A stretch of DNA of 36,231 nucleotides from a virus (IMGVR_UViG_3300027499_000013:1-36231); one strand, 5' to 3'; counted from the first letter of the stretch, positions 1 to 36,231 are shown. The notes: generated by a model not told the origin, from the sequence alone. Made by a program: numbers and translations.

Positions 1-2
1 AC

Positions 3-962
3 ATCCGCGTCGTGGGAAATGAGCGCGGCCTCATGCAGTATCAAGCAGAATGTCTTGAATACGCGGAGGGTATCGGGAATCACCACGAAGTGGCTAAGTT
101 TGAGCGCAATCGAGTTCTTGATCTCATTGATAAGCCTTTTGTCAACTTCCCCAATGATCACGTTGTAACGAAGCTTGTTGAGGATTTCAAGGACGACATC
201 TATGGAGTGTTCCGCAGAAAACCTAAGACAGTCTTGGACCCAGTTGGGACCACCCCGGCCCCTGTTACCGAGATTGTTCTTGCAGAGGAAGAAGTTCCTG
301 GACCCAGCGTGCTGACTAAAGGCAAGGGTCTGTTCCAACACTGGAGTAGGGAAGCGGCTAATCGTTCACAAAAGTACGCAGTGGTGGCCGTGGCTTCAAC
401 TGTAATTCTGGCAAGCTCTCCGGCGCATGCTGGTAATGCTTTTTGTGGCCCTGAGAAAATGTTTGCTGATGCTGGTAAGGAAAGTTCTCAGGGGTTTACG
501 GCGAAGACTGTTCAAGCTTATGATGGTCTAGAACCTGGATCTGGCTACTATTTCCCTGAAATGATGTACCCAGTTGGTGGGGCAAAGATTTCATCGTACT
601 TTGGATATAGGAATTCTCCCTGTGCTGAGTGCTCTAGTAATCATCAAGGAATTGACTTTGCTCCTGGGTACGGAACTAAGATTCGTGCAGCCATTGCTGG
701 TGTTGTTACGGCAGTTGGGTACGAAGGGGAGCTTGGTTACGTTGTCGCTATTTCTGATCGTGTACATATAGAGACAATCTATGGGCACATGATTCCGGGG
801 TCGGCAACAGTTTCTGTTGGAGATGTTGTTGAGCTGGGTCAAATCATTGGAGAAGTTGGAAACTCTGGAGTATCAACTGGGGCGCACCTACACCTTGGAA
901 TCAAGTGGGACGGACGATTTGTCGACCCACTCCGCATACTCAAACAGTTTGCAGGTCGATAA
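3..962 (+). CDS. M23-family peptidase (LytM-like), 5' end possibly outside window
   Basis: Probable peptidoglycan endopeptidase. Numbered from the GTG at 12, residues 190-316 carry the M23 zinc-binding pattern: H211-x3-D215 (HQGID), H259 in a YGHM segment, and H292-x-H294 (HLH). Residues 121-140 form a hydrophobic segment ending in AHA, like an internal signal or membrane anchor, so the catalytic part probably lies outside the membrane. Residues 1-115 are acidic and unrecognised. The frame is open to the left edge, so GTG 12 may not be the real start. The next gene starts within the stop codon (TAATG). It could be a tail-associated lysin or an endolysin component. The M23 call is firm; the role is inferred. 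Confidence 0.88.
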   Translation: MRVVGNERGLMQYQAECLEYAEGIGNHHEVAKFERNRVLDLIDKPFVNFPNDHVVTKLVEDFKDDIYGVFRRKPKTVLDPVGTTPAPVTEIVLAEEEVPGPSVLTKGKGLFQHWSREAANRSQKYAVVAVASTVILASSPAHAGNAFCGPEKMFADAGKESSQGFTAKTVQAYDGLEPGSGYYFPEMMYPVGGAKISSYFGYRNSPCAECSSNHQGIDFAPGYGTKIRAAIAGVVTAVGYEGELGYVVAISDRVHIETIYGHMIPGSATVSVGDVVELGQIIGEVGNSGVSTGAHLHLGIKWDGRFVDPLRILKQFAGR

Positions 963-1153
963 TGGCAGTCAACATTGGAAGCACCGGAAGTAGCACCGGA
1001 GAAACAACGCTCGCTGAGCGGGCCGCTCGAGCGCTGGCAAGAGAGAAGTCTGTCACCGAATCGTGGCGCAAGGCGTGGAAGTGGACATCACTAGTCTTGT
1101 TCGGGAACCAACTAATTATTGTGGCTCTCTTGATTTGGCTCTTAGTGTTTTAG
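962..1153 (+). CDS. Small single-TM protein, holin-like
   Basis: A 63-aa protein whose ATG overlaps the stop of the M23 gene, so the two are probably translationally coupled. Residues 1-40 are polar with alternating charges. From about residue 41 a hydrophobic stretch (LVLFGNQLIIVALLIWLLVF) runs to the C-terminus, giving one transmembrane helix. A small membrane protein directly after a wall hydrolase suggests a holin or lysis-associated membrane factor, but there is no sequence signature for that. It ends convergently with the reverse-strand gene at 1150, overlapping it by 4 bases. Confidence 0.8.
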   Translation: MAVNIGSTGSSTGETTLAERAARALAREKSVTESWRKAWKWTSLVLFGNQLIIVALLIWLLVF

Positions 1154-2295
1154 AACAACCAAGGTTCTGTGGGGTCCTCGACGTATTCTGCGTCGGGGAC
1201 TTCAAAGTTTAAGGTGTGAAGCATCGAGGCAAGGAGTGGCGTCATGGTGCTTGCTTCGGAATGCCTCGGGTGCATCTTGGGAAGCAAGTCATTGTCTTGG
1301 ACGTACTTGGCGTTCTTTGGCTTACCTGAGCGAACGAGCTTAAGGAAGGCATTGACGCGAGCCATGGCCCAACTGTTACGATTCTGGTCGGGGCGGTGGC
1401 TGGTTGAGAATGCTCCGGCACCACGGCGATAAACTGCCTTGAGCTTTGCGAGCGTAACCTTCCGACCGTTCGGCGCTTTCTCGTTGTGTTCCTTGACCTT
1501 CTTCTCAAGAGAAGTGGTAATGGCTGCGGTGAAGGTAACGCCCTTGCCGTCAGAGGCCGAGCCCTTCTTGTTCCTGTCGGAGCCCTTGATCTGATCTTTC
1601 TTGGGAGCCTTCTTTGATCCAGCGGTAGCCGTTACGGATTCTTCAGTAACCGGACCGCCAGCTGCCCATGCGTTGCAGGTGCGCTCCGATGCACACTTGA
1701 AGTCGAGGGCGCTACAGTAGCCGAGTTCTCCGGCAGCAATCGTGCCTTCGGCCTCTTGGTCCATTCCGATGCCCTGCTCAATGCAGTCGAGCACAGAAGG
1801 GGTGCGAACAAAGAAGATGCAGTTACCGCAAAGGGCTGACTTTGCTTCTTGGATGTTGGTGTTCCAGCGCGTTGCCTTGTCCTGCCAGAACTTGTCGTTT
1901 GGCTCTGCGGGATTGAGCGGACCGTAACCTACATTGTCAATTGCGTTCTGGCGGTTCTTGAGGTTGAGTTGAATGTCTTGGGTTGCAGGGGGGCACTCGC
2001 CTCCGTAGCCTCCGGCGTCGGCTGTGACTGCACCATCGGGGAGGACAGCGAAACGGCACAGGCCGCCTTCCTCTACATCCGAGGCGATGATCTCGCAACC
2101 GTTAGGGGAATTGAAGAAGACGCAGTTCCCACACTTAACGCCGATCGCGGCATTCTCTTGGTTCTCCGAAGCGGGGGTGTACCCTGCCCAGACGCCAGTG
2201 TTGTCGTCGTTGAACTTACCGTAGCGGTTGGCAATCGTACGCAGAGCGTCGGCCAATTCCTGCTCTTCGGGAATTAAATTAGGGTTGTAGTCCAT
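1150..2295 (-). CDS. Cys-module protein with conserved RRGAGAFSTSHRP domain
   Basis: A 381-aa protein and the only clear reverse-strand gene in the window. It has two related Cys modules: CGNCVFF with C55, C58, C67 and C80, and CGNCIFF with C156, C159, C171 and C194, plus C201 and C207. The spacing suggests metal or iron-sulphur binding. Residues 231-250 are Lys/Gly rich. Residues 279-345 contain RRGAGAFSTSHRP and WAMARVNAFLK, a pattern I recall from phage head-region or fused proteins of unknown function. The start is the ATG complementary to 2293-2295. A TAAAAT -10 lies six bases before it, so the mRNA is probably leaderless. Exact function unknown. Confidence 0.85.
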   Translation of the reverse strand: MDYNPNLIPEEQELADALRTIANRYGKFNDDNTGVWAGYTPASENQENAAIGVKCGNCVFFNSPNGCEIIASDVEEGGLCRFAVLPDGAVTADAGGYGGECPPATQDIQLNLKNRQNAIDNVGYGPLNPAEPNDKFWQDKATRWNTNIQEAKSALCGNCIFFVRTPSVLDCIEQGIGMDQEAEGTIAAGELGYCSALDFKCASERTCNAWAAGGPVTEESVTATAGSKKAPKKDQIKGSDRNKKGSASDGKGVTFTAAITTSLEKKVKEHNEKAPNGRKVTLAKLKAVYRRGAGAFSTSHRPDQNRNSWAMARVNAFLKLVRSGKPKNAKYVQDNDLLPKMHPRHSEASTMTPLLASMLHTLNFEVPDAEYVEDPTEPWLF

Positions 2296-2307
2296 ACATC
2301 TATTTTA
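2296..2307 (-). promoter_or_regulatory. Leaderless promoter for the reverse-strand gene
   Basis: Reading the reverse strand, TAAAAT (2307-2302) is followed by six bases and then the ATG at 2295. That places the transcript start at the start codon. No Shine-Dalgarno is present. Confidence 0.6.
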
Positions 2308-2366
2308 CATTGGTGGCGGTAGACTGTCTTTAGGATAAAGTAGTACCTGAGAATCTAGGAGTAGTC

Positions 2367-2789
2367 ATGAAGAAAGCACGCGGTCAGGGGCGGAAAAACC
2401 GTCCGACCCCCAAGCGAGTCAAGCCTGTGAAGAAGGGTCTTACTGGGTTGACATTCGATCACCCGACCGTGGCGCATGCTCGCTACGAGCTGGAGTTGAT
2501 CGGCGAAGATCCTCGCATCATTGACTGGTACTGCTCTGTGTTGGCGAAGTGGGCCGAGTTGGGTCACTCTGGATCATCGGCTGAGTTGACGGCGGATACG
2601 CTGCATCGGCTGATGAAGGGGGAGAACCTTGCTCCTCTTACTGCCGACCCTGAAGAGTGGACGGACCGTTCCGATATTTCGGGGTACCCTCTCTGGCAGA
2701 ACAACCGAAACACACAGATATTCTCAACGGACGGTGGCGCAACTGCGATCCACTATTCCGAGTTGCCGAAGGAGGCAGAAGATGCGTAG
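2367..2789 (+). CDS. Hypothetical basic N-terminal protein (140 aa)
   Basis: Unrecognised 140-aa protein. The first 25 residues are very basic (MKKARGQGRKNRPTPKRVKP), which suggests nucleic-acid contact. The rest is mixed helical and acidic (for example ELELIGEDPRIIDWYCSVLAKWAELG). The start is set by AGGAG at 2357-2361, five bases upstream of ATG 2367. It is divergent from the reverse-strand gene and overlaps the next small gene by 8 bases. It contains one CGGACGGT motif (2728) and one CGGACCGT motif (2662) in its coding sequence, part of a recurrent short motif in this region. Confidence 0.85.
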   Translation: MKKARGQGRKNRPTPKRVKPVKKGLTGLTFDHPTVAHARYELELIGEDPRIIDWYCSVLAKWAELGHSGSSAELTADTLHRLMKGENLAPLTADPEEWTDRSDISGYPLWQNNRNTQIFSTDGGATAIHYSELPKEAEDA

Positions 2790-2895
2790 ACTCCCCTTCA
2801 ACCTCAAATATCGTTGGTATTCGCTAGTTGCGTGGGTGCAGAGAAAGGACCTTCCTCAGGTGTGGCCGCGTGATAAATACGGACGGTGGCAGTAA
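2782..2895 (+). CDS. Small basic protein, 37 aa
   Basis: Starts inside the end of the previous gene (8-base overlap) with a strong SD, GGAGG at 2771-2775, six bases before ATG 2782. The product is Arg/Trp/Lys rich (MRRLPFNLKYRWYS... to KYGRWQ). No domain is recognised. The strong SD and overlap argue for a real coupled microgene. The final codons carry the recurrent CGGACGGT motif (2880-2887). Confidence 0.65.
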   Translation: MRRLPFNLKYRWYSLVAWVQRKDLPQVWPRDKYGRWQ

Positions 2896-2912
2896 TAGCC
2901 TTTGTTTGATGA

Positions 2913-3023
2913 TAAACTAGTAAAGCCTTAGCAAGTAAGAAAGACCTAAAGCAAGGCAGAAGTTAGTTAGCGCAAGCTGACTAATTTTGTTTTAGGCCTC
3001 AATACCCATAAAGGAGGTTCAAA
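2913..3023 (+). promoter_or_regulatory. Promoter and structured leader of the NlpC/P60 gene
   Basis: A TAAACT -10 at 2913-2918 is followed by about 100 nt of leader. The leader holds a complete intrinsic-terminator-like hairpin (2963-2993), an outer pairing of CCTAAA (about 2945) with TTTAGG (about 2991), and then a strong SD AAGGAGG (3011-3017) before GTG 3024. The layout fits attenuation, or a short RNA of about 70 nt with read-through into the gene. Confidence 0.55.
2963..2993 (+). terminator. Intrinsic terminator or attenuator, GCAA loop
   Basis: The stem TTAGTTAGC / GCTGACTAA (9 bp, one G-U) closes a GNRA loop GCAA and is followed directly by TTTTGTTTT. It lies upstream of, not downstream of, the SD of the following gene. 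Confidence 0.8.
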
Positions 3024-3611
3024 GTGTACCTCAAACTTGGAACTCTGACCTTGGCTGTCTTGGTCAGTTTTATTCCTGGGAACATGGCAAATGCTGTAGT
3101 TCCGGGATCTTTACTCAATAGTGACAGTATCTGGTGGAACCCTTCCGCTCGAACGGCTATGGCCATACAAGCATTCGTCGCCTCCGATAAGGCAGAGATG
3201 TCGATTGCTGAACGTGACTCATATCGAACAGTTCGAAAAGCTGGGGGACACTCCTACGACATCGACAAGATGGTGTGGGGAGACCGTGTCTTTGACACGG
3301 CGATGAACTATATCGGCACTCCCTACGCCCGTAGCGGGGTCGGTCCTGAGTATTTTGATTGCTCTGGATTCACTCGTTTCGTGTTGGCTAAGCACGGCAT
3401 TCATCTCGAACACTCTGCGTCAAAGCAGCTTAGGGCTGGGAAAATTATCCCAGAGTCTAAAGCGCGACTCGGGGATATCGTATGGATGCCGGGACACGTC
3501 GGGTTTTGGGCTGGAAACGGCCTAATGCTGGATTCATTGAAACCTGGTACTCGGGTCGACGTTCGTGAAATCTGGAGCTCGTCCTACAAAGTTATTCGCC
3601 TTGATGGTTGA
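3024..3611 (+). CDS. Secreted NlpC/P60-family cell-wall hydrolase
   Basis: A 195-aa protein with an N-terminal signal peptide: basic Lys, hydrophobic LGTLTLAVLVSFIPG, and an ANA-type cleavage site near residue 24. The C-terminal NlpC/P60 domain has the catalytic Cys in DCSGF (C114) and His in GHVGFWAG (H159), followed by a probable third polar residue. The family cleaves peptide cross-links in peptidoglycan. The start GTG is fixed by AAGGAGG six bases upstream. It sits behind an attenuator-like leader, so expression may be conditional. A Sec-exported hydrolase in a phage could act in lysis or superinfection control; the role is inferred. Confidence 0.9.
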   Translation: MYLKLGTLTLAVLVSFIPGNMANAVVPGSLLNSDSIWWNPSARTAMAIQAFVASDKAEMSIAERDSYRTVRKAGGHSYDIDKMVWGDRVFDTAMNYIGTPYARSGVGPEYFDCSGFTRFVLAKHGIHLEHSASKQLRAGKIIPESKARLGDIVWMPGHVGFWAGNGLMLDSLKPGTRVDVREIWSSSYKVIRLDG

Positions 3612-3618
3612 GATGATG

Positions 3619-3624
3619 TAGAAT
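3619..3624 (+). promoter_or_regulatory. Leaderless promoter -10 (TAGAAT)
   Basis: TAGAAT is followed by six bases and then ATG 3631, with no SD. Same geometry as the starts at 5139, 31376, 31568 and 32569. Confidence 0.6.
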
Positions 3625-3630
3625 GAGTGA

Positions 3631-4029
3631 ATGATTAAATGGTGGAATCGACTCTTCCGGCGCAAGGCGTCAATGGATGAGTGGATCGACACACAACTAG
3701 CAAGCGGACGGTCCATGTCAGACCTCGTCTTTGTCCAAACAGACACACACGTCGAATGGATTCAGGCAGAGGGGACATGGGCCGTCCCTTCTGGTTTAGT
3801 AGACCCTCGTGAATCTGATTTATATGACGCTGTTTTGGTGGCTGTGGACTTGGGGATTCTGGACAAAGTTCTCTTCGCTAAAGGTGCCGGACGAGGTGGT
3901 CGAGGAGAAGTTGGAAGTATCATCGGCGACATTGAACATCAGGGGAAGCACTACTGGGTGATCGATTTTGACTTCGAGGGCTGGGAAGATTTTTCAAACG
4001 ACGGAACTATAAAAACTGGAGGTGACTAG
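3631..4029 (+). CDS. Hypothetical protein, 132 aa, leaderless
   Basis: No recognised family. The N-terminus is basic and Trp-rich (MIKWWNRLFRRK). A Gly/Arg loop (AKGAGRGGRGEVG) lies near residue 85-97 and the tail is acidic. The alternation of hydrophobic strands and polar turns suggests a small alpha/beta fold. There is no SD, and TAGAAT sits six bases before the ATG. The stop codon region overlaps the GTG of the next membrane microprotein. Early codons contain CGGACGGT (3705-3712). Confidence 0.75.
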   Translation: MIKWWNRLFRRKASMDEWIDTQLASGRSMSDLVFVQTDTHVEWIQAEGTWAVPSGLVDPRESDLYDAVLVAVDLGILDKVLFAKGAGRGGRGEVGSIIGDIEHQGKHYWVIDFDFEGWEDFSNDGTIKTGGD

Positions 4030-4127
4030 TGGACTGGTTTAGTGGATTGGTTGGCGCATCGTTTGCGCTCAACATATTCTTCGTGGTAGCGTTTATTATC
4101 GCTGCGCGATCGCGTAGTGGAAAGTAA
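4029..4127 (+). CDS. Membrane microprotein, 32 aa
   Basis: GTG at 4029 overlaps the last base of the previous stop codon (TAGTG). The peptide is MDWFSGLVGASF, then a hydrophobic helix (ALNIFFVVAFIIAA), then a basic RSRSGK tail, giving one TM segment with a positive C-terminus. AACTGGAGGTGAC upstream supplies a GGAGG SD. An intrinsic terminator follows within 20 bases. Function unknown; it could be a holin-like or membrane-regulatory peptide. Confidence 0.65.
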   Translation: MDWFSGLVGASFALNIFFVVAFIIAARSRSGK

Positions 4128-4144
4128 CTCAACTTAATAAAGAG

Positions 4145-4176
4145 AAGCCCCTAGGTGTCACCCTATGGGGCTTTTC
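4145..4176 (+). terminator. Intrinsic terminator
   Basis: AAGCCCC pairs with GGGGCTT, extended by TAGG/CCTA across a one-base bulge, and is followed by TTCTTGTTT. It ends the 3631-4127 unit. Confidence 0.85.
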
Positions 4177-4188
4177 TTGTTTCTGTGC

Positions 4189-4246
4189 TAGAGTATCTGT
4201 ACTTCGGCATTCGCTGGAGGGAACCTCTTATTTAGGAGAAAAAACC
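4189..4246 (+). promoter_or_regulatory. Promoter and leader for the 4247 gene
   Basis: Extended -10 TGC-TAGAGT (TAGAGT 4189-4194), about 45 nt of leader, then AGGAG (4233-4237) about nine bases before GTG 4247. Confidence 0.5.
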
Positions 4247-4624
4247 GTGAATGATCACATCCAACAAATCGTCAGCGGACAAGCTGTCGAGATCGTGCTG
4301 AACGATGGCACCTACCTGCGTGAGGAAATTCTCTCATGCGACCTTATCGGAGTCGTCATTGAGGCGCTTGTCCTTGACCGATCCGGCGGAAGTATGCAAC
4401 CGCGTATCATCCCATGGTCGTCTATCCGTGACATTACGATTCTGGCGCAATACAACGAAGGTGACGCATTTGAGGTCCTGAAGGATCACCGCATCCATTC
4501 GACTCGCTTGGACGGAACTGTGTATAGCTCCTTCGACCACAGCGGATTCAACAGCGGTATTTCCGCTAACGAATCACCGGACGGTGGAGATTGCCACATC
4601 TGCATCAAATTGAGCACACACTAA
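4247..4624 (+). CDS. Hypothetical protein with possible Sm/LSm-like N-terminal barrel
   Basis: A 125-aa protein. Residues 8-70 read as successive short beta strands with DG turns (G-x-V-E-I-V-L-N-D-G-T-Y, then GVVIEALVLD, then IIPWSSIRDITIL), a rhythm seen in LSm/Hfq-like barrels. This is a weak structural impression, not a motif match. The C-terminal 45 residues are polar, with two Cys in DCHIC. GTG start with an upstream AGGAG. It is coupled to the following microprotein (TAATG overlap). It contains a CGGACGGT motif at 4578. Confidence 0.75.
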   Translation: MNDHIQQIVSGQAVEIVLNDGTYLREEILSCDLIGVVIEALVLDRSGGSMQPRIIPWSSIRDITILAQYNEGDAFEVLKDHRIHSTRLDGTVYSSFDHSGFNSGISANESPDGGDCHICIKLSTH

Positions 4625-4704
4625 TGAGTACGAGTGAAATCCTCGTTATCTCTGTGGCAGTTGCTGTTTACGTTGCGCTGAACGAAGTTCTATCTATGTT
4701 CTAG
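4624..4704 (+). CDS. Membrane microprotein, 26 aa
   Basis: ATG overlaps the upstream stop (TAATG). The peptide MSTSEILVISVAVAVYVALN plus EVLSMF is almost entirely one hydrophobic helix. Like 4029-4127 it is the last gene before a perfect terminator, so membrane microproteins close two consecutive transcription units. No family recognised. Confidence 0.6.
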   Translation: MSTSEILVISVAVAVYVALNEVLSMF

Positions 4705-4721
4705 TCAGTTTCAGTGTTGGA

Positions 4722-4750
4722 GACCCCCTCTTCGGAGGGGGTCCTTTTTT
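4722..4750 (+). terminator. Intrinsic terminator, UUCG loop
   Basis: GACCCCCTC / GAGGGGGTC (9 bp perfect) around TTCG, followed by CCTTTTTT. Confidence 0.95.
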
Positions 4751-5126
4751 GTCTTATGTCTGAGGAGTGTGAGGAACGGACCGTGCAGACTTATGCATAC
4801 TTACTTGGCTGGGGTGGCGAAAAATTGATTGTCGAGGTCGATTTCCATGTGCTCAATATATAAATTTAGTTGACTCCTTGCGCTTTAGTTGGGGTGATCC
4901 TTGCTGATGGTGTTGGTTGATTGACATAGTAGGAGATAGTGGGCCCTTTGTTTAGGCGGAAGTTTTCACACTTATGTCTGACGAGTAGATTGTCACATCA
5001 AGTAAACTTAGTTTCTCCTTAACGCGTATGCGCCATCGTGCACATAGAGAGAAAATAAGTTGACTCCTCGTCACCTCAGACTCCTCAGACATAAGTAGAC
5101 ATAAGTGGTAGGTAGACATAGTGTGT
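4751..5126. repeat. Gene-free region with 16-bp direct and inverted repeats
   Basis: About 375 bases without a convincing gene. CTTATGTCTGAGGAGT (4753-4768) recurs as CTTATGTCTGACGAGT (4971-4986) and inverted as ACTCCTCAGACATAAG (5080-5095). The ACATAAGT core repeats at 5099-5106, and a partial TAGACATA lies at 5113-5120, just before the next promoter. AGTTGACTCCT occurs twice (4868-4878 and 5058-5068). The centre is A/T-richer than its surroundings. The array could be an operator, a replication or partition site, or an att region. Confidence 0.7.
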
Positions 5127-5132
5127 TATGAT
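5127..5132 (+). promoter_or_regulatory. Leaderless extended -10 promoter (TGT-TATGAT)
   Basis: TATGAT preceded by TGT, then six bases, then ATG 5139, with no SD. The tandem ACATAAGT elements end just upstream of the -10, so a bound protein would contact polymerase. Confidence 0.7.
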
Positions 5133-5138
5133 GGGGGC

Positions 5139-5714
5139 ATGACTGACATTGAATTCTCGGCGATATCGCCGACGTCACCCGAGGCCCAAGAATATCTCCG
5201 CGAGATGAAAGAACGCGCAGAGAAAATGGGTCGAGGGTCAAGAGATGTTTGTGCGTGTGGACACTCGATGAAGTACCACCACACAGATATCGCTTCAGGC
5301 TACGTTGCCTGTTCCCCCGGACGGATCGTCTGTGGCTGTAAAGAGACACGGGCCGTACTTCGTACATCGAACCTTCGACGCTTCTTGCACAAGACCTCAG
5401 AGCCAGGATATGGAATGAACCACTCCCTGAGCAAAGGAGTAGCTGCGGCACTAGGTGCTGGAGAAATGGTCGAGTGGATTCATGTGGTCGAGACAGGCGC
5501 TGTTGCCTGTGACTCGTGTGCCGGACCGACTGGGTTCGTCGACGAGAAAGGTCAATCCCCTGTATTCGTCATGGCATTTGATCGTCACTGGATTCGAGTG
5601 TCCGACGGTGACATTGCTGCGTACTCTCGCGTAATGTGTGAGTCGTGCGCTCGAGGTGTCTTTGAACACGGGATTGAGTTCTTGAGTGGCGCTCGCGCTA
5701 AAGCACGTGTCTAG
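5139..5714 (+). CDS. Cys/His-rich protein, paralogue A (191 aa)
   Basis: First gene of a five-gene overlapping operon. Near residues 37-68 it has C-x-CGHS-x3-HH-(x)n-G-Y-x2-C-x-P-G-x4-C-x-C-x2-TRAVLR, a likely zinc-binding module. A second set of Cys lies further on (CDSC, then CESC). The next gene has the same first module (CICGHS...C...CYC...RAVVR), so the pair arose by tandem duplication. The true start is the ATG at 5139, directly after the TATGAT box. An upstream in-frame GTG (5121) would sit inside the promoter. Function unknown; a regulatory or nucleic-acid-binding role is only a guess. Confidence 0.8.
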   Translation: MTDIEFSAISPTSPEAQEYLREMKERAEKMGRGSRDVCACGHSMKYHHTDIASGYVACSPGRIVCGCKETRAVLRTSNLRRFLHKTSEPGYGMNHSLSKGVAAALGAGEMVEWIHVVETGAVACDSCAGPTGFVDEKGQSPVFVMAFDRHWIRVSDGDIAAYSRVMCESCARGVFEHGIEFLSGARAKARV

Positions 5715-6204
5715 TTCTAGTAAGACGGACCGTACGCTTATTTGTATCTGTGGGCACTCACTAGGTACACATGACATGGTTGGCACTGAGTATGCTCGCT
5801 GTCAGCCCTCTACAGGAGTTCGGTGCTATTGCTCGGGCGGAGAGAGGGCAGTCGTTCGGCTGCTCGATGTTCGCATCGGCGGTCGAGGTGCTGCCTGGAC
5901 TGGCGGCCTCAAGACCATGGAAAAGGGCATCAAGGTATATCAAGACGGACGGTACCTCACTGGGCTAGATTGGGGACTACACCGCCTTAGAGAGAAAGGG
6001 TTGAGCTATGCGTGGCTTTCAAGTCGTTGCGACGTTGAATCCTGCAGTCGGCCATTCCTCGGGGATACCGATGTGCACGTGCGGATGGTTGGGGCTGATG
6101 GAGAAATCCTGCTTAGGCTGTCTCGCTCCGAGGATTACACCGGACGGTTCACATTGATTTGCGGAACCTGCGAAATCGAGATGAGGTATCGAGATGGAAA
6201 ATAA
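5707..6204 (+). CDS. Cys/His-rich protein, paralogue B
   Basis: About 165 aa. The N-terminal module CICGHSLGTHD...C-x-P...RCYC...ERAVVR matches that of the preceding protein. A second Cys group follows (CDVESC, then CGTCE). The start is uncertain: GTG 5707 overlaps the upstream stop by 8 bases, while GTG 5686 in the same frame would overlap by 29, and neither has a strong SD. The stop overlaps the next ATG by 11 bases. Contains CGGACCGT (5726), CGGACGGT (5946) and CGGACGGT (6141). Confidence 0.78.
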   Translation: MSSSSKTDRTLICICGHSLGTHDMVGTEYARCQPSTGVRCYCSGGERAVVRLLDVRIGGRGAAWTGGLKTMEKGIKVYQDGRYLTGLDWGLHRLREKGLSYAWLSSRCDVESCSRPFLGDTDVHVRMVGADGEILLRLSRSEDYTGRFTLICGTCEIEMRYRDGK

Positions 6205-6568
6205 TTCTTTAGGCGGACCGTGGAGACCCGACTGGGCTAATCGTGAGTTTATGATTATTTGCATCGCATCACAAGGTGGCAAGTATGCAGACGCTGACTT
6301 TGCTGCAGGACACTTCATTGGTGGACTTGCCGAGAAGTTGCGCGTCGCGTCTGTCTCTGGTACTGTTCCCATAGATGTGGCAGTCCCGGCTGACCTTCTT
6401 CCGCAAATCGATTTGATTGCGATGAAGTTTGGCTACATCGTTAAGCCAGACTGGGAGAAGCAGTTCTACAATTACGTCCCCATCTCGTTCTATCTTGTTC
6501 GAGACGTGGAGGATGTACTCGGATTAGAAGGAGATTCAAGTGAAGAACCAGGGAATGGGAATGAGTGA
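6194..6568 (+). CDS. Hypothetical protein, 124 aa
   Basis: ATG lies inside the end of paralogue B (11-base overlap). The body has a compact alpha/beta look (FMIICIASQGGKYADADFAAG, then PIDVAVPADLLPQIDLIAMKFGYIV) and an acidic, unstructured tail (EGDSSEEPGNGNE). No family recognised. It overlaps the next gene by 29 bases; the AAGGAG for that gene lies within its 3' end. CGGACCGT (6214-6221) sits just after the start codon. Confidence 0.78.
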   Translation: MENNSLGGPWRPDWANREFMIICIASQGGKYADADFAAGHFIGGLAEKLRVASVSGTVPIDVAVPADLLPQIDLIAMKFGYIVKPDWEKQFYNYVPISFYLVRDVEDVLGLEGDSSEEPGNGNE

Positions 6569-7034
6569 GGCAGGAGACATCTTCTCCTCGTGGGAAGATG
6601 AAATGGACGGACGGTGGAACCTTGTTGGATTGTCCACCGAGGTGTTCAAGGGAGAAGCACTAAACTTTATGTCGATGTCAGTTGATGATGTCGGCAAGAT
6701 GTTCGGCGAAAAGGTGCATGGTCCTGCGGCCATGATCGCGGCTATTCGCCTCCTCAAGAAGTGCCTCGTAGATGAGACGGACCGTGAGCGTTTCGAGCAG
6801 TTGTCATTTGCCGAGTCGCTCGAGGTTGTGTCCCAGTGGCACGTCCTGTCGACCAAGGCTGAGGAAGAACGCTCCAAAAAGAACCTCGCTCAGAGGATTG
6901 AGGAGACCAAGTCCAAGATGAAAGAAGTCCTCGAGTCCGTCGGGTTGCCGACCGATTTGCTGGACGGCATCGAGTTAGAAAATGGGACGGTGATTGGCGA
7001 AGATGGTGACTCGGAAGACGACGACTCGGAGTGA
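6540..7034 (+). CDS. Hypothetical helical protein with acidic tail
   Basis: A 164-aa protein. GTG 6540 is supported by AAGGAG at 6528-6533, six bases upstream. The middle (residues 45-105) is helical, including FEQLSFAESLEVVSQWHVLS, a pattern somewhat like phage tail-assembly chaperones. A charged coiled-coil-like stretch follows (EEERSKKNLAQRIEETKSKM), then an Asp/Glu tail. The next reading frame overlaps its end by 32 bases, as in the chaperone frameshift arrangement, but I see no convincing slippery site and no tape-measure gene nearby. The chaperone idea is therefore weak. Confidence 0.78.
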   Translation: MKNQGMGMSEAGDIFSSWEDEMDGRWNLVGLSTEVFKGEALNFMSMSVDDVGKMFGEKVHGPAAMIAAIRLLKKCLVDETDRERFEQLSFAESLEVVSQWHVLSTKAEEERSKKNLAQRIEETKSKMKEVLESVGLPTDLLDGIELENGTVIGEDGDSEDDDSE

Positions 7035-7194
7035 TATCGTCCCTCCGACTGGCGTCGAGGTCGTCGATGAGACCCAGTTTGGTTGGTGTATGTCGGGTCA
7101 ACACTCGACATGCATCGGCCATTATGTGTCCTCAACGGACGGTGACACGCATAAGTGTCCATGCTGTGTAAGTGAGCATAAGAAGGGCGGATAG
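7003..7194 (+). CDS. Small Cys/His-rich (zinc-finger-like) protein
   Basis: About 63 aa, overlapping the previous gene by 32 bases. The C-terminal half has C-x5-H-x2-C...H-x-C-x-C-C-x3-H (WCMSGQHSTC ... HKCPCCVSEH), a pattern frequent in small actinophage proteins and probably zinc-binding. ATG 7003 and GTG 7006 are both possible starts. Last gene of the leaderless operon. A weak hairpin (GAAGGG / CCCTTC, 7182-7204) overlaps the stop. Confidence 0.7.
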   Translation: MVTRKTTTRSDIVPPTGVEVVDETQFGWCMSGQHSTCIGHYVSSTDGDTHKCPCCVSEHKKGG

Positions 7195-7226
7195 GCAACC
7201 CTTCAAGATAGTGTGTAAAAATGGGG

Positions 7227-7285
7227 TAAACTAAGTCATACGGCTGCGATCTCGCGGCACACGCCATTTTTTCTTCGGAGGCACT
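7227..7285 (+). promoter_or_regulatory. Promoter and leader of the small terminase gene
   Basis: TAAACT -10 at 7227-7232 and about 47 nt of leader containing a GCTGCG-ATCT-CGCGGC hairpin followed after nine bases by TTTTTT. TCGGAGG lies before ATG 7286. The hairpin and T-run hint at attenuation. Confidence 0.5.
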
Positions 7286-8218
7286 ATGACTGACCTAGAA
7301 CCAACCGACGGTTCGGGTTCGGTGTACCGCGATACCGACGACACCCCCATCGACCTTCGCCCCGACCTTACTGTCCTCGGGATAGACGAAGTCGATCGAG
7401 GCGTATGCCACGACACGATGGAGAACCGGAAACTCCTCCGTATCAACAAGATCCAGTATCAGATCGTAGTCGACGATCGCGGCGCGTACACCCCGTTCCT
7501 CCGGGCCATCTCCCCCGAGTCCATGACCGAGGCGCGCATCTCGCTGCTCGACAAGTACGAGCCGATCATGGCCGACCCCCGAGATCGGAACTCCGACTAC
7601 CTCACCGAGGAAGAACTCCTCGTCGAGGAACGGGCCGACATAGTTGCCCCGCCTTGGGTGCTCCAGGCGAACAAGACGTGGATCCGAATACGCAAACGGC
7701 GAGATGAAGATCCCTCATACAACGGTATGCCCTCGATCGGCGGCCCACCTCAACGGTGTCGGTATATGAAGTCCGACGGTATTCGTTGCCTCAAGTGGAC
7801 ATCGGGACGTCGAGATGACGACGGTCTCTGTGTGACCCACCTCCCGAACGTGCGCCTCGATACCCAAGGGGCGATCGCGGCTGCTCGTCTTCGGGTGATG
7901 CAGTCTGCTCCCCGAGCCGTCGAGGTCCTCGAAGATCTCCTCGAGTCTGCCGAGTCGGAACCCGTCAAGCTGAAAGCTGCGACGGAGCTCCTCGATCGAG
8001 CCGGAGTACGAGGCGGTTTCGAGATCGATCAGAATGTCGCGATCGATGTCCGACCCGCTGCTGAGATATTACAAGAACGGTTGAAGACGCTGCTGATCAA
8101 TGTCACGTCGGCACCGCTGCCCGAGCTCGAGGCGGAGGTGATTGAAAGTGAAGAAGGAACTACTAGCGATGCTGACCGAGTTGAGGTCGAACATCGAGAC
8201 GAGCGTGGGGAAGACTAG
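7286..8218 (+). CDS. Probable terminase small subunit with zinc-finger-like insert
   Basis: A 310-aa protein. Residues 158-185 form C-x9-C-x13-C-x2-H (RCRYMKSDGIRC...DGLCVTH), the Cys/His signature common before the C-terminal part of actinophage small terminases. Residues 208-245 (RAVEVLEDLLESAESEPVK, then LKAATELLDRAGV) are the helical repeat typical of those proteins, followed by a DVRPAAEILQERLKTL segment. It would recognise the packaging site and load the large subunit. Unusually, the large subunit lies 24 kb downstream. A promoter and GGAGG SD precede it, and a 55-aa gene starts inside its 3' end. Confidence 0.72.
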   Translation: MTDLEPTDGSGSVYRDTDDTPIDLRPDLTVLGIDEVDRGVCHDTMENRKLLRINKIQYQIVVDDRGAYTPFLRAISPESMTEARISLLDKYEPIMADPRDRNSDYLTEEELLVEERADIVAPPWVLQANKTWIRIRKRRDEDPSYNGMPSIGGPPQRCRYMKSDGIRCLKWTSGRRDDDGLCVTHLPNVRLDTQGAIAAARLRVMQSAPRAVEVLEDLLESAESEPVKLKAATELLDRAGVRGGFEIDQNVAIDVRPAAEILQERLKTLLINVTSAPLPELEAEVIESEEGTTSDADRVEVEHRDERGED

Positions 8219-8315
8219 TACCCGCGAAGAGTACATCCGACTGGTACAGTTGGTGATGGACACAGATCGAATCATTCGGCGTGTCCAGGAAGGAATGACG
8301 GACGGTGAAGACTAA
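8148..8315 (+). CDS. Small helical protein, 55 aa, overlapping terS-like and hydrolase genes
   Basis: GTG 8148 has GGAGG at 8134-8138, nine bases upstream. The product is a charged helical peptide (MKKELLAMLTELRSNIETSV to RRVQEGMTDGED). It overlaps the end of the terminase-like gene by 71 bases and the next gene by 11, which closes the gap between them in coupled fashion. Its end contains CGGACGGT (8299-8306). No family recognised; support comes from the SD and tight packing. Confidence 0.6.
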   Translation: MKKELLAMLTELRSNIETSVGKTSTREEYIRLVQLVMDTDRIIRRVQEGMTDGED

Positions 8316-9111
8316 AGACAATCTCGCCGATCTCGCATCCAAATACCTCGGCTACACCTGTGGCCACGGAAACATCTCGGTCTTCGGGAGGCGAGTCGGT
8401 TGGGACGGGCACGCCTGGAACGGATCGTTTATTGATGTAATATTCTTGGACGAAGGCCTCAAGCTTCCGGTGTCCCACACCCACACGGTGGCGGCCCTCG
8501 GCCACTACCTTGCCTGGGGACAAACGGTGAGCACTCCTCGGCGAGGGGACCTCGTCTTCTACAGCTTCGGGATCGAACCGATGGGAGCCCCGCACATCGG
8601 GATCGTGTCGGACGTCGCACACTGGAAACAACACCGACGGTTCTCGGCGATCGAGGCCAACGTTCCTACACCCAACCTGCGAGCGCCGCAAGATCCCAAC
8701 GGTGTGTATGAACGGATCCGGCACAAGTATGACGTTCTCACGTTTGTGCGGCCAGATCCGATCCCACTTTCCACATTAAAGAATGTAGAAAGTGAAATGC
8801 GCCGCAAGCTGCCTCTAGTCCGGGTCGGCGAGATCCGAACCTGTGTAACTCCAGCGGCTGCTGCTCGATCCCCGAAGATCGCACGCAGTGTCGAGTTGAT
8901 CCAAGTTGAGCTTTCGCGTGCCGATGTTGCCGGACTAGAACAAGCGGACCGCGGCGTCTTCGACTCGAAAACTCGATCGGCGCTCGCGAAGTTCCAGCGA
9001 GAACGGATGGGCCTGGTGAACGCAACGGGTGATCCTACACTTTCCACATTGAAGTATCTCGGAAGTTACGACACGCCCGGGATTCCGTCCAGTTTTGATT
9101 CCGCCGAGTGA
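8305..9111 (+). CDS. Cell-wall hydrolase: CHAP/NlpC-like N-terminal domain plus peptidoglycan-binding domain
   Basis: A 268-aa protein. Residues 1-150 resemble CHAP/NlpC amidase domains: HAWNGSFIDVIF, PRRGDLVFYSFG, then PHIGIVSDV with the expected His, then a SAIEAN segment. In the relatives I remember the first block reads WCxxF; here the Cys position is Asn (N39), so the nucleophile may be missing or supplied by C19. Residues 190-260 resemble a peptidoglycan_binding_1 repeat (ELIQVELSRADV...GVFDSKTRSALAKFQRERMG). GTG start with AAGGA about ten bases upstream. Probable endolysin or a wall-binding derivative, placed beside the terminase-like gene. Confidence 0.75.
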   Translation: MKTKDNLADLASKYLGYTCGHGNISVFGRRVGWDGHAWNGSFIDVIFLDEGLKLPVSHTHTVAALGHYLAWGQTVSTPRRGDLVFYSFGIEPMGAPHIGIVSDVAHWKQHRRFSAIEANVPTPNLRAPQDPNGVYERIRHKYDVLTFVRPDPIPLSTLKNVESEMRRKLPLVRVGEIRTCVTPAAAARSPKIARSVELIQVELSRADVAGLEQADRGVFDSKTRSALAKFQRERMGLVNATGDPTLSTLKYLGSYDTPGIPSSFDSAE

Positions 9112-9122
9112 TGGTGTAATAT
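9093..9122 (+). promoter_or_regulatory. Promoter for the 9174-9603 pair
   Basis: TTTTGA (9093-9098), 18 nt, TAATAT (9117-9122) preceded by TG. It overlaps the end of the hydrolase gene. Confidence 0.55.
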
Positions 9123-9173
9123 TCCACCCAACCGCATCCGCGGCCAAAACAACTACAACGAAAGACGGTAAAA

Positions 9174-9362
9174 TTGACTAAGAAATGTGAAGAGCACGAC
9201 AAGACGCTCTACTCCTCAAAGAAAGATGCACGCAAGGCCCTAGTCGGCCAGCTTGCCTCGAAATCAGTACGGGCCTACCCGTGCGATCAAAACCCAGGCC
9301 AGTTCCATGTAACCAAGGACTGGAAGCATAAGCGGAAGGTAACAACGAGTCTCAATGGCTAA
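9174..9362 (+). CDS. Small basic protein with degenerate zinc-ribbon look
   Basis: A 62-aa Lys-rich protein. Pattern C5-x2-H, then S-S-K-K-D-A-R-K-A, then RAYPCDQNPGQFHVT: the classic small actinophage layout of a Cys-x2-His near the start, a K-x-A helix and a C...WH-like end, usually annotated hypothetical. TTG at 9174 is the likely start, with a weak AAAGACGG SD. It overlaps the next ATG by 8 bases. Confidence 0.7.
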   Translation: MTKKCEEHDKTLYSSKKDARKALVGQLASKSVRAYPCDQNPGQFHVTKDWKHKRKVTTSLNG

Positions 9363-9603
9363 GCAACTGATAGTAACCACCGAGAAGCAAGACTCGGTTC
9401 TCAAGAGCATGTCTATCCCGATGGAGCTGCTGGTTCAACTTGACGGACCCAACTCGAGTGTGGTCTACATAAACGTAGCGTCCTCCAACGCGTACATCGA
9501 GATCATCTCGGTAGACCCAGACGGAAACACCAACGTACGTACACGGAACTATGACCCAAGCCAGAATTGGATTGACGGGGATCGAACCCCGGACTCCGAC
9601 TAA
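9355..9603 (+). CDS. Hypothetical protein, 82 aa
   Basis: ATG overlaps the previous stop by 8 bases. It appears all-beta (PMELLVQLDGPNSSVVYINVA, then AYIEIISVDPDGN). No family recognised. Its last codons (about 9565-9600) contain a sequence that on the reverse strand looks like the T-arm and acceptor end of a tRNA, with the T-loop one base short. A terminator follows. Confidence 0.75.
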   Translation: MAKQLIVTTEKQDSVLKSMSIPMELLVQLDGPNSSVVYINVASSNAYIEIISVDPDGNTNVRTRNYDPSQNWIDGDRTPDSD

Positions 9604-9624
9604 ACCGAACGACGCGCAACGGGG

Positions 9625-9658
9625 ACCCCCTACTTGACACCAAGTGGGGGGTTCCTTT
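9625..9658 (+). terminator. Intrinsic terminator
   Basis: ACCCCCTACTTG / CAAGTGGGGGGT (12 bp, one G-U) around ACAC, then TCCTTTAT. First of the repeated cassette terminators. Confidence 0.92.
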
Positions 9659-9697
9659 ATGTTGGTAATAGGAGGGAGACGCCCTCGAAAGGAAATA
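9658..9697 (+). promoter_or_regulatory. Cassette leader: -10, 5' hairpin, SD
   Basis: TATGTT (9658-9663), then hairpin GAGGG-AGACG-CCCTC (9672-9686), then GAAAGGAA. The first cassette of the array. Confidence 0.7.
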
Positions 9698-9699
9698 CC

Positions 9700-9987
9700 A
9701 TGTCAGACACTGAACGCTATACAGAGTTCTACAAAACCGAGTTCGCAACGCTGATGAACAAAACCATCATCGGTGTGCGCGACCTCACTGCTCAAGAACG
9801 CGAGGACTTCATGTGGGGCGATTACGACCACTCCCCCGTGTTCCTGTTCAACGACAACACTTTCTTTATCCTGTCCAAGGACGAGGAAGGCAACGGCGGA
9901 GGATTCGGCTTTGTCGGGTCATACGTTCCAATCAGCGATGCCACTTCCAAGACGGCACGTCAGCGACTGTTCGGAGAGGACAACTAA
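9700..9987 (+). CDS. Hypothetical protein, 95 aa
   Basis: Starts at ATG 9700 after the GAAAGGAA SD. It has acidic and aromatic segments (REDFMWGDYDHSPVFLFNDN, then FFILSKDEEGNGGGFGFVGS), suggesting a small beta-sheet protein. Ends TAATG, overlapping the next gene, so the two share one cassette transcript. Family not recognised. Confidence 0.82.
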   Translation: MSDTERYTEFYKTEFATLMNKTIIGVRDLTAQEREDFMWGDYDHSPVFLFNDNTFFILSKDEEGNGGGFGFVGSYVPISDATSKTARQRLFGEDN

Positions 9988-10319
9988 TGGAAATCACACA
10001 GGACGAGTACGAGGACTTCTGGTCTGAGACGATGGGAGGCGGATGGGAATTCGACTCCTGCTGGATCGACATGGACTACAGCGAGGGAGCCGGCTGGGAA
10101 ACCCCCGGTCGCTTCACCATCGTGGGTGAGGACCCCGAGAACGAAGGCAAGACCATCTCGAAAGAACTTGGTATCGAGGACTTGCTCAAGGCTTATCAGT
10201 TCTGCCTCGACAAGGGCTACAACCACTGCGGTCAAGAGTACGACTGGCAAGACCAAGACACATGCACCTCGAGCGGAATCTTGCAGGTCGCAGTCTACGG
10301 AGACGTTATCTACGGATAG
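9987..10319 (+). CDS. Hypothetical protein, 110 aa
   Basis: ATG overlaps the previous stop. Acidic, Trp/Tyr-rich (DEYEDFWSETMGGGWEFD, CWIDMDYSEGAGWETPGRF) with C-terminal YNHCGQEYDWQDQDTC, a pattern I associate with small phage-only families of unknown role. Second gene of the first cassette. The Cys spacing does not form a clear metal site. Confidence 0.82.
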   Translation: MEITQDEYEDFWSETMGGGWEFDSCWIDMDYSEGAGWETPGRFTIVGEDPENEGKTISKELGIEDLLKAYQFCLDKGYNHCGQEYDWQDQDTCTSSGILQVAVYGDVIYG

Positions 10320-10333
10320 TCTCGACACAGAGG

Positions 10334-10364
10334 GGCCCCCCGGCTTGACATCGGGGGGTCTTTT
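10334..10364 (+). terminator. Intrinsic terminator
   Basis: GGCCCCCCG / CGGGGGGTC around GCTTGACAT, then TTTT. Confidence 0.9.
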
Positions 10365-10367
10365 CTG

Positions 10368-10412
10368 TACATTGATATTGGGTGACATCCACCCGCAACC
10401 TGAAAGGAATCA
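10368..10412 (+). promoter_or_regulatory. Cassette leader
   Basis: TACATT (10368-10373), hairpin GGGTG-ACATC-CACCC (10380-10394), then GAAAGGAA. Confidence 0.7.
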
Positions 10413-10414
10413 TT

Positions 10415-10906
10415 ATGCAAGGAACGCATCACTCCTCCGCTCTGCTTGACACCATCATCAAGCGCAAGGAGGCCAAGGAAAAAGCTGGCCAGACGTTTGA
10501 GGGTAACCTCCTGCTGCAACTCATTGCGGACGAACTCCGTAACTGGTCGAACGATGACCTGTTTGCCCTCTACACCGAGTTCGAATGCCCGGTCGTTGAG
10601 CACACGGACATGGAGGAACGCGACTTCGACCAGTTCGACAACGCAATCTCGCTCATGCGCTTCGCAGTCGGAATTCAGATCGAACAACTCGTCAAGACGT
10701 TTTTCCCCGACCCCGAGCACTCGACCGTGTTTACCGACACCATCTCGTACGTCCAGCAGAACCTGCTCGACCTCGCCGAGTATGTCAAACTCCAGACACA
10801 CAAGGACGGACTCAAAGAGGGAGAGCGCACGCTCTTGACCGAGATTGTGGAGGAGAGCCTTCACGGTGCTATCTACAACATCGACCTCGAGAACATCGAG
10901 TCTTAA
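10415..10906 (+). CDS. Hypothetical helical protein, 163 aa
   Basis: Single-gene unit. All-helical appearance, acidic (DLFALYTEFECPVVEHTD, FDNAISLMRFAVGIQIEQLV). The N-terminus has KRKEAKEKAGQTFEGN. No recognised motif. ATG 10415 follows GAAAGGAATC with normal spacing. Bounded by cassette terminators on both sides. Confidence 0.82.
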   Translation: MQGTHHSSALLDTIIKRKEAKEKAGQTFEGNLLLQLIADELRNWSNDDLFALYTEFECPVVEHTDMEERDFDQFDNAISLMRFAVGIQIEQLVKTFFPDPEHSTVFTDTISYVQQNLLDLAEYVKLQTHKDGLKEGERTLLTEIVEESLHGAIYNIDLENIES

Positions 10907-10922
10907 CGACACACCGAAGCAG

Positions 10923-10951
10923 ACCCCCCTACTTGCGAGGGGGGTTTGTTT
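10923..10951 (+). terminator. Intrinsic terminator
   Basis: ACCCCCCT / AGGGGGGT around ACTTGCG, then TTGTTT. Confidence 0.9.
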
Positions 10952-10955
10952 CGTA

Positions 10956-11004
10956 TACAGTGAAACTGTACCCGAAACCGAGTAGGGTCACGAAAGGAAA
11001 CACA
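10956..11004 (+). promoter_or_regulatory. Cassette leader, weak hairpin
   Basis: TACAGT (10956-10961), a weak ACCC/GGGT pairing (about 10979-10988), then GAAAGGAAA before ATG 11007. Confidence 0.55.
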
Positions 11005-11006
11005 CG

Positions 11007-11300
11007 ATGGAAACATCCGTACCCGGCGCAATTGTCGCCGACCTTCAGCGTCTCGCTGAAGTCCGAGAGCAGAAGAACGCTCTCGACAAGGAGGACACCG
11101 AACTCCGCACTCGCATCCTCGATGCGATGAAGGGTGCAGAGATCGCCACCTACCGTGGCAAGGCAGTTGCCAAGACCAAGAGCGTTCCGCGCACTCTGGT
11201 CGACAGCGACCTCCTCAAGGCGAAGTGGCCTGCAATCTTCGAGAAGGTTCAGAAGGTCTCGCACTCCCTCCGCCTCGAAATCCTCACTGCCAAGCAGTAG
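11007..11300 (+). CDS. Coiled-coil small protein, paralogue 1 of 3
   Basis: A 97-aa protein with an N-terminal helix or coiled coil (IVADLQRLAEVREQKNALDK, ELRTRILDAM) and a C-terminal part TYRGKAVAKTKSVPRTLVDSD, then LLKAKWPAIFEKV. The layout (helix, Y-x-G-x2-VA turn, T-x2-D...L-x3-P) recurs at 24299 and 27643. It resembles the small domain that accompanies YqaJ-type recombination proteins in actinophages, from memory and not checked. A role in DNA metabolism is only possible. Confidence 0.8.
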   Translation: METSVPGAIVADLQRLAEVREQKNALDKEDTELRTRILDAMKGAEIATYRGKAVAKTKSVPRTLVDSDLLKAKWPAIFEKVQKVSHSLRLEILTAKQ

Positions 11301-11314
11301 GCTTTCGCCAACAG

Positions 11315-11346
11315 ACACCCCTCGCTTCGGCGGGGGGTGTTTGCAT
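11315..11346 (+). terminator. Intrinsic terminator, UUCG loop
   Basis: ACACCCCTCGC / GCGGGGGGTGT around TTCG, then TTGCATTT. Confidence 0.93.
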
Positions 11347-11363
11347 TTGTTGTGTAATGAATG

Positions 11364-11405
11364 TAGGCTCGAGGTAGCCAGAAGGTCTGGCGCGAAAGGA
11401 GACAG
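11364..11405 (+). promoter_or_regulatory. Cassette leader
   Basis: TAGGCT (11364-11369; TAATGA at 11355 is an alternative), hairpin GCCAGA-AGG-TCTGGC (11377-11391), then GAAAGGAGA. Confidence 0.65.
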
Positions 11406-11407
11406 AG

Positions 11408-11671
11408 ATGTCTACACAAATGAATACAGTTCCGGGGATTCTCATGAACATCGAATCCGAGTGGCAGGACGCAGAGCGTGACAGCATGCAGACTGGTGAC
11501 CTCGAGGACTCGGCCTACCACACGGGGCGAGCAGACGCACTCCGCGACCTGTTCATCCAAATCAACAAGGCTCTCGATGTTCGCTTCGAGTTCCAGCAGT
11601 ACGTGGCAGACCGCAAGGCGAGCGACCCCGCGTTCATCGCGGTGGCAAGCGAAGTGGATGGTCAGTACTGA
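11408..11671 (+). CDS. Hypothetical helical protein, 87 aa
   Basis: First gene of a four-gene cassette operon. Acidic and helical (ESEWQDAERDSMQTGDLED, then DALRDLFIQINKALDVRFEF). Ends TGATG, overlapping the next start. No family recognised. Confidence 0.82.
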   Translation: MSTQMNTVPGILMNIESEWQDAERDSMQTGDLEDSAYHTGRADALRDLFIQINKALDVRFEFQQYVADRKASDPAFIAVASEVDGQY

Positions 11672-11868
11672 TGGCCGAGTACATCGTCAAGATTGACGAG
11701 CGTATGTTCCACACGCTCGCCATCGAAGCCGACACCGCTGACGAGGCTATCGAGAAGGCGTACCAGATGTTGCGAGACGGTATGACCCCCGAGGACGAGA
11801 AGGAGTACGACTACTCCCTCGAGTCCGATGGGTTCACTGGAGACCACTCCGCAGAGGAGAACTCATGA
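11671..11868 (+). CDS. Hypothetical acidic protein, 65 aa
   Basis: ATG overlaps the upstream stop. The beginning, YIVKIDERMFHTLAIEADTA, then DEAIEKAYQMLRDG, gives a beta-alpha arrangement. This order (strand, DEAI-EKA helix) occurs in many small phage proteins that follow similar ATGA couplings. The tail is Asp/Glu rich. It overlaps the next gene by 4 bases. Function unknown. Confidence 0.82.
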   Translation: MAEYIVKIDERMFHTLAIEADTADEAIEKAYQMLRDGMTPEDEKEYDYSLESDGFTGDHSAEENS

Positions 11869-12242
11869 CGAACTACGCCGTGGTCAACGAACACCTGCCA
11901 GCCTCGGAGTGTGTCTCATTCGCTTCACAGAAGTGGAACGGATGGGTCATCCCCGAGTTCACGCTGACCCAAGTGGTCAACGATGTATTCCAAATGCTGA
12001 TGGCTGGTGAGTATTACAACCAGTTCGGGTACAACGCTCAGACCGACACGGTCTGGGTCGTTGAGCCTGACCGCGACCCGAGCGAAGCACGGATCGAGTA
12101 TCAGGGATACCTGAACAAGGACGGTACTCGGGTCTACGCAATCGGTGGTGGGGAGTGGACATGGGATAAGCACGAGTGCTGTGACCATGTCGAGTACGAG
12201 TCCTACTGTCGGTGCTGTGGAGCGGAGAGTGCCCATGTCTGA
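11865..12242 (+). CDS. Hypothetical protein with C-terminal Cys cluster, 125 aa
   Basis: ATGA overlap with the previous gene. Residues 1-100 look alpha/beta (KWNGWVIPEFTLTQVVNDVF, then DTVWVVEPDRD, then TRVYAIGGGEWTWD). The last 25 residues hold HECCDHVEYESYC-x-CCG, a likely metal-binding tail. The next small zinc ribbon starts inside its last codons, so two Cys-cluster proteins are coupled. Confidence 0.82.
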   Translation: MTNYAVVNEHLPASECVSFASQKWNGWVIPEFTLTQVVNDVFQMLMAGEYYNQFGYNAQTDTVWVVEPDRDPSEARIEYQGYLNKDGTRVYAIGGGEWTWDKHECCDHVEYESYCRCCGAESAHV

Positions 12243-12342
12243 TACATGTCCTAACTGCGGTGACACGCCGTGGTCGAAGTGCTTCCCCTGCTGGGAGCGC
12301 GACATGAAGCAAGCGTTCCCCGGACACGCTTGGAACGACTAA
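12235..12342 (+). CDS. Zinc-ribbon microprotein, 35 aa
   Basis: MSDTCPNCGDTPWSKCFPCW: two CxxC pairs (CPNC and CFPC) in 35 residues, a minimal treble-clef or ribbon candidate. It overlaps the previous gene by 8 bases. Last gene of the four-gene unit, directly before a long terminator. Confidence 0.75.
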   Translation: MSDTCPNCGDTPWSKCFPCWERDMKQAFPGHAWND

Positions 12343-12381
12343 CGGAGGAGGGGGGTGCATTGCACTCCCCTCGCTTCCGTC
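12343..12381 (+). terminator. Intrinsic terminator-like long hairpin
   Basis: GAGGGGGGTGC / GCACTCCCCTC around ATT, extended by ACGGA / TCCGT. There is no T-run; the next -10 begins three bases later. Confidence 0.8.
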
Positions 12382-12382
12382 C

Positions 12383-12423
12383 TAAACTCAAACTGTGAGC
12401 AAGGTCTGCTCACGGAAAGGAAC
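12383..12423 (+). promoter_or_regulatory. Cassette leader
   Basis: TAAACT (12383-12388), six bases, hairpin GTGAGC-AAGGTCT-GCTCAC (12395-12413), then GGAAAGGAA. Confidence 0.75.
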
Positions 12424-12425
12424 CG

Positions 12426-12851
12426 ATGGGTTACTACATCAACATTCAGGAGTCAGAGTTCTTGATTCCAACGGAAAACCTTGACAAGGCTCTTGAGCGG
12501 TTCAAGGCACTCAACCACGACCCGAACGCAGTCAAGGGTGGAGGCTCGTGGTCAAGCGGTGAGGAGAACGAGAGGTGGTTCTCGTGGATGCCCTCCGACT
12601 ACGACCAGACCGTCACCTCGGCACAGGAAGTCCTCGACCTCCTCGGGTTCGACACTTGGGCTGACGAGCGTGGTGTTCACATCCACGGATACGACAACAA
12701 GATTGGTGACGAGACACAGTTCCTCAACGCCATTCGCGACCTCGTTGATGTGTCGTGCTACATCATCTGGCGTGGCGAGGACGGCGAGTTCTGGAAGTGG
12801 ACACCGAGGGGAGTCTTGGAGGGTCGCATAACCTTCCACGAACTCTCCTAA
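12426..12851 (+). CDS. Conserved phage protein of the MGYY...FSWMP type, 141 aa
   Basis: Starts MGYYINIQESEFLIPTENLD and has RWFSWMPSDYDQ, then EVLDLLGF, then GYDNKIGDE and IIWRGEDGEFWKW. I recognise this order of blocks from a widespread actinophage and bacterial hypothetical family, but no biochemical role is known to me. Single-gene cassette unit with a good 5' hairpin. Confidence 0.85.
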   Translation: MGYYINIQESEFLIPTENLDKALERFKALNHDPNAVKGGGSWSSGEENERWFSWMPSDYDQTVTSAQEVLDLLGFDTWADERGVHIHGYDNKIGDETQFLNAIRDLVDVSCYIIWRGEDGEFWKWTPRGVLEGRITFHELS

Positions 12852-12865
12852 CACCAACACAGGAG

Positions 12866-12897
12866 GAGGAGGGGGGCTTGCGCCCTCCTCTTTCTTT
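12866..12897 (+). terminator. Intrinsic terminator
   Basis: GAGGAGGG / CCCTCCTC around a G/C-rich loop with CTTGCG, then TTTCTTTG. Confidence 0.9.
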
Positions 12898-12900
12898 GTG

Positions 12901-12947
12901 TAATGTCAGAGTGTGGCCGGAAACTCCGTCCACGGAAAGGATAGACA
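12901..12947 (+). promoter_or_regulatory. Cassette leader
   Basis: TAATGT (12901-12906), six bases, hairpin GTGG(c)CGG-AAACT-CCG(t)CCAC (12913-12933), then GGAAAGGA. Confidence 0.72.
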
Positions 12948-12949
12948 GC

Positions 12950-13540
12950 ATGCATGTTTTGCACTGGGTCGCCGTCAAGAGTGACGAGACCATTGGCGAG
13001 AACGGCATTGACATGGACGAGGCCAAAGAGATTGCGGCCCATGAGGTCAACAACACTCTCACGGGAGACGAGCGGCCTTACGCGGACTGGTACGACTGGT
13101 TCGTTGTCGGTGGCGGTAGGTTCTTCCAGAACACTGACGCTTATGTGTTCGACACGATGAATGTGATCGCTTTCGCGGAAGACCCCAAGAAGTTCTCCAA
13201 GACGATTCGGGAGGCACTCGAAAACCGAGCAACTGAAATTCGTCGCCGTCTCGCTGAAATCACGCGAGCGAACGAGCAGAGCGGTAAGTCGTTCGAGGAA
13301 CGGGTCGAGGAATACATCACGCAATCGTTGAGCGATTCTACGGAGTACCCGTATGACCCGCTCTCGACGATGTACCAATACTCCTCTGTGTCGCGCATGG
13401 CTGCCGAGTATTGGTTGCCCGACACCTACTTCTACGACCTGACGCACGGGACAACGGAAATGCGCTACCTGCTCCAAAACCTCGAGACCAACGAGGACAA
13501 CGACCAGTGGTTCCTCGTGCCAGTGGACTTCCACTACTGA
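12950..13540 (+). CDS. Conserved phage protein with WYDWFVVGGGRF motif, 196 aa
   Basis: The N-terminal region reads HVLHWVAVK, then EAKEIAAHEVNNTL, then DWYDWFVVGGGRFF. The W-D-W-F-x-x-G-G-x-R block is common to a family of phage proteins of unknown function. A charged helical middle follows (REALENRATEIRRRLAEITR), then an aromatic C-terminus. ATG 12950 follows GGAAAGGATAGACAGC. Single-gene unit. Confidence 0.85.
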   Translation: MHVLHWVAVKSDETIGENGIDMDEAKEIAAHEVNNTLTGDERPYADWYDWFVVGGGRFFQNTDAYVFDTMNVIAFAEDPKKFSKTIREALENRATEIRRRLAEITRANEQSGKSFEERVEEYITQSLSDSTEYPYDPLSTMYQYSSVSRMAAEYWLPDTYFYDLTHGTTEMRYLLQNLETNEDNDQWFLVPVDFHY

Positions 13541-13547
13541 CCGACAA

Positions 13548-13586
13548 CGCAGGGAGGGGGGAGACCCCCTCCTTGCGCTTTTTTAT
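13548..13586 (+). terminator. Intrinsic terminator, GAGA loop
   Basis: CGCAGGGAGGGGG / CCCCCTCCTTGCG around GAGA, then CTTTTTTATT. Confidence 0.95.
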
Positions 13587-13595
13587 TACACAGCG

Positions 13596-13626
13596 TAAGT
13601 TTGAAGTAGTCCAACGAAAGGAGACA
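13596..13626 (+). promoter_or_regulatory. Cassette leader without clear hairpin
   Basis: TAAGTT (13596-13601), short leader, GAAAGGAGA. One of the few units lacking the 5' hairpin. Confidence 0.6.
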
Positions 13627-13628
13627 TT

Positions 13629-14351
13629 ATGGACACGCTCAAACGCTCTAAAGACCGCAAGGTGACGAACGCTGTCATGCCCTCGGGCAAGGCTGCGGCC
13701 ATTGCCAACACATTCGGTCTGCCCTCGGGAAAGCCATTCTCATGCCCGGGAGCAACATCGGTATGCGAACTAATCTGCTACGCAGGGAAGCTCGAAAAGA
13801 TTTACAAGGGAGTACGCGAGGTGCTGGTTCACAACTGGGACTTGCTCCGCAACGCCGATCTCGACACGATGTTCACTCTGCTTGACGGCATGGTGACGGA
13901 CTTCGAGAACGACAGCGACAAGCGAGGCGCGGACAAACTGTTCCGAATCCACTGGGACGGCGACTTCTTCAACGACGCCTACACCTACGCGTGGAAGCGT
14001 GTGGTCGAGAATCATCTCGATGTTCAGTTTTGGGTCTACACCCGAACCGAGGACAGCGCGATTATCCTCCGCGACATTCCGAATCTGTCGCTGTATTTCT
14101 CGGCGGACAGCGCGAACCTCGACACCGCGATTGCGCTCCGCGAGGAGTACGGAATCCGTCTCGCGTATCTCGCGGACAACTTCGAATCGGGTCAAGCGGT
14201 AATCAAGCAGATTACTGGCCGACCCGGTGCGAAGTGTCCAGAGAACAAGGGAGCATTGCCCCTAATCTCAAGCGAGGGTAGTGCCTGCGTACGCTGTGGT
14301 CTCTGCGTATTCAACAAAGCGGATATCGTATTCTCCGCCAGCAAGAAGTAA
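13629..14351 (+). CDS. GP88-family protein
   Basis: 240 aa with the order typical of the actinophage gene-product-88 family: a Lys-rich start with N-A-V-M-P-S-G-K, then FSCPGATSVCELICYA (CP-x-AT-x2-C-x3-CYA), then FRIHWDGDFFNDAYTYAW (the H-x-D/S-GDFF block), then VYTRTEDSA, then a Cys-rich end (KCPENKG...CVRCGLC). The Cys pattern suggests a metal or Fe-S centre. I know of no established biochemical role. Single-gene unit. Length and blocks appear complete. Confidence 0.88.
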   Translation: MDTLKRSKDRKVTNAVMPSGKAAAIANTFGLPSGKPFSCPGATSVCELICYAGKLEKIYKGVREVLVHNWDLLRNADLDTMFTLLDGMVTDFENDSDKRGADKLFRIHWDGDFFNDAYTYAWKRVVENHLDVQFWVYTRTEDSAIILRDIPNLSLYFSADSANLDTAIALREEYGIRLAYLADNFESGQAVIKQITGRPGAKCPENKGALPLISSEGSACVRCGLCVFNKADIVFSASKK

Positions 14352-14357
14352 CGAGAG

Positions 14358-14390
14358 GGAGGGGAGCCTTGCGCTTCCCTCCTTTCTTGT
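14358..14390 (+). terminator. Intrinsic terminator
   Basis: GGAGGGGAGC / GCTTCCCTCC (10 bp, one G-U) around CTTGC, then TTTCTTGT. Confidence 0.92.
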
Positions 14391-14391
14391 G

Positions 14392-14436
14392 TAATGTCGA
14401 AGTGTGACACCCGTCACACCAAACCGAAAGGAAACA
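14392..14436 (+). promoter_or_regulatory. Cassette leader
   Basis: TAATGT (14392-14397), hairpin GTGTGAC-ACCC-GTCACAC (14402-14419), then GAAAGGAAA. Confidence 0.78.
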
Positions 14437-14438
14437 CA

Positions 14439-15140
14439 ATGATTGACACCGAACAAGATAGCGTCGTGACCGACGCGCAGAACATCGGGTTCCTGCCCGT
14501 CACCGACGAGCGATACCCTGCGCTTCTCAAGAAGCGACTTGGTGACAAGGCTCCCGACCTCTGGTACTTGGGGAACCTCGACCTGCTCTCCGACCTCTCC
14601 AACGCCGTTACCCTCACGGGCGCTCGCGCTTCGACAGGCTACGGCGAGCACATCGCGATGGACTTCGCGGCTGGACTCGTCTCGCGTGGCTACACCACCA
14701 TCACTGGCGGAGCGTACGGCATTGACGGAATGGCAACTCGCGCCACTCTGGCGTGTGGTGGAAACACCATCGTGGTCGCGGCTGGTGGACTCGATACCGC
14801 GTACCCATCGGGTCACTCGGAACTGTTCCGTCGAGTCGCGATGACTGGACTCCTGCTCTCGGAGTCACCTCCGAAAACGGCTCCGACTCGCGAACGCTTC
14901 CTGAAGCGGAGCAAGTTGATGGCGAACCTCTCGGTTGCTGTCGTGGTGGTCGAGGCTGGCTACCGCAGTGGCTCCGTCAATGTCGCGAACCACGCGCTCA
15001 AAAAGCGCCGAGCAAAGGTCGGAGCAGTTCCTGGACCGATTACTTCGGGAACATCCGCTGGCACTCACGCGCTCATCAGGCGTGGTGCGAACCTGATTAC
15101 CTCCGTTGCCGACGTTATCGAAATGTTGGGTCGGGAGTAA
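14439..15140 (+). CDS. DprA/Smf-like DNA-processing protein
   Basis: 233 aa. Rossmann-type DprA blocks in order: VTLTGARASTGYGE (57-70), ITGGAYGIDGMATRATLACGG (88-108), IVVAAGGLDTAYPSGH (111-126), a phosphate-side block with VVVVEAGYRSGSVNVANHAL (168-187), and VGAVPGPITSGTSAGTHALI (194-213). DprA binds ssDNA and loads RecA in bacterial transformation; phage copies probably act in recombination or protect entering DNA. The family match is strong. Single-gene cassette, so it is controlled independently of its neighbours. Confidence 0.9.
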   Translation: MIDTEQDSVVTDAQNIGFLPVTDERYPALLKKRLGDKAPDLWYLGNLDLLSDLSNAVTLTGARASTGYGEHIAMDFAAGLVSRGYTTITGGAYGIDGMATRATLACGGNTIVVAAGGLDTAYPSGHSELFRRVAMTGLLLSESPPKTAPTRERFLKRSKLMANLSVAVVVVEAGYRSGSVNVANHALKKRRAKVGAVPGPITSGTSAGTHALIRRGANLITSVADVIEMLGRE

Positions 15141-15152
15141 TCCACACCGAGA

Positions 15153-15180
15153 GGGGGGAGGCTAGCGCCTCCTCCCTTTT
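15153..15180 (+). terminator. Intrinsic terminator
   Basis: GGGGGGAGGC / GCCTCCTCCC (one G-U) around TAGC, then TTTT. Confidence 0.93.
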
Positions 15181-15185
15181 CGGCG

Positions 15186-15228
15186 TATGCTGAAATCGTG
15201 CCACCCGGCACACCAACCGAAAGGAACA
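15186..15228 (+). promoter_or_regulatory. Cassette leader
   Basis: TATGCT (15186-15191), six bases, hairpin GTGCC-ACCC-GGCAC (15198-15211), then GAAAGGAA. Confidence 0.75.
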
Positions 15229-15230
15229 GA

Positions 15231-15368
15231 ATGAACATCAGCATCACCGTACCGAGTATCCACGCGGATACTCTCACGGGATTCATCGGCCAGTTCTTGG
15301 ACGAGAATGACCCCGACCAGTTCGTGCGCGAAGCGTTCGAAAACATCTACAACCAACTCACCGACTAG
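15231..15368 (+). CDS. Small acidic protein, 45 aa
   Basis: First gene of a three-gene cassette unit. The peptide begins MNISITVPSIHADTLTG and continues with an acidic helix (FLDENDPDQFVREAFENIYN). The start is fixed by GAAAGGAACAGA. The small fold could be strand-helix. No family recognised. The next gene follows after nine bases. Confidence 0.72.
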   Translation: MNISITVPSIHADTLTGFIGQFLDENDPDQFVREAFENIYNQLTD

Positions 15369-15377
15369 GAGCAACTG

Positions 15378-15752
15378 ATGACAACGCAAATACACTTCGT
15401 GGTCTACTACGACACCGAGGACAAGAAGTTCTGGCTCGATGATGAATCGCTGATGTCGAAGTTCGGCGCGGCCTCGTGGTTCGACACCGACACCCAAGAA
15501 TGGTCAGCACCAGAGGAGGGCGAGGAGGATCAACTCGAATACATCCTCCGCCGTCAACTTGCGTTGATGACCAAGCCAGAGGGAACCTACTTCGCAAGCG
15601 ATGGTTCGTTTGGTAGCGCAGACGGTCTCGAGATTGTGGAGACTTGGGATTGGACAGAGGAGGACTGGGCAATGGTCGAGAACGCCTCCGACAGCGAGCG
15701 CGCTGCGCTTGCCCGTCACATCGCCAATGTCAAGGTGGTGTGTCCTCAATGA
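15378..15752 (+). CDS. Hypothetical protein, 124 aa
   Basis: Second gene of the unit, with AGGAG nine bases before ATG 15378. It has strands (QIHFVVYYDTEDKKFWLDD), acidic loops and Trp pairs (ETWDWTEEDWAMV). No recognised family. Ends ATGA-overlapped with the next gene. Confidence 0.8.
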   Translation: MTTQIHFVVYYDTEDKKFWLDDESLMSKFGAASWFDTDTQEWSAPEEGEEDQLEYILRRQLALMTKPEGTYFASDGSFGSADGLEIVETWDWTEEDWAMVENASDSERAALARHIANVKVVCPQ

Positions 15753-15883
15753 GAACATTCATCTTTCTCACAGGAGAGAAAGTCCAAGTCCTCGCTGACA
15801 CGCTCGAAGAAGCGGAACGCCTCCTCTCGCTCGGTGAGTACGAGCAAATCGAAACCGAGACAATCCTGCTCGACGAGATTTGA
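15749..15883 (+). CDS. Small protein, 44 aa
   Basis: ATGA overlap with the upstream gene. MRTFIFLTGEKVQVLADTLE then an acidic helix (EEAERLLSLGEYEQIETE) gives a beta-beta-alpha-like micro-domain. Last gene of the unit. Unknown role. Confidence 0.72.
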   Translation: MRTFIFLTGEKVQVLADTLEEAERLLSLGEYEQIETETILLDEI

Positions 15884-15897
15884 CAATCCAACACGCG

Positions 15898-15931
15898 ACC
15901 CCCCTCCCTTGACTCGGAGGGGGGTTTCGTT
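15898..15931 (+). terminator. Intrinsic terminator
   Basis: ACCCCCCTCC / GGAGGGGGGT around CTTGACTC, then TTCGTTT. Confidence 0.92.
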
Positions 15932-15975
15932 TATTGTTGTAATGTAGCCACTTGGCTACCCGATGAAAGGAAGCA
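15932..15975 (+). promoter_or_regulatory. Cassette leader
   Basis: TATTGT (15932-15937), six bases, hairpin GTAGCC-ACTT-GGCTAC (15944-15959), then GAAAGGAA. Confidence 0.75.
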
Positions 15976-15977
15976 GT

Positions 15978-16607
15978 ATGCCTAACTGGGTCTACAACAG
16001 CCTGACCGTCACCGCGCCCAGCGGAGACAAAATGGAACTCCAATCGTTCCTCCGCGAGATGGAAATGCCCCGACCTGAAATGGTCTATGACGGCTTCGAG
16101 CCGACAGGGGAAATCAAACTGGGCGAGGCTCGGTTCTCGTTCTGGAATGTCCTCGCACCGCCAGCCGACAAGTTGGACGAATACTTCGGTCGCAGGGGGG
16201 TCGTCAACGGCGAGCAGGTCGGTGGCACTGACACCAACTGGTACTCGTGGAACAACGACAACTGGGGTTGTAAGTGGGACGCTGGTGACGGAGATTTGGG
16301 CTGGCTGGATGAGGACACGCTCCAAATCACATTCCAGACACCGTGGGATTATCCGCGAGGCGTGGTCGCTGCCATCGCCGAGCAATACTCGCACCTCGAA
16401 ATCTCGTGGGTCTACGAGGAGGAGCAGGGCTGGGGTGGAGAACTCACGCTCAAAGACGGTGAAGTGACCGTTGACGAGGAGTGGGACATTCCCGACAGCC
16501 ACGCCGACTACACCAAGCGCGGTAACGAGTGCCGTTGCGAGTGGGGTGACGACAAGGAAAACTGGTTCGAGGACTGCCCTGCGGAGTCCGAACTGGTCAC
16601 GCAGTAA
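15978..16607 (+). CDS. DUF1281/Api92-like ferredoxin-fold family protein
   Basis: 209 aa. It opens MPNWVYNSLTVTAPSGD (W-x-x-N-x-L-x-V block), then FSFWNVLAPPADK, then NWYSWNNDNWGCKWDAG (WY-x-W-x2-x-WG-x-KWD block), then FQTPWDYPRGVVAAIAEQYS, then EQGWGGELTLKDGEV. This order matches the Api92-like/DUF1281 family of phages and mobile elements, whose function I do not know. The C-terminus adds a Cys-containing acidic tail (CRCEWGDDKENWFEDC). Single-gene unit. Confidence 0.85.
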   Translation: MPNWVYNSLTVTAPSGDKMELQSFLREMEMPRPEMVYDGFEPTGEIKLGEARFSFWNVLAPPADKLDEYFGRRGVVNGEQVGGTDTNWYSWNNDNWGCKWDAGDGDLGWLDEDTLQITFQTPWDYPRGVVAAIAEQYSHLEISWVYEEEQGWGGELTLKDGEVTVDEEWDIPDSHADYTKRGNECRCEWGDDKENWFEDCPAESELVTQ

Positions 16608-16620
16608 CGACAGGAGGGGG

Positions 16621-16651
16621 GAGGGGGGAGGCTAACGCTTCCCCTCTCTTT
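16621..16651 (+). terminator. Intrinsic terminator
   Basis: GAGGGGGGAGGC pairs imperfectly with GCTTCCCCTC around TAAC, then TCTTTGT. Confidence 0.88.
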
Positions 16652-16655
16652 GTCG

Positions 16656-16702
16656 TAGATTGGAAACAGGTCGGGTGAGAGCCACGCGATCGGAAAGGAA
16701 CA
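16656..16702 (+). promoter_or_regulatory. Cassette leader
   Basis: TAGATT (16656-16661), imperfect hairpin GGTCG(g)GTG-AGAGC-CAC(g)CGATC (16669-16691), then GAAAGGAA. Confidence 0.65.
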
Positions 16703-16704
16703 CA

Positions 16705-17109
16705 ATGGCTAACTACTACGGTCAGGTCCGTACCAACTACTTCGCGGTCAAAGACCCCGAAGCATTCCGCGAGGACATTATGAACTATCCTGTTCAGATG
16801 ATTTCGCAGGAGCGAGACGGGGAAATTCTCTTCGGATTCCTCGACACAGACGAGGGTGGTCTGCCCGTCACGACCTACAACGAGGAGACAGACGAGGACA
16901 CCGAGATTATCTGGGAGGACTTGTTCATCAAGCACCTCAAGGATGACTGGGTAGCCATCATCCTCGAGGTCGGGTCGGAGAAGCACCGCTACTTCCAAGG
17001 GTTCGCCAGCGCGTACAACAACAAGGGTGAGACCGTCTATCTCAACCTTGAGGACATCTACGACCTCGCTGCGAAGTTGGGTGGAACGATTACACACGCT
17101 AGTTACTAG
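16705..17109 (+). CDS. Conserved phage hypothetical, RTNYFAVKD type, 134 aa
   Basis: MANYYGQVRTNYFAVKDPEAF, then RDGEILFGFLDTDEGG, then IIWEDLFIKHLKDDWVAIIL and EVGSEKHRYFQGFASAYNN ending in LEDIYDLA. I recognise these blocks (RTNYF, DWVA-x-x-x-EVG-x-EK-x-RY) from many phages and plasmids as a conserved hypothetical family. No mechanism is known to me. Single-gene unit with an imperfect 5' hairpin. Confidence 0.84.
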   Translation: MANYYGQVRTNYFAVKDPEAFREDIMNYPVQMISQERDGEILFGFLDTDEGGLPVTTYNEETDEDTEIIWEDLFIKHLKDDWVAIILEVGSEKHRYFQGFASAYNNKGETVYLNLEDIYDLAAKLGGTITHASY

Positions 17110-17117
17110 CGGTCAGG

Positions 17118-17148
17118 GGGGAGGGGTCGTTGACCTCTCCCCTCTTTC
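17118..17148 (+). terminator. Intrinsic terminator
   Basis: GGGGAGGGGTC / GACCTCTCCCC (one G-U) around GTT, then TCTTTCG. Confidence 0.93.
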
Positions 17149-17183
17149 GTGGTTGACTTGGATTGCCACAACGAAAGGAAACA
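17149..17183 (+). promoter_or_regulatory. Atypical cassette leader, no clear -10
   Basis: GTGG (17149) can pair with CCAC (17166-17169) before GAAAGGAAA. No TANNNT is seen at the usual place, so transcription may come from upstream read-through. Confidence 0.4.
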
Positions 17184-17185
17184 CA

Positions 17186-17443
17186 ATGGCTGAACGAGTA
17201 ACATGGGTTGACTACGCTTGGAAAGATGATGTAGTCGCTGGCGACACAATGGCACAAGTTGTCATTCTCAACGACCCCGACCTCTACGAGAAAATGGTGG
17301 AGGACGAGGACTTCGACCAACGCATCTGGTACTACTTCCAAGATGAAGCAGAGTTCCAACGCGCGTTCGACCCCAAGAATACGGAACAAGAGTTCTACCT
17401 TCTTGCGGAACACCCAGAGTACGCGGGTATCGAGTTCGAGTAA
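17186..17443 (+). CDS. Hypothetical acidic protein, 85 aa
   Basis: Acidic and aromatic (WVDYAWKDDVVAGDTMAQVV, then NDPDLYEKMVEDEDFDQRIW). The spacing of Asp/Glu and Trp is reminiscent of small DNA-mimic-like proteins, but that is only composition. ATG 17186 follows GAAAGGAAACACA. Unlike neighbours its leader lacks a visible -10. Confidence 0.8.
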   Translation: MAERVTWVDYAWKDDVVAGDTMAQVVILNDPDLYEKMVEDEDFDQRIWYYFQDEAEFQRAFDPKNTEQEFYLLAEHPEYAGIEFE

Positions 17444-17450
17444 AAACGGC

Positions 17451-17474
17451 GAGGGGAGGTTGCGGCCTCCCCTC
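17451..17474 (+). other. Intercistronic hairpin without T-run or promoter
   Basis: GAGGGGAGG / CCTCCCCTC (9 bp perfect) around TTGCGG. No T-run follows and no -10 precedes the next SD (GAAAGGAAA). It may be a merged terminator/5' hairpin, making 17186 and 17498 one transcript. Confidence 0.7.
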
Positions 17475-17497
17475 ACCACCAACCGAAAGGAAACACA

Positions 17498-17824
17498 ATG
17501 AAGTTTATGACGCTATGCGAGAACGACTCGGGTGCAAACGGAACGAGTTTGCAAGGGTACATCGAGACAACTCGCGAACACATCGAGACGGTGTTTGGAT
17601 CACCAACCATCTCTCTAGGGAACGACTCGGGGAGCAAGGTCACGACCGAGTGGGACTTGCTGTTCGAGGACGGTACTCGAGTAACGCTCTACGACTGGAA
17701 GCGATACGAAGACGGTGCGCCAGAAATGGACGAACTCTACGACTGGCACATCGGGGGAGACTCGCTCTTCGCTGTGAGCCGTGTGGTCGAAGCGTTGGGG
17801 ATTGCCGGTCGGGTTCTGTCCTAA
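17498..17824 (+). CDS. Conserved phage protein with YDWHIGG motif, 108 aa
   Basis: SLQGYIETTREHIETVFGSP, then KVTTEWDLLFEDGTRVTLYD, then YDWHIGGDSLFAVSRVVEAL. The LQGYI, EW-x-L-x-F-x-DGT and YDWHIGG blocks mark a small family seen in many tailed phages; role unknown to me. It lies directly after the promoterless hairpin, so it is probably co-transcribed with 17186. Confidence 0.84.
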   Translation: MKFMTLCENDSGANGTSLQGYIETTREHIETVFGSPTISLGNDSGSKVTTEWDLLFEDGTRVTLYDWKRYEDGAPEMDELYDWHIGGDSLFAVSRVVEALGIAGRVLS

Positions 17825-17836
17825 TCGGACACGGAG

Positions 17837-17867
17837 GGGAGGGGGTCATTGCGACCTCCTCCCTTTT
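17837..17867 (+). terminator. Intrinsic terminator
   Basis: GGGAGGGGGTC / GACCTCCTCCC (one G-U) around ATTGC, then TTTT. Confidence 0.93.
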
Positions 17868-17871
17868 GTCG

Positions 17872-17915
17872 TAGTTTGGGAATGTGAGCAGAACGGTTCT
17901 GCCACGGAAAGGAAG
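17872..17915 (+). promoter_or_regulatory. Cassette leader
   Basis: TAGTTT (17872-17877), hairpin GTG(a)GCAGAA-CGG-TTCTGC(c)CAC (17884-17906), then GGAAAGGAA. Confidence 0.75.
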
Positions 17916-17917
17916 CA

Positions 17918-18412
17918 ATGCTGGTTATTGTCTCGACCGCAGATGGTCAAGAACACCGCTTCGACAACGCAACTGCCGTGAGTGTCAACGGCGTTCCGTT
18001 GGAGGAGGAAACCACCGAGCAGAAGTGGGAGCGATTCCTCGCGACCGCTGCGAAGTTGGAGGACGGCTACGCCCTCTACTACGACAACCACGAGGACTTG
18101 TGCGGTTCGTACAAGTACGGCGAATGGGAAAACGAGGTCGGCGTGATGATGAAGTACGGAACGCTTCGCCCGATTCTCGCTTCCGATTACATCTCGGAAA
18201 TGTGGGATGAACTGGTTGATGACCTCGGTAGTGTGAATGTCGAGTTCGAGGTTGACGGAGTTTCGTTCGACCACGACATTGACGCTTCGGAGTTGGTGGA
18301 GCAGTACGGAGAGTCCTCCGCTCGTGACGAGTGGGTGAGGTCGAAGGACTTCTACTCGGACGAGGACTACAAGGTCTCTCGCGAACGCGACACGGTCAGC
18401 GACTTCGTGTGA
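17918..18412 (+). CDS. Hypothetical acidic protein, 164 aa
   Basis: The N-terminal strands MLVIVSTADGQEHRFDNATA and VSVNGVPLEEE resemble a small beta domain. An acidic body follows (YALYYDNHEDLCGSYKYGEW, VNVEFEVDGVSFDHDID). No recognised family. Strongly acidic overall. Single-gene unit. Confidence 0.8.
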   Translation: MLVIVSTADGQEHRFDNATAVSVNGVPLEEETTEQKWERFLATAAKLEDGYALYYDNHEDLCGSYKYGEWENEVGVMMKYGTLRPILASDYISEMWDELVDDLGSVNVEFEVDGVSFDHDIDASELVEQYGESSARDEWVRSKDFYSDEDYKVSRERDTVSDFV

Positions 18413-18418
18413 CAGATT

Positions 18419-18449
18419 GGGGAGGGGTGCTTGCACCTCTCCCCTTTCT
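18419..18449 (+). terminator. Intrinsic terminator
   Basis: GGGGAGGGGTGC / GCACCTCTCCCC around TT, then TTTCTC. Confidence 0.92.
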
Positions 18450-18453
18450 CGCG

Positions 18454-18495
18454 TAGTTTGGGAATGTGGCCGAGGGTCGGCCACCGAAAGGAACA
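18454..18495 (+). promoter_or_regulatory. Cassette leader
   Basis: TAGTTT (18454-18459), six bases, perfect 8-bp hairpin GTGGCCGA-GGG-TCGGCCAC (18466-18484), then GAAAGGAA. Confidence 0.78.
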
Positions 18496-18497
18496 CA

Positions 18498-18941
18498 ATG
18501 AACGACAGGTATGAATCCCGCAGGAAGGGCTGCATTGCCCACAAGGTGGACAGCGAGGCGTTGACCAAGCACATCCACAAAATCCTCGAACTGACCTACG
18601 GCAAGGTCGATCGCCTCGAGAAGTGCGAGGTCGAACCTCTGGTCTTCGTCACGCTCAAGGACACGGACTCGTGGAAAAAGCCCCGGGTCGCCATCATCGG
18701 GACAGAGGGTGTCGGTTGGCGGAGTGACGAGGACAGTCGAATCGTGACCGTCCCCGTCTGGTCAAGCAACGGGTTCTCGTACGCTCACCCCGTTGACCTC
18801 CACGCCGAGATGCTCAAGACATTCGTGACCGAGGAAACGGTTGACCTCGCGGATTGGGTGCGAGTGTTCGGTGACCGTCTGGAAACCAACCTGTGTATCT
18901 GGCAGGAAGCAATGGCGGTGACCGAGGAAGCCACGGTCTAA
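18498..18941 (+). CDS. Hypothetical protein, 147 aa
   Basis: The N-terminal basic helix (RYESRRKGCIAHKVDSEALT) is followed by a helix-strand body (HIHKILELTYGKVDRLEKCE, VEPLVFVTLKDTDSWKKPRV) and an acidic C-terminus. No family recognised. Single-gene unit with the most regular hairpin of the left half. Confidence 0.8.
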   Translation: MNDRYESRRKGCIAHKVDSEALTKHIHKILELTYGKVDRLEKCEVEPLVFVTLKDTDSWKKPRVAIIGTEGVGWRSDEDSRIVTVPVWSSNGFSYAHPVDLHAEMLKTFVTEETVDLADWVRVFGDRLETNLCIWQEAMAVTEEATV

Positions 18942-18951
18942 CCGCGAGAGA

Positions 18952-18985
18952 GGAGGAGGGGTCGTTGACCTCTCCTCCTTTTTTG
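18952..18985 (+). terminator. Intrinsic terminator
   Basis: GGAGGAGGGGTC / GACCTCTCCTCC around GTT, then TTTTTT. Confidence 0.95.
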
Positions 18986-18987
18986 CG

Positions 18988-19031
18988 TATCGTTGAGGTG
19001 TCGGGGGAAACTCCCCCTACGGAAAGGAACA
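18988..19031 (+). promoter_or_regulatory. Cassette leader
   Basis: TATCGT (18988-18993), hairpin GT(c)GGGGG-AAACT-CCCCC(t)AC (19000-19020), then GGAAAGGAA. Confidence 0.78.
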
Positions 19032-19033
19032 CT

Positions 19034-19354
19034 ATGTCCGACTGGGAAACCACAATCACCGCTCACACGATCAACCTCTCCGAGTTGTTCATCGGGATAG
19101 AAGCGAGCATCTCGTTCGCCGAAAGCGACTCGGGAACTGGTCGCTCCTCCTACGCGCTCGCGTGGACTGACGGGCTCGCCAACGCGTGGACAGAACACTA
19201 CACCGAGTTGCACCAAGCACTCGCTCGGGTCGCGCTCCTCGCGTTCATTGATGTCGAATCCACGGGGTCGGGTCTTGACCGCTCGTTCTCGGACATCGGT
19301 TCGAACTTCGCGCAACACGCTGACGCGTTCGTTCAGTCACGCACCAATCGCTAG
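19034..19354 (+). CDS. Hypothetical protein, 106 aa
   Basis: MSDWETTITAHTINLSELFI, then ISFAESDSGTGRSSYALAWT, then helical ALARVALLAFIDVES. It looks like a small alpha/beta protein. No family recognised. Single-gene unit. Confidence 0.8.
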   Translation: MSDWETTITAHTINLSELFIGIEASISFAESDSGTGRSSYALAWTDGLANAWTEHYTELHQALARVALLAFIDVESTGSGLDRSFSDIGSNFAQHADAFVQSRTNR

Positions 19355-19360
19355 GCAATG

Positions 19361-19390
19361 GGGGGTCACTTCGGTGACCCCCTGTTTGCG
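19361..19390 (+). terminator. Intrinsic terminator, UUCG loop
   Basis: GGGGGTCAC / GTGACCCCC around TTCG, then TGTTTGCG. Confidence 0.93.
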
Positions 19391-19451
19391 TTTGTCGGGG
19401 AGTCGGCGTATCGTTGAGGTGTGGGCAGATGGTCTGCCACGGAAAGGAACA
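19386..19451 (+). promoter_or_regulatory. Cassette promoter and leader
   Basis: TTGCGT (19386-19391), 17 nt, TATCGT (19409-19414), six bases, hairpin GTGG(g)CAGA-TGG-TCTGCCAC (19421-19440), then GGAAAGGAA. Confidence 0.8.
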
Positions 19452-19453
19452 CC

Positions 19454-19780
19454 ATGAAAATGAAACTGAAAGGTCAGACTGGCTGGGGTGCTGTTGAGTC
19501 GGCACTCTCGGAGGCTCGCGGCATCGCGTTCGACACCTGCCACAAAATCTACATCTTGATGGACGAGGAGCAGATGACGTTGATGAAGCAGTACGGCTAC
19601 GACCCTCTCATCTCGGCGAGCGACATGGACTCATACGCCATGCTGGAAAAGGTGAAGGAATGGTACGAGGAATCGTGCGGCCTTCGGTTCGTGAACGCTG
19701 TCTACACCAACCACCAGAACCCGAACGATGGATTCTGCGACCTCATTCCCCAAGCATTCGACGAGGACGAGGAAGACTGA
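19454..19780 (+). CDS. Hypothetical protein, 108 aa
   Basis: Helical with an acidic tail (GAVESALSEARGIAFDTCHK, then IYILMDEEQMTLMKQYGYD, end EDEED). The order helix, YILMD strand, Q-x-x-x-M-x-x-YGYDP recalls small phage hypothetical families, but no name can be given. It is followed by a hairpin and then the XRE gene with no promoter between. Confidence 0.82.
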   Translation: MKMKLKGQTGWGAVESALSEARGIAFDTCHKIYILMDEEQMTLMKQYGYDPLISASDMDSYAMLEKVKEWYEESCGLRFVNAVYTNHQNPNDGFCDLIPQAFDEDEED

Positions 19781-19785
19781 CCAAG

Positions 19786-19822
19786 ACGGAGCGCACCCTT
19801 TCGGGGGTGCGCTTCGCTCCGT
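19786..19822 (+). other. Long intercistronic hairpin without T-run
   Basis: GCACCC-TTTCG-GGGGTGC core with outer ACGGAGC / GCTCCGT. No T-run follows and no -10 appears before the SD of the XRE gene, so it is probably a processing, stabilising or partial termination element within one transcript. Confidence 0.7.
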
Positions 19823-19838
19823 TCACGAAAGGAACGAA

Positions 19839-20114
19839 ATGAAATCACGCGCTGCCATTGGGTACACGATCTACGCACGCCGACACGATCTCGGTATGAC
19901 CGGACTCGAGCTCGCCCGAGCCTCGGGAGTATCGAACGCCTACATCTCCGAGGTCGAACACGGAAAGAAAGAAGTGTCGAGTGACTATCTCGCGCTACTC
20001 GCCAAGGGACTCGGACTCACGGTTGGGGACATACTCATCTCCGCTGGGCACCTGACGAACGAGTGGGAGGGGTACTTGACCACAGTCAGGTCGAAGCGTA
20101 CTGTTGAGGTGTAG
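19839..20114 (+). CDS. XRE-family HTH regulator (Cro/CI-like)
   Basis: 91 aa. HTH_3 domain at residues about 8-62: AIGYTIYARRHDLGMTGLEL, ARASGVSNAYISEVEHGKKE (the V-S-N-A-Y-I-S-E-V-E-H-G recognition helix), then YLALLAKGLGLTVGDIL. It is the only clear DNA-binding regulator in the array. The gene has an SD but no own visible promoter. Its last codons contain the -35 and -10 of the next gene's promoter, so it could repress or activate that promoter. It is the natural candidate for controlling cassette promoters. That role is inference. Confidence 0.9.
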   Translation: MKSRAAIGYTIYARRHDLGMTGLELARASGVSNAYISEVEHGKKEVSSDYLALLAKGLGLTVGDILISAGHLTNEWEGYLTTVRSKRTVEV

Positions 20115-20138
20115 GGAGATTCCCTGCCGAAAGGAAAG
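20076..20138 (+). promoter_or_regulatory. Near-consensus promoter inside the end of the XRE gene, with 5' hairpin
   Basis: TTGACC (20076-20081), 17 nt, TACTGT (20099-20104), hairpin GTAGGG-AGATT-CCCTGC (20111-20127), then GAAAGGAAA. The -35 is the best of the array, and the hairpin includes the XRE stop codon. Confidence 0.75.
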
Positions 20139-20140
20139 AA

Positions 20141-20551
20141 ATGACTGACACAATTATGAAAGCCGTCGTCACGACCGAGTGTACCTGTGAGGTGTACGAC
20201 GAAGTGACCGACGAATCCACACCGAGTGAGGATTGTCACGGGTGCTGGGACGACAACCAGTATGACTTCACGGAGAATTTCCTCCCTGAATGGGAGAGTC
20301 GTCACGGAATCACCAACACCGAGGACATCGTCATCTGGAGCGAGGCGATGGGCTGGGACAACCGTTCGGGACACGCCATCTGCAAGGTCGGCACAATCGT
20401 TGACACGCTCGCAATCAACGGGCAGTACCGCCTCGACTTCAAGTACGACCCCGAGTCGGGCAACCTGACCTGCACCCGATACTCGCACGACGAGCCAATG
20501 GGCGCGTTGTTCAAGGTCGGCTACCTCCGCGACATCGAGGAATCCGAATGA
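20141..20551 (+). CDS. Conserved phage protein with CTCEVYDE...CWDD motif, 136 aa
   Basis: TTECTCEVYDEVTDESTPSE, then DCHGCWDDNQYDF, then IVIWSEAMGWDNRSGHAICK, then NGQYRLDFKY and TRYSHDEPMGALF. This set of blocks (CxCEVYDE, C-x-x-CWDD, GMGW-type turn, RYSHDEP-x-GA) is a recurrent actinophage family of unknown role. The Cys residues suggest metal binding. It lies directly under the promoter embedded in the XRE gene. ATGA overlap with the next gene. Confidence 0.85.
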   Translation: MTDTIMKAVVTTECTCEVYDEVTDESTPSEDCHGCWDDNQYDFTENFLPEWESRHGITNTEDIVIWSEAMGWDNRSGHAICKVGTIVDTLAINGQYRLDFKYDPESGNLTCTRYSHDEPMGALFKVGYLRDIEESE

Positions 20552-20988
20552 GTCAGGCGAAGGAGGGAGGCGTGAGCCTCCCTCTGGAGCCGACCTCGGC
20601 TCGCAAGGACGCAGCGTTCTACGCTCACTCCACGAATTGGGAGGAGGTCTGGGCCGACTCCCGAGTGACCGAGCCTCGGTTCACCATCTGCCGTAATGGC
20701 GAGATGCGAATCCACGCTCGCAAGGCTCTACTCTCGGACTACGAGGTGTTGCGCTACACGGACCAGCTCGAGTCGTTCGGTATCAAGACGGACGAGGACC
20801 TCCGAGCGTGGGAAGCCAAAGGTGCGGAACACTTCGAGTGGATTCACAATCCGTGGTTCGAGGTCCTCTCCAACAGCGAGAGTGACCAAGACCTCTGCGA
20901 GGTGTTCCACGATCTCGACGAAGCAATCGCCTACGCCGAGAACCTCTGGGACAAGTACGGAGCAGACGGAAACATCTGGGAGGACTGA
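20548..20988 (+). CDS. Hypothetical protein, 146 aa (start uncertain)
   Basis: ATGA overlap with the previous gene. The codons for residues 6-12 lie in a perfect hairpin (GAGGGAGGC-GTGA-GCCTCCCTC, 20563-20584), which either interrupts the N-terminus or controls it. GTG 20572 inside the loop is another possible start. The body is acidic and aromatic (TNWEEVWADSRVTEPRFTIC, HFEWIHNPWFEVLSNSES). No family recognised. Confidence 0.72.
   Translation: MSQAKEGGVSLPLEPTSARKDAAFYAHSTNWEEVWADSRVTEPRFTICRNGEMRIHARKALLSDYEVLRYTDQLESFGIKTDEDLRAWEAKGAEHFEWIHNPWFEVLSNSESDQDLCEVFHDLDEAIAYAENLWDKYGADGNIWED
20563..20584 (+). other. Hairpin within the start of the 20548 gene
   Basis: GAGGGAGGC / GCCTCCCTC, 9 bp perfect, loop GTGA. 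It has the shape of the cassette terminators but no T-run, and lies where the ribosome of the 20141 gene terminates. Confidence 0.7.
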
Positions 20989-20998
20989 CTCCCGACAG

Positions 20999-21035
20999 CA
21001 CCTCTCCACCTTCGGGTGGGGAGGTGTTGTTGTTT
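20999..21035 (+). terminator. Intrinsic terminator, UUCG loop
   Basis: CACCTCTCCACC / GGTGGGGAGGTG (12 bp) around TTCG, then TTGTTGTTTG. Confidence 0.93.
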
Positions 21036-21093
21036 GTCCGAGGTCAGGTGTACGGTTGAGATGTGGAGGAAATCCCTCCCCGAAAGGAAATGA
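21027..21093 (+). promoter_or_regulatory. Cassette promoter and leader
   Basis: TTGTTG (21027-21032), 18 nt, TACGGT (21051-21056), hairpin GGAGG-AAATC-CCTCC (21065-21079), then GAAAGGAAA. Confidence 0.75.
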
Positions 21094-21095
21094 TA

Positions 21096-21380
21096 ATGAG
21101 CCGATTGTATGACGAGGGCCGCGCCGAGCGTGAGTACTACACGCCACGCGACGAGCCCGAAAGGGAGGTCGAAGCCTCCGTGACGGTCTACTGTGGGTAC
21201 GACCTGTGCTCCGAGTACGAGATGGAGTACGAGGTGGAACTGCTGATTGTGTGTGTCGGGAACTCCGGCACCGCGCTCTACACCTGCCACCGTTGCGAAC
21301 TTGACAACGAGTTTGAGTTTGACCTGACGAACTTGGACTTGGGCGAGGACGCTGACGAGGACTGGCGTACCGAGAAGTAA
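21096..21380 (+). CDS. Zinc-ribbon-like protein, YTCxxC paralogue 1
   Basis: 94 aa. C-x4-C (CGYDLC) and YTCHRC separated by a beta-rich stretch (EYEVELLIVCVGNSGTALYT). The same layout (C-x4-C, about 25 residues, G-T-x-Y-YTC-x2-C) occurs at 30150 and 31075, so this is the most diverged member of a three-gene family. ATG 21096 fits SD spacing better than ATG 21090. Acidic tail. Probable metal-binding; role unknown. Confidence 0.82.
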   Translation: MSRLYDEGRAEREYYTPRDEPEREVEASVTVYCGYDLCSEYEMEYEVELLIVCVGNSGTALYTCHRCELDNEFEFDLTNLDLGEDADEDWRTEK

Positions 21381-21392
21381 CGCGGTCGGGAG

Positions 21393-21423
21393 GAGGGGGG
21401 AGGCTCGCGCCTCTCCCCTCTTT
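21393..21423 (+). terminator. Intrinsic terminator
   Basis: GAGGGGGGAGGC / GCCTCTCCCCTC (12 bp, one G-U) around TCGC, then TTT. Confidence 0.92.
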
Positions 21424-21427
21424 CGCG

Positions 21428-21472
21428 TATTGTGAGAGTGTGGGAGGAAACGCCTGCCACAGGAAAGGAACA
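21428..21472 (+). promoter_or_regulatory. Cassette leader
   Basis: TATTGT (21428-21433), six bases, hairpin GTGG(g)AGG-AAACG-CCT(g)CCAC (21440-21460), then GGAAAGGAA. Confidence 0.78.
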
Positions 21473-21474
21473 GA

Positions 21475-21798
21475 ATGTCGGACACGATTATTCTTATCAA
21501 CGCACGAGTCGCGACAACACCGCGACACATTGTGACCAGCGAGGGAACGGCGATTACGTCATTCCGAATCAGCACGAAGCGCGACGAGAGCGGTGACCAG
21601 TGGAACTACTACACGTTCACGGCGTTCGACCAAATGGCGTACGACATCATCGCCTCGGTTCGCCGAAGTGACATCATCACGGTCATCGGTTCGCTCGCGG
21701 TTCGGGACTGGGAGCACGATGAAGCGACTGGGACCAACGTCGAGGTAACTGCCGAGCAGTGGTTCCCTGTCAGCCTGCGCGAGCACGCTAACGCCTAG
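21475..21798 (+). CDS. Single-stranded DNA-binding protein-like, copy 1
   Basis: 107 aa. The SSB OB-fold order is visible: IILINARVATTPRHIVTSEG (N-terminal strand with a turn), ITSFRISTKR, then WNYYTFTAFDQMAYDIIASV (W-x-x-Y-x-x-F-x-D/x-Q-x-A-x-N/D block), then RSDIITVIGSLAVRDWEHD (K/R-G-D-x-V-x-V-x-G block), with a T-G-T-N-V-E-V end. No acidic C-terminal tip (DDDIPF) is present, so it would not recruit host partners in the usual way. A second copy lies at 26950. It would bind ssDNA in phage replication or recombination. Confidence 0.85.
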   Translation: MSDTIILINARVATTPRHIVTSEGTAITSFRISTKRDESGDQWNYYTFTAFDQMAYDIIASVRRSDIITVIGSLAVRDWEHDEATGTNVEVTAEQWFPVSLREHANA

Positions 21799-21804
21799 TC
21801 GGTT

Positions 21805-21831
21805 GGGGGAGTGGGAAACCGCTCCCCCTAC
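21805..21831 (+). other. Intercistronic hairpin with GAAA loop
   Basis: GGGGGAG / CTCCCCC with an inner GG-GAAA-CC, between the SSB gene and a membrane microprotein; no T-run. Confidence 0.65.
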
Positions 21832-21844
21832 CTGCGTTCACCGT

Positions 21845-21949
21845 ATGGATCCACATCTTGCCATTGCTCTAGTCATTGTCTTCGCCGATGGTGTCGCTAT
21901 GTCTATTGCTCTACTCATCGCCATCGCTGTCGCGATGCGCGACCGCTGA
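21845..21949 (+). CDS. Hydrophobic microprotein, 34 aa
   Basis: MDPHLAIALVIVFADGVAMS followed by IALLIAIAVAMRDR: nearly all hydrophobic, one or two short helices around an Asp-Gly, with a basic C-terminus. No SD is visible before ATG 21845, which lies just after a GAAA hairpin and before a perfect terminator. The position between hairpin and terminator, and the composition, argue for a real membrane peptide, but the missing SD lowers confidence. Confidence 0.5.
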   Translation: MDPHLAIALVIVFADGVAMSIALLIAIAVAMRDR

Positions 21950-21954
21950 CGAGT

Positions 21955-21985
21955 CCCCCACCTTCGGGTGGGGGTTCGTTGCGTT
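21955..21985 (+). terminator. Intrinsic terminator, UUCG loop
   Basis: CCCCCACC / GGTGGGGG around TTCG, then TTCGTTGCGTT. Confidence 0.93.
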
Positions 21986-22044
21986 ACGGATGTCGAGGTC
22001 GTATCGTAGAAGCGTGGGGAGAAACGCTCCCCCCGAAAGGAACA
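21979..22044 (+). promoter_or_regulatory. Cassette promoter and leader
   Basis: TTGCGT (21979-21984), 17 nt, TATCGT (22002-22007), hairpin GGGGAG-AAACG-CTCCCC (22016-22032), then GAAAGGAA. Confidence 0.82.
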
Positions 22045-22046
22045 CA

Positions 22047-22172
22047 ATGGCTATCGATTCATTTGCCGATGTCACCTGTGACGAGTGCGGTCAGTTGAGT
22101 GACGAAGACCCGATTGACGCTATCGACAATGGCGGAGACTGGCTCTGCTGGGATTGCCGAGACGAGGACTAG
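22047..22172 (+). CDS. Zinc-ribbon microprotein, 41 aa
   Basis: MAIDSFADVTCDECGQLSDE then a short acidic linker and DWLCWDCRDED: two CxxC pairs (CDEC, CWDC) about 22 residues apart, a minimal zinc ribbon. Single-gene cassette with -35, -10, 5' hairpin and terminator, so a 41-aa protein has a full transcription unit of its own. Confidence 0.8.
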   Translation: MAIDSFADVTCDECGQLSDEDPIDAIDNGGDWLCWDCRDED

Positions 22173-22184
22173 TCCCCCCGAACG

Positions 22185-22214
22185 CCCCCCTACTTCGGTA
22201 GGGGGGTTGTTTGC
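22185..22214 (+). terminator. Intrinsic terminator, UUCG loop
   Basis: CCCCCCTAC / GTAGGGGGG around TTCG, then TTGTTTGCG. Confidence 0.93.
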
Positions 22215-22274
22215 GTTTCGCGAGGTCGGCGCGTAGAGTCGAAGCGTGGAGAGAAACACTCTCCCCGAAAGGAA
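22211..22274 (+). promoter_or_regulatory. Cassette promoter and leader
   Basis: TTGCGT (22211-22216), 17 nt, TAGAGT (22234-22239), hairpin GGAGAG-AAACA-CTCTCC (22248-22264), then GAAAGGA. Confidence 0.82.
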
Positions 22275-22277
22275 ATG

Positions 22278-22589
22278 ATGGAACTAATGAACGATGAGGT
22301 GCGCGCAGCACTTCCACCGCTCTACACCAGCGAGAACCTCTCGCTCGAGGACACGATGGCTACGGTCAAGTACTTCACCCCCTGGGCGAACTGGACTTGG
22401 TACGCCGTCGAGTTCGATGGCGAGGACACGTTCTTCGGTCTGGTCAACGGCTTCGAGATGGAGTTGGGAAACTTCTCGCTCTCGGAACTGGCGAGCGTGG
22501 TCGGTCCGATGGGAATGATGATTGAGCGCGACCTCTACTGGGAACCGCGCTCGCTCGCTGAAATCAAGGCAAGCGAACTCACGCTCTAA
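22278..22589 (+). CDS. DUF2958-family protein
   Basis: About 103 aa. Order typical of DUF2958: LPPLYTSENLSLEDTMATVK, YFTPWANWTWYAVEFDGEDT, FFGLVNGFEMELGNFSLSEL, then IERDLYW. The family occurs on plasmids, conjugative elements and phages; function unknown to me. Two adjacent ATGs (22275, 22278); the second has better SD spacing, and MNDEV at 22287 is also possible. Single-gene unit. Confidence 0.88.
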   Translation: MELMNDEVRAALPPLYTSENLSLEDTMATVKYFTPWANWTWYAVEFDGEDTFFGLVNGFEMELGNFSLSELASVVGPMGMMIERDLYWEPRSLAEIKASELTL

Positions 22590-22600
22590 CGGTCACAGCG

Positions 22601-22636
22601 ACCCCCTCTACTTCGGTAGGGGGGTTCGTTGTTTTT
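22601..22636 (+). terminator. Intrinsic terminator, UUCG loop
   Basis: ACCCCCTCTAC / GTAGGGGGGT around TTCG, then TCGTTGTTTTT. Confidence 0.93.
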
Positions 22637-22661
22637 GGTATTTGCTCGCGTCACGGTGTGG

Positions 22662-22762
22662 TAGCCTAGACGGAGTGGTTGTCAGGGAATCGTGTTTACC
22701 CCTTGACGGTATGCCACACTCAAAGAAAAGCCCCCCGAGAGTTATACCTTTCGCTCGGGGGG
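22662..22762 (+). ncRNA. Candidate small RNA or gene-less cassette
   Basis: TAGCCT (22662-22667) resembles a cassette -10 but no SD-ATG follows. About 50 nt can fold as GTCA-GGG / CCC-TTGAC, with an outer GAGTG / CACTC, then AAAGAAAAG, then a terminator stem CCCCCCGAG / CTCGGGGGG (22731-22762) and TTCTTTG. This predicts an independent RNA of about 90 nt. The alternative is a cassette that lost its gene. The ATG at 22711 has no SD and would read through the terminator. Confidence 0.5.
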
Positions 22763-22768
22763 TTCTTT
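22731..22768 (+). terminator. Intrinsic terminator of the gene-less unit
   Basis: CCCCCCGAG / CTCGGGGGG with a 14-nt loop, then TTCTTTG. Confidence 0.88.
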
Positions 22769-22831
22769 GCGTTTGCGCCCCGATCGCGTAGAGTGATACC
22801 AGAGGGGAACCGCCCCTGAAAGGAAACCGAA
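22767..22831 (+). promoter_or_regulatory. Cassette promoter and leader
   Basis: TTGCGT (22767-22772), 16 nt, TAGAGT (22789-22794), hairpin AGGGG-AACCG-CCCCT (22803-22817), then GAAAGGAAA. Confidence 0.8.
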
Positions 22832-22834
22832 ATG

Positions 22835-23023
22835 ATGGAACTCACCATTACGCGAGCAGGTCTACTGCTCAAGTGCGTAGAGTGTGACCGAGTGTTCGAC
22901 CCGACCAACGAGGTCGACGAGCAGGAACTGACCTACGGTCACGACTGCGAGGTTGGACACGAGCACGAGTGGGACACCACAACGGAGCGCACTCATTGTC
23001 TGGGCTGTGACGTAGTCGAGTAG
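22835..23023 (+). CDS. Zinc-ribbon-like small protein, 62 aa
   Basis: MELTITRAGLLLKCVECDRV, then an acidic linker, YGHDCEVGHEHEW, then HCLGCDVVE. CVEC and CLGC pairs suggest one zinc site, with HDC/HEHEW as extra ligands. ATG 22832 and 22835 are adjacent; the second has the usual spacing. Single-gene unit. Confidence 0.78.
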   Translation: MELTITRAGLLLKCVECDRVFDPTNEVDEQELTYGHDCEVGHEHEWDTTTERTHCLGCDVVE

Positions 23024-23030
23024 CCAGAGC

Positions 23031-23065
23031 AACCCCTCACCGCAAGGTGGGGGGTTGTTTGCGTT
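23031..23065 (+). terminator. Intrinsic terminator, GCAA loop
   Basis: AACCCCTCACC / GGTGGGGGGTT around GCAA, then GTTTGCGTT. Confidence 0.93.
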
Positions 23066-23127
23066 GTGGCCGCGTGTGTCGTAAATTGGAAATGTGAGCA
23101 ACACGGCTCACACAAGAAAAGGAGTTC
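23059..23127 (+). promoter_or_regulatory. Cassette promoter and leader
   Basis: TTGCGT (23059-23064), 17 nt, TAAATT (23082-23087), hairpin GTGAGC-AACACG-GCTCAC (23094-23111), then AAAAGGAG. Confidence 0.85.
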
Positions 23128-23129
23128 CA

Positions 23130-23618
23130 ATGGGACTGGATATGTATCTGACCGCCGACAAGTACCTAGCAGGTTGGGAACACCGACCTGCGAAAGACCG
23201 AGAGCAGTTGGAGAGTGTGCTGGAAACGGCGGGGTTCGACACCTCGCTACTTCCTGAATACTCACCGTCTGCGACCCTCTCAATGTCCGTGATGTATTGG
23301 CGGAAAGCGAACGCCATTCACCAATGGTTCGTGAGCAACTTCGGCAACGGCGTTGACGAGTGCCAAGAAATCGGCGTACCGCGTGACGGCTTGGTAGCGT
23401 TGCGAAACCTGTGCGACATCATTCTCGGCGCGAGCGAAGCGAACCGCAAGGCAGTCGCGGAAGAACACCTACCACCACAGGCTGGCTTCTTCTTCGGTTC
23501 GACCGAGATTGACGAGTGGTACTGGAAAGACTTGGAAACCACCCGCGATGAACTCTCGCGTATCCTCGCCAACAAGTCACTCGCCGAATGTGACTTCACC
23601 TACCGCGCAAGTTGGTAG
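23130..23618 (+). CDS. Conserved MGLDMYL-family phage protein, 162 aa
   Basis: Begins MGLDMYLTADKYLAGWE, then VMYWRKANAIHQWFVSNFGN, then VDECQEIGV with LRNLCDIIL, then LPPQAGFFFGSTEIDEWYWK and LETTRDELSRIL. The blocks GLDMYL, YWRKAN-x-IH-x-WFV, GFFFGS and DEWY mark a very widespread phage family of unknown role. Single-gene unit. Confidence 0.88.
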   Translation: MGLDMYLTADKYLAGWEHRPAKDREQLESVLETAGFDTSLLPEYSPSATLSMSVMYWRKANAIHQWFVSNFGNGVDECQEIGVPRDGLVALRNLCDIILGASEANRKAVAEEHLPPQAGFFFGSTEIDEWYWKDLETTRDELSRILANKSLAECDFTYRASW

Positions 23619-23631
23619 CCTGAACCGAACG

Positions 23632-23662
23632 CCCCTCACCCGAAAGGGTGGGGGGTGTTTGT
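23632..23662 (+). terminator. Intrinsic terminator, GAAA loop
   Basis: CCCCTCACCC / GGGTGGGGGG around GAAA, then TGTTTGTC. Confidence 0.93.
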
Positions 23663-23726
23663 CGGTTTGCCTCACGATCGCGTACGGTGGAGGTGTGGGG
23701 AACACGCCCTGCCGACAAAGGAGAAC
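23659..23726 (+). promoter_or_regulatory. Cassette promoter and leader
   Basis: TTGTCG (23659-23664), 18 nt, TACGGT (23683-23688), hairpin GTGGGG-AACACG-CCCTGC (23695-23712, two G-U), then AAAGGAG. Confidence 0.82.
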
Positions 23727-23728
23727 CG

Positions 23729-23830
23729 ATGGACGACGAAGAGAATGTGCTAGTGCCGTGTGGTGAGTGCGGTGCGCTCTTCACCTGCGAACACAAAAAA
23801 GGAGAGTGGTTGTTTGGATACGAGTCCTAA
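23729..23830 (+). CDS. Cys microprotein, 33 aa
   Basis: MDDEENVLVPCGECGALFTC then EHKKGEWLFGYES. CGEC plus C-x-H gives a possible half zinc ribbon (C-x2-C...C-x-H). A 33-residue product with its own promoter and terminator. ATG 23729 is placed correctly behind AAAGGAGAACCG. Unknown role. Confidence 0.7.
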   Translation: MDDEENVLVPCGECGALFTCEHKKGEWLFGYES

Positions 23831-23836
23831 CCGCAA

Positions 23837-23870
23837 CCCCCTCACCCTCACGGGTGGGGGGGTCGTTGCG
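23837..23870 (+). terminator. Intrinsic terminator
   Basis: CCCCTCACCC / GGGTGGGGGG around TCAC, then TCGTTGCGTT. Confidence 0.9.
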
Positions 23871-23930
23871 TTGTGGTCGCTCTGGTCGTAAAGTAGAACC
23901 GAGAGGGGACACGCCCCTCGCAAAGGAGAG
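23866..23930 (+). promoter_or_regulatory. Cassette promoter and leader
   Basis: TTGCGT (23866-23871), 17 nt, TAAAGT (23889-23894), hairpin GAGGGG-ACACG-CCCCTC (23903-23919), then AAAGGAGAG. Confidence 0.85.
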
Positions 23931-23932
23931 AA

Positions 23933-24187
23933 GTGGTAAAAATCCGTTGGGAAGCACCGCCGAAGCGCGCTGTGCCAAAAGGAAAGTACGAAGCGATTGC
24001 CAAAGCCCTGAAAGCAAATCCAGGAGAATGGGCAATCGTTAGCGAGAACGCGCCAGGAAGTTATGCGGTCTCAATCAAGCGAGGTCTGCTGGTTGGGTTC
24101 GCCCCCGCTGGGTCGTTCGAAGCGACTACACGCAGGAACTCCGCCCGCAATAAGCGAGTCACCGTTTACGCTCGCTACATCGGCTGA
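23933..24187 (+). CDS. Hypothetical protein, 84 aa, PGEWAIVSE type
   Basis: GTG start. VKIRWEAPPKRAVPKGKYEA, then ALKANPGEWAIVSENAPGSY, then GFAPAGSFEATTRRNSARNK. The ANPG-x-WA-x-V-x-E and G-x-FEA-x-x-R-N blocks are common in small actinophage proteins, often predicted to be DNA-binding helix-strand domains. Basic. Single-gene unit. Confidence 0.8.
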   Translation: MVKIRWEAPPKRAVPKGKYEAIAKALKANPGEWAIVSENAPGSYAVSIKRGLLVGFAPAGSFEATTRRNSARNKRVTVYARYIG

Positions 24188-24195
24188 CGCCACGA

Positions 24196-24230
24196 ACACC
24201 CCCTGCCGAAAGGTGGGGGGTGTTTGCGTT
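24196..24230 (+). terminator. Intrinsic terminator, GAAA loop
   Basis: ACACCCCCTGCC / GGTGGGGGGTGT (12 bp, two G-U) around GAAA, then TTGCGTTTG. Confidence 0.93.
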
Positions 24231-24296
24231 TGTCGGGTGTGGCCGCGTAGAGTGGAATCACGAGAGGGACACGCCCTCTCCCAACGAAAGGAACGA
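24224..24296 (+). promoter_or_regulatory. Cassette promoter and leader
   Basis: TTGCGT (24224-24229), 18 nt, TAGAGT (24248-24253), hairpin GAGAGGG-ACACG-CCCTCTC (24262-24280), then GAAAGGAA. Confidence 0.85.
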
Positions 24297-24298
24297 CA

Positions 24299-24589
24299 AT
24301 GGTCGTAACGAAAAAAGTGGCTGACGCGGTTTCCGCGTACTCCACGCTCAAGGCAGAAATCGCTAGGCTCACCGAACAGAGCGAGGCTCACCGCGCTCTC
24401 ATCATCGAATCGGTGAACGGCGAGGGTGCGGTTGAGTACAAGGGTCAGACAATCGCGCGAGTGACTGTCACCGAACGCAAGACAACGGACACCAAATCCA
24501 TTCTGTCGGCGTACCCTGCTATCGCGGAAGCGGTATCCAAAGGCGAGTTCACCAATGTTGCTTCGGTGACATCGGTTCGCCTGCCCTAG
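24299..24589 (+). CDS. Coiled-coil small protein, paralogue 2 of 3
   Basis: 96 aa. VVTKKVADAVSAYSTLKAEI then ARLTEQSEAHRALIIESV (helix), then VEYKGQTIARVTVTERKTTD, then LSAYPAIAEAV. Very close to the protein at 27643 (VTKKVADVVSAYRQMKAEL; YNGQAIARITVTERTTADI) and more distantly to 11007. First of two genes sharing one transcript. Confidence 0.83.
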   Translation: MVVTKKVADAVSAYSTLKAEIARLTEQSEAHRALIIESVNGEGAVEYKGQTIARVTVTERKTTDTKSILSAYPAIAEAVSKGEFTNVASVTSVRLP

Positions 24590-24594
24590 TCCAT

Positions 24595-24634
24595 CGAACG
24601 GTGTGGCTCTCGCGAGAGGGTCACACCGTTCCCA
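24595..24634 (+). other. Nested intercistronic hairpin and tandem CTCTCgCGAGAG elements
   Basis: AACGGTGTG / CACACCGTT with an inner palindrome CTCTCGCGAGAG (24607-24618). A second CTCTCACGAGAG follows at about 24637-24648, next to the SD of the membrane protein gene. No promoter lies between the two genes. Confidence 0.7.
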
Positions 24635-24653
24635 ACTCTCACGAGAGGGAACA

Positions 24654-24836
24654 ATGTCCAACGACACGCTATTCATCATCGCCGTAGTCGTGAGTTTCGC
24701 AACGGGTGTGTCTGCCACACTCTTCACGATCAACGCGCGGTATCTGCTCAAGCACCGCCCACGCTTCAACCGCCGTCAACGCGAATACATTCGCGCTATG
24801 AACGGTAGCGGATACACTCGCATTCTCAAGAAGTAA
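24654..24836 (+). CDS. Small membrane protein, 60 aa
   Basis: MSNDTLFIIAVVVSFATGVS then ATLFTINARYLLKHRPRF: one TM helix at the N-terminus followed by a basic cytoplasmic tail (NRRQREYIRAMNGSG...RILKK). Second gene after coiled-coil paralogue 2, with GAGAGGGA as SD. A membrane-anchored basic tail could bind nucleic acid or the membrane surface; unknown role. Confidence 0.78.
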   Translation: MSNDTLFIIAVVVSFATGVSATLFTINARYLLKHRPRFNRRQREYIRAMNGSGYTRILKK

Positions 24837-24850
24837 CCCGATACCCCAAG

Positions 24851-24885
24851 CACCCCCTACGCCTAACGGTGTGGGGGGTGTTTGC
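24851..24885 (+). terminator. Intrinsic terminator, TAAC loop
   Basis: CACCCCCTACGCC / GGTGTGGGGGGTG (13 bp, two G-U) around TAAC, then TTTGCG. Confidence 0.93.
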
Positions 24886-24943
24886 GTTGAGCCGAGTTCC
24901 GGTGCTACCTTTGCGGTATGGGGGAAACGCCCCCGAAAGGAAA
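24882..24943 (+). promoter_or_regulatory. Cassette promoter and leader
   Basis: TTGCGT (24882-24887), 18 nt, TACCTT (24906-24911), hairpin GGGGG-AAACG-CCCCC (24920-24934), then GAAAGGAAA. Confidence 0.82.
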
Positions 24944-24945
24944 CA

Positions 24946-25071
24946 ATGTCCGACACGAACAACCCCATCGACTGGGACGCCGTCATCGCCGATGACGCCG
25001 TCGAAAAGGTGATGGCACTCCCCGATGACAAGCGCGCCGAGATTATGGCAATCTTGGACAAACTGAAATAA
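24946..25071 (+). CDS. Small acidic helical protein, 41 aa
   Basis: MSDTNNPIDWDAVIADDAVE then KVMALPDDKRAEIMAILDKL: two amphipathic helices, acidic. Full private cassette. No family; could be an interaction peptide or inhibitor, but nothing identifies a target. Confidence 0.75.
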   Translation: MSDTNNPIDWDAVIADDAVEKVMALPDDKRAEIMAILDKLK

Positions 25072-25083
25072 CGGAACGCAACG

Positions 25084-25118
25084 CCCCCCATCGAGAAATC
25101 GGTGGGGGGTGTTTGCGT
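25084..25118 (+). terminator. Intrinsic terminator
   Basis: CCCCCCATCG / CGGTGGGGGG (10 bp) around AGAAAT, then TGTTTGCGTT. Confidence 0.92.
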
Positions 25119-25181
25119 TGGTTCGGCGTTCGGCGTATCGTTGGTGATGTAGGGAACACGCCCTGCCAATCGAAAGGAACG
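25113..25181 (+). promoter_or_regulatory. Cassette promoter and leader
   Basis: TTGCGT (25113-25118), 17 nt, TATCGT (25136-25141), hairpin GTAGGG-AACACG-CCCTGC (25149-25166, one G-U), then GAAAGGAA. Confidence 0.85.
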
Positions 25182-25183
25182 CT

Positions 25184-25339
25184 ATGCCGTCTCTCTCGCC
25201 CGAACAAATCGCGGAACTCCGCGCTTTGTTGTCCACTCTCAACGAAACCGTTCAGTACCGCGAGTTTCTGAACGCCACCGCGCAAGCGGTTCGGGACAAC
25301 GCCGATAACACGGCGAACGCCCCCACCGTCACCGAATAG
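25184..25339 (+). CDS. Small helical protein, 51 aa
   Basis: MPSLSPEQIAELRALLSTLN, ETVQYREFLNATAQAVRDNA, then a polar tail. One or two helices. First gene of a two-gene unit; the next gene follows a 12-bp hairpin without promoter. No family recognised. Confidence 0.72.
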   Translation: MPSLSPEQIAELRALLSTLNETVQYREFLNATAQAVRDNADNTANAPTVTE

Positions 25340-25346
25340 GTGACAC

Positions 25347-25379
25347 GGCGCGCCACCGTTGGAAACGCGGTGGCGCGCC
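25347..25379 (+). other. Very stable intercistronic hairpin with GGCGCGCC ends
   Basis: GGCGCGCCACCG / CGGTGGCGCGCC, 12 bp perfect, loop TTGGAAACG. No T-run and no -10 before the SD of the next gene, so it lies inside a two-gene transcript. Confidence 0.8.
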
Positions 25380-25402
25380 ACACTCTCAACCGAAAGGAAA
25401 AA

Positions 25403-25624
25403 ATGAGCAAGCACGAGGATATGACACCCGTCACCGAGGACCAAGCCAAGGAGTGGTTCGACGAATGGTTGGACGATATGAATAGCCCGATTGACATTCT
25501 CGGTCTGACACTCTCGCCCAGTGCCGTGCTACGCGCGACTGACCCAATCGCGTACCGCACCTACTTTCACGACTACATCGACCGTTGCCAGAAAGGCGGT
25601 TGGTTCCTAGTCCAAGGGTACTGA
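25403..25624 (+). CDS. Hypothetical protein, 73 aa
   Basis: MSKHEDMTPVTEDQAKEWFD, then EWLDDMNSPIDILGLTLSPS, then YRTYFHDYIDRCQKGGW. Helical and acidic, with aromatic residues. Second gene after the stable hairpin; SD GAAAGGAAA. The block SPSAVLRATDPIAY resembles a short family seen in actinophages. Function unknown. Confidence 0.78.
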   Translation: MSKHEDMTPVTEDQAKEWFDEWLDDMNSPIDILGLTLSPSAVLRATDPIAYRTYFHDYIDRCQKGGWFLVQGY

Positions 25625-25637
25625 CCCCCGAACCAAG

Positions 25638-25674
25638 CACCCCCTACCGTGAGAACGGTGGGGGGTGTTTGCGT
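25638..25674 (+). terminator. Intrinsic terminator, GAGA loop
   Basis: CACCCCCTACCGT / ACGGTGGGGGGTG (13 bp, one G-U) around GAGA, then TTTGCGTT. Confidence 0.95.
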
Positions 25675-25738
25675 TGTGTCGGTGGTGTCGCGTATCGTCT
25701 AGATCGTGGGGAACACGCCCCACCCGTTGGAAGGAACC
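25669..25738 (+). promoter_or_regulatory. Cassette promoter and leader
   Basis: TTGCGT (25669-25674), 18 nt, TATCGT (25693-25698), hairpin GTGGGG-AACACG-CCCCAC (25706-25723), then GGAAGGAA. Confidence 0.85.
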
Positions 25739-25740
25739 CG

Positions 25741-26052
25741 ATGGAATCGGAAATCCTAGAAACACCGTGGGTCGTCGGTGACGACGACTTCACCAACTAC
25801 GCTTGCGAGAAGTGTGCTCGCGAGTACGCCACCGAACGGGGGTTGACATTCGAGAACCCCTACTCGACAACAGACGAGAACCCGAACGGGTACGCCTACT
25901 GCGACATCTACGGTCAAGGGGAATCCGACACCCCGTGGTCGTGCGATTGCGGTCAATGGTTGTCCGTCAATCTCAATGCTGACGGTCACGAGTATGTCCG
26001 TGAGAACGACCTGCCCCAATTCGTCAAGGACTACTACGCGCCGTTGGCGTAG
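25741..26052 (+). CDS. Cys-containing hypothetical protein, 103 aa
   Basis: ESEILETPWVVGDDDFTNYA, then CEKCAREYATERGLTFENPY, then YAYCDIYGQGESDTPWSCDC then GQWLSVNLNADGHEYV. Pairs CEKC and CDC suggest a zinc site holding two parts of the chain. The layout (C-x-x-CA-x-x-YA, S-D-x-P-W-x-C-D-C) recurs in phage hypotheticals. Single-gene unit. Confidence 0.82.
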   Translation: MESEILETPWVVGDDDFTNYACEKCAREYATERGLTFENPYSTTDENPNGYAYCDIYGQGESDTPWSCDCGQWLSVNLNADGHEYVRENDLPQFVKDYYAPLA

Positions 26053-26054
26053 TC

Positions 26055-26097
26055 GATACGACAACCCCCCACTACGGTGGGGGGTTGTTGTCGTATC
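26055..26097 (+). terminator. Intrinsic terminator within a longer palindrome
   Basis: ACAACCCCCCAC / GTGGGGGGTTGT around TACG, extended by CGATACG / CGTATCG across a TTG bulge; the 3' half becomes the next -35 region. Confidence 0.93.
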
Positions 26098-26157
26098 GGC
26101 GTGGGCCGCGCTATCGTTGGAGTATCGGGGAACACGCCCCGATAAACGGAAGGAACG
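26088..26157 (+). promoter_or_regulatory. Cassette promoter and leader
   Basis: TTGTCG (about 26088), 18 nt, TATCGT (26112-26117), hairpin TCGGGG-AACACG-CCCCGA (26125-26142), then GGAAGGAA. Confidence 0.85.
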
Positions 26158-26159
26158 CT

Positions 26160-26303
26160 ATGTTCGTCTATGTCCTCGTCGACACCGTGAACAACCAGTT
26201 TGCTGGGTTGTTCACCGACCGCGCACAAGTGGATAAGTGGGTGAAACGCTTCGACGGCTACCACATTGTGTCGGTCGAAATCCCCCTGCCCGACAACGCC
26301 TAA
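26160..26303 (+). CDS. Small protein, 47 aa
   Basis: MFVYVLVDTVNNQFAGLFTD, then RAQVDKWVKRFDGYHIVSVE: a strand-helix-strand mini fold beginning with a hydrophobic strand. Similar short proteins (F-VY-L-x-x-N-x-F) are common in actinophages. Full private cassette. Unknown role. Confidence 0.75.
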   Translation: MFVYVLVDTVNNQFAGLFTDRAQVDKWVKRFDGYHIVSVEIPLPDNA

Positions 26304-26314
26304 CGGCACACGAC

Positions 26315-26346
26315 AACCCCCCCCACTACGGTGGGGGGTTGTTGCG
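26315..26346 (+). terminator. Intrinsic terminator
   Basis: AACCCCCCCCAC / GTGGGGGGTT around TACG (two C bulged), then GTTGCGTT. Confidence 0.9.
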
Positions 26347-26404
26347 TTGTCGGCGTGTGGTCGCGTATCGTTGACGGCGTGGGGGACACGCCCCCGAAAG
26401 GAGA
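26342..26404 (+). promoter_or_regulatory. Cassette promoter and leader
   Basis: TTGCGT (26342-26347), 18 nt, TATCGT (26366-26371), hairpin GGGGG-ACACG-CCCCC (26381-26395), then GAAAGGAGA. Confidence 0.85.
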
Positions 26405-26408
26405 AATG

Positions 26409-26840
26409 ATGTTCCGAATGTTGCTGAAAAAAATCGCTCGGTGGTTGCGGCCCGACAACGGCAAGCCGTCACCGTTGCGAACGCTCGGCACGCGGTTGCT
26501 ATGGTCACCGTTGCTCGAACGCCGAGTGTCGTCTGTCCGTATCTGTCGCCCCTGCCGTCACTTGACGGTCGACGAGCACAAGTACCACGCTCGGTTCAGT
26601 CGCGATATGTTCCCCGTGTGGTCGCTACTGATGATGAACCGTTGGGGGTTCAGTCGTGTGGGGTATGTCGGTGACTGCCGATACTTCCGCTTCCCCATTC
26701 CGAATTGGTTCGGTGCGTGGTTGCGCCCAATCGTCACAAACAACAACAACCGTGACGGTTGGTGGTTCGGGAACGAACGGACTAGCGACTGGTATCGTTA
26801 CCGTGATGTTCTGGTGAACGAGGAACGCGAACGCGCCTAA
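26409..26840 (+). CDS. Hypothetical Arg/Trp-rich protein, 143 aa
   Basis: Basic and aromatic: LLKKIARWLRPDNGKPSPLR, VSSVRICRPCRHLTVDEHKY, RVGYVGDCRYFRFPIPNWFG, GWWFGNERTSDWYRYR. CRPC plus later Cys/His may bind metal. High Arg/Trp content sets it apart from its acidic neighbours and suggests nucleic-acid binding or a membrane surface, both inferred. ATG 26406 and 26409 are adjacent; the second fits SD spacing. Single-gene unit. Confidence 0.8.
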   Translation: MFRMLLKKIARWLRPDNGKPSPLRTLGTRLLWSPLLERRVSSVRICRPCRHLTVDEHKYHARFSRDMFPVWSLLMMNRWGFSRVGYVGDCRYFRFPIPNWFGAWLRPIVTNNNNRDGWWFGNERTSDWYRYRDVLVNEERERA

Positions 26841-26846
26841 CCGCCG

Positions 26847-26884
26847 ACAACCCCCCTGCCTAACGGTGGGGGGGTTGTTGTCGT
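26847..26884 (+). terminator. Intrinsic terminator, TAAC loop
   Basis: ACAACCCCCCTGCC / GGTGGGGGGGTTGT around TAAC, then TGTCGTTT. Confidence 0.93.
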
Positions 26885-26947
26885 TTCGGCGGTTGCCGTC
26901 GTATCGTTGGAGTGTGGGCAACACGGCTCACACAAGCAAGGGAGAAA
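26878..26947 (+). promoter_or_regulatory. Cassette promoter and leader
   Basis: TTGTCG (26878-26883), 18 nt, TATCGT (26902-26907), hairpin GTGTGGGC-AACACG-GCTCACAC (26912-26933, one G-U), then AAGGGAGA. Confidence 0.85.
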
Positions 26948-26949
26948 CT

Positions 26950-27351
26950 ATGAGCGACACGCTCACGGTGACGGGGCTTATCGCCACGACACCACGACGA
27001 TTGACGACAAGCGAGGGGGTCGTAATCGTATCGTTCCGCCTCGCGTCGTCACAACGCCGTTTCGACAAGGCGACTGGCGAATGGGTCGACGCGTCGACCA
27101 ACTGGTACACCGTCAACGCGTTCCGCCAACTCGGTGAAAACGCGTTCGCCTCGCTCAACAAGGGCGACCGCATCACGGTCACGGGTCGTCTGAAAATCCG
27201 CGACTGGCAGACCGACGACCGCACGGGAACAAATGTCGATATCGAAGCGGAAACGCTCGGACACGACCTGTTCTGGTGTACCACCGTCGCAACTCGCGTT
27301 GTAATGTCCAACGCGAAAGCCCCCGTTACCGCCGAAGCCACCGCCGAGTAA
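26950..27351 (+). CDS. Single-stranded DNA-binding protein, copy 2
   Basis: 133 aa. SSB OB-fold blocks are clearer than in copy 1: LTVTGLIATTPRRLTTSEGV, VIVSFRLASSQRRFD, TNWYTVNAFRQLGENAFASL (W-Y-x-V-x-x-F-R-Q-L-x-E-N block), KGDRITVTGRLKIRDWQTDD, GTNVDIEAETLGHDLFW. An Ala/Thr-rich tail follows, without the acidic DDDIPF tip. It should coat ssDNA during phage replication or recombination. Copy 1 (21475) shares the T-T-P-R and R-D-W blocks. Single-gene unit. Confidence 0.9.
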   Translation: MSDTLTVTGLIATTPRRLTTSEGVVIVSFRLASSQRRFDKATGEWVDASTNWYTVNAFRQLGENAFASLNKGDRITVTGRLKIRDWQTDDRTGTNVDIEAETLGHDLFWCTTVATRVVMSNAKAPVTAEATAE

Positions 27352-27357
27352 CACCAC

Positions 27358-27393
27358 CGACAGCCCCCTGCCCGAAAGGGTGGGGGGTTGTCG
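27358..27393 (+). terminator. Intrinsic terminator, GAAA loop
   Basis: GACAGCCCCCTGCCC / GGGTGGGGGGTTGTC around GAAA (about 15 bp with G-U pairs), then GCCGTTGT. Confidence 0.93.
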
Positions 27394-27414
27394 CCGTTGT
27401 GCGGTGTCGTCGCG

Positions 27415-27439
27415 TACCGTAGTGCCAACGAAAGGAACA
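27415..27439 (+). promoter_or_regulatory. Cassette leader without hairpin
   Basis: TACCGT (27415-27420), nine bases, GAAAGGAA. The 5' hairpin is absent here. Confidence 0.6.
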
Positions 27440-27441
27440 CA

Positions 27442-27531
27442 ATGCTCATACGGATACTGTCCTATTTCTGGGTGCGGAACAACGCCGAGCGTATGGGGGT
27501 CGCCCTCATTCTCTCGCTCGCTCTCATCTGA
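27442..27531 (+). CDS. Membrane microprotein, 29 aa
   Basis: MLIRILSYFWVRNNAERMGV then ALILSLALI: two short hydrophobic stretches around a polar turn (RNNAER). Standard SD (GAAAGGAACACA) and a terminator on each side, so a 29-residue peptide has a full unit. Unknown role; membrane insertion is likely. Confidence 0.65.
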   Translation: MLIRILSYFWVRNNAERMGVALILSLALI

Positions 27532-27537
27532 CGGTAA

Positions 27538-27573
27538 CGACCCCCTGCCCAATCGGGTGGGGGGTTGTTGCCG
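27538..27573 (+). terminator. Intrinsic terminator, AATC loop
   Basis: ACCCCCTGCCC / GGGTGGGGGGT around AATC, then TGTTGCCG. Confidence 0.92.
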
Positions 27574-27640
27574 TATGTCGGGGGTCGGGGATAGTCTGGA
27601 AGCACGAAGGGAACACGCCCTTCCAAACCGAAGGAGAAAC
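27568..27640 (+). promoter_or_regulatory. Cassette promoter and leader
   Basis: TTGCCG (27568-27573), 18 nt, TAGTCT (27592-27597), hairpin GAAGGG-AACACG-CCCTTC (27606-27623), then GAAGGAGA. Confidence 0.85.
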
Positions 27641-27642
27641 CT

Positions 27643-27969
27643 GTGAAGGTTACCAAGAAGGTCGCCGATGTTGTTTCGGCGTACCGCCAGATGAAGGCGG
27701 AACTTGACCGCCTGACGAAGGAGAGTGACGCTTACCGCGCCACGCTCATCAACACCGCGCACGACCTCGCCGACATCACTGGTGTTGGGGAGTTCAGTGA
27801 AATGGTGTTCGAATACAACGGGCAGGCTATCGCCCGTATCACGGTGACGGAACGCACGACCGCCGACATCGACGCTATCCGCAAGACGCACCCCGTCATT
27901 GACGAAGCAATCGCCAACAAGACGGGCTTCGTCAAGACCAGCACCGTCACGACGGTTCGCACCGTCTGA
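27643..27969 (+). CDS. Coiled-coil small protein, paralogue 3 of 3
   Basis: 108 aa. GTG start with GAAGGAGAAACC SD. VTKKVADVVSAYRQMKAELD then RLTKESDAYRATLINTA (helix), VFEYNGQAIARITVTERTTA, DIDAIRKTHPVIDEAIANKT. It differs from paralogue 2 mainly by an insertion (HDLADITGVGEFSEM) between helix and turn. Recent duplication is likely. Single-gene unit. Confidence 0.83.
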   Translation: MKVTKKVADVVSAYRQMKAELDRLTKESDAYRATLINTAHDLADITGVGEFSEMVFEYNGQAIARITVTERTTADIDAIRKTHPVIDEAIANKTGFVKTSTVTTVRTV

Positions 27970-27974
27970 CACAC

Positions 27975-28002
27975 GACGGGGAAGGGTTCGCCCTTCCCCG
28001 TC
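27975..28002 (+). terminator. Terminator-like hairpin, UUCG loop, no T-run
   Basis: GACGGGGAAGGG / CCCTTCCCCGTC (12 bp perfect) around TTCG, followed by ACCCC rather than Ts. Confidence 0.8.
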
Positions 28003-28032
28003 ACCCCTTCCCGTATCCGCCCACGACCGACA

Positions 28033-28066
28033 CGACCCCACGCCTAACGGTGTGGGGTCGTTGTCG
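28033..28066 (+). terminator. Second terminator, TAAC loop
   Basis: CGACCCCACGCC / GGTGTGGGGTCG (12 bp) around TAAC, then TTGTCGTTG. No gene lies between it and the hairpin at 27975. Confidence 0.9.
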
Positions 28067-28105
28067 TTGTGCCGTTCACGATCTAAACCGCTATGCGGTG
28101 GGGGG
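28061..28105 (+). other. Empty cassette remnant: promoter joined to the 3' arm of a terminator
   Basis: TTGTCG (28061-28066), 17 nt, TAAACC (28084-28089), then at once a 3' terminator arm (GCGGTGGGGGG) without its CCCC-rich 5' arm. It looks like the junction left after deletion of a gene between two cassettes. Confidence 0.6.
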
Positions 28106-28107
28106 TT

Positions 28108-28183
28108 GTTGTGCGGTGTCCGTGGTCTGCCGTATCGTCGTTGATGTGGGGAACACGCCCCACACCGCCACAAGGAGGTGACA
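28108..28183 (+). promoter_or_regulatory. Cassette promoter and leader
   Basis: TTGTGC (28108-28113), 18 nt, TATCGT (28132-28137), hairpin GTGGGG-AACACG-CCCCAC (28146-28163), then AAGGAGG. Confidence 0.85.
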
Positions 28184-28185
28184 CA

Positions 28186-28290
28186 ATGGCTACTGGTGAC
28201 CTCACCGACCCCTGCCCCGACTGCGGTCGGGTCGATGTCGAGGGTGTGTCGTATCACACACACGACCTCGATTTCATCTTCCGCGCCTAG
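28186..28290 (+). CDS. Zinc-ribbon microprotein, 34 aa
   Basis: MATGDLTDPCPDCGRVDVEG then VSYHTHDLDFIFRA. CPDC plus H-x-H gives a possible C2H2 micro-site. Strong SD (AAGGAGG). One transcription unit for a 34-aa product. Unknown role. Confidence 0.72.
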   Translation: MATGDLTDPCPDCGRVDVEGVSYHTHDLDFIFRA

Positions 28291-28300
28291 CGGAAAAGCG

Positions 28301-28334
28301 ACCCCCCTGCCTAACGGTGGGGGGGTTGTTTGCG
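28301..28334 (+). terminator. Intrinsic terminator, TAAC loop
   Basis: ACCCCCCTGCC / GGTGGGGGGGT around TAAC, then TGTTTGCG. Confidence 0.92.
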
Positions 28335-28405
28335 TTATGCGGTGGGGCCGCGCTAGTCTGATATCACGAGCAGGGAACACGACCTGCCCCGTACAAAGGA
28401 GCCGA
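28330..28405 (+). promoter_or_regulatory. Cassette promoter and leader of a near-empty unit
   Basis: TTGCGT (28330-28335), 18 nt, TAGTCT (28354-28359), hairpin GCAGG-(GAACACGA)-CCTGC (28370-28387), then AAAGGAG before ATG 28408. Confidence 0.8.
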
Positions 28406-28407
28406 AG

Positions 28408-28485
28408 ATGTCTGCCAGAAGATATCTGCCCCCTCACCGCCAAGCGGTGGGGGGGCTATCTCCGTTTCGGCGTTCGCCGTTGTAG
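28408..28485 (+). pseudogene. Truncated 25-codon frame running through a terminator
   Basis: A normal SD and ATG are followed by only seven codons before a terminator stem begins (28429-28456). The frame then reads through the terminator and ends at TAG 28483-28485, inside the next -10. This looks like a cassette whose gene was almost entirely deleted, leaving the start codon fused to the terminator. A leader-peptide attenuator is the alternative. Confidence 0.55.
28429..28460 (+). terminator. Intrinsic terminator inside the truncated frame
   Basis: GCCCCCTCACCGC / GCGGTGGGGGGGC with loop CAA, flanked by GATA / TATC; no long T-run. Confidence 0.88.
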
Positions 28486-28512
28486 TCTGGTATCACCAAC
28501 GAAAGGAGAATG
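28483..28512 (+). promoter_or_regulatory. Cassette leader without hairpin
   Basis: TAGTCT (28483-28488), short leader, GAAAGGAGA before ATG 28515. Confidence 0.6.
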
Positions 28513-28514
28513 GA

Positions 28515-28817
28515 ATGTCCATTCGAAAAATCCGAGCGTATCTCGCGCTCGCCCTGTTCGCCCTCGTGCTTGGCGCGGCGTGGACCGCAGGGGAACTAGC
28601 CCGTACCGCCGAGATGGCAGGCACGACCTACGACCTGACACCGTTTAGTGTCCTCGTGCTTGGCGCGAGTATGCTCGCATCCGCGCTAGTCGCGTGGAAT
28701 GTCGGGGAGTATGTAGCGAACGACTATCGCACCCCCCTATCCGCTGTTGATTACTACAACTATGCGGAACGCGCTGGTGACAACGAAGCATATCGCCGTC
28801 ACTACATCAAGGAGTAA
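28515..28817 (+). CDS. Two-TM membrane protein, 100 aa
   Basis: Basic start (MSIRKIRAYLA), TM1 LALALFALVLGAAWTAGELA (about 10-29), polar loop, TM2 SVLVLGASMLASALVAWNVG (about 44-63), then a soluble acidic tail (DYYNYAERAGDNEAYRRHY). The repeat of V-L-G-A/S in both helices suggests they pair. Unknown role. Single-gene unit without 5' hairpin. Confidence 0.82.
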   Translation: MSIRKIRAYLALALFALVLGAAWTAGELARTAEMAGTTYDLTPFSVLVLGASMLASALVAWNVGEYVANDYRTPLSAVDYYNYAERAGDNEAYRRHYIKE

Positions 28818-28830
28818 CCCGACCACAACG

Positions 28831-28863
28831 CCCCTCACCGCGCTATGCGGTGGGGGGTTGTTG
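28831..28863 (+). terminator. Intrinsic terminator
   Basis: CCCCTCACCGC / GCGGTGGGGGG around GCTAT, then TTGTTGCGG. Confidence 0.92.
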
Positions 28864-28928
28864 CGGTCGGTCGGTCGTGTGTCGTATCGTTGGAGTATCG
28901 GGGAACACGCCCCGCCGAGAGGAGAACA
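28861..28928 (+). promoter_or_regulatory. Cassette promoter and leader
   Basis: TTGCGG (28861-28866), 18 nt, TATCGT (28885-28890), hairpin CGGGG-AACACG-CCCCG (28899-28914), then AGAGGAGA. Confidence 0.85.
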
Positions 28929-28930
28929 TA

Positions 28931-29095
28931 ATGAGCCAGTACCACTGTCCGGTGTGTTGGGAAGAATACACCGATTGCGTAGGGGGCGCCCCCCTGTGGT
29001 CGGTCGGTGTCGTCTACTGTAGCCGACACTCGAAATACAACCCCGTTCTAATCGCGTTCACCAAGCGGTGGGGTAAGGACACCGACAAGTCGTAG
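28931..29095 (+). CDS. Zinc-binding-like small protein, 54 aa
   Basis: MSQYHCPVCWEEYTDCVGGA, then WSVGVVYCSRHSKYNPVLIA. CPVC, C at residue 16 and C-x2-H form a plausible zinc site. Basic C-terminus (KRWGKDTDKS). Full cassette. Unknown role. Confidence 0.78.
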   Translation: MSQYHCPVCWEEYTDCVGGAPLWSVGVVYCSRHSKYNPVLIAFTKRWGKDTDKS

Positions 29096-29103
29096 CCCGA
29101 CAC

Positions 29104-29147
29104 CAACAACCCCCCCGCCGAGTGGAACGGTAGGGGGGTTGTTGCCG
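29104..29147 (+). terminator. Intrinsic terminator
   Basis: CAACAACCCCCC...GCCG / CGGTAGGGGGGTTGTTG around AGTGGAA, then CCGTATG. Confidence 0.9.
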
Positions 29148-29210
29148 TATGTCGGGGGTCGGTGTCATACTGATTATGCGGGGAACACGCCCCGCCAATC
29201 GAAAGGAACG
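29142..29210 (+). promoter_or_regulatory. Cassette promoter and leader
   Basis: TTGCCG (29142-29147), about 19 nt, a weak -10 CATACT (29167-29172), hairpin GCGGGG-AACACG-CCCCGC (29178-29195), then GAAAGGAA. Confidence 0.78.
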
Positions 29211-29212
29211 CT

Positions 29213-29383
29213 ATGACCCCGCTGCCCTACGACCGTGCGGTCGTGCTCTACCGCGAGGAAACCGAGAAACTCGTTCTCGACGGCGAAATCGACCAAGAGG
29301 AGGCGAACCGTCGCCTCGACCCCGCCGAGATGTTGCGGACGATTTCCATCGCCATCTCCGTCGGTCTAGTCGCTCGCGCCTAG
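29213..29383 (+). CDS. Small helical protein, 56 aa
   Basis: MTPLPYDRAVVLYREETEKL, VLDGEIDQEEANRRLDPAEM, then LRTISIAISVGLVARA. A charged helical first part and a more hydrophobic C-terminal helix. SD GAAAGGAACGCT. No family recognised. Confidence 0.72.
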   Translation: MTPLPYDRAVVLYREETEKLVLDGEIDQEEANRRLDPAEMLRTISIAISVGLVARA

Positions 29384-29394
29384 TGCCGAAACGG

Positions 29395-29430
29395 TAGCCC
29401 CTCTGACACACCGTCAGGGGGGCTATCGCC
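29395..29430 (+). terminator. Intrinsic terminator
   Basis: TAGCCCCTCTGAC / GTCAGGGGGGCTA (13 bp, one G-U) around ACACC, then TCGCCG. Confidence 0.92.
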
Positions 29431-29449
29431 GTCTATGCCGTTGCCGTCG

Positions 29450-29481
29450 TATTCTGGAATCACACCAACGAAAGGAGTCCC
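29450..29481 (+). promoter_or_regulatory. Cassette leader without hairpin
   Basis: TATTCT (29450-29455), then GAAAGGAG before ATG 29484. Confidence 0.55.
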
Positions 29482-29483
29482 CG

Positions 29484-29678
29484 ATGCCCGAGGACATTAT
29501 CGCAACAGAGCAACGCCGTTCGCCTCTCAATCACCGATGCTACCGATGCCGTATGGGTCACGAGCACCCGACCATTCACATCTCTTGGTATCAAGACGGT
29601 CGCATCGCTCAATGGTTCCGATGCGGGTGCGGTGCGCTCAACCCGACTCGCCTCCACATCGAACCGATAATCCTCTGA
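29484..29678 (+). CDS. Zinc-ribbon-like protein, 64 aa
   Basis: RRSPLNHRCYRCRMGHEHPT, IHISWYQDGRIAQWFRCGC then GALNPTRLH. CYRC and C-x-C with His residues between suggest a zinc site on a beta sheet. Basic. No known function; it lies in the zinc-protein-rich half of the array. Confidence 0.78.
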   Translation: MPEDIIATEQRRSPLNHRCYRCRMGHEHPTIHISWYQDGRIAQWFRCGCGALNPTRLHIEPIIL

Positions 29679-29688
29679 CGCGATGCCG

Positions 29689-29722
29689 ACAACCTCCCTC
29701 CCGATTCGGGGGGGAGGTTGTG
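29689..29722 (+). terminator. Intrinsic terminator
   Basis: ACAACCTCCCTCCC / GGGGGGGAGGTTGT around GATTC, then GCCG. Confidence 0.9.
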
Positions 29723-29788
29723 CCGTGTCGGTGCCATGCCGTAGAGTGAGTACATCGGGAGGAACCGCCTCCCCGACGAAAGGAAACG
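29718..29788 (+). promoter_or_regulatory. Cassette promoter and leader
   Basis: TTGTGC (29718-29723), 18 nt, TAGAGT (29742-29747), hairpin TCGGGAGG-AACCG-CCTC(c)CCGA (29755-29776), then GAAAGGAAA. Confidence 0.82.
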
Positions 29789-29790
29789 TC

Positions 29791-29988
29791 ATGGGATTCA
29801 CCATCGACACCGACGGCATGGACGCCGACCACGTGGCAACACTGGAACGCGCCGAGGACATCAAGGACAGGACGTTGTACGACATCGCGTGGTACTTGGT
29901 CGCTGGCAACACGACCGACCAGTTTATCTTCGACTGGCTCGAAAACATCATGTCCATCGACCGCGACCTGTCCAAAGCCCGCGCCTAG
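29791..29988 (+). CDS. Small helical protein, 65 aa
   Basis: MGFTIDTDGMDADHVATLER, AEDIKDRTLYDIAWYLVAGN, TTDQFIFDWLENIMS. Acidic, mostly helical. No family recognised. Shares its leader hairpin sequence almost exactly with the unit at 31075, which suggests cassette copying. Confidence 0.77.
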   Translation: MGFTIDTDGMDADHVATLERAEDIKDRTLYDIAWYLVAGNTTDQFIFDWLENIMSIDRDLSKARA

Positions 29989-30001
29989 CCCGCGCTCTCC
30001 G

Positions 30002-30037
30002 ACGACCCTCACCCGAAAGGGTGGGGGTCGTTGTCGT
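30002..30037 (+). terminator. Intrinsic terminator, GAAA loop
   Basis: ACGACCCTCACCC / GGGTGGGGGTCGT (13 bp, one G-U) around GAAA, then TGTCGTCG. Confidence 0.93.
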
Positions 30038-30081
30038 CGTGCCGTTGGCTGCCGATGCCGTTCGGGGAGGGGAGGTTGTGC
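30032..30081 (+). other. Cassette junction scar: 3' terminator arm without its partner
   Basis: After TTGTCG and a degenerate spacer comes TTCGGGGAGGGGAGGTTGT, which matches the 3' arm of the terminator at 29707-29721, but no CCTCCC 5' arm precedes it. Confidence 0.55.
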
Positions 30082-30147
30082 CGTGTCCGTGCCATGCCGT
30101 AGTCTGATATCACGGAGGAACACGCCTCCCGAATCGAAAGGAACATG
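30076..30147 (+). promoter_or_regulatory. Cassette promoter and leader
   Basis: TTGTGC (30076-30081), 18 nt, TAGTCT (30100-30105), hairpin GGAGG-AACACG-CCTCC (30114-30129), then GAAAGGAA. Confidence 0.84.
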
Positions 30148-30149
30148 CC

Positions 30150-30416
30150 ATGTCATTCGAAAGTGCCCAGCGAGCCTGGGAATCGCCTCCCGACTATGCG
30201 GAGGAGGAATGCGAGGAAACTCTCGCCGTCCGATGTGACAACGAGGACTGTGACGCGTACGATGTCGAAGTAAACGCTACCGTCACCGTTCAGTATGCCG
30301 ATGAGTACGGAACAGCATACTACACCTGCCCAGTCTGCGATGTTGAGGCAGAGAGCCAGACCACGCGCGAAGTCTACGAACACTCTTACGAGCCCGAAGA
30401 CTTCGAAGACCGATAA
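30150..30416 (+). CDS. Zinc-ribbon-like protein, YTCxxC paralogue 2
   Basis: 88 aa. ESPPDYAEEECEETLAVRCD, C-x4-C (CDNEDC), beta stretch VEVNATVTVQYADEYGTAYY, then TCPVC and an acidic tail. It shares SPPDYAE, the C-x4-C / YTC-x2-C frame and ESQTTRE with the protein at 31075 (SPPDYAEDSD; ESETTRA). The two flank the aberrant non-coding block at 30.46-31.0 kb. Confidence 0.85.
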   Translation: MSFESAQRAWESPPDYAEEECEETLAVRCDNEDCDAYDVEVNATVTVQYADEYGTAYYTCPVCDVEAESQTTREVYEHSYEPEDFEDR

Positions 30417-30427
30417 CCGTGCCGATG

Positions 30428-30462
30428 AATGCCCAGCCAAGTGGAATGGCTGGGCATTCTGT
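30428..30462 (+). terminator. Intrinsic terminator
   Basis: AATGCCCAGCC / GGCTGGGCATT (11 bp perfect) around AAGTGGAAT, then CTGTCG. Confidence 0.88.
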
Positions 30463-30999
30463 CGTTGTGCCGACGACTGTCCGCGGCGACGTTCGGCGCT
30501 CGCCGTCTCGGAGTCAACACCGCGACGTCGACGCCGTAACCCCGACCGGGCGACGCCGGTCGATGTCGATGGGCCGGCCCCAGCCAATTCTCCGGCCCCG
30601 CTGCGCCGTCGATGTCACGCCGTGCTGACCGCGACGTTGACGCCGACACTAAACCCCCGACGTTCGGCGCTCGCGGTCGATGTCGATGATGTCAACCCCG
30701 GGAAGTGCTCGACGCCGACGTCGACGCCGTTAGGCGCTCGCCGTCGGTGCGCCGTCGATATCAACCCCGGGCCGGACGCGGAGTATCGACGGCAACGATC
30801 GTAATCTTCGCGGATCCGTTTCGTAATCGCCAGTTGTTGACCGCGATGACGCGCCGTTAGACGATCGCGGGCCCGTAACGCCGTCATAGAGCTCGTTGCA
30901 CCGTTTATTAGTGTAATTAGGTGTACGAAGCGCGTTAGGGCGTTCTAGAGGCGCTGAGCGCCGTTCAGGAGCGCGCCGGCGACGCTGGGGGTGGGGGTG
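30463..30999. other. Gene-free palindrome- and CpG-rich block
   Basis: About 535 bases with no supported gene. Short units recur: GACGTTCGGCGCTCGC (about 30488 and 30659), CGACGTCGACGCCGT (about 30521 and 30716), GTCGATGTCGATG (about 30559 and 30676), TCAACCCCGGG (about 30689 and 30760). Six-base palindromes are dense (CCGCGG, GACGTC, GTCGAC, GGCCGGCC, CCCGGG, GATATC, CGATCG, GGATCC, GGGCCC, GAGCTC, TCTAGA). It begins right after a terminator and ends with a lone 3' terminator arm (about 30986-31000). Confidence 0.65.
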
Positions 31000-31072
31000 T
31001 TGCGCCGTGTCCGTCCTAGACGATATAGTGAGTACATCGGGAGGAACCGCCTCCCCGACGAAAGGAACCACA
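31000..31072 (+). promoter_or_regulatory. Cassette promoter and leader
   Basis: TTGCGC (31000-31005), 18 nt, TATAGT (31024-31029), hairpin TCGGGAGG-AACCG-CCTC(c)CCGA (31037-31058), then GAAAGGAA. Leader nearly identical to that at 29742-29785. Confidence 0.83.
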
Positions 31073-31074
31073 CC

Positions 31075-31314
31075 ATGTCAGAGCCGTGGACATCACCGCC
31101 AGATTACGCGGAGGACAGCGACACCGAGTCCCTGTCCGTCAAGTGCGAGAACGAGGAGTGCGCGGAGTACGACCTCGAAGTCACCGCTGAGGTCGACGTC
31201 GAGTACTACGACGAGCAGGGCACCGTCTACTACACCTGCCCCACCTGCGAAGTTGTCACCGAGAGTGAGACAACACGCGCTCCCTACGGTATCGAAGACT
31301 ACCTCGGTATCTGA
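31075..31314 (+). CDS. Zinc-ribbon-like protein, YTCxxC paralogue 3
   Basis: 79 aa. SEPWTSPPDYAEDSDTESLS, C-x4-C (CENEEC), EYDLEVTAEVDVEYYDEQGT, YYTCPTC, then ESETTRA. Close relative of 30150 and more distant from 21096. Last hairpin-cassette gene before the leaderless late region. Probable metal-binding. Unknown role. Confidence 0.85.
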   Translation: MSEPWTSPPDYAEDSDTESLSVKCENEECAEYDLEVTAEVDVEYYDEQGTVYYTCPTCEVVTESETTRAPYGIEDYLGI

Positions 31315-31326
31315 GCCGACACCGAG

Positions 31327-31360
31327 ACGCCTCACCCGAAAGGGTGGGGCGTTTCGTTGT
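31327..31360 (+). terminator. Intrinsic terminator, GAAA loop
   Basis: ACGCCTCACCC / GGGTGGGGCGT (11 bp, one G-U) around GAAA, then TTCGTTGTT. Closes the cassette array. Confidence 0.93.
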
Positions 31361-31363
31361 TGG

Positions 31364-31369
31364 TACAAT
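31364..31369 (+). promoter_or_regulatory. Leaderless promoter -10 (TACAAT)
   Basis: TACAAT, then GGAGGG, then ATG 31376. The G-rich hexamer is too close to act as an SD. Confidence 0.65.
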
Positions 31370-31375
31370 GGAGGG

Positions 31376-31555
31376 ATGAGCGCCGACGACAAGAAGCCCC
31401 GCCGTTACGTGCCCGCTGCGAATCCAGAGAAGGCACGGGCCGACGCCGAGCGCGCCCAATCGAACGCGTGGGGAACACACGCCGACAAGCGCACGAAGCG
31501 CCGACGTACTCGCGCCGACGATCTCCGGGCCACGATCCGCGATGAAGAGTCGTGA
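31376..31555 (+). CDS. Small basic protein, 59 aa
   Basis: MSADDKKPRRYVPAANPEKA, RADAERAQSNAWGTHADKRT then KRRRTRADDLRATIRDEES. Very rich in Arg/Lys/Ala, probably disordered or helical on binding nucleic acid. Leaderless start. Its position upstream of the large terminase suggests a DNA packaging or head role, but that is only context. Confidence 0.7.
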   Translation: MSADDKKPRRYVPAANPEKARADAERAQSNAWGTHADKRTKRRRTRADDLRATIRDEES

Positions 31556-31561
31556 TAGGAT
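31556..31561 (+). promoter_or_regulatory. Leaderless extended -10 (TGA-TAGGAT)
   Basis: TAGGAT preceded by TGA (the stop of the previous gene), six bases, ATG 31568. Confidence 0.65.
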
Positions 31562-31567
31562 TCCGGT

Positions 31568-31753
31568 ATGAATCAACTACTCCGACGAATCCGTTTCATC
31601 ATCAGCAACACCAACTGGCTACCTGTCGTCGCGCTGGCGCTCGCCGTCGCCGCGGTGCTAGTCGCCGTCGACCTCGGTAATCCGTTCGCCACTATCCAAG
31701 CTCTCGGACTGGCCGCGGTGGCGCTCGCCGTTCTCTCGAGTAAGGGTGAGTAA
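31568..31753 (+). CDS. Two-TM small membrane protein, 61 aa
   Basis: A basic N-terminus (NQLLRRIRFII), TM1 WLPVVALALAVAAVLVAVDL, a short loop (GNPFATIQ), TM2 ALGLAAVALAVLSS. Holin-like in size and topology, but no signature. Leaderless. It sits before a peptidoglycan-binding protein, which mildly supports an envelope role. Confidence 0.78.
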   Translation: MNQLLRRIRFIISNTNWLPVVALALAVAAVLVAVDLGNPFATIQALGLAAVALAVLSSKGE

Positions 31754-31760
31754 CCTTCGG

Positions 31761-31766
31761 TAGAAT
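31761..31766 (+). promoter_or_regulatory. Leaderless promoter -10 (TAGAAT)
   Basis: TAGAAT, seven bases, ATG 31774. An in-frame ATG at 31765 lies inside the -10 and is therefore unlikely to be used. Confidence 0.6.
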
Positions 31767-31773
31767 GAATTCC

Positions 31774-32178
31774 ATGACTGATAACAACATCGACCCCATC
31801 GACATCGACGCCGACACTGACGCCGTCGAGTTTGTCCCCGCTCCGGCCAAGGCCGAGAGTCAGCCCAAGCCCGCTGCGCCGTCAGCGCCCGCGTCTGTCG
31901 AAGCACCGAGCACCGCCGTTCAGGTCATCCTCGCTGCGATTGTGCAGAACCCCCTTCGCCGACGAGAGTCGACCAGCGTCACCGAACTTCAGCGCCGTCT
32001 CCGTGAGGTGGGCTTCGAGTCCGTCGTCGCCGACAAGCCTGGCATCCTCGGGGATGGCACTCGACTCGCCGTTCAGCAATTCCAATCGAAGAACAAACTT
32101 GAGGTGACCGACGTTCTCAACGCCGACACACTCAAGGCTATCTTCAAGGGTGACAACACCGTCAAGGTGGTTGTGTAG
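31774..32178 (+). CDS. Peptidoglycan-binding-domain protein, 134 aa
   Basis: The N-terminal 55 residues are acidic then Pro/Ala-rich (VPAPAKAESQPKPAAPSAPA), a flexible linker. Residues about 68-125 form a peptidoglycan_binding_1-like repeat: SVTELQRRLREVGFESVVAD, GILGDGTRLAVQQFQSKNKL, DVLNADTLKAIF. No catalytic domain and no signal peptide, so it may be a virion or wall-targeting adaptor. Its last base overlaps the GTG of the thioredoxin gene. Confidence 0.83.
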   Translation: MTDNNIDPIDIDADTDAVEFVPAPAKAESQPKPAAPSAPASVEAPSTAVQVILAAIVQNPLRRRESTSVTELQRRLREVGFESVVADKPGILGDGTRLAVQQFQSKNKLEVTDVLNADTLKAIFKGDNTVKVVV

Positions 32179-32498
32179 TGCCCGCTGGAAAAACAACCGA
32201 CTCGACCTTCGACGCCGATGTGCTCAGCGCCGAGGGTCCTGTCCTCGTTGACTTCTGGGCTGAATGGTGTGGCCCGTGCCGCGCCGTTGGTCCAGTGCTT
32301 GACGCTATCGCCGATGCACACCCCGGCCTCACGATTGTGAAGCTAAACATCGAAGAGGAGCCCGAGACACCCGCCGCGTATGGTGTCGTCTCGATTCCGA
32401 CGATGAAGGTGTTCGTTGGTGGAGAAGTCGTCAAGACAATTGTCGGCGCGAAGCCACGCCCAGCCCTCGAGTCTGACCTATTGGACTACCTCGTATAA
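32178..32498 (+). CDS. Thioredoxin
   Basis: 106 aa. Complete thioredoxin fold order: VLVDFWAEWCGPC (active site C31-G-P-C34) and RAVGPVLDAIAD, LTIVKLNIEEEPETPAAYGV, the cis-Pro in VSIPTMKVF, then GGEVVKTIVGAKPR. It can reduce disulphides; phage thioredoxins act as polymerase processivity factors in some systems or keep phage enzymes reduced. GTG start overlaps the stop of the wall-binding gene, so both are on one transcript. Confidence 0.93.
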   Translation: MPAGKTTDSTFDADVLSAEGPVLVDFWAEWCGPCRAVGPVLDAIADAHPGLTIVKLNIEEEPETPAAYGVVSIPTMKVFVGGEVVKTIVGAKPRPALESDLLDYLV

Positions 32499-32520
32499 CG
32501 CCCTGCTGTCGTCGCCGTCA

Positions 32521-32555
32521 GGACCCCCTAGTTTTCTAGGGGGTCCAATCTTTGG
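32521..32555 (+). terminator. Intrinsic terminator
   Basis: GGACCCCCTAG / CTAGGGGGTCC (11 bp) around TTTT, then AATCTTTG. Confidence 0.9.
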
Positions 32556-32556
32556 G

Positions 32557-32562
32557 TAGGAT
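32557..32562 (+). promoter_or_regulatory. Leaderless promoter -10 (TAGGAT)
   Basis: TAGGAT, six bases, ATG 32569 of the large terminase; no SD. Confidence 0.65.
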
Positions 32563-32568
32563 GGTGCC

Positions 32569-35106
32569 ATGTCGAAGTCTTTCGCGCAGATAGTGGCCGA
32601 GCTCTCCCCCGACGATCGCGCTCGGATGATGGCGGGTATGGACCCTGAGGGTCTACTGTGGGACTGGTCGTTCTGGGGCCGCCCCGAGCAACACGCGCCG
32701 GAGGGTGACTGGAACATCTGGATCGCACTCGCGGGCCGTGGATGGGGGAAAGCGATTGACGTTGATACGCCAATTGCTACGCCGTCTGGGTGGGTACGCA
32801 TGGGGGATCTCGTCGACGGGGACACCGTCTTTGATGAAAACGGTAGCCCCTGTCGAATCGTTCAAGCCCACCAACCATACATCGCCGAAAAGATGTATCG
32901 ATTCACTTTCTCAGATGGGTCAACGCTGGACACCGACGCACCGCACCAATGGGTCACATGGACTCACGCGGATCGCAAGTCGTTTAACCGATCAGACTCC
33001 CTTCGACAGAAAGTAATCAACGACACCACTCATGGGTACCCCGAAGACTGGGTCAACTGGACTCGTCATAATCGCTGGGGAAATTCCACAGGAGTCGGGC
33101 CGAAGATTAGAACCACCCAAGAGATCGCCGACACTCTGACCTATGGCAAGCGTGGGGACCTCAGTCACTCAATCCCCACCGCTCGAGCACTGCAGATGCC
33201 AGAACAACCACTGCCTTTTGATCCGTATGTATTTGGACTGTGGTTGGGAGATGGCTCATCATCTGCTGGGGAGATATGTGCTCACGCCGACGACATCCCC
33301 AGCTTATCGGAGTACCTAGACAGTGCTGGACTCAAGCACCTCGCCGTACGCCCCAGTAAGGGGGTGGCTCGACTAGTCACCGTAGTCGGGTTGTACGCAG
33401 CGATTCGCGGTCTTGGTGTGCTGGGATCGAAGAACGTGCCTGATACCTATCTCTGGGCATCGCCGACGCAACGAGCGCAGTTACTCGCGGGGCTCCTTGA
33501 TTCTGATGGCTACATCGACAAGGACAGTGGCCAGATCGAATTTGTCAACACTAACAAGAATATCGCCGACGCCGTCGTGTTCTTGGCACGGAGTCTTGGG
33601 CAAAAGCCTGTGCTGTCAGAGGGCGTAGCCACACTGTATGGCAAGGACTGTGGGCCGAAGTACCGAGTAATGTGGAGACCAACCGTCAATCCGTTCTACT
33701 TGAGTCGTAAGCGACAGAGGTTCCAGCCACTGGGGAGACAGGCTCTCAGAAACTTCCACCGAATGATTGTGAAGTGCGAACAGGTTGAGCCGACCCTAGT
33801 GCGATGCCTGACCGTTGACTCCCCCAACTCGATGTATCTTGCAGGTGAGGCCTTGATCCCCACGCACAACACCAGGACCGGAGCCGAGTGGCTCAGAGAG
33901 CAAGCCCGCGACATCAGTAAGACTGGGCCGAAGCGTATTGCCATCGTTGCCCGTACAGCCGCCGATGCTCGAGACGTTGTCGTTGAAGGTCAGTCGGGGA
34001 TTATGTCTATCTCACCACCGAGTGAGATGCCACTATATGAGCCATCGAAGCGACGACTGACGTGGCCCAACGGAACCATCGCAACGACCTTCTCCGCCGA
34101 CGAGCCTAACCTTCTCCGTGGTCCACAGTTCCACGCAGCACTCGCCGATGAGGCCGCCGCTTGGCGACAGATGCCCGACGACTCGGGACTGACCGCGTGG
34201 CAGAACCTCCGTATCGCTACGCGTCTCGGAGCCGTCCCCAAGATTATGATTACGACCACACCGAAGCGCGTGGCCATGCTCCGTGAACTTCTCAAGGAAG
34301 CCGATGAACACCCCAACCGCGTCCGCGTTACTCGCGGATCGACGATGGACAACGCCGGGAACCTGTCGAGCGCGTACCTTGACACCATGCTCGGTGTCTA
34401 TGGTGGTACATCGCTCGCAGCCCAAGAGCTGTATGGTGAGATGCTCGACTCTGTTGAGGGTGCGCTGTGGACCGAGGACATCATCGACAACTATCGACAA
34501 GGTGCATACCCGCCACAGATGCCACTGCGCGTGATCGGTGTTGACCCATCCGTCGCCGAGAGTCCCAAGGACGAGTGTGGCATCGTCGTGGTCGGATCGA
34601 CAGGCGAACGAGACCTATACAAGCGCCAGTCGTGGATACTCGAGGACACATCTATCCTCGGGTCCCCGACAGTGTGGGCTCAAGCCGTCGTCGCCGCAGC
34701 CAAGAAGTGGGGATGCCCCGTCGTCGCCGAAGTCAACCAAGGTGGCGCACTCGTCAAGAACGCCATCCACACGATCGACCCGACGATCAAGGTGCTCGAG
34801 GTGCACTCCAAGTATGGCAAGGCACTCCGCGCTGAGCCGATCACCCTCGCGTATGAGCAGGGCCGTGTCCACCACGTGGGCGTGTTCCCCCAGCTCGAGT
34901 CCCAGATGATGTCATGGATCCCCGGCGAAGGAAAGTCCCCCGACCGCGTCGACGCTCTCGTGCATGCACTGACCGCGTTGCTCATCAAGCCACCCGCCGG
35001 GTTCCTCGGTGGTGGGCTATCAGCCAAGTCACCAGCGGGCCGCCGATTCACCCTTCCTGGAATCGGACAGCAGGGTGCTGGCGGATCGAAGTTCAGGGTC
35101 CGATGA
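32569..35106 (+). CDS. Terminase large subunit with intein in Walker A
   Basis: 845 aa as encoded. Extein: residues 1-61 and 435-845, about 472 aa after splicing. Walker A is split: AGRGWGK (56-61) before the intein and T435-RTGAEWLR after it. Walker B is in HAALADEAAAW, the coupling motif in ITTTPKR. The C-terminal nuclease acids are suggested by VIGVDPSVAES, VVAEVNQGG and PDRVDALVHALT. It pumps DNA into the prohead and cuts the concatemer; without splicing the ATPase site is interrupted. Leaderless start. It overlaps the next gene by 4 bases. Confidence 0.95.
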   Translation: MSKSFAQIVAELSPDDRARMMAGMDPEGLLWDWSFWGRPEQHAPEGDWNIWIALAGRGWGKAIDVDTPIATPSGWVRMGDLVDGDTVFDENGSPCRIVQAHQPYIAEKMYRFTFSDGSTLDTDAPHQWVTWTHADRKSFNRSDSLRQKVINDTTHGYPEDWVNWTRHNRWGNSTGVGPKIRTTQEIADTLTYGKRGDLSHSIPTARALQMPEQPLPFDPYVFGLWLGDGSSSAGEICAHADDIPSLSEYLDSAGLKHLAVRPSKGVARLVTVVGLYAAIRGLGVLGSKNVPDTYLWASPTQRAQLLAGLLDSDGYIDKDSGQIEFVNTNKNIADAVVFLARSLGQKPVLSEGVATLYGKDCGPKYRVMWRPTVNPFYLSRKRQRFQPLGRQALRNFHRMIVKCEQVEPTLVRCLTVDSPNSMYLAGEALIPTHNTRTGAEWLREQARDISKTGPKRIAIVARTAADARDVVVEGQSGIMSISPPSEMPLYEPSKRRLTWPNGTIATTFSADEPNLLRGPQFHAALADEAAAWRQMPDDSGLTAWQNLRIATRLGAVPKIMITTTPKRVAMLRELLKEADEHPNRVRVTRGSTMDNAGNLSSAYLDTMLGVYGGTSLAAQELYGEMLDSVEGALWTEDIIDNYRQGAYPPQMPLRVIGVDPSVAESPKDECGIVVVGSTGERDLYKRQSWILEDTSILGSPTVWAQAVVAAAKKWGCPVVAEVNQGGALVKNAIHTIDPTIKVLEVHSKYGKALRAEPITLAYEQGRVHHVGVFPQLESQMMSWIPGEGKSPDRVDALVHALTALLIKPPAGFLGGGLSAKSPAGRRFTLPGIGQQGAGGSKFRVR
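32752..33870 (+). mobile_element. Intein with LAGLIDADG-type homing endonuclease
   Basis: Residues A62-N434 of the terminase protein (373 aa). The N-terminal splicing block starts with Ala rather than Cys (AIDVDTPIATPSGWVRMGD), a TxxH-like block follows (DTDAPHQWVTW), two LAGLIDADG-like helices are present (VFGLWLGDG, LLAGLLDSDGYID), and the end VRCLTVDSPNSMYLAGEALI...THN is followed by Thr435. The Ala start suggests a class 2/3-like mechanism in which the downstream nucleophile (Thr) is attacked directly. It inserts between the Lys and Thr of Walker A, so it cannot be lost imprecisely without killing packaging. Confidence 0.93.
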
Positions 35107-35333
35107 GCATGACCGTTCGCGCATTCGAGGTAGTCAAGTTCGACGCCGGACTTCGCTGTGACCTCGACGCCGTTAAGAAGTCAGGCATCGTTGACGAGGG
35201 TCGAAGCGTGGCCTGTGCTGGGTGTCAGGATGCTCAAGGCACTGAGAGATGGGCCGTGATGGCCGACGATGGTGATGTGCAGATCTCGTGCTCAGCGTGT
35301 CTTAGCCTGACGCTGGAGGCCATGGGCGTATAG
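35103..35333 (+). CDS. Zinc-ribbon-like protein, 76 aa
   Basis: ATGA overlap with the terminase. MSMTVRAFEVVKFDAGLRCD, then VACAGCQDAQGTERWAVMAD, then VQISCSACLSLTLEAMGV. CAGC and CSAC form a classic four-Cys zinc ribbon. Its stop codon is inside the next -10 (TATAGT). A role linked to packaging is suggested only by position. Confidence 0.8.
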   Translation: MSMTVRAFEVVKFDAGLRCDLDAVKKSGIVDEGRSVACAGCQDAQGTERWAVMADDGDVQISCSACLSLTLEAMGV

Positions 35334-35361
35334 TTGGTCCTACTTCTCCACGAAAGGACCA
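35329..35361 (+). promoter_or_regulatory. Promoter and leader for the 35364 gene
   Basis: TATAGT (35329-35334), about 18 bases, then GAAAGGA before ATG 35364. SD-type start without the cassette hairpin. Confidence 0.65.
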
Positions 35362-35363
35362 TC

Positions 35364-36011
35364 ATGGCTACTGCCACGACTAAAGCCCCACCGAAACGAT
35401 TCGCACTGTACCTCGAAGCCCGGCCCATCGCAGGTAATGGGAAAGAGGTCTACACCCGTCAGGTGCTGGTGATGCCACCTCACCGCGACGTGACCACTCG
35501 GGAGTGGAAGTGGCCGTCGATCTTTCATCGCTCCACCGCCCCCACCAATCCCCGAGCCCGTTGGCGATTCACTGCCATTCACAGCTCAATCCGTAGTGGC
35601 ACGTTCTCAAGCACAAGCGGTGTCGTGTACAGCGCTCACGATGCTACTTCCCCGAAGATGCACTACATGACCCGAATCGAACAGCAAAGCCTCGTCCTCG
35701 ATCGTCGGCTCAATGTTCAAGAGGTGGTGTCCGAGGTCATGGACTCCAACGCGTACGAGTACATCATGGACTGGCTGGGTACGATGATGGGCAAGCCCGA
35801 GGTGTACGCGATCCAGAAGCCGTTGTACATCGAGGTGACCGACACCGATGCTCGCGACGCGTACCAGAAGCAGACACCCTCCGCGCTACTGCGACGTCTC
35901 GAGCGAGTACGTCGTGATGCTGGATTCCCTGAGTCCGTGACTGAGCCCGTGACGAAGTCCATACCTGCACTGCTTACACCTACACTGCTTGCATCTGCGC
36001 TGGGAGTCTAG
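35364..36011 (+). CDS. Hypothetical protein in head-gene region, 215 aa
   Basis: MATATTKAPPKRFALYLEAR, VYTRQVLVMPPHRDVTTREW, RARWRFTAIHSSIRSGTFSS, YIMDWLGTMMGKPEVYAIQK, ending in a Pro/Thr-rich tail. No family recognised. Its place between terminase and the likely portal region suggests a head or connector accessory role. Three bases separate it from the next ATG. Confidence 0.8.
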   Translation: MATATTKAPPKRFALYLEARPIAGNGKEVYTRQVLVMPPHRDVTTREWKWPSIFHRSTAPTNPRARWRFTAIHSSIRSGTFSSTSGVVYSAHDATSPKMHYMTRIEQQSLVLDRRLNVQEVVSEVMDSNAYEYIMDWLGTMMGKPEVYAIQKPLYIEVTDTDARDAYQKQTPSALLRRLERVRRDAGFPESVTEPVTKSIPALLTPTLLASALGV

Positions 36012-36013
36012 CC

Positions 36014-36231
36014 ATGCCTACGTACAGCACATCACCGTTCAAGATCAACAAGCGACTGGCCGATCACTATGGCAAGGACATCCACCTGCCTGAGGAGATT
36101 TCATACATCCTCGTCTCGTCACTACTCAGTGAGGTAGACTCGAAGTGGGCCGACGTCGACATGTTGACGGGCAACTTCGATGCACACTCGACGCCGTCCT
36201 CACGAGCACGTGGCCGCGGTCAGAATGGCTC
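36014..36231 (+). CDS. Partial gene running off the right edge
   Basis: ATG 36014 opens a frame that continues to the window end (about 72 codons): MPTYSTSPFKINKRLADHYG, KDIHLPEEISYILVSSLLSE, VDSKWADVDM... It could be the beginning of a portal or other head protein, but the fragment shows no diagnostic motif. Confidence 0.75.
   Translation, partial: MPTYSTSPFKINKRLADHYGKDIHLPEEISYILVSSLLSEVDSKWADVDMLTGNFDAHSTPSSRARGRGQNG

Follow-up and report, generated by a model that had tools for sequence, protein, structure and literature searches.

This locus raises the question of why one short word should recur, almost always on the same strand, at one end of a viral DNA fragment and nowhere else in it. 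The word is CGGACSGT (S, C or G), and the window, i.e., the whole stretch of DNA analyzed here, is IMGVR_UViG_3300027499_000013, with a length of 36,231 nt.

An exact word largely on one strand

Counting over the whole window gave 15 exact copies of CGGACSGT on the plus strand, between 1918 and 8299, and a single copy on the minus strand, at 2398; neither strand contained a copy in positions 8307-36231 (Table 1). The 16 positions listed in a preliminary description of this DNA were thus all exact, and the absence it reported from the remaining 28 kb was reproduced. The span it gave began at 2398 and has to be extended to the first copy at 1918. As it had also noted, the sites fall within genes in different frames and in the non-coding block at 4.77 kb: they are spread over several genes and all three frames, with the copy at 4777 non-coding and one copy in antisense position. 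Sequences with one mismatch were found 14 times on the plus strand and 11 times on the minus strand of the first 8.4 kb, with no clear halo on the plus strand, and this indicated that the word is exact. A purine occupied position -2 in 20 of the 22 distinct contexts, and position -1 likewise in 20 of 22, which makes RRCGGACSGT the best way to write the unit. When contexts were read directly, this longer form was present 12 times on the plus strand and never on the minus strand of the window, always within the cluster; RR preceded 12 of the 15 plus-strand copies and was missing from the single minus-strand copy. The form ACGGACGGTGG, earlier said to be frequent, does occur, but direct reading found it in only three of the 15 copies (2728, 2880, and 6608).

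Table 1. Copies of the word and neighboring features, in window coordinates.
Feature	Position	Strand	Comment
Motif CGGACCGT	1918..1925	+	AG before; antisense in leftward DUF5824 gene; same in sister
Sole reverse copy	2398..2405	-	GT before core, no RR; sister's one reverse copy at 11100
Motif CGGACCGT	2662..2669	+	Within Tad3-like gene; lost in sister
Motif CGGACGGT	2728..2735	+	Within Tad3-like gene; same in sister
Motif CGGACGGT	2880..2887	+	3' end of small ORF 2782-2895; same in sister
Motif CGGACGGT	3705..3712	+	Within ORF 3631-4029; sister has TGGACGGT
Motif CGGACGGT	4578..4585	+	Within ORF 4247-4624; missing in sister
Motif CGGACCGT	4777..4784	+	Non-coding block 4705-5138; same in sister
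Motif CGGACCGT	5726..5733	+	5' end of ORF 5686-6204; sister has CGGACCGA
Motif CGGACGGT	5946..5953	+	Within ORF 5686-6204; same in sister
Motif CGGACGGT	6141..6148	+	Within ORF 5686-6204; same in sister
Motif CGGACCGT	6214..6221	+	Within ORF 6194-6568; same in sister
Motif CGGACGGT	6608..6615	+	Within ORF 6540-7034; same in sister
Motif CGGACCGT	6778..6785	+	Within ORF 6540-7034; same in sister
Motif CGGACGGT	7136..7143	+	About 87 bp left of predicted terminus; same in sister
Motif CGGACGGT	8299..8306	+	Sole copy right of predicted terminus; overlaps GTG start of endolysin-like gene; same in sister
Predicted genome terminus / terminal repeat start (~7224)	7193..7285	.	Placed by homology
Terminase-small-subunit-like protein, 310 aa	7286..8218	+	Homologue of annotated Cece gene
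Conserved gene, synteny anchor, left of terminus	5139..5714	+	Homologues in 68 related records
DUF5824 gene, sole leftward gene of cluster	1150..2295	-	
Tad3-like protein (type I Thoeris inhibitor family)	2367..2789	+	Pfam PF25185, E 1e-26

The preliminary description had proposed a strand-specific background count, and this placed the motif far above expectation and on one side only. With an order-3 strand-specific Markov model of positions 1-8310, 0.64 copies were expected on the plus strand and at most three were generated in 200 simulations, versus the 15 seen; the order-4 model, which partly learns CGGACSGT itself, gave 2.2 expected copies and a maximum of eight. Dinucleotide shuffling of the whole window produced a mean of 5.9 copies, and none of 100 shuffles reached the observed 16. 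About 3.8 copies were expected in the remaining 28 kb and none was seen, a zero that was reached in one of 60 simulations. Resampling of synonymous codons, over a gene set in which two or three small gene calls are uncertain, yielded a mean of 0.88 and a maximum of six copies in 2000 runs, versus 13 in genes, in agreement with the earlier statement that the motif is not codon usage. Moreover, a blind search was made over the 6 kb to the left of the terminase-small-subunit-like gene, covering every octamer and allowing one position to be two-fold degenerate. It ranked CGGACSGT first, with scores of 41 for the window and 45 for the sister contig described below, the best score in 30 simulated sequences being 13.7. 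The region is compositionally distinct, yet chance, codon usage, or a compositional artefact is an extremely improbable source of the series, being refuted by the Markov, codon, and blind word tests and contradicted by the recurrence of the word in DNA found only in the sister. The sites were not significantly associated with gene boundaries (p 0.12), and this sets the series apart from the start-associated sequences of actinophages, which lie just upstream of gene starts.

Conservation in one sister virus

A search of relatives, also proposed earlier, recovered the same one-sided series in one sister contig, IMGVR_UViG_3300010885_033832 (95 kb), which is 86% identical to the window over the cluster region. 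It carries 17 plus-strand copies and one minus-strand copy at 9617-17536 (window orientation), at the homologous place and in the same orientation. The window sites were identical there in 11 of 15 cases and broken in four, and six sites were present in the sister only; three of these six lie within a sister-specific gene, most of which aligns to gaps. The gene that holds those three copies, at ~13357-13968 (window orientation, locus L027), is M23-like and inserted in the cluster. The motif octamers were kept in the sister above the level of neighboring octamers (11 vs. 6.8 expected, p 0.015), and it seems that the density of sites, not their position, is maintained. RRCGGACSGT occurred 15 times on one strand and never on the other in this contig, with no copy outside the cluster in its 95 kb.

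The 49 other relatives (~4 Mb) contained RRCGGACSGT at background level, as single scattered copies with the strands about even. Upstream of the terminase-small-subunit-like gene in 83 related loci, CGGACSGT was likewise at background (seven plus- and seven minus-strand copies in 466 kb), and a blind search detected no comparable word of their own in that place. Actinomycetia phage DSL-LC01 is without the series (three plus- and one minus-strand copies in 129 kb), and no strong one-sided word was found in the 8-12 kb left of the terminal repeat of phages Zooman and Cece. Several candidate analogues in relatives were rejected: the tandem GTAGTAG/GTTGTGG tracts; GCCTCKGC, GCCTSTGC, and GMCTGTGC, each of which was restricted to a single reading frame of a long leftward gene; and AGGCGAT of Zooman, which had no shared context. 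CGGACSGT was not found as a motif in the literature library searched, where four papers contain one of its strings, the three listed being two on read-mapping methods and one on lymphoma. Collectively, the series is a real, selected, lineage-specific series of polar DNA sites beside a predicted genome end.

A predicted genome end at 7.22 kb

The window is part of a large actinophage and, through the terminase large subunit encoded at 32569-35106, is related to DSL-LC01 (129 kb) and to Microbacterium phages of 186-195 kb. DSL-LC01 itself is a lake-metagenome assembly, the Actinomycetia host of which was only predicted (PMC10611076). The terminase open reading frame encodes 845 aa, into which a segment with Pfam LAGLIDADG/homing-endonuclease domains is inserted; the matches to DSL-LC01 and to the sister extend over only ~470 aa, and the insertion is probably an intein, present in the window and absent in the sister.

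The gene at 7286-8218 is homologous to gene 1 of Microbacterium phages Zooman, Big4, Cece, A3Wally, and Pumpernickel, and in Cece this homologue is annotated as terminase small subunit. Its start lies at nt 63 in Zooman and Cece and at nt 50 in Racecar, and seven Microbacterium phage records contain two copies of it. The terminal repeat of Zooman measures exactly 17,079 bp, the second copy beginning at 175,652, ~62 nt before the second copy of the gene. In the Microbacterium phages, homologues of 5139-5714 are located in the right-hand portion of the genome, left of the repeat, and in DSL-LC01 a distance of 2 kb separates the homologue from the corresponding terminase gene to its right. Such placement in the cultured phages, in DSL-LC01, and in most related loci indicated that gene order around the end is conserved; DSL-LC01, Zooman, Big4, Cece, and Pumpernickel share with the window both the homologous terminase genes and this order. 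Given the homology of 7286-8218 to a terminal-repeat gene and the conserved order, the window very probably spans the right-hand part of the genome and enters the terminal repeat, with the predicted end near 7.22 kb. GC content and AT skew also shift near ~7.22 kb. On this placement, 14 of the 15 plus-strand sites are left of the terminus, seven of them within 1.5 kb and the nearest at ~87 bp, and no mirror-image series was found at the left end.

Candidate readers of the word

Chi sites are the recombination hotspots of RecBCD/AddAB enzymes, e.g., GCTGGTGG in E. coli, and are known to act beside lambda cos. The series resembles them in being a short, exact, and polar word with many copies in any reading frame, and its orientation would fit entry at a packaging cut. 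An exact polar word that is indifferent to frame and gene direction, turns over at a kept density, and lies to one side of a terminus is how Chi sites would be expected to look. We tentatively prefer, as a possibility somewhat short of an even chance, to read the series as a terminus-anchored polar DNA recognition signal that follows the logic of Chi sites. A terminus-related function, with a reader that tracks along DNA, is moderately supported; where the genome of this phage ends, which way it is packaged, which enzyme takes part, and that the sites are protective are inferred.

Under this Chi-like reading, a packaging cut near 7.22 kb would leave an exposed DNA end, where a directional DNA-tracking enzyme could enter, most likely a helicase-nuclease of the host RecBCD/AddAB/AdnAB type or a phage-encoded equivalent. 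Moving leftwards, it would encounter the plus-strand word again and again over the first 5 kb, each time from the 3' side, and recognition would save the unpackaged concatemer arm from further destruction and initiate the recombination that rebuilds it. The orientation of 14 of the 15 sites, those left of the terminus placed by homology, would suit an enzyme entering at the exposed end. Phage lambda offers a parallel: RecBCD loads there on whichever DNA end the packaging proteins leave free, and it recognizes Chi when approaching from the 3' side (PMC2082072), a geometry that matches the one predicted here. The absence of this word, and of a comparable one, in the 83 relatives that share the terminase gene and the lack of a mirror-image series at the left end count against the Chi-like reading.

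A narrower proposal is that RRCGGACSGT is the Chi-type word of an actinobacterial AdnAB/RecBCD, or of a counterpart encoded by the phage, and that a single phage lineage has built up copies of it on the side of the packaging cut that is left exposed; we regard it as doubtful. Unlike Chi, the series is found at one end only and the word is not over-represented in the sampled actinomycete genomes: it was no outlier in any of 395 genomes of one actinomycete class, outside which the true host may lie, the top ratio to the reversed control being ~5. The version in which the word is the host Chi is therefore unsupported among these 395 genomes. Nor was a Chi-like excess seen in those genomes that encode the closest homologues of the phage NlpC/P60 protein. 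No strand polarity of the word was detected in two bacterial genomes listed in full; an apparent leading-strand polarity in bacterial chromosomes was an artefact of listing plus-strand places first, and the full listings of these two genomes mix both strands. A search of tRNAs gave no host clues, and the genomes that contain homologues of the M23 protein are too distant for a host to be named from them. It is possible that the word is read by a phage-encoded helicase-nuclease, as DSL-LC01 has three consecutive genes annotated as helicase, PD-(D/E)XK nuclease, and RecA-like protein. The response of AdnAB to any Chi was reported as unknown in 2016 (PMC4824097). If the series is Chi-like, it offers a ready candidate sequence for this response in actinobacterial helicase-nucleases, and it would represent a phage shaping the DNA around its own packaging end.

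The KOPS, SRS, and TRS elements, read by the FtsK, SpoIIIE, and TraB translocases, are also exact polar 8-mers that point one way, and the series is similar in both respects. It differs from them in that no FtsK-like gene was identified in the window and the word had no polarity in the two fully listed genomes.

The preliminary description had suggested a stoperator-like series, in which a lineage-specific phage repressor would bind the polar word in transcribed genes and stop elongation of early transcripts. We consider this rather unlikely. The sites do keep mostly one orientation relative to transcription, in a run of small rightward genes, the cluster region encodes several lineage-specific proteins, and the stoperators of cluster A mycobacteriophages are similarly numerous, asymmetric, and largely in one orientation in an actinophage genome. 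Known stoperators are asymmetric and one-sided, and they occur along the whole genome, pointing in the direction of transcription (PMC6550527). The series, in contrast, is limited to 6-8 kb, with none of the 15 extended sister sites outside the cluster, and the copy at 1918, which is identical in the sister, stays in plus orientation, against its gene, the one leftward gene of the cluster. Stoperators have a 13-bp consensus for a cluster-A-type Rep repressor; the word is exact and shorter, at 8-10 bp, and no candidate repressor was established. The absence of a significant link to gene boundaries also speaks against this reading. The suggested XRE protein (19839-20114), the sole helix-turn-helix protein noticed, is weakly linked to the sites, having relatives in 17 other loci without the series.

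Alternatively, the terminase small subunit could recognize the polar word and thereby locate or orient the cut where the terminal repeat begins, a packaging role that we judge unlikely. By homology, the series adjoins both the predicted physical end and the terminase-small-subunit-like gene, as the pac and cos signals of tailed phages do, and the word is polar and absent from the remaining genome. The known pac and cos signals are much shorter than the 5-6 kb over which ~15 copies are distributed here, and the 83 relatives with the same gene have neither such a series nor an obvious substitute. The earlier wording, packaging or recombination-orienting, thus stands as to an oriented DNA signal and gains weight from the adjoining predicted terminus, and the part that concerned packaging alone is weakened by these relatives.

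A motif acting in RNA, with an RNA-binding protein reading RRCGGACSGU in early transcripts, is very unlikely: the word is on the same strand as most cluster genes, but the sites gave no accessibility or structure signal (p 0.90 vs. the same octamer in other contexts), the copy at 1918 is antisense in its gene, and that at 4777 is non-coding. The stoperator, packaging, and RNA readings all fit the data less well than the Chi-like one. If the word belongs to a regulator or is a terminase signal, it would still be a new, unusually exact, and localized series of polar sites in a large and poorly known actinophage family.

Other features of the window were recorded along with the series. The non-coding block at 4745-5138 is near-identical in the sister and contains repeated CTTATGTCTGA(C/G)GAGT elements in both orientations, among them a 22-nt inverted pair 299 nt apart; it looks like a promoter/operator or origin region. 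Most lineage-specific proteins had a single homologue among the compared sequences. The Tad3-like gene, likely a counter-defence gene, was found only in the lineage of the window and its sister among the related loci compared. The segment 9300-32500 is a long array of small rightward genes, most of them preceded by a GAAAGGA-type ribosome-binding stretch, with terminator-like GC-rich repeats between genes as far as it was read (20000). The 9-32 kb stretch lacks long open reading frames, but no alternative genetic code had to be assumed, since it reads as many small genes between terminator-like stretches. Positions 14394-15140 encode a DprA-like protein (DNA_processg_A, E 1e-53). Finally, three cell-wall-hydrolase-like genes are located near one another in 1-9111, i.e., M23 (12-962), NlpC/P60 (3024-3611), and a CHAP/peptidoglycan-binding endolysin-like gene (8305-9111).
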